Shown here: one piece after another, positions 1 to 64,000 of the stretch | How positions within the stretch are numbered: position 1 is the first letter of the stretch | Layout: each line of letters starts with the position of its first letter | NCBI GenBank assembly: GCA_029884455.1 | Contig: JAOUHU010000010.1 | Location: 16,344-80,343, forward strand | From: Gammaproteobacteria bacterium | Lineage (GTDB): Bacteria; Pseudomonadota; Gammaproteobacteria; Steroidobacterales; Woeseiaceae | Length of the DNA stretch: 64,000 bases | Direction: 5' to 3' | Translations under genes and position numbers: made by a program | Notes under the pieces: model-generated | The model's database searches: none | Seen by the model: the letters and a program-made list of their open reading frames with translations, nothing else | What the model was told of the DNA's origin: nothing

Positions 1-50
1 ACGCGCCCAACCAGCGTGCGTTTTGTCTTGTTCTCTTCACTCATTGTCAT
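1..50 (-). CDS. rpsQ: 30S ribosomal protein S17, N-terminal fragment
   Basis: Only the first codons are in the window; the gene runs off the left edge. Translation of the minus strand reads [16 protein letters not shown], which fits the basic N-terminus of S17, a primary 16S rRNA-binding protein. The first ATG (position 50) overlaps the rpmC stop as ATGA; a second ATG lies two codons further in and is an equally possible start. Position after rplP-rpmC is the standard S10-operon order. The call rests on this order plus a short match. Confidence 0.85.
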
Positions 51-250
51 TTACCTGCTGCGCGTTGCAGCTCGTTCAGAACTGTCTTGACGCGCGCGAT
101 ATCCTTGCGTACGCGGCGATGCTGTGTGTGCTTCGGCAACTCACCGGTTGCCTGTTGCATGCGCAGGTTGAATTGCTCGCGGCGCAACGACACTAATTCT
201 GCGTTGAGCTCCTCTACTGATTTCTTGCGGAGTTCCTGAACTTCCATCAC
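47..250 (-). CDS. rpmC: 50S ribosomal protein L29
   Basis: A 67-residue small basic protein of two helices, the usual L29 size and shape, with [20 protein letters not shown] at the N-terminus and the conserved [16 protein letters not shown] segment at the C-terminus. L29 sits at the peptide exit tunnel of the 50S subunit beside L23 and contributes to docking of exit-site factors. It overlaps rplP by four bases upstream and rpsQ by four bases downstream, so translation is coupled on both sides. An alternative start is the second Met. Confidence 0.97.
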
Positions 251-660
251 ATCACCTGCCGGGACACAAAAGAGGTTGTAAACGGAATCTTTGCAGCCGC
301 AAGACGAAACGCCTCACGCGCGATGTCTTCGGTCACACCTTCCATTTCATATAAAACACGGCCCGGTTGAATCTGACATACCCAGTATTCAACGTTGCCT
401 TTGCCCTTACCCTGGCGCACTTCAAGCGGCTTCTTGGTAATTGGCTTATCCGGGAAAACCCGAATCCAGATCTTGCCGCCACGCTTGATATAGCGAGTCA
501 TCGCACGCCGAGCCGCTTCAATCTGCCGCGCCGTCATGCGGCCACGTGAGGTGGCCTTCAGTCCATAGGTGCCGAACGCAACTGTGCTGCCACGCTCCGC
601 CAGACCGCGATTGCGCCCCTTGTGCTGTTTTCGAAACTTCGTTCGTTTAGGCTGTAACAT
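247..660 (-). CDS. rplP: 50S ribosomal protein L16
   Basis: 137 residues, the normal bacterial length. It starts [19 protein letters not shown] and contains the [12 protein letters not shown]-like segment (here [16 protein letters not shown]) that is diagnostic of L16. L16 helps form the A-site tRNA and elbow-binding region of the 50S subunit. It lies between rpsC and rpmC in the S10 operon, with a 28-base spacer after rpsC and a four-base overlap with rpmC. Nothing unusual is seen. Confidence 0.98.
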
Positions 661-688
661 CTCTTATTCTCTAATCTGCACGACGTAA

Positions 689-1381
689 CTAGGAACGCGC
701 GCCTGCGGCGGCGTCTGCGGTCTCCGCCGCAATCACTTCAGGTTTATCAAATACTTCGCCCTTGAATATCCAGACCTTCACGCCAATGACGCCGTACGTT
801 GTGTTTGCTTCCGAAAAACCGTAATCAATATCTGCACGTAACGTGTGCAGAGGCACACGACCTTCGCGATACCATTCCGACCGGGCAATTTCAGCACCAT
901 TCAGCCGGCCACCAATCTTCACCTTGATTCCTTCTGCGCCTACTCGCATCGTATTGGTAACCGCACGCTTCATGGCACGGCGAAACATGACACGCCGCTC
1001 CAGTTGCTGCGCTATGCCTTCAGCAACGAGCTGCGCATCCAGTTCCGGTTTACGGACTTCATTGATGTTGATACGCACATCGGCAATGGTCATGCCGGTA
1101 AGCTTCGCCAATTCCGCGCGCAGGCTTTCGATGTCCTCACCCTTCTTGCCGATCACAATGCCGGGTCGCGCAGTATGAATCGTTACATTAACCTTCTTCG
1201 CCGGCCGCTCGATCGTGATATGGCTTACGGAAGCCTCCTTGAGCTTCTTTTTGATGCGCTGCCGCAAGATGTAGTCAGCATTGATATAGCTGGCAAAAGT
1301 CTTGCCGTCTGCATACCACTTGGACGTCCAGTCTTTTACGATGCCTAAGCGAATTCCCGTTGGATGTACTTTCTGACCCAT
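689..1381 (-). CDS. rpsC: 30S ribosomal protein S3
   Basis: 230 residues, full length. The start [18 protein letters not shown] is the universal S3 N-terminus. A type II KH domain follows ([13 protein letters not shown] at about residue 73), then the C-terminal domain with the [14 protein letters not shown] motif. S3 forms part of the mRNA entry channel and its helicase activity. The final ~15 residues ([13 protein letters not shown]) are an Ala-rich tail, common in this family. It follows rplV by five bases. Confidence 0.98.
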
Positions 1382-1386
1382 ACTGT

Positions 1387-1719
1387 TTACTCGTCTGCCA
1401 CGCGAATAGTTATGTGGCTGTTACGCTTGATAATGCGTGCGCCGCGACCCTTGGCCCGTGCGCGAAACCGCTTGAACGTCGGTGCTTCGTTAACTTCGAT
1501 CGTCGCAATCTTCAGTTCATCAATGTCTGCGCCATGATTGTGCTCGGCATTGGCGACTGCTGACTCCAGGACCTTCTTCACGATGCGTGCACTTTTCTTC
1601 GGTGTGAAAGCCAATGTGCGCAATGCATCGTCCACCGACTTGCCGCGAATGGCATCAGCCATCAGTCGGCATTTCTGCGGTGAAATACGTGCATAACGAA
1701 GTGTTGCTGCAACTTGCAT
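1387..1719 (-). CDS. rplV: 50S ribosomal protein L22
   Basis: 110 residues, the standard length. [20 protein letters not shown] near the N-terminus and the long beta-hairpin region ending [18 protein letters not shown] identify L22, whose extended loop lines the peptide exit tunnel at the constriction contacted by macrolides. I see no insertion or deletion in the loop segment [15 protein letters not shown]. It lies 19 bases after rpsS and five before rpsC. Confidence 0.98.
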
Positions 1720-1738
1720 TAGTGATTACTCCTCCGGC

Positions 1739-2011
1739 CTACTTCGTCTTCCGGTCACCAGAGTGACCACGGAACGTTCTTGTGGCAGCAAACTCGCCAA
1801 GCTTGTGACCAACCATGTTCTCGGATACCAACACCGGCACATGCTGCCGACCGTTATGCACAGCGATTGTCAGTCCGACCATGTCGGGCAGAATCATTGA
1901 GCGCCGTGACCAGGTCTTGATCGGGCGACGATCATTCTTGGCGGCGGCTTCCGCGACCTTTTTTGACAGGTGCGTATCGACGAACGGGCCTTTTCTCACA
2001 CTACGTGGCAT
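1739..2011 (-). CDS. rpsS: 30S ribosomal protein S19
   Basis: 90 residues, starting [19 protein letters not shown], the canonical S19 N-terminus. The conserved core [16 protein letters not shown] and the C-terminal [13 protein letters not shown] are both present. S19 sits on the head of the 30S subunit, complexed with S13, near the A-site finger bridge. It lies 15 bases downstream of rplB. Confidence 0.98.
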
Positions 2012-2026
2012 TGCTATATCCCTTAA

Positions 2027-2854
2027 CTAGCGCTTTTTACGACGACGCACGATCATGCCGTCCGTCCGCTTATTGGCGCGCGTCTTCGCGCCCTTCGTTT
2101 TCTTGCCCCATGGACTCACTGGATGGCGGCCAGCAGATGTGCGGCCTTCGCCACCACCATGCGGATGATCAATCGGGTTCATGGCAACACCACGAACCGT
2201 CGGTCGCACGCCCCGCCAGCGCATCGCTCCAGCCTTGCCGATCTTGCGCAAATTGTGCTCGCCATGACCAACTTCGCCGATCGTGGCACGACAGTCGATG
2301 TGTATCTTGCGCACTTCGCCGGAGCGCAAGCGCACCGATGCATAGGCCCCTTCCCGAGCTGCGAGCTGCGCTGAAGTGCCGGCTGATCGAGCCAACTGGC
2401 CGCCCTTACCGACCTTCATCTCAATATTGTGAATGACGGTACCAACAGGGATGGCACGCAATGGCAGGGCATTACCCGGCTTGATCGCGGCATCGTCACC
2501 GCTCAGGACTACCTGGTCGGCAACCATGCCTTTAGGCGCAAGGATGTAACGGCGCTCGCCGTCCGCGTAGCGAAGCAGGGCGATATGTGCACTGCGATTC
2601 GGATCGTATTCAAGCCGCTCGACAACCGCTGCAATGCCATCCTTATCGCGCTTGAAATCAATCATGCGGTAGTGCTGCTTGTGGCCACCGCCCTGGTGAC
2701 GCACCGTAATGCGACCATAGTGATTGCGCCCGCCGGTTGAGTTCTTTTTCTCAATTAACGCGGCATGTGGCTTACCCTTGTGCAAGTCCGGCGTTTTGAC
2801 GGAAACGACAAAACGGCGCCCGGGTGAAGTCGGTTTGTTTATATGCAGTGACAT
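2027..2854 (-). CDS. rplB: 50S ribosomal protein L2
   Basis: 275 residues, full length. The RNA-binding domain includes [22 protein letters not shown] and the C-terminal domain contains the invariant [14 protein letters not shown] loop that approaches the peptidyl transferase centre and includes the essential histidine. L2 is a primary 23S rRNA binder required for subunit association. It lies 11 bases after rplW and 15 before rpsS in the S10 operon. Confidence 0.99.
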
Positions 2855-2865
2855 TAGTCTTGACC

Positions 2866-3174
2866 TTATTCCGTACCCAGCATCGTCTCTACCTGGCTAC
2901 CGTCTGCCAGAGTGACATATGCCTTCTTCCAGTCGTTACGACGACCGCGTGTCTGCCCAAAGCGTTTGGTCTTGCCATCAATGTTGGCAACGGTCACGCC
3001 AGAGACCTTTACCTCGAACAACAGCTCGACGGCCTGCTTAATCTCTTTCTTTGTCGCGTCAGTGCGAACTTTCAAAACAACCTGGTTCACTTCGGCTACG
3101 CGATGACTTTTTTCTGACACGTGCGGACCGCGGATTACGGTCAACAGCCTTTCCTGGTGGCCGGCATTGCTCAT
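2866..3174 (-). CDS. rplW: 50S ribosomal protein L23
   Basis: 102 residues, typical for L23. The N-terminal [16 protein letters not shown] and the FxVKVxxVNT-like strand ([20 protein letters not shown]) define the family. L23 is the main docking site for trigger factor and SRP at the tunnel exit. Its start overlaps the rplD stop by four bases, so the two are translationally coupled. Confidence 0.98.
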
Positions 3175-3773
3175 GACAAACGCTCCTCGATCAGCTTCAG
3201 TGCTGGCAATGTAACCAGCACCTTCTCGAAACGGATCAGTACGACCGGATCGATGGACGCGGCGTCGCAGATACCAACGTGCGGCAAATTACGTGCCGCC
3301 AAAAATACGTTTTCATCAAACGCCTCATTCAGAATCAGCACGTTGTCCAGGTTCAGTTCTTTCAATCGGCTGGCCAGCAATTTGGTCTTCGGTGCCTCAA
3401 GCTGCAAATCCTTGACCACGATCAGCCGTTCCTGGCGCACCAGTTCAGACAGCATCGAGCGCATCGCCGCGCGATACATTTTCTTATTGACCTTCTGTTC
3501 ATAGCTGCGTGGCCTCGCCGCGAAAGTCCGACCGCCGCCGACCCAGATCGGGCTGCGGCTGGTACCCGCGCGGGCACGGCCTGTGCCTTTCTGTGCCCAC
3601 GGCTTTGAGGCACCACCACTAACGTCCGAACGCCGCTTCTGTGCTTTGGTGCCGGCGCGAGCGCCGGCCAAATACGCCGTGACAACCTGGTGCACGAGTG
3701 GCTCATTAAATTCTGCGCCGAAAGCGGTATCCAGCACATCCACCGAGCCGCTGCCTTGCATCTTCAGTTTCAT
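3171..3773 (-). CDS. rplD: 50S ribosomal protein L4
   Basis: 200 residues, normal length. The conserved extended loop [20 protein letters not shown] reaches into the exit tunnel opposite L22. The C-terminal [17 protein letters not shown] segment completes the family pattern. In Enterobacteria L4 also represses the S10 operon by binding the operon leader; the long leader in front of rplC here (4436-4778) could serve the same purpose, which is inference. It overlaps rplC by one base (3773) and rplW by four. Confidence 0.98.
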
Positions 3774-4435
3774 TACGACGCCCTCTTATTGCGGCCTTTC
3801 ACAGCCGGGCGAACGATGACGCTGGCACCGGCATGTCCTGGTACCGCGCCTTTTACCAACAACAGGTTTCGTTCCGCATCGACACGAACAACAATCAGGC
3901 TCTGTGCAGTGCGGCGCACATTCCCCAGGTGACCCGACATCTTCTTGCCCTTGAAAACGCGGCCTGGCGTCTGATTCTGGCCAATAGAGCCGGGAACGCG
4001 GTGCGACCTTGAGTTTCCATGGGTCGCGTCCTGGGTACGAAAGTGATGCCGTTTTACAGTACCGGCAAATCCCTTGCCGATCGTGGTGCCAACAACATCA
4101 ACTTTCTGGCCAACCTCGAAGGCGGAAACATTGATTTCGGTACCAGTCGCGACATCAGCGGCTTCTTTTTCGTCCAGCCGAAATTCGGTGCTCAGGTCGC
4201 CGGCTTCAACATTCGCTTTTGCAAAATGGCCAGCTTGCGCCCTGGAAACGTGCGACGGCTTACGCTTGCCGGCGGTTACCTGCACTGCGCAATAGCCGTC
4301 GCTCTCAACCGTCTTTACCTGGGAGATGCGGTTCGGCTGCGCCTCGATCACAGTCACGGGCACAGAAATCCCGTCTGCCGTGAACACGCGTGTCATGCCG
4401 CACTTGCGGCCAACAAGACCCATTGTCATCTTCAA
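3773..4435 (-). CDS. rplC: 50S ribosomal protein L3
   Basis: 220 residues. The start [16 protein letters not shown] is typical; the ORF begins two codons earlier at MKM and either Met could be used. The [20 protein letters not shown] region with [20 protein letters not shown] is the central extension that reaches the peptidyl transferase centre and holds the glutamine methylated by PrmB. Here rplC is the first gene of its transcription unit. rpsJ, which normally precedes it directly, is separated by 463 bases carrying a promoter. Confidence 0.98.
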
Positions 4436-4778
4436 AACCTCTAACTGACTACGATTGGTCAGTCGCTAATCCAAAAATCTCTGTCACCGCGCGGATTTCG
4501 ATTGATCCGAACTGTTGTGCCTGCCTGTCGGCGGCCGCCATGCAGGCGACGCCCAAACTCCAGACATGCGAAAGGGCCAGCCATCGCCGAGAACATCATG
4601 TTCTCAAAAGCTCTGGGGCTGACCCTGGTTCCGAATCGATACATCATGATCGCTTCGGCGATCCGGGATTTGCAGTGTCACCTTCGGTTGCCTGGTGACT
4701 GAATATTCAGGCGTCACTATGACTACAGTGGCGCCTGATCCAGAATTGGCCGACTCCCGGCCCGGCCAAATCCAGCGA
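4436..4778 (-). promoter_or_regulatory. Putative S10-operon 5' leader upstream of rplC
   Basis: About 340 bases of transcribed but non-coding DNA lie between a good promoter and rplC. Several dyads are visible, among them GAGAACATGATGTTCTC at about 4585-4601 and a GATCGCCGAAGCGATC stem at about 4650-4667. In Escherichia coli the S10 leader binds L4 to repress the operon, but there it lies before rpsJ. The position here makes L4 control of rplC onwards plausible. I cannot match individual hairpins to the known L4 site. The ORFs on the track here look spurious. Confidence 0.45.
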
Positions 4779-4785
4779 GCCCGCA

Positions 4786-4813
4786 ATTATAGCCGCAAAA
4801 CCGCTTCGCACAA
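4786..4813 (-). promoter_or_regulatory. Sigma70-type promoter for the rplC operon
   Basis: On the minus strand a perfect TATAAT -10 box (4786-4791) stands 16 bases from a TTGTGC -35 box (4808-4813). It is followed by GCGGGC, a GC-rich discriminator typical of stringently controlled ribosomal promoters. It separates rplC and later genes from rpsJ and gives the S10 operon its own start. Confidence 0.65.
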
Positions 4814-4898
4814 GGCTTTTTGCCCTCGCGCCAGGCCTTTTTTTTCTGATTGCGGTCCTGGGCTCTCGACTATGCCCTAACTATCTGTTTTTAAACGC

Positions 4899-5213
4899 TT
4901 AATTCAGCTTGATCTGAACATCGACGCCAGCCGGCAATTCGAGCTTCATGAGCGCGTCAACCGTCTTGTCCGTCGGGTCAACAATGTCCATGAGGCGCTT
5001 GTGCGTGCGGATCTCGTACTGGTCACGTGCATCCTTGTTGACGTGCGGCGAGATCAGGATCGTGAAACGCTCTTTTTTCATCGGCAAGGGAATCGGGCCC
5101 TTGACGGTCGCACCGGTCCGCTTTGCCGTGTCCACGATCTCGCGCGCCGAGTTGTCGATCAGCCGATGATCAAACGCTTTCAGTCGAATACGTATGTTTT
5201 GATTGGTTGCCAT
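4899..5213 (-). CDS. rpsJ: 30S ribosomal protein S10 / NusE
   Basis: 104 residues, full length, with [17 protein letters not shown] at the N-terminus and the [20 protein letters not shown] loop typical of S10. S10 is part of the 30S head and, free of ribosomes, acts as NusE in antitermination together with NusB and NusG. Here it is the last gene of the str operon, behind tuf, and not the first of the S10 operon. A 37-base palindrome occupies the spacer between tuf and rpsJ. Confidence 0.98.
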
Positions 5214-5229
5214 GTTATTTCCCTGTATC

Positions 5230-5266
5230 GGGGTCAGAGCCCTTTTTCAAAAAGGGCTCTGACCCC
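5230..5266. repeat. Perfect 37-bp REP-like palindrome between tuf and rpsJ
   Basis: Two perfect 18-base arms, GGGGTCAGAGCCCTTTTT and its complement, surround a single base. The same 13-base arm GGGGTCAGAGCCC recurs in the longer hairpin at 20600-20666. The shape and repetition are those of REP elements mobilised by TnpA-REP/RAYT-type Y1 transposases; no such gene is in this window. It is not followed by a T run on either strand, so it is not a standard terminator, though it would fold strongly in the tuf-rpsJ mRNA. Confidence 0.85.
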
Positions 5267-5274
5267 TGTTGTGT

Positions 5275-6465
5275 TTACTTGAGGATCTTCGAGACCACAC
5301 CGGCGCCGACGGTACGACCGCCTTCGCGAATCGCGAAGCGCAAGCCTTCTTCCATCGCAATCGGGTTGATCAATTCGACCACCATCTGCACGTTGTCGCC
5401 CGGCATCACCATCTCCGTGCCCTCCGGCAGCTCCACCGCTCCCGTTACGTCCGTCGTGCGGAAGTAAAACTGCGGCCGATAACCCTTGAAGAACGGCGTA
5501 TGACGTCCACCCTCATCCTTGGTCAGAATGTATACCTCCGCCTCGAACCGCGTATGCGGCGTGATCGAGCCCGGCTTCGCCAGTACCTGGCCGCGCTCCA
5601 CCTCTTCGCGCTTTGTGCCGCGCAGCAATACGCCCACGTTGTCGCCCGCCTCACCACGGTCCAGCAACTTGCGGAACATCTCGACGCCCGTGCAGGTCGT
5701 CTTCGTCGTGTCCCGAATGCCCACGATCTCGATTTCGTCGCCCACGTTAATCACGCCGCGCTCAATGCGCCCCGTCACCACCGTGCCGCGTCCCGAGATA
5801 GAGAACACATCCTCCACCGGCATCAGAAAATCACCGTCAATCGCCCGCTCCGGCATCGGTATGTAGCTGTCCATCGCCTCCACCAGCTTCACCACGCTCG
5901 GCACGCCTATCTCCGAGGTATCCCCGTCGAACGCCTTCAGCGCCGAGCCCGTGATTATCGGCGTGTCATCGCCCGGGAAGTCATACACCGACAGCAGATC
6001 GCGTACTTCCATCTCCACCAGCTCCAGCAGCTCCGCGTCATCCACCTGGTCCGCCTTGTTCATGTACACCACGATGTACGGTACACCCACCTGGCGTGCC
6101 AGCAGTATGTGCTCCCGCGTCTGTGGCATCGGACCGTCCGCCGCACTCACCACCAGGATCGCTCCGTCCATCTGCGCCGCACCCGTGATCATGTTCTTCA
6201 CATAGTCCGCGTGCCCCGGGCAGTCAACGTGTGCATAGTGACGATTCGCACTCTGGTACTCCACGTGCGCCGTCGCAATCGTGATACCGCGCGCCCGTTC
6301 CTCCGGCGCCTTGTCAATCTGGTCGTACGCAGAAACCTCACCACCGTGTATCTCTGCCATGCACTTCGTCAGCGCCGCCGTCAGCGTCGTCTTGCCGTGG
6401 TCCACGTGTCCAATCGTGCCTACGTTGATGTGCGGTTTCGTTCTTTCAAATTTTACTTTTGACAT
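5275..6465 (-). CDS. tuf: Elongation factor Tu (copy 1)
   Basis: 396 residues. The P-loop GHVDHGKT (about residue 19), the DCPGH switch II motif and the NKAD guanine-specificity motif (NKCD in most species) are present, followed by beta-barrel domains II and III. EF-Tu brings aminoacyl-tRNA to the ribosome as a GTP complex. The gene follows fusA by four bases in the str operon. Its product is identical to that of the copy at 21834-23024, and the DNA also appears identical across the CDS while the flanks differ, which indicates gene conversion. Confidence 0.99.
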
Positions 6466-6469
6466 TTTT

Positions 6470-8563
6470 TCAGCTCGCTTTCTTCATTACGGTGTCGGCC
6501 ACGTTCTGCGGCACTTCGGAATACCTTGAAAACTCCATTGAATAAACCGCACGTCCCTGACTCATCGAGCGCAGGTCTGTGGAATAACCGAACATTTCGG
6601 CTAACGGCACTTCGGCGCGGATGATCTTACCCGAAGGCGACTCATCCATGCCTTGAGGAAGACCGCGACGACGATTCAGGTCGCCCATTACATCTCCCAT
6701 ATAGTCATTCGGCGTAACTACCTCAACTTTCATGATGGGCTCCAGCAGCACCGGGTGCGCCTTCTGTGCGCCCTCCCTGAAGCCCATACTGCCTGCAATC
6801 TTGAACGCCATTTCGCTCGAATCCACATCATGATAGGAACCGTCGAATAACGTTACTTTGCAGTCCACAACAGGGAAGCCAGCGATCACGCCATTTTGCA
6901 TTTGCTCCTGGATGCCCTTGTCAACGGCACCGATGTACTCTCGTGGTACAACACCGCCAACGATGCCATTCACGAATTCATAGCCGGAGCCCGGTTCGCG
7001 CGGCTCGATTCGCAGGAACACGTGCCCGTACTGACCGCGACCACCAGACTGGCGAATGAACTTGCCTTCTTGTTCTACGGTCTTACGAATCGTTTCGCGG
7101 TATGCGACTTGTGGCTTGCCAACATTCGCGGAAACGCTGAACTCACGACGCATGCGATCGACAATGATGTCGAGGTGCAGCTCGCCCATGCCTGAAATGA
7201 TAGTCTGATTGGACTCCTCATCCGTATGCACGCGGAATGACGGATCCTCCTTCGCCAGCTTTTGCAGCGCCACGCCCATCTTGTCCTGGTCAGCTTTGGT
7301 CTTTGGCTCGACCGCCACCGAGATTACGGGCTCCGGGAATTCCATGCGCTCCAGAGTTATTTGCCGCTTCAGGTCGCAGAGAGTGTCGCCGGTGGTCGCA
7401 TCCTTGAGGCCAACCGCTGCAGCGATGTCGCCAGCGCGAACCTCCTTGATCTCTTTGCGGTCGTTCGCGTGCATTTGCAGGATTCGACCAATCCGCTCTT
7501 TCTTGCCCTTAATCGGGTTCATGATCGTATCGCCCGAATTCAGCACGCCCGAGTAAACACGGAAAAACGTCAGGTTGCCGACGAAAGGGTCGGTGGCAAT
7601 CTTGAATGCGAGGGCAGCAAACGGCTCGCCGTCATCCGCATGCCGCTCGCTGTCCTTACCATTGTCATCGATACCCACAATCGCGGGCACATCGACGGGT
7701 GACGGCATGTAATAAATTACCGCATCAAGCATCGCCTGCACGCCCTTGTTCTTAAAGGCCGAACCGCACATCGTAACTACGATCTCCCCACGCAGCGTCC
7801 GTTCGCGCAGTCCGCGGTGAATTTCGTCCGCGGACAGCTCGCCGCTCTCGAGGAATTTGTTCAGCAGGGCTTCGTCACCTTCAGCCGCAGCTTCAATCAT
7901 TTTGCCTCGCCAAAGCGCGACTTCGCTCTGCATCTCCGCCGGAATTTCACGGGCCTCATAGGTCATGCCCATGTTTGTCTCGTGCCAGTAAACGGCGCGC
8001 AGACCGACCAGGTCGACCACACCGACAAACTTTTCTTCCGCGCCGATTGGCAATTGGATCGGTACCGGATTCGCCGCCAGTCGCTCTCTGACCTGTTTGA
8101 CCACACGCAGAAAATTGGCGCCGGCACGATCCATTTTGTTGACAAAGATCAGCCGCGGCACCTTGTATTTATTGCCTTGCCGCCAGACCGTTTCGGTCTG
8201 CGGCTCAACGCCGCCAACAGAACAGAGCACTGTTACTGCACCATCAAGTACACGCAGACTACGTTCAACTTCGATTGTGAAGTCGACATGCCCTGGCGTG
8301 TCAATGATATTGATGCGGTGCTGCTCGAACTGCTTGTCCATGCCCTGCCAGAAACAGGTTGTAGCAGCGGAAGTAATCGTGATGCCGCGCTCTTGCTCTT
8401 GCTCCATCCAGTCCATAATGGCCGCACCATCATGAACTTCGCCTATCTTGTGCGAAACACCGGTATAGAAAAGAATGCGCTCTGTGGTCGTGGTCTTACC
8501 AGCATCGATATGAGCCATAATGCCGATATTCCGGTAACGCTCGATGGGTGTTGTGCGGGCCAC
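6470..8563 (-). CDS. fusA: Elongation factor G
   Basis: 697 residues, the standard EF-G1 length. The G domain shows [17 protein letters not shown] and NKMDR; domains II to V follow, with domain IV containing [15 protein letters not shown] and a C-terminal [17 protein letters not shown] catalyses GTP-dependent translocation and, with RRF, ribosome recycling. It is the third gene of the str operon, 46 bases after rpsG. No changes typical of fusidic acid resistance can be judged without an alignment. Confidence 0.99.
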
Positions 8564-8609
8564 GCGCTGATCTCAAATTATCCTGAAATACTCGGTACTA
8601 GGACCGGCA

Positions 8610-9089
8610 CTACCAACGGTAGTGCGAGAACGCTTTATTCGCTTCGGCCATGCGATGTGTATCTTCTTTCTTTTTGACCGCAGTGCCACGATTTTCGGCG
8701 GCATCAAGCAACTCGTGCGCGAGGCGATGCGCCATGGATTTTTCGCTTCGATTACGCGCCGCGTCGATTACCCATCGCATAGCAAGCGATTGACGCCGCG
8801 CCGGACGAACCTCGACCGGTACCTGGTAGGTGGCACCACCTACGCGTCGCGCCTTGACCTCCACCATCGGTTTGACGTTGTCCAGTGCAGACTCCAGCAA
8901 CTCGAGAGCCTTGTCATCAGCATGCGTTTCTTTTTCAGAAATGCGTTCAATAGCGCCGTAAATGATGCGCTCGGCAACAGATTTCTTGCCGTCTACCATG
9001 ATCATGTTCATGAACTTGGCAAGCAGCAGGCTGCTGAACCTTGGGTCGGGCAGAATATTGCGTTTCGGGGCCTGGGATCTTCTGGACAT
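8610..9089 (-). CDS. rpsG: 30S ribosomal protein S7
   Basis: 159 residues, starting [18 protein letters not shown]. The family segments [18 protein letters not shown] and [18 protein letters not shown] are present, and the C-terminus AFSHYRW is typical. S7 nucleates assembly of the 30S head and, in E. coli, represses the str operon through the rpsL-rpsG spacer. Here that spacer is only 12 bases, so the E. coli-type regulatory structure is probably absent. Confidence 0.98.
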
Positions 9090-9101
9090 TTTTGGTCTCT
9101 A

Positions 9102-9476
9102 TTAGGATTTCGGACGCTTGGCGCCGTACTTGGAACGGCCCTGTCTGCGTGCCGTTACGCCAGCACAATCGAGCGTGCCGCGAATTGTGTGATAACGAAC
9201 ACCTGGCAGATCCTTGACACGACCACCACGAATCAGGACGACGGAGTGCTCCTGCAGGTTGTGGCCTTCACCACCAATATACGAGGTCACCTCAAAGCCA
9301 TTGGTCAGGCGTACACGCGCGACCTTTCGCATCGCCGAATTCGGTTTTTTCGGCGTGGTTGTATAGACACGCGTACAGACGCCGCGTTTTTGCGGGCTGG
9401 ACTCAAGCGCCGGAACTGTACTTTTGGCCCGCTTTGTGGCGCGCGGACTGCGTACTAACTGATTGACTGTGGCCAT
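9102..9476 (-). CDS. rpsL: 30S ribosomal protein S12
   Basis: 124 residues, full length. The decoding-centre loops [16 protein letters not shown] and [17 protein letters not shown] carry lysines at the positions that mutate in streptomycin resistance, so the sequence is the wild-type sensitive form. DCAG near residue 104 is also conserved. It is the first gene of the str operon. The 249-base spacer from rpoC holds the rpoC terminator and presumably the str promoter, which I could not place with confidence. Confidence 0.98.
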
Positions 9477-9571
9477 GGGCCCTCATCTCATTAAGGTTAT
9501 GCAAAAAAAGTCACGCCTTACAAGCAGGCGCACCCGACTGCCGAATCCATCGTGATTCAGAGCGCGGGATC

Positions 9572-9599
9572 TAAAATCAAGGCCCGCGTGTGGCGGGCC
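9572..9599 (-). terminator. Rho-independent-like terminator after rpoC
   Basis: On the minus strand a GC-rich stem GGCCCGC-CACAC-GCGGGCC is followed by TTGATTTTAG. The tract is imperfect in T, so termination may be partial. It lies about 130 bases beyond the rpoC stop and about 95 bases before rpsL, which separates the rif and str transcription units. Confidence 0.6.
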
Positions 9600-9725
9600 C
9601 CGGGGTCAAGGGCGGGCATTGTAGTGACGCGTGCAAGTCGCTGTCAACTGCGTGCCGGCCGTGCGCACCGTGGTTCTGCGCAGTTCGCAGATCATCACTA
9701 TAAGTGCTTGTTTTTTAAGCCCTTC

Positions 9726-13996
<4,271 letters not shown>

Positions 13997-13997
<1 letters not shown>

Positions 13998-16900
13998 TAG
14001 TCTGTCTCCAGCTCAATGTTGATGCCCAAAGATCGAATCTCTTTGACCAGGACATTGAACGATTCCGGCATTCCGGCGTCCATTTCGTGTTCGCCGTCGA
14101 CGATGTTCTTGTACATCTTGGTACGTCCCTGCACGTCGTCCGACTTAACGGTCAACATTTCCTGCAGGGTATAGGCGGCGCCGTAGGCTTCCAGCGCCCA
14201 GACTTCCATCTCACCGAAGCGCTGACCACCGAACTGCGCCTTACCGCCGAGTGGCTGCTGCGTAACCAGGCTGTACGGACCAGTCGAACGCGCATGCATC
14301 TTGTCGTCAACGAGGTGATTTAGCTTGAGCATGTACATGTAGCCTACGGTCACATCCCGATCGAACTGCTCACCAGTTCGTCCATCGGTCAAACGCGACT
14401 GGCCTGATTCATCAAGCTCAGCCAATACCAGCAGAGCCTTGATTTCAGCTTCATCAGCACCGTCAAAAACGGGCGTTGCTATCGGTACACCGCCGGTCAG
14501 ATTCTTTGCCAACTCGAGAATTTCGGCATCCGAAAATGACTTCAGGTCTTCAGTGCCGCCGCCGGTCTTGTTGTACAGCGCTTCCAGGAACTGGCGAATC
14601 TTGATGATCGATTCCTGTGCCTTCAACATCTTGTCGATCTTCTTACCGAGACCCTTCGCTGCCCAGCCCAGGTGAGTTTCCAGCACCTGGCCGACGTTCA
14701 TGCGCGACGGTACGCCCAGCGGATTGAGCACGATATCGACCGGATTGCCATCTTCGAGATACGGCATGTCTTCGAGTGGCACGATCGTCGAGATCACGCC
14801 CTTGTTACCGTGCCGGCCTGCCATCTTGTCGCCGGGCTGGATGCGGCGCTTCACAGCAAGATAGACTTTGGCCATTTTCAGAACACCCGGCGCCAGATCG
14901 TCGCCCGCAGTGATCTTCATCTTCTTCGCTTCGAAGCGACGATCGAATTCTTCGCGCTGCGCGTTCAGGCGCTCAAACGCATTTTGCAAAGCCTCGTTCG
15001 CGTCGTCGTTCTTAAGCCTGATCTCAAACCATTTCTCTCGCGGCAGTTCTGCAAGGTACGTACTCGTGATCTTCGATCCTGAGCTGAGCTTGTTCGGCCC
15101 ACCCTGTGCGATCTTGTTGACCAGCATGCGCTCGACGCGCTGGTAGATATCTTCTTCGAGAATTCGCAGCGTGTCATCGAGGTCCTTGCGTACACTCTCG
15201 AGCTCGGCCTTTTCGATCGAAAGGGCACGCAGATCCTTCTCGACACCGTCACGCGTGAATACGCGTACGTCGATAACCGTTCCATCCATGCCGGGCGGCA
15301 CGCGCAGCGAGGTATCCTTCACATCAGATGCTTTTTCGCCAAAAATTGCGCGCAACAGCTTCTCTTCCGGAGTCAGCTGCGTTTCGCCTTTCGGCGTGAC
15401 CTTGCCTACCAGGATGTCGCCAGCCTTAACTTCGGCACCAATGAAGGCTATACCCGACTCATCAAGTTTGGCCAAAGCGGCATCACCGACGTTTGGAATG
15501 TCGGAGGTGATGTCTTCCGGGCCGAGTTTCGTGTCACGCGCGACACACTGCAGTTCTTCGATGTGTATGGTAGTGAAGCGATCTTCTTTGACCACTCGTT
15601 CCGAAATCAGGATCGAGTCCTCAAAGTTGTAGCCATTCCATGGCATGAATGCGACCAGCAGGTTCTGGCCGAGCGCGAGTTCGCCCATGTCCGTCGACGG
15701 GCCATCCGCCAAAACGTCACCGGTAGAAATCGTATCGCCGCCTTTAACCAGCGGGCGTTGATTGATACAGGTATTCTGGTTGGAGCGCGTGTACTTGGTC
15801 AGGTTGTAGATATCCACGCCGGCCTCAGCAGCGCTGGTCTCTTCGTCGTTGACGCGCACAACAATGCGTGACGCATCGACTGAATCAACGATGCCACCGC
15901 GACGCGCGACCACCGTTACGCCGGAATCGATGGCAACTGCACGCTCCATACCGGTACCAACCAGCGGTGCTTCGGCGCGCAGTGTCGGCACGGCCTGTCG
16001 TTGCATGTTGGATCCCATCAAAGCGCGGTTCGCATCATCGTGCTCGAGGAACGGGATCAGCGATGCAGCCACGGAAACGATCTGTCGCGGCGAGACGTCC
16101 ATGTAGTTAATCGCGTCGGGTGCCGATAGCGTGAACTCATTTTTGTGACGCACCGCAACCAGGTCATCGGTGAACTTGCCGCTTTTGTCGAGCTCGGCGT
16201 TCGCCTGCGCAATTACATACTGGCTTTCCTCAATTGCAGACAGGTATTCGATCTGCGCTGTCGCCTTGCCGCCGGTTACCTTTCGGTACGGCGTTTCAAG
16301 GAAGCCGTATTCATTGGTGCGCGCGTAGACAGCCAGGGAATTGATCAGGCCGATATTCGGACCTTCCGGAGTTTCAATCGGGCAGACCCTACCGTAATGT
16401 GTCGGGTGTACGTCGCGAACTTCGAAACCCGCTCGCTCACGCGTCAATCCACCTGGCCCGAGCGCCGATACGCGGCGCTTGTGGGTAACTTCCGACAGTG
16501 GATTGTTCTGGTCCATGAACTGCGATAACTGACTCGAACCGAAGAACTCCTTGACGGCTGCAGCGACCGGCTTCGCATTAATCATTTCCTGTGGCATTAA
16601 CGCGTCGGCTTCAGCCTGCGTCAGGCGCTCCTTGACGGCACGTTCAACGCGCACCAGGCCAACACGGAATGCGTTCTCTGCCATCTCGCCGACACTACGC
16701 ACACGACGGTTGCCAAGATGATCAATATCATCGACTGTGCCAAAACCGTTGCGAATATCGATGAGAGTCTTGAGCACAGCAAGAATGTCATCCTTGTTCA
16801 GGACGCCAGCACCGTCCGACGAATCGCGACCAACTCGACGATTGAACTTCATCCGGCCAACAGCAGACAGGTCGTAACGATCTGAATTGAAGAACAGGTT

Positions 16901-18076
16901 CTGGAACAGGTTCTCGGCAGCTTCTTTGGTCGGCGGCTCGCCGGGGCGCATCATGCGATAGATCTCGACCAACGCCTCAAGTCGGGTGGTCGACGGATCG
17001 ATGTTCAGGGTATTTGATATGAACGCGCCGCGATCCAGGTCATTTACGTAAAGTGTACGAATGTGCTCGACACCTTTACTCACCAACTCATTGACCAGAT
17101 CCGTCGTGAGCTCCGCATTTGCCGCAGCCAGTAGCTCGCCGGTGTCCGTGTCAACGATATCGTGCGCGAGAATTTCGCCATCAAGGTACTCAGCGGGCAC
17201 GACCAGGGAGTCGACCTTCGACTGCGCAATTTCGCGCACATGCTTCGCCGTAATTCGTCGACCTTCTTCGACAATTACTTTTCGCCCGATCCTGATGTCG
17301 AAAGTCGCTGTATCGCCACGCAGACGCTCGGCAACCAGACCCATCGTAATTTCGTCTTTGGACAGGTAAAAGTCATTCTTCTCAAAAAACAGGTCGAGCA
17401 TCTCTTCGTTACTCATGTCGAGCGCACGGAGGATGATCGTTACCGGCAATTTCCGCCGCCGGTCGATGCGCGCAAACAACGCATCCTTTGGATCAAATTC
17501 GAAGTCCAGCCATGAACCACGGTACGGAATAATGCGTGCTGAGAACAGCAGCTTGCCCGAGCTGTGTGTTTTTCCTTTGTCGTGATCGAAAAACACGCCC
17601 GGTGAACGATGCAGCTGAGAAACGATTACGCGCTCGGTACCGTTGATGACAAAGGTACCGTGATCGGTCATAAGCGGCATTTCGCCGAGGTAGACTTCCT
17701 GTTCGCGAATGTCCTTTACCGGCTTTGGAGTGCCGCTCGCATCTTTATCATAAATGACAAGCCGCACCAGCACGCGAATCGGTGCGGCATACGTCAGGCC
17801 ACGCATCTGGCATTCCTTGACGTCGAATACGGGATCGCCGAGGCGGTAGCTCACATATTCGAGAGCCGCGTTTCCCGAGTAGCTCACAATCGGGAAGACA
17901 GACCGGAATGCGGCATGCAGACCGCGGTCGTCACGCTCTTCGATAGACTTGTCCGTTTGCAGGAACTTCTTATAAGAGTCGACCTGGATCGAGAGCAAGT
18001 AGGGCACGTCGAGAATCGTCGGCCGTTTGCCAAAGTTCTTACGGATGCGTTTTTTCTCAGTGAATGAATAGGCCAT
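13997..18076 (-). CDS. rpoB: DNA-directed RNA polymerase subunit beta
   Basis: 1359 residues. The rifampicin region ([20 protein letters not shown] followed by [12 protein letters not shown]) has the wild-type residues, so sensitivity is expected. The C-terminal [38 protein letters not shown] and [20 protein letters not shown] blocks are all present. It forms the catalytic core with beta'. It lies 124 bases downstream of rplL, with a strong hairpin in the spacer, as in the partly attenuated E. coli rplL-rpoB junction. Confidence 0.99.
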
Positions 18077-18108
18077 TCGAGAATACCTTCGTTAATTACA
18101 GATGCGCG

Positions 18109-18141
18109 CAAGCGGCCAATCGCAATGCGACTGGCCGCTTG
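18109..18141 (-). promoter_or_regulatory. Hairpin in the rplL-rpoB spacer (attenuator or RNase III site)
   Basis: A ten-base perfect inverted repeat, CAAGCGGCCA / TGGCCGCTTG, encloses a second small dyad (TCGCATTGCGA). There is no downstream T run. In E. coli this spacer carries a partial terminator and an RNase III site that set the ratio of ribosomal proteins to polymerase. The position matches; the function is inferred. Confidence 0.5.
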
Positions 18142-18200
18142 CCCGACTTGTGACCCGCCGGGTCGTTAGCAAAAAATACTGCGGGAACATTCAGAGCTGA

Positions 18201-18581
18201 CTACTTCAGCTCTACCGTGCCGCCAGCTTCTTCAAGCTGCTTCTTGATATTTTCTGCCTCGCCCTTCGCAACGCCTTCCTTGATTACGGATGGCACGCCT
18301 TCGACAGCGTCTTTCGCCTCTTTCAGGCCCAACCCGGTAATCGTGCGGACCGCTTTGATGACGCCAACTTTTGCTTCACCGAAGCCGGTCAGAACGACAT
18401 TGAATTCGTCCTTTTCTTCAGCCACCGCGGCCTCGCCACCAGCTGCCGGCCCGGCAACCATAGCGACAGGTGCTGCTGCTGATACGCCCCACTCTTGCTC
18501 GAGCATCTTGACGAGATCAACAACTTCCATGATTGGCTTTGCGCTCAACTCTTTGAGCAGATCTTGGTTTGACATTGCCAT
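18201..18581 (-). CDS. rplL: 50S ribosomal protein L7/L12
   Basis: 126 residues, acidic, with the three expected parts: an N-terminal dimerisation helix ([20 protein letters not shown]), an Ala/Gly-rich hinge ([18 protein letters not shown]) and a C-terminal domain with [15 protein letters not shown] that recruits elongation factors. It forms the multimeric stalk on L10. It lies 55 bases downstream of rplJ. Confidence 0.98.
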
Positions 18582-18636
18582 TTCAAATTTCCTTTAAAGT
18601 TTCTTTCCTGAGTCAGGTAGTTAAATTGTTTCGGTC

Positions 18637-19161
18637 CTAGGCTGCCTTCTGGCCGGCGCGCGCGTTCAAAGTACGCGCGAGCATTGCCGAGGGCTCCGCC
18701 AGAGTGCGAACCAGCTTGGACATCGGTGCCGACAACACGCCAAGCAACATTGCGCGAGCCTGATCCAGCGTTGGCAGTTCTGCCAGCTTGGCCAAATCAG
18801 TGCCCGGCAGCAGTTGCCCACCGGCCGCCAGCGATACCGCCTGCAGAGCTTCGTGCTCCTTGGCGAAATCTTTGATGATCCTGGCAGCTGCACCTGGATC
18901 GTCTTTTGCGAACGCAAGCAGGATTGGCCCCTTGAGTGTGGCTTGCATACACTCAAATTCGGTACCCTCGATAGCACGGCGAGCCAGCGTGTTCTTGACC
19001 ACACGCATGTATACGCCGGCACCGCGCGCCCTGCTGCGCAGTTCCGTCATCTCGGACACCGACAAACCTCTGTAAACAGCCGCAACGGCCGTTACAGAAT
19101 CTGCCGCAACCGCATTCACCTCTTTGACAAGAGCCTTCTTGTCTTCGAGTCTTAGTGCCAT
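18637..19161 (-). CDS. rplJ: 50S ribosomal protein L10
   Basis: 174 residues. The N-terminal rRNA-binding domain has YRGLSVSEMTELRSRAR and VVKNTLARRAIEGTEF, and the C-terminal helix that binds L7/L12 dimers ends in SAMLARTLNARAGQKAA. In E. coli the L10-L12 complex represses translation by binding the rplJ leader; a 247-base leader with a strong hairpin precedes the gene here. It is followed by rplL. Confidence 0.98.
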   Translation of the reverse strand: MALRLEDKKALVKEVNAVAADSVTAVAAVYRGLSVSEMTELRSRARGAGVYMRVVKNTLARRAIEGTEFECMQATLKGPILLAFAKDDPGAAARIIKDFAKEHEALQAVSLAAGGQLLPGTDLAKLAELPTLDQARAMLLGVLSAPMSKLVRTLAEPSAMLARTLNARAGQKAA

Positions 19162-19408
19162 GAATATCTCCTGGCCTAACGGTTACACCACAGGTGAAAA
19201 ATTTCTTCACCCACCTCTTTGGAGACATCCGTCTCCTGTCGAATGGTCACCGTCGCCAGATAATCTGACTAAGGATTCACCATCTGCGTAGGCGTTTATT
19301 AAGATCAGTCACCTGACTGATCGCCTACGGTCTTCGACGATCGCCGCATCCTTGCGGCTAACCGCAATGACGCCAGAAACTAGGCTGGCGCCACCGCGGA
19401 ATTCTTGA
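19162..19408 (-). promoter_or_regulatory. rplJ leader (L10 leader-like region)
   Basis: A 247-base spacer between rplA and rplJ without an ORF. Its main element is a nested hairpin at 19287-19329: outer arms CGTAGGCG / CGCCTACG and an inner GATCAGTCA / TGACTGATC stem. A leader of this size in this position is where the L10 autoregulatory RNA and, often, the rplJ promoter are found. I did not check the fold against the L10-leader consensus. Confidence 0.55.
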
Positions 19409-20101
19409 CTAGACGTCTATCGACGCCCGATCAACCGACACGCCCGGCCCCATGGTGCTGGATATGGTCAGTTTCTTTACGTACGAGCCCTTCGCGGAGG
19501 CCGGTTTCGACTTGCGCAGGTCATTCAGCAGCGCATCGAGATTTTCCTTCAATGCAGTAACTGCAAAATCAGCGCGACCAATCGGGCAATGAATGATGCC
19601 TGCCTTGTCGGTGCGATAACGCACCTGGCCGGCCTTGGCATTCTTGACTGCGCCTTCGACGTCGGCCGTCACCGTACCGACCTTAGGGTTCGGCATCAGG
19701 CCACGCGGACCCAATACCTGTCCCAGCTGGCCAACGATCCGCATCGCATCAGGCGTTGCGATTACAACATCGAAATTCAGTTCGCCGCCTTTGATTTTCT
19801 CCGCCAGATCCTCGAAACCGACAAGGTCTGCGCCAGCAGCCTTGGCCTTTGCGGCATTTTCACCTTGTGCAAAAACCGCAACTCGTACGGACTTGCCGGT
19901 GCCGTTCGGCAACACGGTCGAACCGCGGACAACCTGTTCGGATTTGCGCGGATCCACACCGAGGTTCACGGCAACGTCAATGCTTTCCGGAAACTTGGCC
20001 GTAGCCAGCTCCCTGACCAGCTGCAACGCCTCCTCTACGAGGTACGTTTTCGTGGCGTCGAACTTGTCACGAGCGGCCTTCTTACGTTTGCTCTCAGCCA
20101 T
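19409..20101 (-). CDS. rplA: 50S ribosomal protein L1
   Basis: 230 residues from the ATG at 20101 ([15 protein letters not shown]). The track starts one codon earlier at a GTG, but the ATG overlaps the rplK stop as TGATG and is the better choice. The family signature [20 protein letters not shown] with [15 protein letters not shown] is present. L1 forms the mobile stalk at the E site and in many bacteria represses rplKA translation. Confidence 0.98.
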
Positions 20102-20535
20102 CACTTCACTCCTGCCACGTCGATGCCCATGCTGCGCGCCGTACCCGCGATTGTTCGCACGGCTGCGTCCATATCAGCTGCAGTCAGGTCGGGCATTTTG
20201 GTCGTGGCAATCTGTTCCAGCTGTGCACGACTTACGGAACCGACCTTGGCAGTGTTCGGCGTGCCGGATCCTTTCGGGATACCTGCCGTCTTGCGCAGCA
20301 GAACCGCCGCTGGCGGCGTCTTCGTGATAAAGGTGAAACTACGGTCGCTATACACCGTTATGATCACCGGCGTCGGCAGGCCCGGCTCGAGACCCTGGGT
20401 CGCAGCATTGAACGCCTTGCAGAACTCCATGATATTGACACCGTGCTGGCCCAGCGCCGGACCTACGGGCGGCGACGGATTTGCCTGGCCCGCGGCTACC
20501 TGGAGCTTTATGTAGCCCGTTACTTTCTTTGCCAT
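20101..20535 (-). CDS. rplK: 50S ribosomal protein L11
   Basis: 144 residues. The N-terminal domain holds the proline-rich helix [20 protein letters not shown], the thiostrepton-contact region, and the C-terminal rRNA-binding domain holds [20 protein letters not shown]11 forms the base of the GTPase-associated stalk and is needed for RelA activation. A strong RBS (GGGAGAAAGAG) precedes the ATG. A small hairpin (CTATGG/CCATAG, about 20560-20576) and the larger palindrome at 20600-20666 sit in the spacer from nusG. Confidence 0.98.
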
Positions 20536-20599
20536 TCTCTTTCTCCCGAGTGCAAGCGCTATGGCTCACCCATAGCTCCTCGTATTGATCTTCATTGCC

Positions 20600-20666
20600 G
20601 GGGTCAGAGCCCTTTTTTTCCCAGATTCGGTTTCAACCGCATCTGGGAAAAAAGGGCTCTGACCCC
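20600..20666. repeat. 67-bp REP-like palindrome between nusG and rplK
   Basis: Arms beginning GGGGTCAGAGCCC and extending through a T-rich stretch into CCCAGAT, with its complement, surround a short loop of about 14 bases. The outer arm is the same as in the 5230-5266 element, but this copy carries a longer inner stem. This fits two versions of one dispersed repeat family. The element would form a long hairpin inside the nusG-rplK transcript and may affect its stability. Confidence 0.85.
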
Positions 20667-20671
20667 AATAA

Positions 20672-21205
20672 CTAACTCTTTTCAACCTGGCCGAAATCCA
20701 ACTCGACCGGCGTTGATCTTCCCAAAATCTGTACAGCAACCTGCAAGCGACTTTTGTCGTAGTTGACATTCTCGACAACGCCGCTGAAATCATTGAATGG
20801 GCCATCGATAACGCGCACCACTTCGCCCGGCTCAAACAGGACTTTCGGCCGCGGTTTGTCGACGCCCTCTTTAACCCGCTGCAGAATGTGGTCGGCCTCC
20901 TTGTCTGTAATCGGCGCCGGCCGGTCACTCGACCCGCCAATGAAACCGAGTACTTTTGGTACTTCCTTGACCAGGTGCCAGGTCTCATCGTCCATTTCCA
21001 TCTGCACCAGCACGTAGCCGGGAAAAAATTTGCGTTCGCTGCGACGCTTCTGCCCTTCCTTCATCTCGACAACTTCTTCGGTTGGCACAAGAATTTCGCC
21101 AAATTTTTCCTGCAAACCCATGCGCTCGATTCGCTCTTCAAGCGAAGATTTCACCTTGTGCTCAAAGTTCGAGTAGGCGTGAACGATGTACCAGCGTAGA
21201 GACAC
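20672..21205 (-). CDS. nusG: Transcription termination/antitermination factor NusG
   Basis: 177 residues. The NGN domain starts [20 protein letters not shown] and contains [20 protein letters not shown]; the KOW domain at about residue 130 reads [19 protein letters not shown]. NusG binds RNA polymerase and links it to Rho and, through S10, to ribosomes. It follows secE by 34 bases in the usual order. Confidence 0.98.
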
Positions 21206-21239
21206 TGAAAAATCCTTTGTTTACGTGTAGCCGCTTCGC

Positions 21240-21614
21240 CTAGCCGACCAGACGCCTGGTCAACCAGAGCAGCCCCGAATCCAGCGCCCAGAAAAACAAC
21301 ATCATGACCAGCGTGAAAACGAACACGGCGATAGCGGTTTGTGTTGTTTCCTGCTTCGTTGGCCAGACGACCTTGCGCCATTCAACGCGCGCACCTTGAA
21401 TAAACTGCCAGAGCATTTGGCCCTGGGTACTGGTCATCGCAACAGCGATACCAATTCCCGCACCAGCCAGAACCATAAGGACACGCAGCGGCAGGGAAAC
21501 CTGGAACGCATAGAAATAATATGCGTAAAGACCGCCAATAATCGCCGCAGCTGCCAACAGCAACTTGACGATATCCAGCGCTCCGCTCTGAGGTGCTTCT
21601 GTCTGTGAACTCAT
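21240..21614 (-). CDS. secE: Protein translocase subunit SecE
   Basis: 124 residues with three predicted membrane segments (about 15-34, 41-60 and 94-118), the arrangement of the long gammaproteobacterial SecE. The conserved amphipathic helix and start of TM3 read EWRKVVWPTKQETTQTA. SecE clamps SecY in the SecYEG channel. It lies between tRNA-Trp and nusG. Confidence 0.97.
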   Translation of the reverse strand: MSSQTEAPQSGALDIVKLLLAAAAIIGGLYAYYFYAFQVSLPLRVLMVLAGAGIGIAVAMTSTQGQMLWQFIQGARVEWRKVVWPTKQETTQTAIAVFVFTLVMMLFFWALDSGLLWLTRRLVG

Positions 21615-21664
21615 TTCAAACCATCGGGCCCTGCGGCCCTCCAGCTAAACCCGTAATCATCAAT

Positions 21665-21740
21665 TGGCAGGCCAGGAGGGAATCGAACCCCCAACCTGCG
21701 GTTTTGGAGACCGCCGCTCTGCCAATTGAGCTACTGGCCT
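21665..21740 (-). tRNA. tRNA-Trp (CCA anticodon)
   Basis: A 76-base cloverleaf on the minus strand. The acceptor stem AGGCCAG pairs with CTGGCCT, the D-arm begins TAGCTCAATTGG, the anticodon loop is CTCCAAA (CCA), the T-arm contains GGTTCGATTCC and the CCA end is encoded. Its place between tuf and secE is common in Gammaproteobacteria. Confidence 0.97.
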
Positions 21741-21833
21741 GTCGCGTCCTACCTTTCAAGTGAGATCGCGATGGCCAGGTACGCGACACGCTGTGCGTAC
21801 CTGATTCTCGCGATCCACCAATCCGAAATCTTG

Positions 21834-23024
21834 TTACTTGAGGATCTTCGAGACCACACCGGCGCCGACGGTACGACCGCCTTCGCGAATCGCGAAGCGC
21901 AAGCCTTCTTCCATCGCAATCGGGTTGATCAATTCGACCACCATCTGCACGTTGTCGCCCGGCATCACCATCTCCGTGCCCTCCGGCAGCTCCACCGCTC
22001 CCGTTACGTCCGTCGTGCGGAAGTAAAACTGCGGCCGATAACCCTTGAAGAACGGCGTATGACGTCCACCCTCATCCTTGGTCAGAATGTATACCTCCGC
22101 CTCGAACCGCGTATGCGGCGTGATCGAGCCCGGCTTCGCCAGTACCTGGCCGCGCTCCACCTCTTCGCGCTTTGTGCCGCGCAGCAATACGCCCACGTTG
22201 TCGCCCGCCTCACCACGGTCCAGCAACTTGCGGAACATCTCGACGCCCGTGCAGGTCGTCTTCGTCGTGTCCCGAATGCCCACGATCTCGATTTCGTCGC
22301 CCACGTTAATCACGCCGCGCTCAATGCGCCCCGTCACCACCGTGCCGCGTCCCGAGATAGAGAACACATCCTCCACCGGCATCAGAAAATCACCGTCAAT
22401 CGCCCGCTCCGGCATCGGTATGTAGCTGTCCATCGCCTCCACCAGCTTCACCACGCTCGGCACGCCTATCTCCGAGGTATCCCCGTCGAACGCCTTCAGC
22501 GCCGAGCCCGTGATTATCGGCGTGTCATCGCCCGGGAAGTCATACACCGACAGCAGATCGCGTACTTCCATCTCCACCAGCTCCAGCAGCTCCGCGTCAT
22601 CCACCTGGTCCGCCTTGTTCATGTACACCACGATGTACGGTACACCCACCTGGCGTGCCAGCAGTATGTGCTCCCGCGTCTGTGGCATCGGACCGTCCGC
22701 CGCACTCACCACCAGGATCGCTCCGTCCATCTGCGCCGCACCCGTGATCATGTTCTTCACATAGTCCGCGTGCCCCGGGCAGTCAACGTGTGCATAGTGA
22801 CGATTCGCACTCTGGTACTCCACGTGCGCCGTCGCAATCGTGATACCGCGCGCCCGTTCCTCCGGCGCCTTGTCAATCTGGTCGTACGCAGAAACCTCAC
22901 CACCGTGTATCTCTGCCATGCACTTCGTCAGCGCCGCCGTCAGCGTCGTCTTGCCGTGGTCCACGTGTCCAATCGTGCCTACGTTGATGTGCGGTTTCGT
23001 TCTTTCAAATTTTACTTTTGACAT
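21834..23024 (-). CDS. tuf: Elongation factor Tu (copy 2)
   Basis: 396 residues with the same protein sequence as the copy at 5275-6465, and no DNA difference that I could find within the CDS. It has the tufB-like position: behind tRNA-Tyr-Gly-Thr and before tRNA-Trp-secE-nusG. The similarity ends almost exactly at the start and stop codons, because upstream and downstream sequences are unrelated. Maintaining two identical tuf genes by gene conversion is known from enterics. Confidence 0.99.
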
Positions 23025-23077
23025 GAGCTTCTATTCCTGCGTATCTCAAGTTTGTACAAAAAAATCCAACCACTGCC

Positions 23078-23152
<75 letters not shown>

Positions 23153-23182
23153 TTCGTTCCGGCAGACCCTCTACCTTCTGAG

Positions 23183-23256
<74 letters not shown>

Positions 23257-23478
23257 CTTTAGCCCTTCAATCGCCTTTTCTGAGGCGTGCAAAAATCCCG
23301 ACAGTCCCAAGTCACCAAACTGTCTGGATTCCATTAAATCTCTATGTGTCTTCCCCGCCGTGTTGCTGACCTCACGGTCAATCGTCCGGCTCCGATTGTG
23401 TCTCGCGGCGCTCTCTCAACGAGGATGCACAAGACTGCTATACTCGCTTCGGCCTGCTCTCCGCCGAACTCTATAGTT

Positions 23479-23564
23479 TGGTGGAGGGGGTAGGATTCGA
23501 ACCTACGTAGGCATAAGCCAGCAGATTTACAGTCTGCCCTCGTTGGCCGCTTGAGTACCCCTCC
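23479..23564 (-). tRNA. tRNA-Tyr (GTA anticodon)
   Basis: An 86-base class II tRNA with a long variable arm on the minus strand. The acceptor is GGAGGGG, the anticodon loop CTGTAAA (GTA), the T-arm GGTTCGAATCC and the CCA end is encoded. It is the first gene of the tRNA-tuf transcription unit, directly behind a strong promoter. Confidence 0.97.
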
Positions 23565-23581
23565 GCGGACACAAGCCGGGC

Positions 23582-23610
23582 ATTGTCTAATCCTGCTGTC
23601 CGGGTGTCAA
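23582..23610 (-). promoter_or_regulatory. Strong promoter for the tRNA-Tyr/Gly/Thr-tuf unit
   Basis: On the minus strand a consensus TTGACA -35 (23605-23610) is 17 bases from a GACAAT -10 (23582-23587). A GC-rich discriminator (GCCCGGC) follows, the mark of stringently controlled stable-RNA promoters. The tRNA-Tyr 5' end lies 17 bases beyond the -10. Confidence 0.75.
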
Positions 23611-23629
23611 CAGCCAAGCCGCTGATTTT

Positions 23630-24136
23630 TTAGTTTTTGCAGCACCAATGCCAGGGCTCGTAGCTGATTCCCCAGGCGTTTTCCCGCGGGTAGCTCATCG
23701 CGAAGCCGAAGTCGTCCGCCCGGCGCTGCAACCAGCCAAACGCAGCGGTGGTTTCGAAGTCTTCGGTCAGCGGCCTGCATCCCGGCGTCGCAATGTCAAT
23801 CGCCCGCCCGGTGTGATGCTCGCTGAAACCGGGTGCGGCATTGACCTTCAGGATGTCGTCAATCAGCTGGCCGGCACTTATTTTGTTGCGAATCAGGGCA
23901 GCCTGGTATTCGACGCTGCGAAACCCGGAAACCATGAGCAAAACAATGTTTTCCACGGCTGCCGCGGTGACCATCGCATTCCATCGCGCCGCAGCCAATG
24001 GCGTCAATCGCTGCATCCGCCCGACCAGGTTTGGCCCGACGTCGACCAGCTCCGCAGCTTCGTCAAATAAAGGCTGGCCGGTCGCCTGACCGTAGTCGGG
24101 CTGGATGCCGAGTTCCTGGTGAAGTTCGCGTAGCAT
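23630..24136 (-). CDS. VanY/M15B-family D-alanyl-D-alanine carboxypeptidase-like protein
   Basis: 168 residues. SEHHTGRAIDIA provides the SxHxxGxAxD zinc motif and EPWHW the second ExxWH motif of the LAS (M15) peptidases; SGFRSVEYQAALI precedes them as in the family. These enzymes cleave D-Ala-D-Ala or related peptidoglycan peptides. No signal peptide is visible, so the protein may act in the cytoplasm on recycled muropeptides, or the start may be wrong. It is divergent from cmoA, 39 bases apart. Substrate is unknown. Confidence 0.8.
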   Translation of the reverse strand: MLRELHQELGIQPDYGQATGQPLFDEAAELVDVGPNLVGRMQRLTPLAAARWNAMVTAAAVENIVLLMVSGFRSVEYQAALIRNKISAGQLIDDILKVNAAPGFSEHHTGRAIDIATPGCRPLTEDFETTAAFGWLQRRADDFGFAMSYPRENAWGISYEPWHWCCKN

Positions 24137-24175
24137 AAGGGCCGGAATTGTCCCACATCCACTAGCGCGACGACC

Positions 24176-24907
24176 ATGAGCAAAGACACGATTTACGCAA
24201 GCGGCGCGGACGACAATAAGCCGTTCACATTCAACCAGTCTGTGGCTGACGTGTTTCCAGACATGCTGCGCCGGTCGATTCCGGGCTACGCCGCATCCAT
24301 TGAGGCGATTGGTTCGCTGGCGGCCCGCTATGCCATGGCCGGATCCGTCTGCTACGACCTGGGCTGCTCGCTGGGCGCCGCAACGCTCGCCATGCGCTCG
24401 GCAATAAAGGCGCCAGGCTGCAGGATTATTGCCGTCGACAACGCGCCGGCCATGGTCAGTCGTTGCAAGCAGGTACTTGCGGCTGACGAAAATTCGGCAG
24501 CCACGCCGGTTGATGTTTGCCAGGCAGACATCCGCGACGTCGGCATCGCCAACGCATCCATGGTTGTCATGAATTACACCCTGCAGTTTCTCGACGTCGC
24601 GGCGCGAGACACGATGGTTGCCAAAATTTACGCCGGCATGCTAGCCGGCGGGCTGTTTCTGCTATCGGAAAAGGTTATCGATGAGGACCCGCATATGGAG
24701 GAACTGCTGGTCGAGCTGCATCATGAGCACAAGCGGCGCAATGATTACAGTCAGCTGGAAATAAGCCGCAAGCGGGCAGCGCTCGAAAATGTGCTGATTC
24801 CCGAAACCGTATCGGTACATCAAGAACGCCTCGCCCGGGCAGGGTTTGCACACAGTGGCGTCTGGCTGCGGTATTTCAATTTCGTTTCGATCGTCGCAAT
24901 CAAGTAG
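24176..24907 (+). CDS. cmoA: Carboxy-S-adenosyl-L-methionine synthase
   Basis: 243 residues, the usual CmoA length, starting MSKDTIYASGADDNKPFTFN. The SAM-binding motif reads VCYDLGCSLGAATLAMR. CmoA converts SAM and prephenate to carboxy-SAM, the donor used by CmoB in making 5-oxyacetyluridine (cmo5U) at tRNA position 34. It is followed after two bases by cmoB. Class I methyltransferase fold throughout; no anomalies. Confidence 0.96.
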   Translation: MSKDTIYASGADDNKPFTFNQSVADVFPDMLRRSIPGYAASIEAIGSLAARYAMAGSVCYDLGCSLGAATLAMRSAIKAPGCRIIAVDNAPAMVSRCKQVLAADENSAATPVDVCQADIRDVGIANASMVVMNYTLQFLDVAARDTMVAKIYAGMLAGGLFLLSEKVIDEDPHMEELLVELHHEHKRRNDYSQLEISRKRAALENVLIPETVSVHQERLARAGFAHSGVWLRYFNFVSIVAIK

Positions 24908-24909
24908 CA

Positions 24910-25824
24910 ATGATTGATTTTGACGCCCTGTGGAGACACCTGGACGCAGCCAGGTTGGGGCACTGGCGGGCGACGACCGAACAACTGATCCGCAGCCGGC
25001 TTAGCGACTCGGCGCACGGCGATTTCGCCGCCTGGCGCAAGGCCATCGAAGACCTGCAGTCCTGCGATGCAGGGAAAATTGATGAAATCCGCCGGGGATT
25101 GCTGCGCCTGGCTCCGTGGCGCAAGGGACCGTTCGAATTGGCGGGCATTCGCATCAACAGTGAGTGGCGCAGCGATCTCAAATGGGCGCGGCTGGCAAAT
25201 GCCATTGCACCGCTCACTGACCGCCTGGTGTTGGACGTGGGCTGCGGTAACGGATATTACGCGCTGCAAATGCGGGCAGCCGGAGCCCGCACGGTTATTG
25301 GCGTGGACCCGACGCTGCTGTACGTCATGCAGTTCCTGGCAATCGGTATTTTTCTGCCGGCGACCAATGTATTCGTGCTCCCGCTGCGCAGCGAGGAACT
25401 GCCGCAGGATGAGCGCCGTTTCGACACCTGTTTTTCGATGGGCGTGCTGTATCACCAGCGTTCGCCGCTGCAACACTTGCGGCAGCTTCGCGGCATGTTG
25501 CGGCCGGCTGGCCAGCTGGTGCTGGAGACGATTATCTTGCCGGGTGACGGGGCCGCGGTTTTTTCGCCGCCGGGCCGTTACGCCCGCATGCGCAACGTAT
25601 GGCTCTTGCCGACCGTTACGGAACTCACATTGTGGCTGCAGCAGAGCGGCTACTCGGGCATCCAGTTGATCGATGTGTCCGTTACCACGGTCGAGGAACA
25701 GCGCACTACCGAGTGGATGCCGTTCGAATCTTTATGCGAAGCCCTCGACCCTGCAGACCCGGGAAAAACCGTGGAGGGGTGGCCGGCGCCACACCGCGCC
25801 ATTCTCCTTGCCAACGCAAGCTAG
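24910..25824 (+). CDS. cmoB: tRNA U34 carboxymethyltransferase
   Basis: 304 residues, slightly shorter than the ~320 of E. coli CmoB. The N-terminal region includes WRKAIEDLQ-like and GPFELAGIRINSEWRSDLKW, and the SAM motif reads VLDVGCGNGYYALQM followed by GVDPTLLY. CmoB transfers the carboxymethyl group from carboxy-SAM to 5-hydroxyuridine 34. Together with CmoA it completes the last step of cmo5U formation, which widens decoding of family-box codons. Confidence 0.96.
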   Translation: MIDFDALWRHLDAARLGHWRATTEQLIRSRLSDSAHGDFAAWRKAIEDLQSCDAGKIDEIRRGLLRLAPWRKGPFELAGIRINSEWRSDLKWARLANAIAPLTDRLVLDVGCGNGYYALQMRAAGARTVIGVDPTLLYVMQFLAIGIFLPATNVFVLPLRSEELPQDERRFDTCFSMGVLYHQRSPLQHLRQLRGMLRPAGQLVLETIILPGDGAAVFSPPGRYARMRNVWLLPTVTELTLWLQQSGYSGIQLIDVSVTTVEEQRTTEWMPFESLCEALDPADPGKTVEGWPAPHRAILLANAS

Positions 25825-25864
25825 CTTCTTTAAATTCAGTCGTAACTGAAAAACGGGAAATGTC

Positions 25865-26389
25865 ATGCAGCTATCGCCGGCCGTCGAGAAATACGTCCTG
25901 CACTGGGGCGAAATGGGGACCCGCTGGGGTACCAATCGCACCGTTGCACAGATTCAGGCCCTGCTGTACCTGTCGCCGCAGCCGTTGCGCGCCGACCAGA
26001 TTGTCGATGCCTTGTCGGTCGCCCGTTCCAACGTCAGTACCAGCATTCGTGAACTGCAAAGCTATGGCCTTGTGCGCATGACCCACGTGCTGGGCGATCG
26101 GCGTGACTATTTCGAGTCACTGCACGATGTCTGGGAGCTGTTTCGCGTCATCATAGAACAGCGCAAGCAGCGCGAACTCAACCCGACGCTTTCCATGCTG
26201 CGCACCACCGCGAGAGAAGTTCTCGACGAAGAAGATACTGACCCGATTACCAAGCAACGTATTCAGAACATGCTGCAATTCGTTACGACGACGAACGAAT
26301 GGTATGAGCAGATCCGGGAAATTCCGACACCGACGCTGACCAAGCTGATGCAGCTCGGCAGCAAGATCACAGGGCTGGTAAAGCGCTAG
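25865..26389 (+). CDS. GbsR/MarR-type transcriptional regulator
   Basis: 174 residues. An N-terminal winged helix contains RADQIVDALSVARSNVSTSI as the recognition region and GDRRDYFESL as the wing. The long C-terminal helical part matches GbsR-like regulators, which in Bacillus control glycine betaine synthesis and in other bacteria diverse targets. A GGGAAA RBS precedes the ATG. It lies 40 bases after cmoB, and its targets cannot be read from context. Confidence 0.8.
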   Translation: MQLSPAVEKYVLHWGEMGTRWGTNRTVAQIQALLYLSPQPLRADQIVDALSVARSNVSTSIRELQSYGLVRMTHVLGDRRDYFESLHDVWELFRVIIEQRKQRELNPTLSMLRTTAREVLDEEDTDPITKQRIQNMLQFVTTTNEWYEQIREIPTPTLTKLMQLGSKITGLVKR

Positions 26390-26395
26390 CAGGGG

Positions 26396-27190
26396 CTATT
26401 GCGGGGCGCAGCCTGCGGCGAGACTAGTGGTCGATTCGCGTTGCTGGCGAAAAAACCAGACGGATTCCCGTAGTGCGGCAGCAGCCGGTCCACCATGAAC
26501 CGCGCCGCCAGGTCGACGAAAATAACCGCCGGGCAGATAGATTTCCGTGTACGGCTCGCCGGCGACGCATTCGCTGTCCTGAAACTGGCCCGAAACGAGA
26601 TAACCTTCGAGCATGGTGGAAGCGGATTGCCAGGGTATTGCCGCATCGCTCTCATAGCGCACCAGCCAGGTCCGTTCGCCGCTGCCCGGATCCAGGCGCA
26701 GGTCCTTCTCGAATATTCCAATCGAGTCCGTTGCCTGCCAGTTGACCAGTCCGCTGTCGAGGATAATCGCCGATCTGATTTTCGCAGCCGCGTCCGGGTC
26801 AGCGAGAAAATAGAGGATCCTGGCGCCGCTTTCCGTTTCCAGTTTGAAGCCGAGCGAGCCCGGCGGGATGTAGGCATAGCCACCTTCGGCCAATGTGAAG
26901 TCGGCTATTTTCAGTTCGCCGGCTATGACGAAAATTTCCAGGGACTTGCCTGGAGCACCACCGGTCGTTCCCGACCACGCGGCGGGCAGATCGATACGGT
27001 TGCTCGAGCTTCGGGTGCGCATGTCGATTGCGTATTCTTTCGCCCGTACTCCCGGCAGCGCGGCAAGGAAGATATCCGGAAGATCATCGGAAATGACAAA
27101 CGCGGGATAAGCAGGAGCCGCGGGCCCTGACGCGCAGCCGACTGCGAGTGTCATCATTATCAGGCCGATCGGCACAAACAACTTGCTCAT
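26396..27190 (-). CDS. Cupin-type (DUF4437-like) lipoprotein
   Basis: 264 residues. The N-terminus (MSKLFVPIGLIMMTLAVGCASG) is a lipoprotein signal with the acceptor Cys at about 19. The rest looks like two beta-rich cupin halves: IFVIAGELKIADFTLAEGGY with YIPPGSLGFKL, then LEGYLVSGQF with YLPGGYFRRPGGAVHGG. That pattern resembles DUF4437/ChrR-type cupins, of unknown activity. It is tail-to-tail with the GbsR-like gene, six bases apart. A minus-strand terminator hairpin lies only 32 bases before the start codon, suggesting a conditional leader. Confidence 0.6.
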   Translation of the reverse strand: MSKLFVPIGLIMMTLAVGCASGPAAPAYPAFVISDDLPDIFLAALPGVRAKEYAIDMRTRSSSNRIDLPAAWSGTTGGAPGKSLEIFVIAGELKIADFTLAEGGYAYIPPGSLGFKLETESGARILYFLADPDAAAKIRSAIILDSGLVNWQATDSIGIFEKDLRLDPGSGERTWLVRYESDAAIPWQSASTMLEGYLVSGQFQDSECVAGEPYTEIYLPGGYFRRPGGAVHGGPAAAALRESVWFFRQQRESTTSLAAGCAPQ

Positions 27191-27222
27191 GAGTCACCTG
27201 CGAATTTGCTGGCATCGTCAAG

Positions 27223-27250
27223 AAAAAAGCCGCCCAGAAATCTGGGCGGC
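27223..27250 (-). terminator. Intrinsic terminator in the leader of the cupin lipoprotein gene
   Basis: On the minus strand a perfect ten-base stem GCCGCCCAGA / TCTGGGCGGC with a tiny loop is followed directly by TTTTTT. No gene with a recognised product lies on the minus strand upstream; the 60-codon ORF at 27218-27400 runs through the hairpin and is doubtful. The hairpin therefore ends either a small RNA or a leader transcript of the lipoprotein gene. The rest of 27251-27625 holds no gene I can support, only a GTACC-GAATT-GGTAC dyad at about 27499-27513. Confidence 0.7.
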
Positions 27251-27625
27251 ATAACAAGCAAAGATGTATCCGGCTGACGACCAACTGCGTGTGAATGGAG
27301 CAAAGGTCCCTATTGCGTCGCTGTTCTGCAGTTCTGTTGCCAGGCTGGCGGTTCGCTGCTCGGACTGCCGTATCCGGTCACGCAGGTAACCGGGTATCAA
27401 GAGCTACGTGTTGAGAGGAATCACGTGATGCCTGCTGTCCAATCATGCGTCTCGCATGGCGCCCCGCCCGCCTTGCCATCTACATCTCATCTCCGTGCGT
27501 ACCGAATTGGTACGGACGCAGATGCTACTACATCTTGTGCTGGAAGGCGAATAGTCCACAACATGTGGTTGCAACCGGACGAAGGCGGTACGATCCTTCC
27601 GATCATTGGTTGGCCGGGAACTGAA

Positions 27626-28288
27626 ATGACCGACAGTTACTCAATTGGCTCAAAGAACAAGGTCCGGCAGCTGCGCGAAAAAGCGCGCTATGACAAAGAG
27701 CTTGTGCACGCCGTGCTCGATGCCGGCCTCGTTGCCGCGGTTGGCTTTGTCCAGGATGGTGCGCCCGTCGTCGTGCCGATGATCTACGGCCGCGAGGGCG
27801 ACACGATCTACCTGCATGGCGCACGCAAGGCTCGCGTTGTCCGGCTACTGGAACAGACTGACCAGGTTTGCGTCAATGTCACACTGCTCGATGGCCTCGT
27901 ATTCGCTCGTTCTGCGTTCAACTCGTCGATGAACTACCGCTCCGCAACCGTCTTCGGAACGCCATCGCTGGTCGAAACCACGGCCGGGAAACTGCACGCG
28001 ATGCGTGTCATCAGCGACCACACCATGCCAGGTCGCTGGGCGGAATTGCGCGACCCGCTGCCCAAGGAAGTAAAAATGACCGGCGTCATTGCAATCACAA
28101 TTGCATCAGCTTCGGCCAAGATCGCACAGGGCATGCCGGCCGACGAAGAGGAAGACTATGCGATCCCGGTCTGGGCAGGCGTCCTGCCTGTGGAATCGCG
28201 GCGGACAACTCTGCAGTCCGACCAACGATTGCTCGGTGGCGTGGAACCGAGCGCTGCCGTCAGGGCCTTGCAGGATAAATTACTGTAG
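27626..28288 (+). CDS. Pyridoxamine 5'-phosphate oxidase-like FMN-binding protein
   Basis: 220 residues from the ATG at 27626 (MTDSYSIGSKNKVRQL); the ORF opens 67 codons earlier but that part has no protein-like pattern. The split-barrel features GFVQDGAPVVVPMIYGRE, IYLHGARKARVVRLL and the SMNYRSATVFG strand fit the Pyridox_ox_2/NimA-like family. Such proteins bind FMN or a related flavin; the substrate is unknown. Its 3' end overlaps the convergent ogt gene by nine bases. Confidence 0.7.
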   Translation: MTDSYSIGSKNKVRQLREKARYDKELVHAVLDAGLVAAVGFVQDGAPVVVPMIYGREGDTIYLHGARKARVVRLLEQTDQVCVNVTLLDGLVFARSAFNSSMNYRSATVFGTPSLVETTAGKLHAMRVISDHTMPGRWAELRDPLPKEVKMTGVIAITIASASAKIAQGMPADEEEDYAIPVWAGVLPVESRRTTLQSDQRLLGGVEPSAAVRALQDKLL

Positions 28289-28765
28289 CAGGCCGCAATT
28301 TTCCGCTTCGAGTCGTAACAACGCCTGCTTGGTTCCGAGCCCGCCCCCGAAACCCGTCAGCGAGCCGTTGCTGCCGATGACGCGGTGGCAGGGAACGATA
28401 ATCGGTATCGGATTGCGGCCATTCGCGGCGCCAACCGCGCGCACCGCCCTGGGCCGGCCAATGCGATTTGCGATCTCGCCATACGAGCTTGTCTCACCAT
28501 ATGGGATGCGCTGTAGCTCTTGCAGCACGCGCAACTGGAACTCGGTGCCTTTGAGCTTCAGCGGCAGATCGAAAGTTTTGCGTTTGCCGGAAAAGTATTC
28601 CATGAGTTGCTTGCGCGCAGCCACGAACGGCGCTTCGTTGCGCGTCCATCCCGGTTCCGGCTCGTAACGCAGCTTGCCTTCCGGAAACCCGACGAGACTC
28701 AACCCTTCATCATCGCCGCCAAGTAACAGCTCACCGATCGGCGTCACCAAATAGCAGTAGTACAT
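28280..28765 (-). CDS. ogt: Methylated-DNA-[protein]-cysteine S-methyltransferase
   Basis: 161 residues, Ogt-like. The active-site IIVPCHRVIGSNG motif holds the acceptor Cys, and RIPYGETSSYGEIANRIGRP is the DNA-binding winged-helix segment. The enzyme removes O6-alkyl groups from guanine in a suicide reaction. It follows the Ada-AlkA gene by three bases and is presumably co-transcribed, so the two provide direct and excision repair of alkylated DNA from one unit. Confidence 0.93.
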   Translation of the reverse strand: MYYCYLVTPIGELLLGGDDEGLSLVGFPEGKLRYEPEPGWTRNEAPFVAARKQLMEYFSGKRKTFDLPLKLKGTEFQLRVLQELQRIPYGETSSYGEIANRIGRPRAVRAVGAANGRNPIPIIVPCHRVIGSNGSLTGFGGGLGTKQALLRLEAENCGLLQ

Positions 28766-28768
28766 GAT

Positions 28769-30235
28769 TCAACCTCCGGAATTCGACAACGAACTCCATA
28801 ACAACAACGCGGCATAGGCACGCCAGGGCCGCCAGGCCTCGGCGCGCTCGCACAAGATTTTGCTTCCCGCTGTACCCCGCAAACCGACCGCCTGCAACAG
28901 GCCAAGGTCCGAGGCCGGAAATGCATCCGGGTTTTTGCACACCCGCATCGCAACATACTGCGCGGTCCAATCGCCAATTCCCTTGATGGCGGTTAACTCG
29001 CGACATAAATCGTCCGGCGTCCGCGCAGCGTCAAACGTCAGGCTGCCATTGCACACTGCCTTAGCGACACGCCGGATCGTGTCGGCGCGGCTCGTGACCA
29101 GCCCAAGCTCGTTGAACCGTGCGCGGCACAGTTTTTGTGGCGCAGGGAAAAGTCGATCGAGCCTGAGCTCGCCATCTAGCGTGGCGGGCACGGCGACGCT
29201 TTCACCGTAACGCTCGGCGAGACGCCCGGCCAGTGTCGTTGCCGCTTTGACCGACACCTGCTGGCCGAGAATGGCGCGCACCGTGAGTTCGAATCCGTCC
29301 CAGGCCCCGGGTACACGGATACCGGGTTGCTGCTGCAGCAAATCTTTGAGCAGCGTGTCCTTCGCCAACAGCTTGCGGATTTCACTCACCGGGGCGTCCA
29401 GGTCAAATATCTCGCGCACGCGTTGCACGAGCGGCAACAGGCTTTGCGTAGCCACGCCATGTACTCGCAGGCACAAACTGTTCGTGCCCCGGTCCGGGCC
29501 ACACTCGATAACACCCGGCTGGCCGTCGATGCGGATAGTCCGAAAATACCGGTCTGCCTGTACCTGTTCTACGCCAGGGGTCGCTCGACCGGCGAGAAAC
29601 GCAATAATGCCGTCCCAGTCGTATGGGCTTCGCCAGGGCAAGCGCACGCTCAAAACACCCGACAGTGCCAAATTGTTGTCGCGTCGTTTACGAAGCTCGC
29701 GTGGCGCGCGGCCGTACGTGTTTTGAAAGGCGTCGTTGAATCGGCGCAGGCTGCCGTAACCGGCTGCTGCGTAAATCCGGTTCATCGGCAGGTCCGTTTC
29801 ATCGATCAGGCGTTTTGCGAAATGCAGCCGCTGTGTGTGCGCAACAGCCTGTGGCGACGCACCGAGGTGTTTCCTGAATAAGCGCCGCAGATGCCGACTC
29901 GTCACTCCGAGCCGCATTGCGAGTTCCTCGATGCCGCCGTCGTCGAGTGCGCCTTCAGCGATCAGCCGCAGACCACGACGAACTGTGGTTGACGATCCGC
30001 TCCACGCGGGCGTCCCCGGCGCGCACTCCGGACGGCAGCGCAGGCAAGGGCGGAAGCCGGCCTCTCCGGCAGCGGCCGCACTCGGATAGTACGTGACATT
30101 GTCTTTTTTCGGCATCGTTGCCGGGCAGATCGGCCGGCAGTAGATTCCGGTCGTTTTTACGCCAACGAAAAAGCGGCCATCAAAGCGCGCATCGCGCGAC
30201 AGCCGTGCCCGTTCGAATATTTCGTGCTGTTGCAT
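28769..30235 (-). CDS. Ada-type regulator fused to AlkA-type 3-methyladenine DNA glycosylase
   Basis: 488 residues from the ATG at 30235 (MQQHEIFERARLSRD); the track starts ten codons earlier. Domain order: Ada metal-binding domain with four cysteines (GIYCRPICP, RPCLRCRPE; residues ~30-70), AraC-type HTH (LAMRLGVTSRHLRRLFRKHL; ~85-180), AlkA N-domain (~195-285), and HhH-GPD glycosylase domain (ILGQQVSVKAATTLAGRL; KGIGDWTAQYVAMR) with the catalytic Asp expected in the C-terminal part. Methyl transfer to the Ada cysteine would activate transcription of this operon; that is known for Ada but inferred here. Confidence 0.93.
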   Translation of the reverse strand: MQQHEIFERARLSRDARFDGRFFVGVKTTGIYCRPICPATMPKKDNVTYYPSAAAAGEAGFRPCLRCRPECAPGTPAWSGSSTTVRRGLRLIAEGALDDGGIEELAMRLGVTSRHLRRLFRKHLGASPQAVAHTQRLHFAKRLIDETDLPMNRIYAAAGYGSLRRFNDAFQNTYGRAPRELRKRRDNNLALSGVLSVRLPWRSPYDWDGIIAFLAGRATPGVEQVQADRYFRTIRIDGQPGVIECGPDRGTNSLCLRVHGVATQSLLPLVQRVREIFDLDAPVSEIRKLLAKDTLLKDLLQQQPGIRVPGAWDGFELTVRAILGQQVSVKAATTLAGRLAERYGESVAVPATLDGELRLDRLFPAPQKLCRARFNELGLVTSRADTIRRVAKAVCNGSLTFDAARTPDDLCRELTAIKGIGDWTAQYVAMRVCKNPDAFPASDLGLLQAVGLRGTAGSKILCERAEAWRPWRAYAALLLWSSLSNSGG

Positions 30236-30295
30236 GCCGCCAGTATACGCCCGCGAACAGCGCAAACTAGCCGGAATCGGACCTGTATACCCGCA

Positions 30296-31753
30296 CTATT
30301 GGTTGAGGCCACCAACGCACATGTACTTGATTTCCAGGTAATCATCGAGGCCGTACTTCGACCCTTCGCGACCCTGGCCTGACTCTTTCATGCCGCCGAA
30401 AGGCGCCATCTCGTTCGAGATAATGCCTTCGTTGATGCCAACGATGCCGTATTCGAGACCTTCGGCGACGCGCCAGACGCGACCGATGTCTCGCGAATAA
30501 AAGTAACAGGCGAGACCGAATTCCGTGTCGTTCGCCATCGCAATGGCTTCAGCCTCGGTCTTGAACTTGAACAGCGGTGCAATCGGCCCGAAAATTTCTT
30601 CCTTAAATACCTTCATGTCTTTGCCGACATTCGTCAGTACAGTCGGCTGCACATAACAGGCACCAAGATCCGAGCCGCCGCCACCGACCGCAACTTTCGC
30701 TCCCTTGGCGACCGCGTCCTCGACGAACGTCAGTACATCGTTGGCCGCGCCTTCATTGATCAAGGGTCCCATGTTAACGCCGCTGTCGGTGCCGACGCCG
30801 AGCTTGAGGCTCGCCATGGCACTCACCAGCCTCGCCGCAAACTCATCATAAATGCCTTCCTGTACCAGGATACGGTTCGCACAAACGCAAGTCTGACCGG
30901 CGTTACGAAACTTGCAGATCATCGCGCCTTTCACCGCCGCGTCCAGGTCGGCGTCGTCAAACACTATAAACGGCGCATTGCCGCCAAGTTCCATGGAGGT
31001 GCGCTTGACCGTGGCCGCACACTGCTCGATCAGTAATTTGCCGACCGCGGTGGAGCCCGTGAACGTGAGCTTGCGGACGATCGGGTTGGCGGTGAGTTCG
31101 GCGCCGATTTCGCGGGTGATGCCAGCCACGATATTGATTACGCCGGCAGGTACACCGGCGCGCTCCGCGAGCTCGACAATGGCGAGGGCCGACAGCGGCG
31201 TTTCGTTTGCCGGTTTGCAAACCACGGTGCAGCCCGCGGCTAGTGCCGGCGCGATTTTCCGCGTCAACATCGCATTCGGAAAATTCCATGGTGTAATGCA
31301 GGCCACCACGCCAACCGGTTGCTTGATCACGATGACGCGCTTGTCGTTGCTCGGGCCAGCCAGCGTGTCGCCATAGATGCGCTTGCCTTCTTCGGCGAAC
31401 CATTCGATATAACTGGCGCCATAGGCAATCTCGCCCTTGGCCTCTGCAAGCGGTTTGCCCTGTTCGGCCGTCAGGATCTGCGCGAGGTCATCCTGCGCTT
31501 CCATCATCAGCGTGTACCAGCGGCGCAATATCGCTGCCCGTTCCTTCGGCACTTTATTGCGCCAGGCCGGCAACGCGCTGTGCGCCGCTTCGATCGCGCG
31601 ACGCGTCTCCACGGTGCCGCATTTTGCAATCCTGGCTATCGTGTCGCCATTTGCCGGATTGGTGACTGCGAGGGTCGCGCCACTGTCAGCATCGATCCAC
31701 ACGCCGTTCACGTAGGCCTGTGTTTTCAATAATTTTTTATCCGAAATCTGCAT
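30296..31753 (-). CDS. gabD: NAD(P)-dependent succinate-semialdehyde dehydrogenase
   Basis: 485 residues from the ATG at 31753 (MQISDKKLLKTQAYVNG). Aldehyde dehydrogenase motifs: TPWNFPNAMLTRKIAPALAA, the glutamate in SMELGGNAPFIVFDDADLD and the catalytic cysteine in FRNAGQTCVCANR, the last being typical of SSADH/GabD. The C-terminus has GGMKESGQGREGSKYGL. It oxidises succinate semialdehyde to succinate in GABA degradation. No GABA transaminase is nearby. The stop is 60 bases before the divergent-side start of the Ada-AlkA gene, on the same strand. Confidence 0.9.
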   Translation of the reverse strand: MQISDKKLLKTQAYVNGVWIDADSGATLAVTNPANGDTIARIAKCGTVETRRAIEAAHSALPAWRNKVPKERAAILRRWYTLMMEAQDDLAQILTAEQGKPLAEAKGEIAYGASYIEWFAEEGKRIYGDTLAGPSNDKRVIVIKQPVGVVACITPWNFPNAMLTRKIAPALAAGCTVVCKPANETPLSALAIVELAERAGVPAGVINIVAGITREIGAELTANPIVRKLTFTGSTAVGKLLIEQCAATVKRTSMELGGNAPFIVFDDADLDAAVKGAMICKFRNAGQTCVCANRILVQEGIYDEFAARLVSAMASLKLGVGTDSGVNMGPLINEGAANDVLTFVEDAVAKGAKVAVGGGGSDLGACYVQPTVLTNVGKDMKVFKEEIFGPIAPLFKFKTEAEAIAMANDTEFGLACYFYSRDIGRVWRVAEGLEYGIVGINEGIISNEMAPFGGMKESGQGREGSKYGLDDYLEIKYMCVGGLNQ

Positions 31754-31803
31754 TGCAGGAATTGCTCCGGTGACGAACGGGGGCAACGATTATGGATTCC
31801 GCC

Positions 31804-31834
31804 GCCCAAGGGCGCAATGTCTGTGCCCCTGGGC
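31804..31834. repeat. Inverted repeat between the peroxiredoxin gene and gabD
   Basis: GCCCAAGGGCGCA and TGTGCCCCTGGGC form a 13-base stem with two mismatches around a short loop. There is no T run on either strand, so it may be a weak terminator, a processing hairpin or a regulatory dyad. It lies in the 117-base spacer downstream of the Prx-Grx gene. Confidence 0.4.
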
Positions 31835-31870
31835 GTCAGAATGTGGCGCGTCACGACCTCGAGGACAGCG

Positions 31871-32632
31871 TCAGGCTGCCTCGGTCTTGCCTCGCCCGAG
31901 CCAGCCTGCCACTTCATCCGCACCACCAATATGATGGCCGTTTACAAAGACTTGTGGGTAGCTGGTGCGGTCTGCGACTGCACGCAGAGTGCGATCCGTA
32001 TAGTCGCGATTCAATACCAGCTCTTCGAACTCGATACCGGCATCGGTCAGCATTCCCTTGGCGCGCGCGCAGAACACGCAACCTGGCCGGGAGAAAACCG
32101 TGACATCGAGCGGCCGCGACGCATGCGGATCGAGGTGTGCCAGCATTGTATCCGCATCGGATACCGAGAACGGGTCGCCGGGCTGCTCCTTTTCAATGAA
32201 CATCTTTTCGATAACGCCATCGCGCACCAGCATCGAATAGCGCCAGGAGCGCTTGCCAAAACCAAGCTCGTTCTTGTCCACCAACAGGCCCATGCCGGCG
32301 GTAAATTCGCCGTTGCCATCCGGCAGGAAGGTAACGCGATCGGCGCCCTGCGCAGATTTCCATTCGTTCATGACGAAGGCGTCATTGACAGACACACAGA
32401 TAATCTCATCGATGCCGCGAGCCGCAAACAAAGGTTGCAGCTGGTTGTAGCGCGGCACGTGTGACGACGAGCAAGTCGGCGTAAATGCGCCCGGCAGCGA
32501 GAACACGATTACGGATTTGCCCGCGAATATGTCATCGCTGGAGCGATTTACCCAGCTATGGTCCTCGCGGGTGCGGAAAATGACGTTCGGGACGCGTTGT
32601 CCCTCGATTGACTTGATCATTGCTTTCTCCAT
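31871..32632 (-). CDS. Peroxiredoxin-glutaredoxin hybrid protein
   Basis: 253 residues. The N-terminal ~165 residues are a Prx5-type peroxiredoxin with the peroxidatic cysteine in [16 protein letters not shown]. The C-terminal ~75 are a glutaredoxin with a CVFC active site and the [15 protein letters not shown] motif. Such fusions reduce peroxides with glutathione directly, as first described in Haemophilus and Chromatium. The ORF opens at MEKAMIKS; Met5 is an alternative. It is 14 bases downstream of dps and near oxyR, which supports a role in peroxide defence. Confidence 0.93.
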
Positions 32633-32646
32633 TCAGGTTAATAGTT

Positions 32647-33114
32647 TCAGGCCAGCATGCTGCGCAGCATCCAGGCGTTCTTTTCATGTATTTGCATGCG
32701 TTGCGTCAGCAAGTCGGCGCTTGGTTCATCGTTGGCCGCGTCGGCCTCCGCGAATACCTCGCGCGCAGTTCGCGCGACCGCTTCCTGACCGAGCACGAGC
32801 TGGCGGATCATTTCGGCAGCGTCTTCGTCGCCGCTAGCCTCGCGGACCGATGCCAGTTCCGCGAACGCCGTGTACGAGCCTGGTGCCCGCACGCCCAAGG
32901 CGCGGATTCGCTCGGCGATTTCGTCAACCGCAGCTGCAAGTTCCACGTACTGCGTCTCGAACATCTGATGCAGCGCGGAAAAGTGTGGCCCGGAGACGTT
33001 CCAGTGATAATTATGCGTTTTGAGATACAGCGTGTAGCTGTCCGCCAGCAGTTTTGACAGTCCCGCGGCAATCTTCCCGCGCTGTACTTCGTCGATACCA
33101 ATATTGATTTGCAT
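32647..33114 (-). CDS. dps: Dps-family DNA-protecting ferritin
   Basis: 155 residues, typical Dps size. THNYHWNVSGPHFSALHQMF and the following DEIAERIRALG give the intersubunit ferroxidase ligands. Dps forms 12-mers that oxidise Fe(II) with peroxide and store iron. There is no lysine-rich N-terminal tail, so direct DNA binding is uncertain. It is divergent from oxyR (94-base spacer) and followed by the Prx-Grx gene. Confidence 0.93.
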   Translation of the reverse strand: MQINIGIDEVQRGKIAAGLSKLLADSYTLYLKTHNYHWNVSGPHFSALHQMFETQYVELAAAVDEIAERIRALGVRAPGSYTAFAELASVREASGDEDAAEMIRQLVLGQEAVARTAREVFAEADAANDEPSADLLTQRMQIHEKNAWMLRSMLA

Positions 33115-33141
33115 TGCTTCAGCTCCCGATTCAGTGAGGCC

Positions 33142-33170
33142 ATACTAGGCTTGGCAATCTCATTGGTAAA
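33142..33170 (-). promoter_or_regulatory. Possible dps promoter
   Basis: TAGTAT (33142-33147) stands 17 bases from TTTACC (33165-33170) on the minus strand. The weak -35 would suit activation by OxyR, whose gene is divergent, but I do not see a convincing four-part OxyR site (ATAG-N7-CTAT repeats) in the spacer. Confidence 0.35.
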
Positions 33171-33208
33171 ATGGTTTAATTAGTACGCAACAATCGATAA
33201 AATCGAAT

Positions 33209-34099
33209 ATGAATTATCCCAGCACAAAACAACTGCAATACTTTGTCGCACTGACCGACGCCGGCCATTTCGGCCGCGCGGCGGAGGCCTGTTTTGTTTC
33301 ACAGTCGGCCTTCAGTAATGCGATCCAGGCACTGGAAAACACCCTCGGTGTACAGCTGGTTGACCGCACCAACCGGCGTGTCACGATTACCGCCGTGGGC
33401 CAGGAAGTGAACACGCTGGGAAGGCTGGTGCTGCGTGACCTCACGGATCTGGTCGAGACTGCCGCTGGCGGGCGCGCGCCGCTCGAATCAGACCTCAGGC
33501 TTGGCGTGATTCCGACGATCGCGCCCTTTTTGCTGCCGCGGGTGCTGCCGAAGCTGCGCCGCGCGTATCCGAAACTGCGGCTATTCCTGACAGAGGACCA
33601 GACTGGTCGCCTTTACGATCGCCTGATGGACGGCGAACTGGACCTGTTGTTGCTCGCCCTGCCCTGGGAGATGCGCGGCGCCGAACAGAAGACCTTGTTC
33701 AAGGATGAGTTCCTGCTCGCCTGCCGCGCAGGGACAAAACGCGTCGATCCGAACGACTATCGCTTCAACCGCCTCGATGCCGACAGCATCCTGTTGCTCG
33801 AGGATGGACATTGCCTGCGCGACCACGCACTGGCTGCGTGCAAGGTACAGAACCTGCAGAAAGTGCAGCGCTTTGCAGCCAGCAGCCTGTTGACACTCGT
33901 GGAGATGGTGGATGCCGATCTCGGCATCACGTTTCTGCCGGAGATGTCACTGCAATCGGCACTGTTGAAAAACACGAAAGTGCGACTGTACCCGCTGCGC
34001 GACAGCAGTTATCGCAGTATCGGTCTCGCCTGGCGGCGCGGCTCGAACCGGGCGAAAGAATTCGGTTTGCTTGGGGAGTTCCTGACCGAAAACCGCTGA
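33209..34099 (+). CDS. oxyR: Hydrogen peroxide-sensing LysR-type regulator OxyR
   Basis: 296 residues. The N-terminal LysR HTH contains AEACFVSQSAFSNAIQALEN. The sensor domain holds the redox pair in EDGHCLRDHALAAC, with nine residues between the cysteines as in E. coli C199/C208 (GHCLRDQAMGFC), which separates OxyR from other LysR proteins. It sits divergently from dps and the Prx-Grx gene, its expected targets. It converges with the large OmpA-barrel gene, 31 bases apart. Confidence 0.92.
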   Translation: MNYPSTKQLQYFVALTDAGHFGRAAEACFVSQSAFSNAIQALENTLGVQLVDRTNRRVTITAVGQEVNTLGRLVLRDLTDLVETAAGGRAPLESDLRLGVIPTIAPFLLPRVLPKLRRAYPKLRLFLTEDQTGRLYDRLMDGELDLLLLALPWEMRGAEQKTLFKDEFLLACRAGTKRVDPNDYRFNRLDADSILLLEDGHCLRDHALAACKVQNLQKVQRFAASSLLTLVEMVDADLGITFLPEMSLQSALLKNTKVRLYPLRDSSYRSIGLAWRRGSNRAKEFGLLGEFLTENR

Positions 34100-34130
34100 C
34101 GGCGAGGCATCCCCACCGCCGCCGCCCGGG

Positions 34131-37100
34131 CTACATGGTGCCGGTCAGGCTGAGGAACACGCCGTGATGATCGTAGCTCAGGTCGGTAAGGTCGTCGGAA
34201 AAGTCGGTGAAGTTATAGCCAAGACCGACTTTGAGGTGGTCGCCAATATACCGCGACAAAGTGGCCAGCGCGCCGCTGCGACGCTCATCCAGGTCGGCCA
34301 TTTGCAACATGCGCGCTTCGAGCAGCACTTCCCAGTTTTTGCGGAAGCGGTAGTCGCCGCGCAGCACAAACAGGCTCGCGTTGTTGTCGAAGAATTCCAG
34401 GTTCTCGCGATCCAGGCTCGTCTGGCTCAGGCGATAGGCATATTTGCCGCCCAGCGTCACGGATGATGTGAGATCGTAAGTCACATCCACCGCTGCGATG
34501 TGGCTCTTCTGGATGAAAGTCGTGGCAAGGCTTTGCAGGCCGATCTGCTCGGTCGTCGGCACGTTGTAGAAGTAGGTGTACTTCACCAGCGTGTTCAGGC
34601 GGTCGTTGCTGACCGGGCGATAGGCGTAGCCGAGAACCGCTTCCGTGTAACCGCCATCATAGAAAGTGCCCAGCGAGCTCGTGCTTTCTGAATAATTCAG
34701 CTTGCCGAGCAGGCGCGCCGCCGGATTGATCTGGTATTTGAAGTTGCTGCGGAACAGCCAGGTTTCGCGCTCGTTACTGCTGAGGTCGAGTTGTTCTGCC
34801 TCGTCGTTGCGATACTCGATGCCGCTCGCGAATTGCAGCGAGCCGGTGTTGTAGCCGACCTGCACGCCGCCGGCCAGGCGGTCAGTATTGGCGCCCGTCT
34901 GCGTATCCTGCAACGTGCCAATGTCCGAGGTGAATCCGAATCTCCATTTGACATTCGGCACGAAGTTAACGCCGGTGGCGTGCGTGAGTCCTGTCATCGA
35001 TTCGCTCTGCTGGAAGCGCTCTTCAAGGTAGACGCTGGTGCTGTCAGCGAGGCGCGTCTTGACGCCGGTGACGAGATTGCCCTGGCTGCCGCGAATGATG
35101 CGCATCGCGTTGTCGGTGCGTTCGTTTTCCAGCGCGTAGTTGAGATACAGGCTGGTGCGTTCGGAATGCAGGTAATTGGTGCCGAGTTTGCCACCCTTGC
35201 CGAGGTCGCCGTCGGATACCTCTGCATCGATACGCAGCTTGTCCGACATGCGATAAGAGCCGCCGATACCAACACGTCCGTTTTCCTCACGATCGCCGGT
35301 CACGGAAAGTGTGTCCTGCACAAACAGGTGGGTATTCCAGGTCGACCTGGAGTCATAACCGACCTGCAGTACCGCGTCGCTGCGTTCTCCCTGCTCCTGG
35401 GTCAGCGGCACGATGATGGAATTGTCGAGGCGTTCGTCCTTGCGGTAGCCGGCCTTGAGATCCCAGTTTTCGGTGAAGCGATAGCCCAGGTTGTATTCCT
35501 GGGCCTGGGTGTCGACGCCCTGCTCCTGAGTGCGGTTGTCAAACTTGGCGCCCAGTGAGAAGCGACTGCCAAACGGCAGGGTCAAGGCACCGCCATAGTT
35601 CCGGGTGTCGGTCAACGCCAATTGACCCGGTGCCGAAAAGCCCGCGTCCGCTTCCTGCACGTAAACACTCAGCTTGCCGTCAGTGAAATCGACGAAATCG
35701 CCAAGATCAACGCTGATGTCGGCACGGTGCGAAGCCGCTTCGGCATCCACGAACGACGCCGGATCATAGGAGTCGAACTCGAAGCCGCCGTCGACAGAGG
35801 TCGTCGCCAGAGACACCAGCCCTTCGCTTTGTGCCTGCTGCAGCTTGACCCAGGAACCGGCGCTCCAGCGCAGCGTAACATCGGCCGCGTTCAGGCTGCT
35901 GTCGGTATCATCCTGTTCGTTGAGGTTCGTGGTCACGCCAACCTTCACGTAGTCGCCCAACCAGTAATGCAGCTGGCCACCGGTCGCGAGCGCCTCGATG
36001 TCGCCAAAACCGGGCGTATATTCGTAGCGCACCACGAGGTAGGCTTCATCGCCCGACACGGACCCGCTGCGCACCAGCAGGCCATCGTCGGAGGTTGCGG
36101 CAAGCGGCTGGGCCAGCAGGATACGTCCCTGCAGGTAGTCGATGTCGTAATCCATCGCCGGCGTCAGGTTGACGACACCGGTCACAATGCCCGAGGCCTT
36201 GTCGCGCAGTTCGATGCGCACACTCTCGGAGCCGGCCAGGATGTCCTGCTGTTGCAGGAAATAGAGCGAGCCGCCGGTGCCGCGGAATTCCTCGCGGTTG
36301 CCTATGGTGCCGGGCTCGGCGGCAAAGGCATTGGCCACCAGGCGCCGGTCGCCAAACGTGGTGGCGCCTTCCGACTGGTAATGCAGGTTGGCGCCGTACA
36401 GGCCACGATCGACCTGCGCGAGCTCATTCTGCATGTAGGCAATCTTGAAGTTGCCCCACTGGCCATAGTCATCGCCCTTGCCAAGCCGCACGAACAGCTT
36501 GCCCATGGTCGGCGCCATTTCCGCAACCGTGCCGTCATCACCAAAGGTCGGGTAGTAATAGTCGGGATCGATGCGACGGAAAAACGCTTGCGGCGACTTG
36601 TCCATGAAATTACTGAACAGCGAGTCCAGCGACCCTTCTCGCGTATCCGCGCTCGCAGTCAGCTTCCAGTGGTCACCGAACTTGCCGTTGACAAAAAATG
36701 CGAGGCGGCCGTCGGTGTTCGAATCGTAGTCGTAGTCGGAGTTTTCACCCTGCAGCAGTTCGATCGGGCCATTGCTCGAGCCCTGCGACAGCGTCAGGTC
36801 CGCCATGCCGACATAAAACCAGTCTTTGGGCTTGAACTCGAAGTCGCGCAAGTACAGCTCGCCGCCGCCATCCTCGTCCAGCACCGCGACTTCCACGGTA
36901 TGCGCACCTTCGGGCAGGATTTCTTCGGAGACAAAGTTGCCGCTGATATCGACGGGAATCGGCCGTCCGGCGACCCAGACCTGCTGCGCCTCGGAAATAC
37001 CGCTGCCGCGCACACTGACCGTGCCGCTCGACAGGCCGATATTGTGCATGCGCAGGCGATTCTCGCCGTACGCTGAATGCACTTGCGGCTCTGCCGGCGG

Positions 37101-39278
37101 TTCTGCCGCTAGCGGCTCTGTCGGCAGCGGCTCTGTCGGTAACGGTATTTCCTTGCCGTCCTCATTCACGACCCATAGCGGCAACGGCTCCGTTTCGTCG
37201 AAGCTGCCGTCTGTGCCATAGGCACGCAACACATACGCAAGCTCGTACAGCGGACCATCGACAACCGCCGGTGGCGGTTGCCAGGTCGCGATCGCGTCCG
37301 CCTCGACAGCCACGACGGCGAGCGGCTGCGCCTCGATCGAGCGTCCTTTTTCGAATACGCGCACTTCAGCCCGCTCGATGAAATGCGCGTAGTTGGTATA
37401 CATGCGGAAACTGACCGGGGATGCCTTCTTGCCGATGAAGAATTCGCCCTGGCCGAATATCGGTCCGGACTCGACATGCGGCGACAGCTCTATAAAGGAT
37501 GGCTCCGCCGCGACACTGAGCCTGGGCGCCGAGCGAAGATTGTCGAAACCAAACTGGATATCGACCTTTTCCAACGCGACGTCGGTGCAGCGCTGGATAT
37601 CGGATGAGCTACGCTTCGGATCATCGATCGGCTTGCCGTCCACGGTGATGCGCATCAGGTTCAGGCCAAGCGGATTGGCCGCCGTTATCTCGCGCGTAAT
37701 GCGCGTGATATCGACACCTTCGTAATCATCGAGGATGGCGAGTTCGTCGTACACCACCTGTACTGCAACATGCGAGGTTTCACCCTGCACGAAACCGACA
37801 TTGATGACGTCTGCGGAATGCACATAGCCATGGCCCTCGAATTCGGCCTGGTTCTCGTCGAGCTGCATTTCGTCGACCAGCAACTGCATCGCTCGCCGCG
37901 CCCGGGATGCCGACAGACCAATGTCGTCTCCATAGACTGTCGCGGTGCGGCGCTCCAGGCGCTCATTGCGCGTGTAGCCAATAAATCGCAACCGCGGATT
38001 CGTCTTGTCAGCGACATCCGCCAGCCCGCGGGCCAGTGTCGCCGCATATCCGGCCGGGATGACCGGCTGCCCGTCCGTGAATTCGATGTTTGAAATTTGC
38101 CCCCAGGGAGGATCATAGACACGCGTCACGATCTCCGCGCCGGCATCTTCCGGGCACAGCTGCGGTTCGTCCGGCAGGTCGGCCAGCGGGTCGTCGTACC
38201 AGAACTCGACTTCGACGCGCCGATTGAGCGCACGCCCGTTGGGCGTCGCACTTGATCCCAGTGGCCGTGTCGCGCCCCGGCCGTCGCTGTCAATCATCTC
38301 GGTCGAAATGTTGAGTTCGTCCTGTACCGCCAGCGCGACGCGACGCGCGCGTGCTTTCGACAGCCCGATGTGATCGCCGTAGATGCGCTCGGTGCGTCCG
38401 AGCAGTGGCGCATCGTCGGTATAGCCGACAAACTTGATCATCACGTTCTGCTTGTCGGCCAGGTTCTGCAGTCCCTGGCGCACGCGCTCGACGAAAACCT
38501 CGTCGACATCGATCGTGTCCTCATCGTAATGCAGCGGTGCGACGAGGTTTTGCAGCCGCGCCCGTTTCGCGTGGCCGTCCACGTAGCGCAGCTTGCAGAC
38601 GGTTTCCATGCGGCAAACCTTGACGCGCTGGATTTCGTGCGGCACGAGGAATTCCTCAAGCGCAACCTTCTCCCGCGGTTCGTCGTACCAGACTTCTACT
38701 TCGACGCGCCGGTTCAGGGCGCGCCCTGCCGCCGTCGCATTGCTCGCCACCGGCCGGGTTTCGCCAAACCATTCGTAGGACACCGCCTCGGGCGGCAAGG
38801 CCAGCACGGTCTGGAAATATTCCGCGACCTCGCCGGCGCGTTCGCGCGACAAGCCGGCGTTATCGCCATAGATTTCTACCAGTCGCGGCGACAACGGCTG
38901 ATTGTCCGCGTGTCCGATCAGGTGCAGGCGTACGTTCAGCCGGTCCTGCATGCGCTCCAGGATGGCACCCAGCGACTCAACCGTCGATGCCGGAATGTCG
39001 GCAACCCCGGACTCAAAGCGTATCGGTGCCACCAGGTTCGCGAGCTTGATTGTTTCCAGCGCATCGTTGACCGTCTCGCGCAGTTCGAGCGTATCGCCTT
39101 GCTCCGCGGCAATGCGGTCGGGATCCTGTACCCACTGGGTGACACCGACGTCAACATCGAGCTGTCGTTCAACGACCTCGCCGAGCGCTTCTTCGGTGAC
39201 ATCCGCAGCGAGTACCGGCGCGGTCGCCAACGAGACCAGCCAGGTCAGCCAATAGCAGGACAAGCGTTTCATGTTCAT
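34131..39278 (-). CDS. Triple OmpA-domain protein with large C-terminal outer-membrane beta barrel
   Basis: 1715 residues. A signal peptide ends at about 24 (TAPVLA). Three OmpA-C-like domains follow at ~80-200, ~235-365 and ~395-520. The first two keep the GRALNRRVEVE end; the third is degenerate (IGYTRNERL, no NRRVE). A beta-rich linker, a Pro/Glu repeat (PTEPLPTEPLAAEPPAEP), an Ig-like module (~765-850) and ~860 residues of alternating aromatic strands ending in SLTGTM make up the rest and look like a many-stranded barrel. OmpA domains would hold peptidoglycan and the barrel the outer membrane. It is coupled to the DUF11 giant by an ATGA overlap. Confidence 0.75.
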   Translation of the reverse strand: MNMKRLSCYWLTWLVSLATAPVLAADVTEEALGEVVERQLDVDVGVTQWVQDPDRIAAEQGDTLELRETVNDALETIKLANLVAPIRFESGVADIPASTVESLGAILERMQDRLNVRLHLIGHADNQPLSPRLVEIYGDNAGLSRERAGEVAEYFQTVLALPPEAVSYEWFGETRPVASNATAAGRALNRRVEVEVWYDEPREKVALEEFLVPHEIQRVKVCRMETVCKLRYVDGHAKRARLQNLVAPLHYDEDTIDVDEVFVERVRQGLQNLADKQNVMIKFVGYTDDAPLLGRTERIYGDHIGLSKARARRVALAVQDELNISTEMIDSDGRGATRPLGSSATPNGRALNRRVEVEFWYDDPLADLPDEPQLCPEDAGAEIVTRVYDPPWGQISNIEFTDGQPVIPAGYAATLARGLADVADKTNPRLRFIGYTRNERLERRTATVYGDDIGLSASRARRAMQLLVDEMQLDENQAEFEGHGYVHSADVINVGFVQGETSHVAVQVVYDELAILDDYEGVDITRITREITAANPLGLNLMRITVDGKPIDDPKRSSSDIQRCTDVALEKVDIQFGFDNLRSAPRLSVAAEPSFIELSPHVESGPIFGQGEFFIGKKASPVSFRMYTNYAHFIERAEVRVFEKGRSIEAQPLAVVAVEADAIATWQPPPAVVDGPLYELAYVLRAYGTDGSFDETEPLPLWVVNEDGKEIPLPTEPLPTEPLAAEPPAEPQVHSAYGENRLRMHNIGLSSGTVSVRGSGISEAQQVWVAGRPIPVDISGNFVSEEILPEGAHTVEVAVLDEDGGGELYLRDFEFKPKDWFYVGMADLTLSQGSSNGPIELLQGENSDYDYDSNTDGRLAFFVNGKFGDHWKLTASADTREGSLDSLFSNFMDKSPQAFFRRIDPDYYYPTFGDDGTVAEMAPTMGKLFVRLGKGDDYGQWGNFKIAYMQNELAQVDRGLYGANLHYQSEGATTFGDRRLVANAFAAEPGTIGNREEFRGTGGSLYFLQQQDILAGSESVRIELRDKASGIVTGVVNLTPAMDYDIDYLQGRILLAQPLAATSDDGLLVRSGSVSGDEAYLVVRYEYTPGFGDIEALATGGQLHYWLGDYVKVGVTTNLNEQDDTDSSLNAADVTLRWSAGSWVKLQQAQSEGLVSLATTSVDGGFEFDSYDPASFVDAEAASHRADISVDLGDFVDFTDGKLSVYVQEADAGFSAPGQLALTDTRNYGGALTLPFGSRFSLGAKFDNRTQEQGVDTQAQEYNLGYRFTENWDLKAGYRKDERLDNSIIVPLTQEQGERSDAVLQVGYDSRSTWNTHLFVQDTLSVTGDREENGRVGIGGSYRMSDKLRIDAEVSDGDLGKGGKLGTNYLHSERTSLYLNYALENERTDNAMRIIRGSQGNLVTGVKTRLADSTSVYLEERFQQSESMTGLTHATGVNFVPNVKWRFGFTSDIGTLQDTQTGANTDRLAGGVQVGYNTGSLQFASGIEYRNDEAEQLDLSSNERETWLFRSNFKYQINPAARLLGKLNYSESTSSLGTFYDGGYTEAVLGYAYRPVSNDRLNTLVKYTYFYNVPTTEQIGLQSLATTFIQKSHIAAVDVTYDLTSSVTLGGKYAYRLSQTSLDRENLEFFDNNASLFVLRGDYRFRKNWEVLLEARMLQMADLDERRSGALATLSRYIGDHLKVGLGYNFTDFSDDLTDLSYDHHGVFLSLTGTM

Positions 39279-42200
39279 TCGCTGGCCCTCCGGATCTTCT
39301 CCGGCGGTGCCCCGAGACGCCAGAAAACTTCAGGCTCGATGAGCAGCTCATAGCAGCAGTTCTGCGCTTCCCAGGCCGTCGCGATTTGTTCTTGCAGCGC
39401 GTTGATGCGTTGCGTGACCAGCGACTCCTGCTCGACGTCCGCCACATAGGACAGCCGCAGGATTGCGGGTGCCTTGCGTAATTCGTGCAGCAGCAAGTCG
39501 ATTCGGCCCTGCCACTGGTGCCGCATCTCGGTCGTGCCGGGCTCGAACACGGCGTCGGCGATATCCAGCCCGACGACGCGATAGATCGAGGCGCCGAAGT
39601 TGATGCGCAGCGCCTTGCCGCGGGTCGCGCGCTGCACCTGCACCGGCCGCGTCGAGCTGCGGAAGCCGCTCGGCAAGGTGCGGTCATCGAGCTTCAGCAC
39701 GAAATTGCTGCCGCGGCTCTCGTTCGGCGTTATTGCGCAGGTGATGTGATAGCGGCCGTGCGCATCGGTGCTCGCAGCAAGGCCGCGCGCGGTAATTACG
39801 CGCACACCGGCGAGCCCGTCTTCGTCGCCATCCTGGTAACCGTTGCGGTTGCTGTCGTTGAAAACCTTGCCCGTGACATCGGTGCAGTCGAAGGTCGGGT
39901 CGGGCACGATGCGCACGGTGGCCTCGGCCTCCTCGGACAGCGCCGTGCCCGTAAGCGAACTCATCGCCTGCGCACGGTTGACGAATTCACCCTCGGTTAC
40001 GCCTGCGCCGACGGCCAGCAGCAGCTTGATCGTGTGCCGCCCGTCGACGAGCAGGGTCAGGTTCGACCAGACCAGTTCGCGACCCGCAACCACGGGTTCG
40101 CTCGCCACCCCGTCGAAACGTGCCGAGCCTTCGACGTAGTGGAAACCGGCCGGGTAGCGGTCGACCACGGTAATGTCACTGAGGTTGGCGCCGAAAGAAT
40201 TGCTGATCCGGATTTCGTAGGGCACCAGCTGGCCGCGGGTAACGTTCAGCATCGGCGTGGTCTTGCTGACAGCCACCGCACCACCGAGCCGCGGATCGAG
40301 CGGAATATGGTTGTTGAAAAGCTGGCTGGAACCCGGCACCTGGATATCGTTCAGCCGCAGAAACAGGTGATAGGCCGTGCCCGCACTTTGCGCCGGTACC
40401 GACGTCGGCGGCGCGAATTCGGAAGCTTGCGCCTCGCAATAATTCGGCGTTGCGAGCACTGCATCGTTGCTCGATCCGGGACAGGCCGGTACATCGAACG
40501 GCTGCGTCGTGGCATCCGAGGTCGGCGGTATGAACGCCGAGACGCCGGGCTCGTAGCTCGCATCCGGCGCCTGCACACGCAGCAGGTAGGTCGGGCCAGG
40601 CGCACAGTTCGCGTCCGAGAAATTGAGGTCGAACTTGTAATAGCCGTTGCCGACCGTGACTTGGTCCTGCTGGTTGGGATCATCGAAGCAGCTGCCGGGT
40701 ACCGGCAGGCCATTGCGAACGTCGACCATGGTTACGACGGCACCGGCGATCGGGCCGCGCGTAATGGAGTCGTAAATAACACCGTTCGGATCGACCGGCA
40801 TGTTCAGTGCCAGCAGGTTGCTGCCTTCCTGCACATCGATCTCGTCGATACGTTGCAGGCCGTCGGTAAAATCAGAGTCGGTGACACCCAGTAGCGCAGT
40901 CCGGCTGCCGGCGCCAGGCGCGCTGAAGCGCAGCGAGTAGAGATCCGTGGTGCCATAACTCGGAACCACATTGCTGAACCGGTAGTAACCGTCGACGTCC
41001 GTCAGCATTGCGCGCACCAGCAGATTGTTCTGCAACAGCTCGACGGTCCAGCCCTCAAGCGGCCGTTCCAGCCCGCCTGGCACGTCGTCGTGATCGGCGT
41101 CATGCCAGACGTAACCACTGAGCATGCCGGCATTGGGCATCGCACCGACGTCGATGGAAACGCTCGCCTCGGCAAGCTGCTGCGGGTCGTTCCAGTACAC
41201 ACGTCCGGTGTTGGTGATGGTCGTACCTTCGAGCAGGTTCGGATTGATCACTGCCTGGAAGCGCAGCACCACCGTTTCACCCGGGTTCAGCGCACCGTAC
41301 TGGTTGAAGTAATCGGCCGTGATCGTGGTGGTCGCGGCATCGTAGGTCACGCCGGCGCCCAGGCCATTCAGCGTCGCCGACAGGTCGACATAGGCAAGGT
41401 AGCCCGGATTGACCTCGTCGAGATTGTCGGTCATCGCGACGTAGTAGGCCGGCACGGCCGCGATGTTGGTGGCGGTAACCGTGTATTCGAGTGTCGCACC
41501 CGGAAGTGCCGCGCCACCGCCGACAACCGCAACCGCCTTGACGATGGACAGGGCCTGCGCATCGCCAACGACCACGACGGTCGGTTCGGGACCGGTCGCC
41601 GGATTGCCATCGCCATCGGTCAGCAGATTCGGCCGTTCAACAGAATAGACGGTCGCCTGGTTGATAATAAGAGTGCCGGTAGGCACCGCCGCGTTGACCT
41701 GCATGTCGAACTGCACCAGCGCCGACTGGCCCGGATTCAGCACGCCTGCACCATCGGCCGGCAGTGGCGGCGTGAGGTCGGCCGAGCTGACGGGAATACC
41801 CGCGATCAGCGGGAACACGCCGGCGTCCGGCTGGCCGACCGGCAGGCCATTGAGCGTCACCGAGTCGGCCACGTAGGTGAGGTCATTCGGCACGACGTCG
41901 ACCAGTTCCACCGCGGTCGCGGCTACATTGCCGTTGTTGTAAATCGTGATCGAATAGCGCAACACGTCGCCGGGATCGACAATGCCAGGCGTGCCGAGAT
42001 CGACCTGCAGCGCGGCCGACTTCGGCGCAAACAGCAGCGGATAGTTGCCGACCACGTCGCGCGTCGGATCGTCGGCCAGTGGCGTACGCGGGTCGTCTGA
42101 CGGCACATCGGCAATGCCGTAGTCAACCGCGCTGACAAAAGCCTGGTTCGAAATAATCGTGCCGTCGGGCACGTCCGGATACACGATGACATCGAAAACA

Positions 42201-45200
42201 ATCGTCGCGACGTTATCAGCCACGCCGGCGTTCAAAACTCCCGGCGTTGTGTCCTGCGGTGCGTTCACCAGGATGCCGTTGCCGAGCGGCAGGCTGCCGC
42301 CCGCAGCATCGGGCACGGCGATGCCATTAAGCGTCGTGCTGCCGGCAACGTAGCTGGTGTTGCCGGGCACCTGGTCGACAATCTCCACCCCGGTCGCGTG
42401 GTCGGTACCGATATTCTGTACCGTGATCGTGTAGCGCAGCGTCTCGCCGGCGAGCAGCACGTTTGGATCACCGTCGATATAGGACGATGTCTTTTGTACG
42501 CGGAAGGCGGGTGCCGAGGTGATCCGAACCTGGGTCGGATCCTCGTCGCCCGCAATGTTCGGGTCCGCGGCGCCGTTAACATTCGGGTCGTCGCTGACGG
42601 CCACCGGGTTGCCGTTGTACAGCAGGCTCGACTGGTTATAAACGTAACTGTCGTTGCTGATCACGGGCACCAGCACAATTTCAAACTCGACCAGCACGCT
42701 GTCGCCAAGCGGACCGAGGCTCAGATTGCGCACATCGAGCAGGCCGCTACCGGCTGCACCACCGTTCGGGTCCGTGTTGCCGGCATCCGCCCCGGCCGGC
42801 AGCGTAACGACACTCAGCGTCCCGGCCTGGAACATCGGCAATGTGTTGAGCCGATCGAGTTCATCCACCAGGCTGAAATTGGCGACTGAGCTGGCACTCG
42901 CGTTTTCGACGCGCAAACTGTAGCGCAGCGTGTCGCCCGGGCTCGCAACGCTTGCCGGATTGTCGCCACTGCTGACGTTGGCGACGGTCTTTTCGAAAAT
43001 CAGGATGGGCGTAAATTCAACCACCGTGAGCGCGTCCTCGTGGTCCAGCACGCCGACCGTGCCGTTGGTCACGGCGCGCGTGTAGGTGCGTGCATAACTC
43101 GCGTTGGCGCCCGAAAAAATATCGAGACTGAACCACTCGGTCGCGCCGGCGACATTTGTCAGCACCGCATCCGCCTGTGTATCCGCATCCAGCAGCGTGT
43201 CGTAACTAACGATCAGGCGCTGGTCGGGAGCGATGGCCGCGGCTGCTGTCAGCGCCTGCAAGGTAAATGTACAGGCCGGGTCGCCGAGCCAGCTGACCAC
43301 AAAATCGGTACCCTCGGACAACGGCGGCGCAACTGGGGTCACACCATCGGCCGCGAATAATTGTGCCGTGAAGTTCACCGGCGCCGCATCACAGGTGCCG
43401 CCGTCAGCCTGGTTCGGCAGTCGGTCGGTAATCGTCAGGCCGTGTGCTGCGGACGCACCGATGTTGTGCACGTTCAATGTGAATGTTTCCGCGACACCGA
43501 TGCGCATGTTGACCGGGCCGCCTTTTTCGAGTGTCAGCTCGGGCTCGACCACGGTCATCGGCGCACTGCTGCCGGGCAGGCCGGGTCTCTCGGTCACCGT
43601 GTCGTTGTCGGACAGGTTGTAGCTGTAGGCAGCGCTATTAATGAAAGTCAGGCCAGCAAGGTTGTTGCTGGTATCGGCAAGTCGCAACGTGATTTCGATG
43701 ACTGCCTGCTCGCCGGCCGGGATATCGATGCCATTGACCGGGTCTTCGATCACGAGGTTGTCTGGCGTCCCCGTGTTCACAGGCGTCCAATTACCGGCAG
43801 CCGAGATTTTTGTCACGCTGACGAATTCGAGATCGGCTGCCGAAGCACTGAGATCGTCGAGCAAGCGTACATCGTAGAGCGGTGAGCTGTGCGGCACGGA
43901 AGGCACAGTGACCAGGTAGCTGAATTCTTCGCCAATGGTCGCGGTGGCCTGCGTCGTCGCCTTGATGAGCGCAGTCGGTGGCGGGCCCTCGATGATGATG
44001 CGCGTCGGATCCTCATCGCCGGCGATATTCGGGTCCGCCTGGCCGTTGACGTAGGGATCGTCGCTGTCCGCTATCTTGATACCGCTGACGAGATCGGCCT
44101 GGTTGGTCACCAGGGTGCCATTCGGCAGGGTCGAGTTCAGCGTCACATCGAACTGCACCAGCACTTCGCTCGCCACCGGCAGGCTCAAGTTGCCGATGTC
44201 AAGCACGCCGGCACTGTTGGTACCGCCGTTCGGGTTGGTGCCGGACGTGTCGGCGCCAGGCGGGATCGTTGCGGCGACCAGCGTAAGGGATCCCGGTACA
44301 AACACCGGCACCGGATTCATTGCACCCAGGTCGTCGCGGAAACTGAAATTGGCGAGCGCACCATCCGTTGTCTGCAGGCGCAACGTATAACGCAGCGTAT
44401 CGCCCGGGCCAGCAGTAGTCGTCGGATTGACGCCGGTACTCAGGTTTGCGACGGTCTTTTCGAAGAAGTAGCCGCGCAGTTCGACGACGGTCGTGTGTGC
44501 GTCCTCATGGTCCGCTACGCCAGGTGTGCCGTTGGTCAGCACACGATTGAAAACAACCCGGTCCGTATTGCTGCTGTCGCCGTTAAACCATTGGCTTGCG
44601 CCGACGACGTTGGTGAGCGCGGTGCCGTCCTGGCTGTCCGCATCGAGTCTGGTCCGGTAGTTAATAACCAGGCGTTCATTGGCACCGATCGCCGCCTGCG
44701 CCGTAAGCATGGTCAGCGACAGGCGGCAGGTCGGAGCGCCGGCAAAACTGAAGGTGTAGTCGCTGCCTGCCGCGAGCGGGCCTTTGCCGGGGACCGGCGT
44801 CGTACCGTCCGCTGCAAACACCTGCGCGTCGAGGATTTCCGGGGTCGTATCGCACATGCCCCCTGTGGCGCCATTCGGCAGTTGGTCAAGCAGTGTCACA
44901 TCCCAGGCATCGGTCAGACCGGTGTTGTGAACGTTAATACCGAAGTTGCCCCACTCGCCGAGGTTGAGTGTCCGGCCGATCGTTGCCGGGCCAATCTTGG
45001 TCACTATGAGTTCCGGTGTAGCAATCGTCAGTGGCTCGGAAATACCCCACTCACCTGGCAACGGCTCGTAAAATATTCCTTCGATAAGGCGGCCGAAATC
45101 CCACTTCGCAATATTGATGAACTGGGTGCCGGGCGCGTTCGTCGGCGTGTCCTGCAGAACCACATCCAGCTCGATGATGAACTGTTCGCCGGCCGGGATA

Positions 45201-45898
45201 ATCGGAAAATTGTCGAAAGTCAGAACGCCGCCGACATTCGAAAAGGTGTGCGGTATCGGCGCGCCACTCGTTTCCCAATACGCGCGATAGCCAAGAAAAG
45301 TCAGGTCTACACCCGTTGCATTCAGATCGTCGACGATCGTAATGCCGTGCAGATTATTCACAGAGCCCTGCGTATTGATTACAGTCGTCGTTGCCGGATC
45401 AAACAACACCGGGCTGGTCAGCGACCAGGTAAACGGCACGCCGATCGCAGCGGTGGTCTGGCCGGGCGGATTTTGCTTGTCAATCTTTTCAACCGGAATC
45501 AGCAGGTTCTGGCAATTTGCCTGGATCGTCGATGACGAACCGTTCGTGAACCAGATCTTGTGTTCGAGCACGGCGTTACAGGACATCTGCCCGGTGTGCA
45601 CGACGTTATCGAAAATGATCAGCCAGCGTTCATTGGTTTGCCCGGGCCTCGTGAAAAACGAGAAGTTCGTGGTCAACGGATTGCTGGCCGGAAAATTGCG
45701 CACCGTGCAATTGGTATCGATGTTTATGTTCGACGGCGGATTGGGTGTGACGAAGCCATCGAGCGTAGCGTTTGGAAACGTCGAGCAGTCGGTGGCCTGA
45801 GCGTTCGCCGTGGCCGCCGCGAACAGCAATGTGATCGCAGCCAGCAGGCGCACGCATGTGGTACCCAAGCGGAGATTTCTATTGCTGATAAGACCCAT
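39275..45898 (-). CDS. Giant secreted DUF11/SdrD-B-type surface protein
   Basis: 2207 residues with a signal peptide to about 33 (ATANAQA). Residues ~140-640 and ~645-1135 are a duplicated super-unit: an IPAGEQ-containing beta domain, a PEL-K-GP DUF11 domain with GGxCDxxP and AADGxTPV, and a FEKTVANxSxGxNP domain ending DPNIAGDEDPT. Three more DUF11 domains follow (RVQKTSSYIDG, LQVDLGTPGIVDPG, LSIVKAVAVVGG), then SdrD-B/Cna-B modules (SGYVWHDADHDDVPGG; TGKVFNDSNRNGYQDGDEDG). The last ~120 residues resemble a degenerate OmpA-like alpha/beta domain (DAVFEPGTTEMRH). Function inferred: adhesin or surface fibre, with expression gated by the upstream c-di-GMP riboswitch. Confidence 0.75.
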   Translation of the reverse strand: MGLISNRNLRLGTTCVRLLAAITLLFAAATANAQATDCSTFPNATLDGFVTPNPPSNINIDTNCTVRNFPASNPLTTNFSFFTRPGQTNERWLIIFDNVVHTGQMSCNAVLEHKIWFTNGSSSTIQANCQNLLIPVEKIDKQNPPGQTTAAIGVPFTWSLTSPVLFDPATTTVINTQGSVNNLHGITIVDDLNATGVDLTFLGYRAYWETSGAPIPHTFSNVGGVLTFDNFPIIPAGEQFIIELDVVLQDTPTNAPGTQFINIAKWDFGRLIEGIFYEPLPGEWGISEPLTIATPELIVTKIGPATIGRTLNLGEWGNFGINVHNTGLTDAWDVTLLDQLPNGATGGMCDTTPEILDAQVFAADGTTPVPGKGPLAAGSDYTFSFAGAPTCRLSLTMLTAQAAIGANERLVINYRTRLDADSQDGTALTNVVGASQWFNGDSSNTDRVVFNRVLTNGTPGVADHEDAHTTVVELRGYFFEKTVANLSTGVNPTTTAGPGDTLRYTLRLQTTDGALANFSFRDDLGAMNPVPVFVPGSLTLVAATIPPGADTSGTNPNGGTNSAGVLDIGNLSLPVASEVLVQFDVTLNSTLPNGTLVTNQADLVSGIKIADSDDPYVNGQADPNIAGDEDPTRIIIEGPPPTALIKATTQATATIGEEFSYLVTVPSVPHSSPLYDVRLLDDLSASAADLEFVSVTKISAAGNWTPVNTGTPDNLVIEDPVNGIDIPAGEQAVIEITLRLADTSNNLAGLTFINSAAYSYNLSDNDTVTERPGLPGSSAPMTVVEPELTLEKGGPVNMRIGVAETFTLNVHNIGASAAHGLTITDRLPNQADGGTCDAAPVNFTAQLFAADGVTPVAPPLSEGTDFVVSWLGDPACTFTLQALTAAAAIAPDQRLIVSYDTLLDADTQADAVLTNVAGATEWFSLDIFSGANASYARTYTRAVTNGTVGVLDHEDALTVVEFTPILIFEKTVANVSSGDNPASVASPGDTLRYSLRVENASASSVANFSLVDELDRLNTLPMFQAGTLSVVTLPAGADAGNTDPNGGAAGSGLLDVRNLSLGPLGDSVLVEFEIVLVPVISNDSYVYNQSSLLYNGNPVAVSDDPNVNGAADPNIAGDEDPTQVRITSAPAFRVQKTSSYIDGDPNVLLAGETLRYTITVQNIGTDHATGVEIVDQVPGNTSYVAGSTTLNGIAVPDAAGGSLPLGNGILVNAPQDTTPGVLNAGVADNVATIVFDVIVYPDVPDGTIISNQAFVSAVDYGIADVPSDDPRTPLADDPTRDVVGNYPLLFAPKSAALQVDLGTPGIVDPGDVLRYSITIYNNGNVAATAVELVDVVPNDLTYVADSVTLNGLPVGQPDAGVFPLIAGIPVSSADLTPPLPADGAGVLNPGQSALVQFDMQVNAAVPTGTLIINQATVYSVERPNLLTDGDGNPATGPEPTVVVVGDAQALSIVKAVAVVGGGAALPGATLEYTVTATNIAAVPAYYVAMTDNLDEVNPGYLAYVDLSATLNGLGAGVTYDAATTTITADYFNQYGALNPGETVVLRFQAVINPNLLEGTTITNTGRVYWNDPQQLAEASVSIDVGAMPNAGMLSGYVWHDADHDDVPGGLERPLEGWTVELLQNNLLVRAMLTDVDGYYRFSNVVPSYGTTDLYSLRFSAPGAGSRTALLGVTDSDFTDGLQRIDEIDVQEGSNLLALNMPVDPNGVIYDSITRGPIAGAVVTMVDVRNGLPVPGSCFDDPNQQDQVTVGNGYYKFDLNFSDANCAPGPTYLLRVQAPDASYEPGVSAFIPPTSDATTQPFDVPACPGSSNDAVLATPNYCEAQASEFAPPTSVPAQSAGTAYHLFLRLNDIQVPGSSQLFNNHIPLDPRLGGAVAVSKTTPMLNVTRGQLVPYEIRISNSFGANLSDITVVDRYPAGFHYVEGSARFDGVASEPVVAGRELVWSNLTLLVDGRHTIKLLLAVGAGVTEGEFVNRAQAMSSLTGTALSEEAEATVRIVPDPTFDCTDVTGKVFNDSNRNGYQDGDEDGLAGVRVITARGLAASTDAHGRYHITCAITPNESRGSNFVLKLDDRTLPSGFRSSTRPVQVQRATRGKALRINFGASIYRVVGLDIADAVFEPGTTEMRHQWQGRIDLLLHELRKAPAILRLSYVADVEQESLVTQRINALQEQIATAWEAQNCCYELLIEPEVFWRLGAPPEKIRRASE

Positions 45899-45960
45899 GC
45901 TCAGTCGCTACTTTCCCTGTGCACCAGGCTCGCGGTTGCATGCGGGTCAAAGTCGCACTT

Positions 45961-46050
45961 TGACTCGAGCGGTCCCGCTGCCATAAGGCGCCCATCCTTT
46001 TAGGCCGGTGACTTTGCGTCACTGTCTTTCGACAGCTTTGCCTTTGTCAG
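45961..46050 (-). ncRNA. c-di-GMP-I (GEMM) riboswitch
   Basis: On the minus strand the conserved core is present in order: GGCAAA, a stem GCTGTC-GAAA-GACAGT closed by the GAAA tetraloop, then GACGCAAAGTCACCGGCCTA, and the second arm GGCAGCGGGACCGC, the region of the tetraloop receptor and the guanine that pairs with c-di-GMP. This matches the GEMM-I consensus, where the core reads GGGACGCAAAGCC-CCGGCCTAA. The aptamer lies 60-150 bases upstream of the giant DUF11 gene. I see no obvious terminator between them, so control may be at translation. Confidence 0.9.
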
Positions 46051-46176
46051 AATCCAGACAGAACTATCGCTCATCAGCCGTGAGACGTGGGGGACCTGCA
46101 TCACAATTTGTGCGGTCGTTACCCATGCCCCAAACGCTTGGGCAAGACCCCGCCGTTATTGGAACAGGCGCCCGCA

Positions 46177-46201
46177 GCCGGCGGTGAAACCACCGCCCGG
46201 C
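46177..46201 (-). terminator. Strong hairpin after the AgmX-like gene, possible terminator
   Basis: GCCGGGCGGTG-GTTT-CACCGCCGGC folds into a long GC stem with one bulge about 70 bases past the AgmX-like stop. No T run follows, so it may reduce rather than stop transcription between the motor genes and the riboswitch-controlled pair. Confidence 0.4.
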
Positions 46202-46269
46202 AGGCCCTTATGTCAATAAAAATCCGGCCGACGCGGACAGCGTCTGCCTTATGTAACAACGGCTTTGAA

Positions 46270-47673
46270 TCAGGCCGCAGGCAGGAAATCGATCGGATAA
46301 ATAATCGTCACGGCCACGATGTTTTCTTTCGCGCCGAAGTCGAAACTGCGCACGCGATCGACTACCTGGTCCGCGAGCATCGGCGCATCCATGCTGGATG
46401 CATAGAGCTTGCAGAGCGACACGCTGCCATCGGGTTCTATGGTCAACTGCAGCACGAGTTGTCCGCGCAAGGTCGGATCGTTGCGCAGCTCACGGTTATA
46501 CAGCCGATACAAGGCGGCCTTGTAGCGGTCGAACACAATCTGGATTTCCTCGTCTGTGCGCCCAGCCGACGCACCGCTACTCAGCGGCCGATCGGGGCCA
46601 TCGCCGCCGCCAATGTTGCTGGCCACGCGTGAAACGGCAACGCCATCCATGCCACCACCCCCGCCGCCAAAGTCGCGGCTGAAGTCGGCGAGATTGATGC
46701 CGCCACTGCTGCCCGGCGCCGAAGTCGTGACCATCATGCGTTCCGGCCTGCCGGTGGCGTTTTCGCCGGCATTGCTGAGACGCGCCTGGGAACCGAGCTG
46801 TGCCGACGGACGCAGTTCGGCGCGGCTTGCGAAACTGTCGCGAAAGGCGAGCAGACCCTTGGTCTTAACCTGTTCACGCGTATCCGGCTGCTCGGCCTCA
46901 GCCAGCACCGGTTGTTCATCCTGCACCGGAGACGGCTGCGGCTCGGCTTCGGCGACCAGTTCCGGTTCAGGCTCGGGAAGCTCGTCGGGTATTTCCGGCT
47001 CCGGTTGAGTCACGGGAGGCGGTGGTGGTGGCAGGCGCTCCTCGCGCACCAGCCTGGCAACGCGCTCCGGCAACTGGGCATCTTCGGGCCGGTTCATGAT
47101 TGGCACCGCAATAACACTCAGCAGGAAAGCAAATGCCAGCGACGCCGCCAGCGAACTGAGCAGGGACCGATTCAGGCGGCGATCTTCTTCAGCGCCGCGC
47201 GTCCAGGGCATTATCTGCGCGTGGTACGGAATTTCCGGTTCGTCGCGCTCAGGCACCCATTCGCTATTACGATTTTCCTGCTGTTCGATAATGTCCTGCA
47301 GATCGTAATGCAGGTAGTCGAGTTGACTGTTCTGCGCGCCAATTTTTTCAATAATTGACTCGCGCCTGGCTTCGACGCGCTCGATTTCGCGGCCGTATTG
47401 GTCGAACTGATCACGCGCATACTCGATGCGTTCGGCCTGCACCACGCTGCTGCCGTCCTCTTTCCAGAACAGCGCCGCAGCTCCGAGCCGTTCCAGTTCT
47501 TCGAGAGAGGAACAAATTGACGCCAGCAATTCGTAGCGCGGGTGCAGCGCTGCCAGTTGCTCGAGCTCAGCATCGACAGTTCGAAGCTCGCGCTCGAGAG
47601 TATCCAGCGTCCGTTCCGACTGCTCGACTTTCTCTCTTAACGACTGTTCGTGTGCCGATGAATCAGAGCTCAC
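46270..47673 (-). CDS. AgmX/PglI-type TonB-like energy transducer
   Basis: 467 residues from a GTG start with a good AAGGTG RBS; there is no in-frame ATG for 145 codons. The cytoplasmic N-terminus is a charged coiled coil (~1-125), followed by one membrane segment at ~169-192 (LLSSLAASLAFAFLLSVIAV), a Pro/Glu-rich periplasmic linker (RLPPPPPPVTQPEPEIPDEL), and a C-terminal domain (~375-467: IVFDRYKAALYRLYNRELR, GQLVLQLTIEPDGSV) of the AgmX/PglI TonB-like type. It is last in the motor operon. Likely role: passing force from the ExbBD motor to envelope parts, like GltG/GltJ of Myxococcus. Confidence 0.8.
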   Translation of the reverse strand: MSSDSSAHEQSLREKVEQSERTLDTLERELRTVDAELEQLAALHPRYELLASICSSLEELERLGAAALFWKEDGSSVVQAERIEYARDQFDQYGREIERVEARRESIIEKIGAQNSQLDYLHYDLQDIIEQQENRNSEWVPERDEPEIPYHAQIMPWTRGAEEDRRLNRSLLSSLAASLAFAFLLSVIAVPIMNRPEDAQLPERVARLVREERLPPPPPPVTQPEPEIPDELPEPEPELVAEAEPQPSPVQDEQPVLAEAEQPDTREQVKTKGLLAFRDSFASRAELRPSAQLGSQARLSNAGENATGRPERMMVTTSAPGSSGGINLADFSRDFGGGGGGMDGVAVSRVASNIGGGDGPDRPLSSGASAGRTDEEIQIVFDRYKAALYRLYNRELRNDPTLRGQLVLQLTIEPDGSVSLCKLYASSMDAPMLADQVVDRVRSFDFGAKENIVAVTIIYPIDFLPAA

Positions 47674-47697
47674 AATTTCACCTTCATCCTTGGGGTG

Positions 47698-48201
47698 TTA
47701 GCGCGCTGCAACCTGTGCCGGTATCTGGATAACGGCGAGCGAGACATTCTCGTAGCCCTCGCCCGTACAGGCCGACATGATTTTCCGGACAACAACAAAT
47801 GGCACTGACTTGTCTGCGAGGATTGTCACCTCCTGGCTTTCCGCAACCGCCATTGTGTTCGGCCCGATTACACTTTCCTTCAAATCAGCGAGCCGTGATG
47901 CAAGCGAATCCATTGTGTTCTGCTTGTCTTCCAATATGTCGGCAACGCGTGCTACAACCTTGCCTTGTACCATGACGTCCTCCGGGCTAACCGAAATGAT
48001 CACGGTTTCGCGCGGTTTCGATTCTTCCCGGGACTCAGGTAGTGACACATCCTTCGGCGCATCCAGCAATTCCACTGATCCGGTATTCACTAGCAGGAAA
48101 AAAACGAGAATCGTGAACACGTCCATCAGCGACGTCAGATTCATTTTTGAAATCTTCAGCCGGTTGCGGGACATACGTTTGATGCGGCGTGTATTTCTCA
48201 T
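47698..48201 (-). CDS. ExbD/TolR-type motor subunit, second copy
   Basis: 167 residues with a basic cytoplasmic start (MRNTRRIKRMSRNRLKISK), one membrane segment (MNLTSLMDVFTILVFFLLVN) and a periplasmic domain. The Asp in LMDV aligns with the proton-carrying Asp of TolR/ExbD (VTPLVDV). It overlaps the first ExbD gene by four bases. It should form, with the ExbB-like protein, the pmf-driven stator; AglQ/AglS hold this position in the Myxococcus gliding motor. Confidence 0.88.
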   Translation of the reverse strand: MRNTRRIKRMSRNRLKISKMNLTSLMDVFTILVFFLLVNTGSVELLDAPKDVSLPESREESKPRETVIISVSPEDVMVQGKVVARVADILEDKQNTMDSLASRLADLKESVIGPNTMAVAESQEVTILADKSVPFVVVRKIMSACTGEGYENVSLAVIQIPAQVAAR

Positions 48202-48704
48202 GGCGCATCTCCGACGGAAATTTCGGAAAACAGTGCGACCAGTTCGAAGCTCGGCTCACCGTCCAACGGCATTTCGACCGGCCTTTCGACAGCCCGGACA
48301 ATATCCATGACCTGAATCAGGTAATCGTAGGGTATGCGTGCCTCCATTAGCACGGACGCAGCATCCTGCTGCGGATAGGTCTGCTTCAGCTCCACCATGT
48401 AGTCGGACAAGGTCTGTAAATCGTATTCCTCGTCTTTGTTTGGAATCGCGGCGATAACCGACTCGCCGTTTGTAATCTCGATCCGGTTTTCGCGCACGAT
48501 GACTTCCGGTGTAAAACCCTGTTCGCCGTTGGACGGTCCACCGGCCGAACTGGGCAGGTTTAATTCAACAATAGTGAGGCGCGAAAATACGGCTGTAATG
48601 AGCAGGAACGGCACTAGCACCACCATGAGATTGAGGAAGGTGGTGACATCAATTTCGTGCGCGCCGCTCTTGGTGCGCCGCTTGTAATGGTGACGCCGGG
48701 CCAT
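48198..48704 (-). CDS. ExbD/TolR-type motor subunit lacking the usual Asp
   Basis: 168 residues with one membrane segment (IDVTTFLNLMVVLVPFLLI) and a periplasmic domain. Aligned to the ExbD/TolR pattern (INVTPLVDV) the proton-binding Asp is replaced by Asn (FLNL), while an Asp sits six residues earlier where Asn is usual. It lies five bases after the ExbB gene. The pair of unlike ExbD subunits suggests an asymmetric stator in which only one conducts protons in the normal way. Confidence 0.88.
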   Translation of the reverse strand: MARRHHYKRRTKSGAHEIDVTTFLNLMVVLVPFLLITAVFSRLTIVELNLPSSAGGPSNGEQGFTPEVIVRENRIEITNGESVIAAIPNKDEEYDLQTLSDYMVELKQTYPQQDAASVLMEARIPYDYLIQVMDIVRAVERPVEMPLDGEPSFELVALFSEISVGDAP

Positions 48705-48709
48705 TGCGA

Positions 48710-49366
48710 TCAGGCCTCAGCCGCTGACATTCTCTTGGCGCGCCTCGAAAACACGTTCAGGGCTTTGACCGAGGCCATCTCGAGACTGTCAACGATATCG
48801 CCGGTCTTGCTGGTCAGAATCGCGTGCACAATCAAGAGCGGTATTGCGACCATGAGGCCAAACGCCGTAGTGTTCATAGCGACGGAAATACTGGCGGACA
48901 GCAGGTCTGCTTTTTCCGCCGGGTTGGCGTTCGCCACTGCTGTAAACGCCTGGATCAGGCCCATGATCGTACCGAGCAGGCCGAGCAAGGTCGCGATGCT
49001 GGAGGCAAGCGCCACGTAGCCAGTACGCTTTTCCAGGCGCGGTACGATTTCCATCATGCTTTCTTCCATCGCAATTTCGATATCTTCGCGGCGGCGTACG
49101 GCACCCTGCAGCGACAAGCCCATGTTAAGCACTTGTGAAATTGTTGAGTCGTCTTTACTGGTCATCTCGCGTGCAGTGTCGAACTCTCCGTTTGCGAGCA
49201 GTGGCTGCACTTTGTCCCAGATCAGGCGATTCTTGTTGGTCACAAGCGTCAACGTTATGTAGCGCTCTGCCGCAATCGCGACGCCTACTGCGAACACCAG
49301 CAGGATCGGATACATGAACAGGCCACCAGATCCGAAGAAAGCGACAACCGAGTAGAAAAGGTCCAT
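48710..49366 (-). CDS. ExbB/TolQ/MotA-type proton-channel subunit
   Basis: 218 residues with three membrane segments (~12-33, ~117-141, ~160-184), the ExbB/TolQ topology. The core LLGLLGTIMGLIQAF and the third helix AMNTTAFGLMVAIPLLIVH carry the conserved channel threonines. It forms a pentamer around ExbD dimers in known systems. In this cluster it is followed by two ExbD genes and the AgmX-like transducer, as in aglRQS plus glt genes. Confidence 0.92.
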   Translation of the reverse strand: MDLFYSVVAFFGSGGLFMYPILLVFAVGVAIAAERYITLTLVTNKNRLIWDKVQPLLANGEFDTAREMTSKDDSTISQVLNMGLSLQGAVRRREDIEIAMEESMMEIVPRLEKRTGYVALASSIATLLGLLGTIMGLIQAFTAVANANPAEKADLLSASISVAMNTTAFGLMVAIPLLIVHAILTSKTGDIVDSLEMASVKALNVFSRRAKRMSAAEA

Positions 49367-49507
49367 TGGTCTATCCTCAATTTGACAAAATGTCGGGGCT
49401 ATTTCCGCGACGTAGCCAAGAATAGACGCCCATCCCGGGCTTGGATGTGATGCAGTCCACGTTCGGCCATTATGTCCGAGAAAATTGGCCTGCCATCGCG
49501 ACGCGAC

Positions 49508-49810
49508 TCACTCGCCGGAGCGGATTTCGTAATAGTTCAGCTCGCGCAGGAAGACTTCCTTGTCGACCGGTTGCGCACGATCATCGAGCGACTCCGTGAG
49601 GCTGATATCATCGCCGAGTTCCGATGACTTCCACGGTACGATGACCAGTGATTTGGGCGCTTCCTCATTACCGAGAATCGACATGCCGGAAAGCGTCTTT
49701 GGCGAATTGATGCCATCGCCGTCGGCCACCTGTTCCTGAGCAGCAGGTTCCTCGGCCTGCACGCCGCAGCCAAGCAGCAACAGCGCCAGCCCGCCAATCA
49801 GTCTGTTCAT
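49508..49810 (-). CDS. Small lipoprotein of the motor cluster
   Basis: 100 residues from the ATG at 49810, which overlaps the TPR lipoprotein stop as ATGA; the track opens 16 codons earlier inside that gene. The signal MNRLIGGLALLLLGCG has a lipobox Cys at 15. The mature part is acidic, without a known domain, and includes SLVIVPWKSSELGDD. I do not recognise the family. Its position suggests an outer-membrane lipoprotein partner of the TPR proteins. Confidence 0.6.
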   Translation of the reverse strand: MNRLIGGLALLLLGCGVQAEEPAAQEQVADGDGINSPKTLSGMSILGNEEAPKSLVIVPWKSSELGDDISLTESLDDRAQPVDKEVFLRELNYYEIRSGE

Positions 49811-50460
49811 CGCTGCTCCTCCCGCTGATTCAGGCGGTACTGCAGGTCCTTGATCCACATTGACGCCTCGTCATCGCTCGGCACGGTCGTCATGTAAGCC
49901 TGGTAGTTCTGTAAAGCGCAATCGAGGTCCGCAAGATACAGATCGCAGAGCACGGCCAGGTTGCGCCGCGCATAGTGATAACCCGGGTACACGGCGAGTG
50001 CCGCTTCGTAATTGCTCCTGGCTTCTCTGAAACGGCCGGTCTTGCGCAGCACAATGCCGAGCTCATTGTTGGCGATCGGGTGACTGGGATTATTCTCCAG
50101 CGCCAGCCGCAGGTTGCGTTCTGCCTGCACGAGATCGCCTGCGCGGTGGTAAGCAATGCCGAGGTCGATGCGTGGCGCACTGAGCTCTGGTGTTGCGTCG
50201 GCAACCGCTTGCAACAGGCGAATTCCCTCCTGCTGGTTGCCACGCTCGAGCTCGCTCACTGCCTGCTCGTAGTCGAGCCGGGTGTCATCGCCAACCCTGG
50301 CGTCCTCGGTAATCGTGAATCCGATTTGCTCCTGGATTTCAATATGCGCGACAGCCGGTTTCGACCGGGGAACGCTGGACGCACAAGCCGCAATGAAAAA
50401 TGCGCCGACGGACAGCGTTGCCAGGTTGCGCCAGTGAATAATTGCCAGCCTTGTCATCAT
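49807..50460 (-). CDS. TPR lipoprotein
   Basis: 217 residues. The signal ends in a lipobox (FFIAACAS, Cys about 26). At least three TPR units follow: DYEQAVSELERGNQQEGIRL, HRAGDLVQAERNLRLALENN and RKTGRFREARSNYEAALAVY. TPR lipoproteins of this size act as pilotins or scaffolds in envelope machines (PilF/Tgl-like). It lies 15 bases after the 1019-residue TPR gene and overlaps the next gene, so it belongs to the same operon. Confidence 0.75.
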   Translation of the reverse strand: MMTRLAIIHWRNLATLSVGAFFIAACASSVPRSKPAVAHIEIQEQIGFTITEDARVGDDTRLDYEQAVSELERGNQQEGIRLLQAVADATPELSAPRIDLGIAYHRAGDLVQAERNLRLALENNPSHPIANNELGIVLRKTGRFREARSNYEAALAVYPGYHYARRNLAVLCDLYLADLDCALQNYQAYMTTVPSDDEASMWIKDLQYRLNQREEQR

Positions 50461-50475
50461 GTCTGCCTCCGCCGC

Positions 50476-53400
50476 CTACTCGACACCGCGTGGCGGTGTC
50501 GTGGAAAGCTGCGCCGTTGCCTCAGGTAAGACTTCCGGCGGTGCGATCGGCATGCGATAGGCGTAACTGTCAATCGACCCCAGGTAGCCGCCGCTGATTT
50601 CATTTTTCGCGTAGCGACCCGGCATGACCAGCGCCAGCTTGTCGAGACTTTTCTGAATCCAGGGATTGAACAAACCACCCGCCAGCAGCTCGAAATTCTT
50701 TTCGTGCACGGCGATGCCTTGTTCTTCGAAGGGATACGCCTCTTCCTCGAGCACCAGGTCGTAGTCGACTTTCTCCGCCGCGCTCAGACCGTCCGGGCGT
50801 TCTGAATTGAGCAGTGCTGTGCTGAAATTAAAATAAACCTCGGCAATGTAATAGGTTGCTGCCGCGGTCACCTCCGCAACCTGGTAATTGACCAGCTCCT
50901 CGAGGTGCGCCATCGCCACATCCATGCGCCGCTGCTTCTCTGCGAGGCTCTGCTCGAACGGCTGCGTGAGCGCCAATCTCGCGAATTCCTGGTACTGCAA
51001 CTCGGCCAGCACCAGCGCTGCCTTGGCGGCCAGATAACGGCTGCGATCGGTACGCTCGGCACCAGCGTCACGATCGACAGACACAATGCCGGCCAGCGCT
51101 TCGTGGTAGCGCTCGTAATCCGATTGTTGCTTGAAAATCTCGGCGAGCCGGGAGCGCGTTTCGAGTGCAACGTCAATGGGTTTTGGATATTCGCTGACGT
51201 ATTGTTCGTAGACGCGAATCGCATCGGCAACCGCTTCCGCCTCGTCATAAAGATCGCCCGCAATCAGTAATGCACTGCGCGCGATCTCGGCATCCGTGGC
51301 TTCCGCAGCGATGCGTTCGTGCTCAGCGGCTGCGCGTTTCGTCTGGCCATCTTCACGATAGACATTCGCGAGCTGCTTGGTCGCCTCGGTCGCCAGTTCG
51401 TGCTCCGGGTGCGAGCTTCTGAATTCTTCCAGCACGTTCGAAGCAAAGGTCCAGTCCTTGAGCCTGATCAACGCCGCGGCGGCGTCGTATTCCGCTGCCG
51501 TACGGATGTTCGAGGTTGGCGCGACTTCCTTGATGCGCAGGAAGTGCTGCGCGGCAAGGCCATAGTCTTCGAGCAGATTTGCCTGCTCACCCTGCTTGTA
51601 GATCGCTGCGGCGAGCCCGTCGACCACGGCAGCACGCTTGTCGTCATCTGCCGGAGTCAGCGACAGGACGTTCGCGTAGGCCTGCTCGGCATCGGTAAAC
51701 TCGTTCAGATCCATCGACGAGTTGGCGACCACGGCCCAGGCCGAGCGCTTGAGCTCCCTGTCGGCGGACGGGTAACGCGCGATGAGTTTTCTCGCCGCAT
51801 CGATCGCCAAAGGCAGATCCTTCATCTCGTAGAGATCGTCTGCCGCGTGACCGAGCACAGTGGCTGCCTGTTCATGCTCCGGGAAGGTATCGGCAAATCG
51901 CAGCGAGCTGTCCACCGTCAGCCGTTTGACATCACGCTGCAACGCACCACTGGCAACCTTGAGATGTTCGCGATGCGAGTAAATGGCCGCATAGCCGGCG
52001 GCGGCTGCCTGTGCATGCGCCGCGTAATTGTAGGCGGTACGCTCATATTCGACCGCCGCTTCACCGAAATTCTCGTTTTCGAGCAGCAGGTCGGCGAGCT
52101 GGTAATTGATCTGCGGCGTTGCACTATCGGCCGGAAACGACCCCAGGTATTGCCGGTACCAGCGTTGTGCCTCGCTGAAATTAGCTGGCCGTTCATCGAC
52201 CAGGGACGCTTCCTGGTACAGGGCATGGTAATGGCCGGCCAGGTCCGTCAGGTTGACCTTCAGGAAGCCAACCACCTCAGGCGATTCAGCCGCATCGAAG
52301 TGGTTCCAGTACTCGGCATCGAGCGCATAGGTAGCCGCAAATTGTTTTTTCGCCTCGACCACGAGTAACGGGAACCCGGCTTCGGCGTATATCTCGACGA
52401 CCCGCATGCCGAAGTGCGGTGATACCTTGTGCAGGGGATTCAACGCGACAAACGATTTGTAAACCGATGCCGCATCTTCATAGCGCAGCTTGCTGAAGTA
52501 GAACTCGCCGAGATTGCCGTAGATTTTGTCCGCGTAGCTGCGCCGCCCATAACGCGCAAAATAGTCGTCGACCACCTCCGGTCCGCCGAGATTGGAGAAA
52601 CTCAGACTGATAACGCGGAACGTATCGGCGAGCCGGTGTTCGTCATCCTCCTGCTCAACTTCGTCAAAGTCATAGCCGATTGACAGCCGGTAATCGAGCA
52701 TCGCAATGAATTGGCGCAGGCCCTCCTCGTAGAGTTCCTGCTTGTACAGCGACCAGCCCAGTTTGTAGAGCGCAAGCTCATGATAGCTCGAGGTCGGCCC
52801 CAACCTGATAACCGCAGCATAGGCATCTTCGGCGTTGAGGTATTGCCGGCGTACAAAATAGTACTCGCCGCGCCGGAAATGGACTTCATCCAGATGTTTC
52901 GAATACGGACTCGTACTGATCAGGCGGTCCATGACCTGCATGGCCTGATCCGGCTCGCCTATCTCGTCATAGGCGCGCGATAACTGGTAAAGCACCTGGT
53001 CGTTACGCTCGTAATTTGGATAGCTCTCAAGAATCTGCCAGTACATCTTGATCGCTTCACGCGGCCCCGCCGGTGCCGTAACGACTTCGCCGCCCGGCAA
53101 CGGTGCCGCAAAGTCGTCCGCATTGGACAGCAGGCGCTCGCGCGCAGTGGCGCGGGCCTCGAATTCCTGTTCCGATTCCGTCGACCCGGGTTGCTGCGTA
53201 TTGCTCTTCTCCGCGAGTATGCGCCCACCCGTCGTTGCCGCTTCCGGGGCAGCCATTTCGACAATCGCACCGTTGCCAATCACACCGTAGGCCTGCTCGA
53301 GCTGCAGGTCCGCCAGTCGTCGCATGGCCTCGGGCGTCATGCCGCTCTCACTGGTCTCGTCAAGATACCGGCGGTAACTTTCTGCGGCGCGTTCAAGACT

Positions 53401-53535
53401 GTCCGCAACGTAAATTTCATCAATATCGGCCGGCACCGCATCAAGCTCGGCAAGCGTGCCCGAGCGATCACCGCCGCTGGCGCAGCCGAACAATCCGGCA
53501 CTGCAAAGCAACAATCCGATGCAATTGCGCCTCAT
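50476..53535 (-). CDS. Large TPR lipoprotein
   Basis: 1019 residues. The N-terminus (MRRNCIGLLLCSAGLFGCASG) has a lipobox Cys at 18. The rest is mostly helical repeats of tetratricopeptide type (ESYPNYERNDQVLYQLSRAY; FRRGEYYFVRRQYLNAEDAY; SRLAEIFKQQSDYERYHEAL), around 15 or more units. Large TPR proteins are part of the periplasmic Glt complex in Myxococcus (GltI/AgmK, GltE); equivalence is not shown here. Start overlaps the upstream gene's stop (ATGA). Confidence 0.75.
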   Translation of the reverse strand: MRRNCIGLLLCSAGLFGCASGGDRSGTLAELDAVPADIDEIYVADSLERAAESYRRYLDETSESGMTPEAMRRLADLQLEQAYGVIGNGAIVEMAAPEAATTGGRILAEKSNTQQPGSTESEQEFEARATARERLLSNADDFAAPLPGGEVVTAPAGPREAIKMYWQILESYPNYERNDQVLYQLSRAYDEIGEPDQAMQVMDRLISTSPYSKHLDEVHFRRGEYYFVRRQYLNAEDAYAAVIRLGPTSSYHELALYKLGWSLYKQELYEEGLRQFIAMLDYRLSIGYDFDEVEQEDDEHRLADTFRVISLSFSNLGGPEVVDDYFARYGRRSYADKIYGNLGEFYFSKLRYEDAASVYKSFVALNPLHKVSPHFGMRVVEIYAEAGFPLLVVEAKKQFAATYALDAEYWNHFDAAESPEVVGFLKVNLTDLAGHYHALYQEASLVDERPANFSEAQRWYRQYLGSFPADSATPQINYQLADLLLENENFGEAAVEYERTAYNYAAHAQAAAAGYAAIYSHREHLKVASGALQRDVKRLTVDSSLRFADTFPEHEQAATVLGHAADDLYEMKDLPLAIDAARKLIARYPSADRELKRSAWAVVANSSMDLNEFTDAEQAYANVLSLTPADDDKRAAVVDGLAAAIYKQGEQANLLEDYGLAAQHFLRIKEVAPTSNIRTAAEYDAAAALIRLKDWTFASNVLEEFRSSHPEHELATEATKQLANVYREDGQTKRAAAEHERIAAEATDAEIARSALLIAGDLYDEAEAVADAIRVYEQYVSEYPKPIDVALETRSRLAEIFKQQSDYERYHEALAGIVSVDRDAGAERTDRSRYLAAKAALVLAELQYQEFARLALTQPFEQSLAEKQRRMDVAMAHLEELVNYQVAEVTAAATYYIAEVYFNFSTALLNSERPDGLSAAEKVDYDLVLEEEAYPFEEQGIAVHEKNFELLAGGLFNPWIQKSLDKLALVMPGRYAKNEISGGYLGSIDSYAYRMPIAPPEVLPEATAQLSTTPPRGVE

Positions 53536-55415
53536 GGCTCAAGACTCCTTGCCTGCGCCTGCGTCGCACGGTCATAACTGTCAGCCAGCGCGAAGCGCGC
53601 CTTGTCACCATAGCGCTCCAGCCGCGACCGCCGTGCCACCAGTTCCTCAACAGCAACGAGCTCCAGCAGGTGTCCCTGGCGTGCCATCAAGATCTGTATC
53701 ACCTGCGTTGCCTCGGCAACCTTGCTGCGCAGTACCCGGATTGGCATTTCGTAACCGTTATAACTGTGCTCGGCCGCCTGGCGCGTGCGCACATACTCGT
53801 CGTATTTCTGTTGCGCCACTGCCATGGCTGCATCTAGTTCACGGAGATTCTGATCGAAGCGCGTCAGGCGCTCGTGGTATTCGGTCTGCAGCGTCCAGAA
53901 CAGCAGACCCTTGAGGCGGGCGACGCGTTGCAAAGTGGACGGCGCAGCGCCCGAAGGCGAAGCCTGCAACTGTTCTTCAATAAGCTCGAGGCGCGCAAGG
54001 ATCTGTTGCTCCTCGCGAGTCGCAAGGAATTCGGGCCGCGGCGTGGTCAACAGGTCATCACGCTTTTTCACCAGCATCTTGTGCTGCTCAACACGCAGCC
54101 GCATGCGCGAGTCGAATTCACGGAACTCGCTGTCTACCTCTGGCAATAGCGGCTCGTAATGATCGTGGCGAATCGCAACCATTTCGTCATAGGCATCGAA
54201 ATCGGTTTGCCAGCTTTTCAGCTTGCGCTGCAGGTCCGCGAGATCGAGGTAATTCTGCAGGCCCGCCTGGAAATCGTGCGAAGCGAGCAATTCCATCAGG
54301 TAGTAGGTTTCGGGCGCGTTTTCCAGCGAGCGCAGCCGAATGACCCAGTTTTTGTCCTGGCGGATCTCTTCGCGAATCAACGCCTCGAGAAACGCGCCGT
54401 CGCGAATGCTGTCGATCGACAGGTTGAGCTTGTCGATCTCGACCCCGTAGGCGTCCAGTGCATGCCCGTAGGAGATCGCCGCACGACCGTGGACATTGAG
54501 TTCGCCGTAGGCATACGGCAGTGCCAGCAGTGCCTCCTGTGTGCCGCTATCTGTAACTTCACGCCCGGCGAGGATGCTCCACGGAACGACCGCCCGTTCG
54601 GCTCGCCCAAGTGACATGTTTGCCCAGCCCGAGCTAAGCAGCGCCTGGTTGGAAAACGGTCCGTCAAGGCGCACGCGGTTCAGGTATGGTATCGCCGCAT
54701 CCAATTTGCCTTCTTCGAGCAACAGGGTGCCGAGCACCAGGTTGGACTTGTCGACGATCGCCAGGTCGGCCGGGTCTGCGCTTGTAATGCGTCCGGCCTT
54801 GTCGAGCTGCTCGATGGCCTGTTGTTGCCGGCCATCCTGCAAGTAGGCGATACCGAGGTTGTAACTGGCGAACGCACCAAAACCATCGGATTTCTCGAGC
54901 TTGCCCAGCACTTGCGCAGCATCAGCGGGCCGGCCCTGCGCGAGATAAATGTTGGCCCGCAAAAACTCGATGTCGTCGCGGATCGACGCCGGCACTTCGC
55001 CGTCGATGCGATCGAGAGCGCGCAACGCATCGTCGGCCTGGCTCTTCTGAAAGTGAATCCGCGCCAGGCGGTATGCGGCGTCGTTGCGCACCACTTCATC
55101 GACGGCGCCCTCGAGGACAGCCGTGATGGCCCTGCCCGCGCGGTGGTGCATGCGGTAACGAAGCTCGAAGTCGCCGAGCGAGAATTCTGCATCGTTGATG
55201 TAGGCGTACAGCGTGTCGAGCTGCGGCTCGTCAATGTTGCCATGCTGCCTGACTTCGCTGTCGAGCCGTTGCAATGCTTCGAAGTATTGCCCCTGGTGCG
55301 CGTAATACAGCGCCTCGCCGAAGTAGAGGTCCTTCAGCTCAGCGGCAAAACCAGGGCTTGTTGCCAGACCAGCAAGCAGCAGGAGCCCGGTTCCGGAGAA
55401 CGGTGCTCGACCCAT
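53532..55415 (-). CDS. Periplasmic TPR protein
   Basis: 627 residues. A signal peptide (GLLLLAGLATSPGFA, cut about 24) precedes TPR units such as YFGEALYYAHQGQYFEALQR, DDALRALDRIDGEVP and GRPADAAQVLGKLEKSD over the first ~330 residues. The C-terminal ~250 residues are rich in charged helices (EFREFDSRMRLRVEQHKMLV) and probably coiled coil. It is the second gene of the cluster, coupled to the 1019-residue TPR lipoprotein and three bases after the 176-residue protein. Confidence 0.75.
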   Translation of the reverse strand: MGRAPFSGTGLLLLAGLATSPGFAAELKDLYFGEALYYAHQGQYFEALQRLDSEVRQHGNIDEPQLDTLYAYINDAEFSLGDFELRYRMHHRAGRAITAVLEGAVDEVVRNDAAYRLARIHFQKSQADDALRALDRIDGEVPASIRDDIEFLRANIYLAQGRPADAAQVLGKLEKSDGFGAFASYNLGIAYLQDGRQQQAIEQLDKAGRITSADPADLAIVDKSNLVLGTLLLEEGKLDAAIPYLNRVRLDGPFSNQALLSSGWANMSLGRAERAVVPWSILAGREVTDSGTQEALLALPYAYGELNVHGRAAISYGHALDAYGVEIDKLNLSIDSIRDGAFLEALIREEIRQDKNWVIRLRSLENAPETYYLMELLASHDFQAGLQNYLDLADLQRKLKSWQTDFDAYDEMVAIRHDHYEPLLPEVDSEFREFDSRMRLRVEQHKMLVKKRDDLLTTPRPEFLATREEQQILARLELIEEQLQASPSGAAPSTLQRVARLKGLLFWTLQTEYHERLTRFDQNLRELDAAMAVAQQKYDEYVRTRQAAEHSYNGYEMPIRVLRSKVAEATQVIQILMARQGHLLELVAVEELVARRSRLERYGDKARFALADSYDRATQAQARSLEP

Positions 55416-55418
55416 AGA

Positions 55419-55949
55419 TTACCAATCCCCAACCTGGATAACGTCTTTACCAAGTCCCGGTGCCGCGAGGGCAATTCCGAGTGTCTTGGGAGTGGCGCCT
55501 TTCGAGAACGAATAGCTGCCGGACTCGCTGAAATCCTTGCCATTGGCAAGCTTGCCCAGCATCGTGACCCGAAGTTCATGCGCACCGGTGGTGATATTGC
55601 CGGTGTAAGCGCGCTGCACACCGCCTTTGTGCAAGGCCTCAAGTTCCTGAAAGCTGTATATATGATGTGTCGCGAGCTGGCCGTTGATTTCAATCTTCAC
55701 GGCATCGAGTCGAAAATCCTCGTCGTCGGCAACGGAAATAAACACCGCGACTTGCGTATTCGACGGGAACAGCAGGCGCTCCTCGAGATTCCCGAGTTCG
55801 GCAGCGATATCAAGCACGTCCGACTTTATTTCCTGCACCTGGCCATCCAGGCTCTTCATGTCGTTGCCGGATAATTGCTCGGCACCGATCGTTACCGAAA
55901 CTCCACAGACGATCAGCAGGGATACTAGAATTTGGCTGCAATAACGCAT
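55419..55949 (-). CDS. Secreted protein, first gene of the motor cluster
   Basis: 176 residues. The signal peptide (QILVSLLIVCGVSVTIGA) is cut at about 23. A short coiled coil (QVQEIKSDVLDIAAELGNLE) precedes a beta-rich domain with FISVADDEDFRLDAVKIEIN and YTGNITTGAHELRVTMLGKL, which reads like an Ig- or carbohydrate-binding-type fold. I do not recognise a named family; an equivalent role to small periplasmic Glt proteins is speculation. It opens a run of genes with gaps or overlaps of only a few bases. Confidence 0.65.
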   Translation of the reverse strand: MRYCSQILVSLLIVCGVSVTIGAEQLSGNDMKSLDGQVQEIKSDVLDIAAELGNLEERLLFPSNTQVAVFISVADDEDFRLDAVKIEINGQLATHHIYSFQELEALHKGGVQRAYTGNITTGAHELRVTMLGKLANGKDFSESGSYSFSKGATPKTLGIALAAPGLGKDVIQVGDW

Positions 55950-56014
55950 CTTGAGGTCCCTCTCATTTCACATATTCCATAGGCGGTGGTCGTTAGCGCG
56001 CACCGCCACAACGA

Positions 56015-56043
56015 CATCTACGACGAGCACAAGTGTTGGTCAA
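56015..56043 (-). promoter_or_regulatory. Possible promoter of the motor cluster
   Basis: TTGACC (56038-56043) and TAGATG (56015-56020) stand 17 bases apart on the minus strand, about 65 bases before the start codon of the 176-residue protein. The -10 is poor, so a regulator may be required. The palindrome at 56062-56078 lies just upstream of the -35. Confidence 0.35.
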
Positions 56044-56061
56044 AATCACTGCTTAATCTGT

Positions 56062-56078
56062 GAACTGCGCCGCAGTTC
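56062..56078. promoter_or_regulatory. Perfect 17-bp palindrome in the divergent spacer, candidate operator
   Basis: GAACTGCG-C-CGCAGTTC has two perfect eight-base arms around one base. It stands between the motor cluster and the divergent membrane-anchored winged-helix gene, 18 bases upstream of the possible -35. The size and symmetry are those of a dimeric repressor or activator site. Confidence 0.5.
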
Positions 56079-56104
56079 CACGCCGATGACGGGTTCTAGT
56101 ATTT

Positions 56105-56755
56105 GTGGCTCTTATGCTGACCTGGATTCTTTCAACTCTGCGTGATTTTGGCGCAGCAGTGCACGATGCCTATACCCTGCCGGGCCGGGTTGCGTTATCA
56201 CTGCTGGTCACGCATGCGCCCGGAATTGCAGCCTGGCTGAATATTGACGGCGGCGAAACTCCGGTGCTGATGACGTTTTTGCTGTCCCTAGTCTATTGGT
56301 TCCTCGTCATCGTTCTGCTGGTATATGTCGTACGGCTGTGCCGCGATATCACCCGGTATGTCAATTCCCTGCTGCGGACCGGCCTCTACCACGCGTCGCA
56401 TTTGCTTGCCGCTATCAAGACTAGGACGGTTCTCAGCTTGCGCGGCCTGTTCCCGCGACGGCGACGGCTGCGGGCAAAGGACGACGCACCTCCGATGATC
56501 GAGTTCGACAAACTGGATATGGCGGTGCTGCGCTCGGTGTCGGCGAAAGGGCCCGGCTTTGCGCTGGCGGCTCCGGACCTTGCCGACCGATTCAAACTAC
56601 GGCCTTCGCAGGTACAGCGCAGTCTCGATAAACTCAGCTACAGCAAGATGCTGGTCAGCGTCATTGGCAACACCGACGGTTATGAAAATTACCGGCTCAC
56701 GGATTACGGTCATGCCTATGTTGCAATGTTGCTGCGGCAGTCATCGCGCGCCTGA
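56105..56755 (+). CDS. Membrane-anchored winged-helix protein
   Basis: 216 residues; Met4 (56114) is an alternative start. One weakly hydrophobic segment (~22-40) and one clear membrane segment (~57-79: FLLSLVYWFLVIVLLVYVV) are followed by a basic linker (PRRRRLRAK) and a winged-helix domain at ~130-210 (DLADRFKLRPSQVQRSLDKL, wing NTDGYENYRLTDYGHAYV) of MarR-like type. I do not recognise the family. It is divergent from the motor cluster and could regulate it from the membrane. Its last 59 bases overlap the convergent MFS gene. Confidence 0.6.
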   Translation: MALMLTWILSTLRDFGAAVHDAYTLPGRVALSLLVTHAPGIAAWLNIDGGETPVLMTFLLSLVYWFLVIVLLVYVVRLCRDITRYVNSLLRTGLYHASHLLAAIKTRTVLSLRGLFPRRRRLRAKDDAPPMIEFDKLDMAVLRSVSAKGPGFALAAPDLADRFKLRPSQVQRSLDKLSYSKMLVSVIGNTDGYENYRLTDYGHAYVAMLLRQSSRA

Positions 56756-57899
56756 GGCGCACGGCAGCAAAGAGCAGAGTCGCCAGTGCGGCATAACAGA
56801 TGGTGCTGAACTGCAGGACAAAGTAGTTGTCGGTGAGAACCACGATGCGACTCGTCACCCAGGGGCTGACCGCAGTACCCAGAGTCGCGCCCAGCAACAG
56901 CGTCGACACGAGTCGCGGTGTCGGCTGCCTGACCATTTGTGTTGCGTAGGACAGCACGACCTTTAGCAAGCTCAGGTTCGCGAAGCCCCAGAGAAACGCG
57001 AACACTTGCAACATTGACAGCTCGCCCGAAATCCACAGCGGGATCGAAAACAGGCAGGTCAGAACGGCGGATGCCAGCACAAGTTTTCGAACGCCCAGAT
57101 GCAGTACCAACCAGGCGACAAACAGTTGTGCGACGAACAGGCCGATCCAGAACAGCGTTACGAGCCGGCCCGCTTGCTCGACAGTCGCGCCCAGCCTGGT
57201 CTCGGCATAATTGGGCAGCCACCAAAGCATCGAGTACTGGCCGAGTGTGTACAGGAACAGGGCGGCAACACACAGCCAGTACGATAGCGGCCAGCGTTCG
57301 CGGGGTGCGGCGACTGCCCGGCCGGTCTGACTGTCAGGAAAACTCGAAATCAGGGTCAGTACCACGATGATGGCGGCAATGACTGCCACGAACTGGTAGA
57401 TACCGGCCCAGTGCAGGCCGGCCGCCACCAGCGCCGTTGCAATTGCGGCACAAAGGAAGCCCGCCGTGCTAAAACACGCATCCGTGATCACGAGCATCGA
57501 GGCACGTCGCTCCGCCACGTAAATTCGCGAAATGATGAGTGCGGCGGACGCGAGTCCCAGTCCGCTGCAAACACCAACGACGCCGAGCGACATGCCTATT
57601 GTCGTCAGGCTGCCGGCAAAATTCAGTAGTAGCAGGCTGGCGACAATCAGCAGGTATGCGCCGCCCAGAACAGTACGTACCTGAAAGAAGGTGAAAATGA
57701 CCAATGCCAGCGCTGCACCGGCCAGGTTACCGAAAGTCAGCCAGCCGAACTGAGCCGTGACATCGGTGATGGACTGACCGAACAGTGCTGACATCGGGCC
57801 GGAGATGATGCCGATCGGTGCGAGCATGCCCGACATTACGAAGTAGGCCAGGAAGCTGGCCAGCGTAATGCGCTTTTTGTTGTCTAGGAAACCGGCCAT
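56697..57899 (-). CDS. MFS transporter (TsgA-like)
   Basis: 400 residues with about 12 membrane segments; the first is SFLAYFVMSGMLAPIGIISG. The loop after TM2 is not a clear GXXXDRXGRR motif. General similarity is to TsgA-type carriers of the major facilitator superfamily. Its start lies inside the end of the amidohydrolase gene (16-base overlap), so it probably carries a purine or nucleoside that is the substrate, or product, of that enzyme. This link is inference. Confidence 0.8.
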   Translation of the reverse strand: MAGFLDNKKRITLASFLAYFVMSGMLAPIGIISGPMSALFGQSITDVTAQFGWLTFGNLAGAALALVIFTFFQVRTVLGGAYLLIVASLLLLNFAGSLTTIGMSLGVVGVCSGLGLASAALIISRIYVAERRASMLVITDACFSTAGFLCAAIATALVAAGLHWAGIYQFVAVIAAIIVVLTLISSFPDSQTGRAVAAPRERWPLSYWLCVAALFLYTLGQYSMLWWLPNYAETRLGATVEQAGRLVTLFWIGLFVAQLFVAWLVLHLGVRKLVLASAVLTCLFSIPLWISGELSMLQVFAFLWGFANLSLLKVVLSYATQMVRQPTPRLVSTLLLGATLGTAVSPWVTSRIVVLTDNYFVLQFSTICYAALATLLFAAVRLRRAMTAAATLQHRHDRNP

Positions 57900-59254
57900 G
57901 CACCCGCCGTTTCCACACCGAGTTGTTGTCGAATCACTGCCGATCGTGCGCTTGCTCGTTGCAGTACATCAGCAACATCGACGCCAGGCATCGTGCCGGC
58001 GTCGACCACTTTCCTGCCGCCGACAAAAACAGTATGCACATTGCTGTTGTTGGTGCAGAAAACGAGATTGGAAACAACATCATGTATCGGCAGAGTATGC
58101 GTCCGGTTCATGTCGACGAGGACAATATCCGCGAGTTTTCCGGGCTCGATGGAACCCAGTTCATGTTCGCGATGGATTGCACGAGCACCGCCAAGGGTAG
58201 CCATCTCGAGCGCGGTCTCCGCCGTCATGGCCGATGCGCTTTTTCGCACCGCGTTCTGCAACAGGCAGGCGGTTTTCATTTCCGCAAACATGTCGTAAGA
58301 GTTGTTGTTCAAGGCGCCGTCAGTACCGAGCGCCACATTGACTCCGGCAGCGAGCAGATCAGGCAACGGCAATATGCCAGTTGCCATCTTCATGTTGGCC
58401 ACCGGGCTGTGAACGAGGTGGGTGCCCGTGCTGGCCAGAATCCCGATCTCGTGCGGTGTCACCTGGCAGCCGTTGATTAACAGGACGTTCTTGCCGAGCG
58501 CATGGTGGTCGCGGGACCACTCGGCCGGGCGCATGCCGAATTCGTTCACAATGTACTCTGCGTCTTCGGGCTCGGAACAAAAGTGATACACGATACCGAC
58601 GCCCATGCGTGCCGATTCAATCGCGACCTCACGGTAGAAAAGAGGGTGAACGGTATCGCCTGCTGCGCGCGGCACCATCAGCCCGAACCACATGCTGACG
58701 AGACCGTGCTGGGATGCGTGCCATTGCTGCATCACTTTCACGGCCGCGCCAACCGCTTGCTGCGCTTTGCCGGACGTGTCGCTGCCCTCGGCCGGGACGA
58801 TAAATCGCCCGAGCACCGCACGTATCCCCAGTTGGCCAATGACCGCCGTAAGCGACTCGTAGTCGTCACGCGGGTCGACGTTCGGGCTGACAAAGCATGT
58901 CGTGCCACCACGCAACATTTCGATCATTGCCAGGGTGTTGGCCAACACACCGTCCGCAGGGTCCCTCTTGACGAGCCAGGGCTCGACCACGTCATCCAGA
59001 AACGGAATCCAGTGCATCTTGTCGCCGAGGCCACGCAGCAATGACTGGTCTGCATGGCAATGCGCATCGATCAGGCCGGGAATTGCAACCATGCCATGGC
59101 CGTCCAGCCTGTCGGCATGCGCATATTTCGTCGTCAGTTCCGCGCTCTTGCCGACAGCGGCGATAATCTTCCGGTCGATGACAATCGCAGCGTCTGTCAG
59201 AATCCGACGCTGTTTATCCATGGTCACAACCGTGAGTTGATCGATCAGCAACAT
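57884..59254 (-). CDS. Amidohydrolase of the SAH/MTA deaminase (TrzN/AtzA-like) group
   Basis: 456 residues from the ATG at 59254; the track opens four codons earlier. The metal motif reads IDAHCHADQSLLRG (HxH). Later motifs are HSPVANMKMATGILPL and VALGTDGALNNNSYDMFAEM, close to the 5'-methylthioadenosine/S-adenosylhomocysteine deaminase pattern. The reaction is hydrolytic deamination of a purine or related ring. It heads an operon with the MFS carrier and is divergent from the 8-oxoguanine deaminase gene. The precise substrate cannot be given from sequence. Confidence 0.85.
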   Translation of the reverse strand: MLLIDQLTVVTMDKQRRILTDAAIVIDRKIIAAVGKSAELTTKYAHADRLDGHGMVAIPGLIDAHCHADQSLLRGLGDKMHWIPFLDDVVEPWLVKRDPADGVLANTLAMIEMLRGGTTCFVSPNVDPRDDYESLTAVIGQLGIRAVLGRFIVPAEGSDTSGKAQQAVGAAVKVMQQWHASQHGLVSMWFGLMVPRAAGDTVHPLFYREVAIESARMGVGIVYHFCSEPEDAEYIVNEFGMRPAEWSRDHHALGKNVLLINGCQVTPHEIGILASTGTHLVHSPVANMKMATGILPLPDLLAAGVNVALGTDGALNNNSYDMFAEMKTACLLQNAVRKSASAMTAETALEMATLGGARAIHREHELGSIEPGKLADIVLVDMNRTHTLPIHDVVSNLVFCTNNSNVHTVFVGGRKVVDAGTMPGVDVADVLQRASARSAVIRQQLGVETAGAWPVS

Positions 59255-59339
59255 TGCGGTGATCATACATTAAGGCGCTGACATTCTTGACCTCGCTATT
59301 TGCCACAGGCATAAGTAGTGCCTGACGCGAGGGCGCCCA

Positions 59340-60692
59340 TTGCGAACATGGATCAGGAATGCACTGGCTATCTGGACAGGCGACGACTCGCTGGCCGCAG
59401 ATAGCATTGTTATCGCGGGCAGCAAGATCGAGGCAGTGCTCGCGCCGGGCGTCGTTCCAGCGGGTCCCGTCGATACCGAATTTGATGCCAGTGGCCTGGT
59501 CATTACTCCCGGCCTGGTCAACTGCCACCACCATTTCTACCAGACACTGACGCGTGCTTTTCCGGCTGCGCTCGATAAAGAGTTGTTTGCCTGGCTTGTG
59601 TCACTGTATCCAGTGTGGGCCGGGCTTCAGGCAGATGATATTGCCGCGTCAACGGAACTCGCTCTCGCAGAACTGATGCTCTCCGGCTGTACAACGACGA
59701 CCGACCATCACTACCTGTTCACCGACGCGATTGCCGACGCCATCGACCTGCAGGTAGCAGTCGCAAAACAACTGGGTGTACGGGTAATTCTGACCCGCGG
59801 CTCGATGAGCGTCGGCAAGTCGGACGGCGGCCTGCCACCGGATCACGTCGTACAGGACGCCGCTACAATTCTCGAGGACAGCGAACGGCTGATTCTCAAA
59901 CATCACGAAGCCGGCGAAGGCGCGCTGACACAGATTGCACTGGCACCGTGTTCACCGTTTTCCGTTTCACCGCAGCTGATGCGCGATACGGCGGCGCTCG
60001 CGCGCAAGCATAATGTCTTGTTGCATACACACCTCGGCGAAACCGAAGACGAAAATGCCTACTGCGAGAAGTATTTCGGTCAGCGACCCGTCGATTTCCT
60101 CGCGGACTTGGGATGGCTGGCTGACGATGTCTGGCTGGCGCACGGCATCCATTTCACCGACGACGAAGTTACGCGCCTTGGCGCGGCAGGCGTTGGCATT
60201 TCGCATTGCCCGCACTCGAACATGCTTTTGGCGTCGGGCGTTTGTCGTACCCGCGAACTCGAAGCAGCCGGCGTATCGATCGGCCTCGGTGTGGACGGCT
60301 CGGCATCCAACGACAGCAGTAACCTGATGCAGGAGCTGAGGCAGGCATTCCTGCTACAGCGAATGCACTATGGCGCTGACAAGATCAGCCATCACGATGC
60401 ACTGCGCTGGGCAACACGGGGCGGAGCAAAAGTGTTGCACCGCCCGGACCTTGGCTTGATTGCGCCAGGCCAATGCGCCGATCTCGCGATGTTCGATCTC
60501 GACGAATTGCGATTTTCGGGCAGCGGCGACCCGGTGGCGGCGCTGATACTGTGCGGCGCACACCGTGTCCGGCATTTGCTGATCGATGGCGAATGGCGTG
60601 TTCGCAATGGCGAAATTCCGGGCCTGGACCTGGCGGAACTGCAGTTCAGGCACCGCAAGGCCGCCGCCAGGCTTGCGGCCGCACAGGGATAA
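59340..60692 (+). CDS. 8-oxoguanine deaminase-like amidohydrolase
   Basis: 450 residues from a TTG start; there is no in-frame ATG near, and GAGGG lies ten bases upstream. LVNCHHHFYQTLTRAFP is the characteristic metal and substrate motif of 8-oxoguanine deaminases. APCSPFSVSPQLM, THLGETEDENAYC, SHCPHSNMLLASG and GLGVDGSASNDSSN complete the pattern. The enzyme turns 8-oxoguanine into urate, and also deaminates isocytosine. It is followed after three bases by the nucleoside hydrolase gene. Confidence 0.9.
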   Translation: MRTWIRNALAIWTGDDSLAADSIVIAGSKIEAVLAPGVVPAGPVDTEFDASGLVITPGLVNCHHHFYQTLTRAFPAALDKELFAWLVSLYPVWAGLQADDIAASTELALAELMLSGCTTTTDHHYLFTDAIADAIDLQVAVAKQLGVRVILTRGSMSVGKSDGGLPPDHVVQDAATILEDSERLILKHHEAGEGALTQIALAPCSPFSVSPQLMRDTAALARKHNVLLHTHLGETEDENAYCEKYFGQRPVDFLADLGWLADDVWLAHGIHFTDDEVTRLGAAGVGISHCPHSNMLLASGVCRTRELEAAGVSIGLGVDGSASNDSSNLMQELRQAFLLQRMHYGADKISHHDALRWATRGGAKVLHRPDLGLIAPGQCADLAMFDLDELRFSGSGDPVAALILCGAHRVRHLLIDGEWRVRNGEIPGLDLAELQFRHRKAAARLAAAQG

Positions 60693-60695
60693 AGA

Positions 60696-61676
60696 GTGAG
60701 TGAATGCATGAGGAAAGTCATTTTTGATACGGACATCGGTATCGACGACGCGATGGCGCTGTTATTTCTGCATTACGCCAGAAATGTCGAGCTGCGGGCG
60801 ATCGTCACGGGTTTTGGTAACGCCAGTATTGACGATACGACACGGAATGCGCTCTATGTCAGCGAGCGGTTCAATATCGCAGCACCGGTTTATCGTGGCG
60901 CCGCGGAGTCCACGGGCACCTCCCTGTTCGACAGCTACCCCGACTTTGTACACGGCAAGAACGGTCTGGGCGACGTCGATATACCGCATATCAGCGCAAC
61001 ACAAGAGTCAGCTGGCGGGGCGCAGGCGATCGTCGATATCGCGACGGCAAATCCGGGTGACATAACGATTGTGGCGGTTGGACGCCTGAGTAACGTCGCC
61101 AATGCACTCAAGCTGTGTCCTGAACTGCCACAATTGCTGCGTGAACTCGTCGTGATGGGCGGTGCATTCGGTTTCAACGGGCATCGCGGCAATGTTTCGC
61201 CGGTCGCCGAAGCAAATATTGCGGGCGACCCGGAGGCAGCCGATTTTGTTTTCCGCAGCGGCATCCCGACAACGATCGTTGGCCTGGATGTCACCGCCCA
61301 AACCACGATGGACGATGATTTCTTCGAACTGCTCAAAAACAAGGCCGGCGATGCCGGGCAGTTCATCTTCGACATCAGCCGTCACTACCTCGATTTTCAT
61401 GAACAGCACACCGGTCGCCACGCCTGTGCGGTGCACGATTCCAGTGCGGTTGCGTATCTGCTTGCACCCGAGCTGTTCACAACCCGTGACGCCGGGGTCC
61501 GGGTTGTGAGTACCGGCCCGGCAATAGGGCAGACGATCTGGAGCGACCCGGAGGTCAGCTATCAGACGGGTGCCTGGAGCGAGTTGCCGCGCTGCAGGAT
61601 TTGCACTGATGTCGATAGCGCTGGTGTGCTGGACCTCTACCGAAAAACGCTACTGTCCGCGGTAGATAATTCTTAG
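60696..61676 (+). CDS. Inosine/uridine-preferring nucleoside hydrolase family protein
   Basis: 326 residues from GTG; the ATG four codons in (60708) gives MRKVIFDTDIGIDDAMALL and is as likely. The N-terminal DTDIGIDDA is the calcium- and ribose-binding motif, GRLSNVANAL and VVMGGAFG are conserved, and the HD motif lies in CAVHDSSAVAYLL. It hydrolyses the N-glycosidic bond of ribonucleosides. With the 8-oxoguanine deaminase it could free and deaminate damaged or normal purines. Confidence 0.9.
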   Translation: MSECMRKVIFDTDIGIDDAMALLFLHYARNVELRAIVTGFGNASIDDTTRNALYVSERFNIAAPVYRGAAESTGTSLFDSYPDFVHGKNGLGDVDIPHISATQESAGGAQAIVDIATANPGDITIVAVGRLSNVANALKLCPELPQLLRELVVMGGAFGFNGHRGNVSPVAEANIAGDPEAADFVFRSGIPTTIVGLDVTAQTTMDDDFFELLKNKAGDAGQFIFDISRHYLDFHEQHTGRHACAVHDSSAVAYLLAPELFTTRDAGVRVVSTGPAIGQTIWSDPEVSYQTGAWSELPRCRICTDVDSAGVLDLYRKTLLSAVDNS

Positions 61677-62501
61677 TCGCTCGTCGAGATATTCGCCGGC
61701 TGTGTAGCGCTCCGACAGCACGGCTCCGAGTCGCGCGGTCAGGAAAAACGGCATGGAGATGCGCGACACGTTTTCGATGTCTGCACCCGGGTTGACGACG
61801 CGATGTGTCGTAGAGGGGTAATAGCCAGCGGTAGCCTCTTGCAGCATGTCACCGCTGTTGACGATGATCGTCCCGGGATCACAGGACACCGCATGCCAGT
61901 TACCGGCATTGTCCTGGACCTCGAGGCCCGGCTGGTTTGCAGCCGGCAGGATCGTCAATAGATTGATGTCCTCGTGGGGCGCCGCGCGCATCGTTGCCGG
62001 TGCTTCGCTGCCGTCCATCGGCGGGTAATGCAGTATGCGCAGAACGCTGCAGTCGAAATCGAGCATGGTCGGCAAGGGTTCGGAAAGCAAGGCGGTGGTA
62101 TCGGCAGGTGTGTGCCGTTGCAACCACTCGCACAACGACGATCCGAGGTTGAACGTCAAGCGGCGATACTCGAGCGTGGTGGCCGAGCACGCAGGCGGTA
62201 TCGGGAAATCGGCGATCACGTGAAAAAATTCCTTCAGGTCCGGCGCCGTGTGACCGACGGCGGTTTCGGCAAAATCGAGCGGGAAGTAGCCCGCACGATC
62301 GCCAGCATCGTAATCACGGTCGACGACAAACTGGTAACGGCCGCGATCAGAAAAAAATGCGCGCCACTCTTCGCGCATGCGATCGAGCATGGCTGCGGAT
62401 ACAGGGTGATTGCGTAGTACCGCGAAGCCGGTCTCGTGCAACGACTGCGCGAATTGCCTGCCGGCATCGTCGTCGCGACAATCAACTGAGGTTACGTTCA
62501 T
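61650..62501 (-). CDS. Isopenicillin N synthase-like 2-oxoglutarate/Fe(II) oxygenase
   Basis: 283 residues. The iron ligands are in APHEDINLLTIL (HxD) and the distal His in STTHRVVNP; RISMPFFL gives the RxS pair for 2-oxoglutarate. The N-terminal DIOX_N part holds ETGFAVLRNHPVS. Substrate is unknown; some members of this family act on purines or related compounds, which would suit the neighbours, but that is speculation. Its end overlaps the nucleoside hydrolase gene by 27 bases, tail to tail. Confidence 0.85.
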   Translation of the reverse strand: MNVTSVDCRDDDAGRQFAQSLHETGFAVLRNHPVSAAMLDRMREEWRAFFSDRGRYQFVVDRDYDAGDRAGYFPLDFAETAVGHTAPDLKEFFHVIADFPIPPACSATTLEYRRLTFNLGSSLCEWLQRHTPADTTALLSEPLPTMLDFDCSVLRILHYPPMDGSEAPATMRAAPHEDINLLTILPAANQPGLEVQDNAGNWHAVSCDPGTIIVNSGDMLQEATAGYYPSTTHRVVNPGADIENVSRISMPFFLTARLGAVLSERYTAGEYLDERLRIIYRGQ

Positions 62502-62546
62502 GATCGCTATGGTAATCCACAGCCGCCGACTTGGTAATCACAAGTC

Positions 62547-62598
62547 AAAAATTGGTGCCGGCACCAGGAGTCGAACCCGGGACCTACTGATACAAATC
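62547..62598 (-). repeat. tRNA-Thr(TGT) 3'-end copy, direct repeat 1
   Basis: On the minus strand ...GTATCAGTAGGTCCCGGGTTCGACTCCTGGTGCCGGCACCA followed by ATTTTT is the T-arm, acceptor 3' strand and CCA of a tRNA-Thr. No matching 5' half (GCCGGCA) stands upstream, and one base is missing in the anticodon stem relative to copy 2, so this is not a working tRNA. It matches 63928-63980 except for that one-base gap. Such 3'-half duplications mark integrase attachment sites. Confidence 0.7.
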
Positions 62599-62797
62599 CC
62601 TTCGGCGATCGAGAGTCCATACGCTCTCCAGCACCGGTTCCTTAGAATTCTTTCGAGATATGGCCCCGTAGCCCTGCGGTATGCGGGTGCATTCTTAGAA
62701 GAATATTGGTGGATTTACTCCGTATTTATTGGATGAGAATGGGTGGACAAATGGGTGGCGCCGTGGCATCCTCGAACGGATGGAATTGGAGGTCGAA

Positions 62798-63862
62798 ATG
62801 GATGGCGCGATTCGGACAGAAACATTAACGATCACCCCGGCAATTCTGAAAAAGATCGCCGAGATCGACGAATTCAAAGGTGCCTGGACAGCGCTCGGGC
62901 GAATTTCGCCGGACCGTCTCGATGCGTTGCGCCGCATCGCGACCATTGAAAGCATCGGCTCTTCGACACGCATCGAGGGCGCCAGCCTCAGTGACAAGGA
63001 AGTCGAGGCGCTGCTTACAGGCCTCGACATCAAGACATTCGCATCTCGCGATGAAGAGGAAGTCGCTGGCTACGCCGAGACGATGGAAACGGTTTTTGCG
63101 AACTGGCAAGCGATCACACTAACCGAAAACCACATCAAACAATTGCACCGCGACCTGCTGCAATACTCGTCCAAAGACGCGCGTCATCGCGGAGCGTACA
63201 AGACGCACAACAACCATGTCGAGGCCTTCGGGCCGGATGGCAAGAGCATCGGCATCGTCTTCGAAACGGCGACTCCGTTTGATACGCCGCGACTGATGAC
63301 TGAACTCGTCGAGTGGACGCAAACGAACCTGGAGAACAGTGAACTGCACGAGCTGATCGTTATCGCGGTCTTCGTTGTCGTCTTTCTTGCGATCCATCCG
63401 TTCCAGGATGGTAATGGACGGCTTTCACGCATCCTGACCACCCTCCTGCTGCTGCGAGCAGGGTACGAATACGTGCCCTACAGTTCTCTGGAAAGTGTGA
63501 TTGAACAGAGCAAGGATGCGTACTACCTCAGCCTGCGTCAGACGCAAGGGACGATTCATACGGAATCGCCTGACTGGCAGCCGTGGCTGAATTTCTTCCT
63601 GGGTTCGCTACAACAGCAGAAGGCGCGGCTGGAGAAAAAGATCGAGCGCGAACGCCTGGTCCTGGGCGACCTGCCCGTACTATCGGTCCAGATACTCGAG
63701 TTGTGTCGCGAGCGCGGACGCGTGACCGTGGCCGACGCCACGAAAGTCACGGGCGCGAATCGAAACACGATCAAGGATCATCTGAAAGCGCTGACGAAGG
63801 CAAAACATCTCGAACGGCACGGTGCCGGACGCGGTTCCTGGTACAGCATTGCCACCGGTTGA
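62798..63862 (+). CDS. Fic-family protein with N-terminal inhibitory motif and C-terminal winged helix
   Basis: 354 residues from the ATG at 62798, which has an ideal GGAGG five bases upstream; earlier TTG and ATG options lack this. The catalytic Fic motif is HPFQDGNGRLSR, and STRIEG in SIGSSTRIEGASL is the (S/T)xxxE(G/N) inhibitory motif placed before the Fic core (class II). A winged helix follows (TVADATKVTGANRNTIKDHL). Fic proteins usually AMPylate target proteins. It lies between two tRNA-Thr 3' repeats, with no antitoxin gene beside it; the inhibitory motif would act in cis. Confidence 0.92.
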   Translation: MDGAIRTETLTITPAILKKIAEIDEFKGAWTALGRISPDRLDALRRIATIESIGSSTRIEGASLSDKEVEALLTGLDIKTFASRDEEEVAGYAETMETVFANWQAITLTENHIKQLHRDLLQYSSKDARHRGAYKTHNNHVEAFGPDGKSIGIVFETATPFDTPRLMTELVEWTQTNLENSELHELIVIAVFVVVFLAIHPFQDGNGRLSRILTTLLLLRAGYEYVPYSSLESVIEQSKDAYYLSLRQTQGTIHTESPDWQPWLNFFLGSLQQQKARLEKKIERERLVLGDLPVLSVQILELCRERGRVTVADATKVTGANRNTIKDHLKALTKAKHLERHGAGRGSWYSIATG

Positions 63863-63927
63863 TTCGGGCCACGCTTTTCTCAGGAACTGGGGTCAGCGCT
63901 TGTTCTCTCCGACCTCGAAATTCTTAG

Positions 63928-63980
63928 AAAAATTGGTGCCGGCACCAGGAGTCGAACCCGGGACCTACTGATTACAAATC
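63928..63980 (-). repeat. tRNA-Thr(TGT) 3'-half copy, direct repeat 2
   Basis: The minus strand reads TGATTTGTAATCAGTAGG, then the T-arm and CCA end, so this copy includes an intact anticodon loop (TGT). Beyond the loop the sequence (AATTCTGCAG...) does not pair as a tRNA-Thr 5' half. The copy ends at the classic integrase crossover region. A shorter GGGGTCAG element (63882-63890) lies just before it. Confidence 0.7.
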
Positions 63981-64000
63981 AATTCTGCAGTCAAGTGATT

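Follow-up and report, generated by a model that had tools for sequence, protein, structure and literature searches.

The window, a 64,000-nucleotide stretch of DNA from a gammaproteobacterium of the family Woeseiaceae (contig JAOUHU010000010.1 of assembly GCA_029884455.1), encodes a motor related to the gliding motor of Myxococcus but with two unlike axle proteins, D1 and D2, of which D1 has asparagine at the position of the proton-carrying aspartate; this asparagine is kept across several phyla. The reading that we favour, at a rough probability of 0.6, is that D1 and D2 form a heterodimeric axle within an AglR-type ExbB pentamer, in which D2 would be the sole proton carrier while D1 would present a fixed neutral residue. 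The 5:2 architecture, with a pentamer surrounding a dimer, is predicted from homology to ExbB and TolQ, and a 1:1 D1-D2 heterodimer inside a single ExbB ring is plausible on the evidence set out below.

Organisation of the core operon

The core operon lies on the minus strand, running from 55949 to about 46270 in the window, and comprises nine compactly arranged genes (Table 1), a set found again in the long relative loci, each gene in 70 to 73 of 73. It brings together in one operon the gene set of the AglRQS-Glt core complex (Luciano et al. 2011, PMC3169522): TPR proteins of the GltC, GltD and GltE types, one ExbB/AglR protein, two ExbD-type proteins and a GltG-like TonB protein, clustered with a further gene as in the published complex; the models for GltE and GltC score below their cut-offs. 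In the TonB-like protein, the TonB_C model exceeds its Pfam cut-off, and the GltG and GltJ models give weaker matches than NF033768. The core complex, consisting of gltD, gltE, gltG and gltC together with aglR, aglQ and aglS, was described in Gammaproteobacteria and in Geobacter, where its function was called unknown, together with an additional gene that is absent from Myxococcales; gliding was considered unlikely to result from the core complex alone (PMC3169522). Teredinibacter and Marinobacter are mentioned there as having several copies of it. One of the two small proteins without a known family (49508-49858 and 55419-55949) may be the product of this unnamed additional gene, the former being a candidate for it.

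Table 1. Genes of the core operon, and codons referred to in the text, with their positions in the window
Feature	Position	Strand	Length (aa)	Remarks
Protein of no known family	55419..55949	-	176	First gene of the core operon; no match; in 70/73 long loci
TPR protein, GltC-like	53532..55415	-	627	GltC model E=3.4e-7, below its cut-off; in 72/73 long loci
Large TPR lipoprotein, GltD position	50476..53535	-	1019	TPR/YbgF/BamD-like models; in 73/73 long loci
TPR lipoprotein, GltE-like	49807..50460	-	217	TPR Pfams; GltE model E=3e-9, below equivalog cut-off
Small protein without known family	49508..49858	-	116	No Pfam/NCBIfam match; in 73/73 long loci
ExbB/TolQ/AglR-family ring subunit	48710..49366	-		PF01618 93.6 bits; aligned with 5sv0 ExbB
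Val162 codon of ExbB	48881..48883	-		E. coli E176 position; coordinates computed from the ORF
D1, ExbD/TolR-family subunit, AglQ position	48198..48704	-	168	VTTFLNL; PF02472 51.7 bits
Asn25 codon of D1	48630..48632	-		AAT; E. coli ExbD Asp25 position
Pro32 codon of D1	48609..48611	-		Seven residues past Asn25; coordinates computed from the ORF
D2, ExbD/TolR-family subunit, AglS position	47698..48201	-	167	LTSLMDV; PF02472 60.9 bits
Asp27 codon of D2	48121..48123	-		From ORF coordinates and alignment
TonB-like force transducer, GltG/GltJ type	46270..47673	-	467	AgmX/PglI C-terminal domain, NCBIfam NF033768 55.3 bits (cut-off 40)

The gene order ExbB-D1-D2-TonB-like is fixed among the relatives, with D1 always beside D2 and one ExbB gene for every two ExbD genes. 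The D1 and D2 reading frames overlap by 4 bases at the locus, and the same ATGA overlap is present in 132 of the 215 operons whose D1 has a residue other than an acid at the proton site (hereafter non-acid), an arrangement that fits equal synthesis of both proteins. The genome has a paralogous copy of the core operon (L039, contig C130, 8284-10963), which encodes the same Asn/Asp pair.

Two giant genes, which overlap each other by 4 bases, stand directly downstream of the core operon in the window (34131-45898) and are missing from the paralogous one. One encodes a protein of 2207 aa with DUF11/SdrD_B domains, the other a 1715-aa protein that has an OmpA domain; the gene for the larger is present in 37 of 39 loci of the same type and in 0 of 15 paralogous operons. 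These surface-type proteins may be the surface load of the motor. The purine salvage genes at 57884-61676, for an amidohydrolase, an 8-oxoguanine deaminase (over the NCBIfam cut-off) and a nucleoside hydrolase, are apparently unrelated to it.

The proton site in D1 and D2

Both ExbD-type proteins score above the PF02472 cut-off of 25.4 bits that defines the ExbD/TolR family, and AF2 models searched with Foldseek give each of them one N-terminal transmembrane helix followed by an ExbD/TolR periplasmic domain. The periplasmic fold of the D1 model (pLDDT 85.8) corresponds to those of TolR 5by4 (probability 1.00) and ExbD 8pek (0.99), at a weak E-value of 0.03; the D2 model matches ExbD 8pek and 8vgc as well as TolR 5by4. 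The alignment of D1 with E. coli ExbD obtained with phmmer (HEIDVTTFLNLM against HEINVTPFIDVM) is free of gaps, so that N25 of D1 sits on the essential Asp25 of the E. coli protein. A first-pass annotation of this DNA had proposed from the motifs alone that D1 has Asn in place of the proton-carrying Asp and that D2, with LTSLMDV, keeps it. The alignment bears out the former claim, and the latter holds too, D27 of D2 aligning to the same Asp25 and Asp occupying this position in 284 of 284 D2 proteins. The transmembrane Asp that is essential in the proton-conducting axles of ExbD, TolR and MotB is therefore lacking in D1 and present in D2; canonical ExbD proteins compared alongside have it in 20 cases out of 20.

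Chance or sequencing error as the source of Asn25 is excluded by its conservation: before most of the targeted sampling, Asn was found in 185 of 187 distinct D1 relatives, and Asp in 189 of 189 D2 relatives. The possibility raised with the original observation, that a different acidic residue of D1 occupies the proton site, was also examined. Within residues 20-38, no Asp or Glu occurs in any of the 215 non-acid D1 proteins. The Asp six residues upstream, D19, was rejected as the true proton site, being Asn in 86 of the same 215 proteins and aligning with an Asn of E. coli ExbD. Two working sites might still remain in the axle if Asn25, which as an asparagine is capable of deamidation, were converted to Asp, or if some other residue or ion took the place of the acid; we regard this as very improbable, given that Ser and Cys stand for Asn in some relatives and that the D1 helix offers no other acid. 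Asn-Leu, moreover, is not a fast deamidation motif.

Conservation among relatives

Relatives were collected at four taxonomic levels around the window's genome (genus, family, order and class), as well as from contigs of named genomes and from Myxococcota, Desulfobacterota and Acidobacteriota. In genomes sampled evenly across the class, D1 was detected at E<=1e-30 in about 71 of 321, with a clear gap to other ExbD proteins. The collection yielded 284 distinct D1-D2 gene pairs spanning Gammaproteobacteria, Myxococcota, Desulfobacterota and Acidobacteriota, in which the residues at the D1 and D2 proton sites are respectively Asn and Asp in 206, Ser and Asp in seven, Cys and Asp in two, and Asp and Asp in 69 (two of these last, L002 and L313, being canonical ExbD pairs); the reverse arrangement was never seen. 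The ratio of 206 Asn to 69 Asp is not a measure of prevalence, because the Asp lineages were over-sampled on purpose. The two pairs with Cys at the D1 site are those of L289 and L292 (TPIMCLFIILVP), each with a D2 partner of the Asp type.

The non-acid state of D1 (Asn, Ser or Cys in 215 of 284) is thus maintained across orthologues. Orthologues with Asp at the D1 site, which the first-pass annotation had named as evidence against its reading, do exist, but they are confined to separate lineages, namely the AglQ-like Myxococcota, one group of Desulfobacterota and one gammaproteobacterial family, and there are none among the close relatives. The Asn codon is AAC or AAT across about 200 divergent operons of four phyla, including both paralogous operons of this genome. 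In a genome with duplications of gene pairs and of entire operons, the substitution might be put down to functionally meaningless drift in a redundant copy; an Asn fixed to this extent, in a D1 that always stands intact beside D2, leaves that explanation with hardly any probability at all. Outright decay of a redundant copy is contradicted by the conservation data and was rejected.

Coupled changes in D1 and ExbB

The ExbB protein of the operon retains both pore threonines of the ring subunit, T133 and T167, which correspond to T148 and T181 of E. coli ExbB, but it lacks the glutamate in TM3 of MotA, TolQ and ExbB, Val162 taking the place of E. coli Glu176. Wherever they could be aligned (233 operons, acid and non-acid alike), both threonines are invariant, so that the ExbB ring still has the look of a proton channel. 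The position equivalent to E176, by comparison, follows the state of D1: Glu is present in 0 of 205 non-acid operons, where the residue is mostly Val, and in 44 of 66 acid operons. A second residue, Pro32 of D1, follows it too, being found in 210 of 215 non-acid and 0 of 69 acid D1 proteins, and in none of the D2 proteins examined. In one Asp/Asp operon (L321), the residue at position 176 of an AglR-like ExbB is His, not Glu.

The history of these changes was traced on a tree built from ExbB, D1 and D2 together (134 rows, 500 columns), from which the residue sites under test had been excluded. As for ancestry, D1 and D2 descend from a single ancient duplication, one on each side of it (SH-aLRT 98 and 96). 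The AglQ-like proteins of Myxococcota fall with D1 on one side of a 98% branch, as a clade of their own with the same gene order; they are 157-160 aa long, with Asp at residue 27-29, and are followed by AglS-like proteins of 186-188 aa (in M. xanthus, AglQ has 162 aa and AglS 194 aa). On the combined tree, the acid/non-acid state of D1 switched three times independently, in every case on a well-supported branch and with a difference at Pro32. The first switch concerns the AglQ-like Myxococcota, which form a separate acid clade without Pro32; the second, a clade of Desulfobacterota (L287, L344-L356) nested among Asn types, without Pro32 and with the ExbB Glu (ISEAMNCT as against ISVAMNTT); and the third, a clade belonging to a single family of Gammaproteobacteria in the window's order (L233, L364-L387), likewise nested among Asn types and without Pro32. 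It appears from this topology that Asp was regained in D1 in at least two lineages, and at least one of these apparent regains, that in Desulfobacterota, is accompanied by a regain of the ExbB Glu. Within the gammaproteobacterial Asp family, ExbB position 176 is mostly still Val, so that Glu is not obligatory alongside an Asp in D1; Glu nevertheless arose there twice more (L366; L367/L375/L382), and in no case did it arise in a non-acid lineage. As the Asp lineages make up only about 13% of the tree length outside the AglQ-like clade, the probability that three of three Glu gains would fall in them by chance is, as a rough figure, about 0.002. The independent events behind the covariation are few, and with three switches an independent-pairs sign test is unable to reach p=0.05. 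The coupled changes at ExbB 176 and at Pro32 show a proton path that has, to judge from the comparison of operons, been rebuilt rather than randomly lost.

The same evidence bears on the idea that D1 is an accessory subunit, lying outside the pore or acting in the periplasm only, with D2 as the sole axle and the Asn as the mark of a lost old role. When one copy of a duplicated gene loses an essential residue, its role has usually changed, and the stem branch of D1 is long (1.08 changes per column). Yet residues 20-40 of D1 form a near-invariant pore-helix motif (N25, L26, L30, P32, F33-L35, A38, F40), unlike a lipid-facing or decaying helix, and two lineages that branch from within the Asn types have Asp, accompanied by the change at Pro32 and, in one of them, by the change in ExbB. 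These nested lineages indicate that the D1 site is still at the proton path, and an accessory role for D1 is accordingly improbable.

A proposed heterodimeric axle and its mechanism

A mixed axle of D1 and D2 is made plausible by the adjacency of their genes, their frequent translational coupling, the single ExbB gene, the covariation of D1 with ExbB, and the existence of ExbB-D1 fusions. The fusions occur in two Desulfobacterota (L298:37-2633 and L299:722-3330), where an unfused ExbB comes first, then a fusion of 434-439 aa that joins ExbB to a D1 of the Ser type, and then a separate D2 of the Asp type; this arrangement places D1 in the ring complex. When 270 operons (effective number 155) were subjected to direct-coupling analysis, many couplings between D1 and D2 emerged, to be read in the light of there being no contact map as a positive control and of the transmembrane couplings reflecting the acid and non-acid clades.

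Two kinds of ring might exist instead, one with D2 homodimers as an ordinary two-site motor and the other with D1 homodimers as an inactive ring serving as anchor, decoy or assembly regulator. ExbD, TolR and MotB are homodimeric in the solved 5:2 structures (PMC12215075), and the pairing of AglQ with AglS is stated to be unknown (PMC9389320), although a hand over hand alternation of the two has been speculated upon (PMC9120999). If only D2 rings did work, it would be hard to see why ExbB position 176 tracks the residue in D1, with Glu in no non-acid operon, or why so few parts of D1 are as well conserved as its transmembrane helix. We therefore consider two kinds of ring unlikely, though less so than the other alternatives.

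In the solved 5:2 motors the two Asp residues are in different surroundings, one at the threonine ring and the other facing the cytoplasmic cavity (PMC12215075). According to the turnstile model, charge is exchanged between them every 36 degrees, and 10 ions pass per turn (PMC9389320). Substitution of Asp by Asn has been used as a stand-in for the protonated acid in published work on such motors (PMC12215075, PMC9389320). In the heterodimeric axle that we favour, the Asn of D1 (sometimes Ser or Cys) would likewise imitate a permanently protonated Asp, and a D1 fixed as Asn would make the charge swap between the two axle sites impossible. D2 alone would load and release protons, each of which would move the ring through the full distance from one ExbB to the next. 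If the heterodimer is real, it follows from the two-site turnstile model that such an axle would use 5 protons per turn in steps of 72 degrees, instead of 10 in steps of 36, with the torque ceiling halved. The retained threonine ring would fit ongoing proton transfer through D2, and the loss of the ExbB Glu and gain of Pro32 might be the means by which ring and axle were adapted to a single site. D1 and D2 would then be free to specialise, for example one on peptidoglycan and the other on the GltG-like transducer, and the output might be a pull or torque on the envelope-spanning Glt core complex.

Several comparisons bear on this proposal. E. coli motors of the ExbB-ExbD/TolR type have in common with the present system an ExbB ring with two pore threonines, the single-helix ExbD fold and a TonB-like transducer; they differ in having one ExbD or TolR as a homodimer, with two Asp residues and Glu at ExbB 176, where the present system has unlike ExbD proteins, one Asp and Val. 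For the AglRQS motor of M. xanthus, a species with a further pair of this kind (MXAN_3003-3005), a review gives Asp in both AglQ and AglS (PMC9389320); in the present operon the AglQ counterpart by position, D1, has Asn and Pro32, and ExbB lacks the Glu. AglQ D28 is essential (PMC3858216, PMC9120999), and its replacement by Asn abolishes proton conductance (PMC3858216); such a substitution is not tolerated in an AglRQS motor built for two acids, which counts against the one-site reading. The paired TPH-vWA partners of TolQ-like rings (PMC12204202) are also heterologous, axle-type pairs with one ring protein, but they have a conserved pair of Asp residues, one per monomer, and here the proteins are of the ExbD type and one monomer is without Asp.

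Of the interpretation first attached to the pair, the unlike nature of the subunits and the conserved loss of the acid from one of them have stood, and are now joined by the coupling to Pro32 and ExbB 176; the suggestion that the asymmetry could affect the direction of the motor has not been sustained, nothing having been found that bears on direction. More broadly, we give about even odds to the operons representing a widespread class of 5:2 motor with an obligate heterodimeric axle and one proton site, with fixed subunit roles, steps of 72 degrees and 5 protons per turn, a class that would have been switched between one-site and two-site forms at least three times through coordinated changes at the Asp/Asn and Pro positions of one ExbD and at the Glu position in TM3 of ExbB.

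Significance

The operon family itself is already known. In the literature searched, no report was found of the Asn at the D1 site, of the partner changes or of the repeated switching, an absence that is not certain as the primary account of AglRQS (Sun et al. 2011) lay outside the search; searches on ExbB E176 with D25, and on ExbD heterodimers with AglQ and AglS, gave nothing useful. These three features are, within those limits, what is new here.

Relatives normally carry the very substitution that, in M. xanthus AglQ, puts an end to proton conductance. The operons offer, as an experiment of nature, a way to ask whether proton motors such as ExbB-ExbD and MotA-MotB need two alternating acids or only one. 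With one acid replaced in about 200 operons, and apparently restored in at least two lineages together with matching changes in the motor, they provide a comparative and genetic system that could be used to establish the number of protons per step, which residues determine the mechanism, and whether AglQ and AglS have distinct roles in gliding bacteria.
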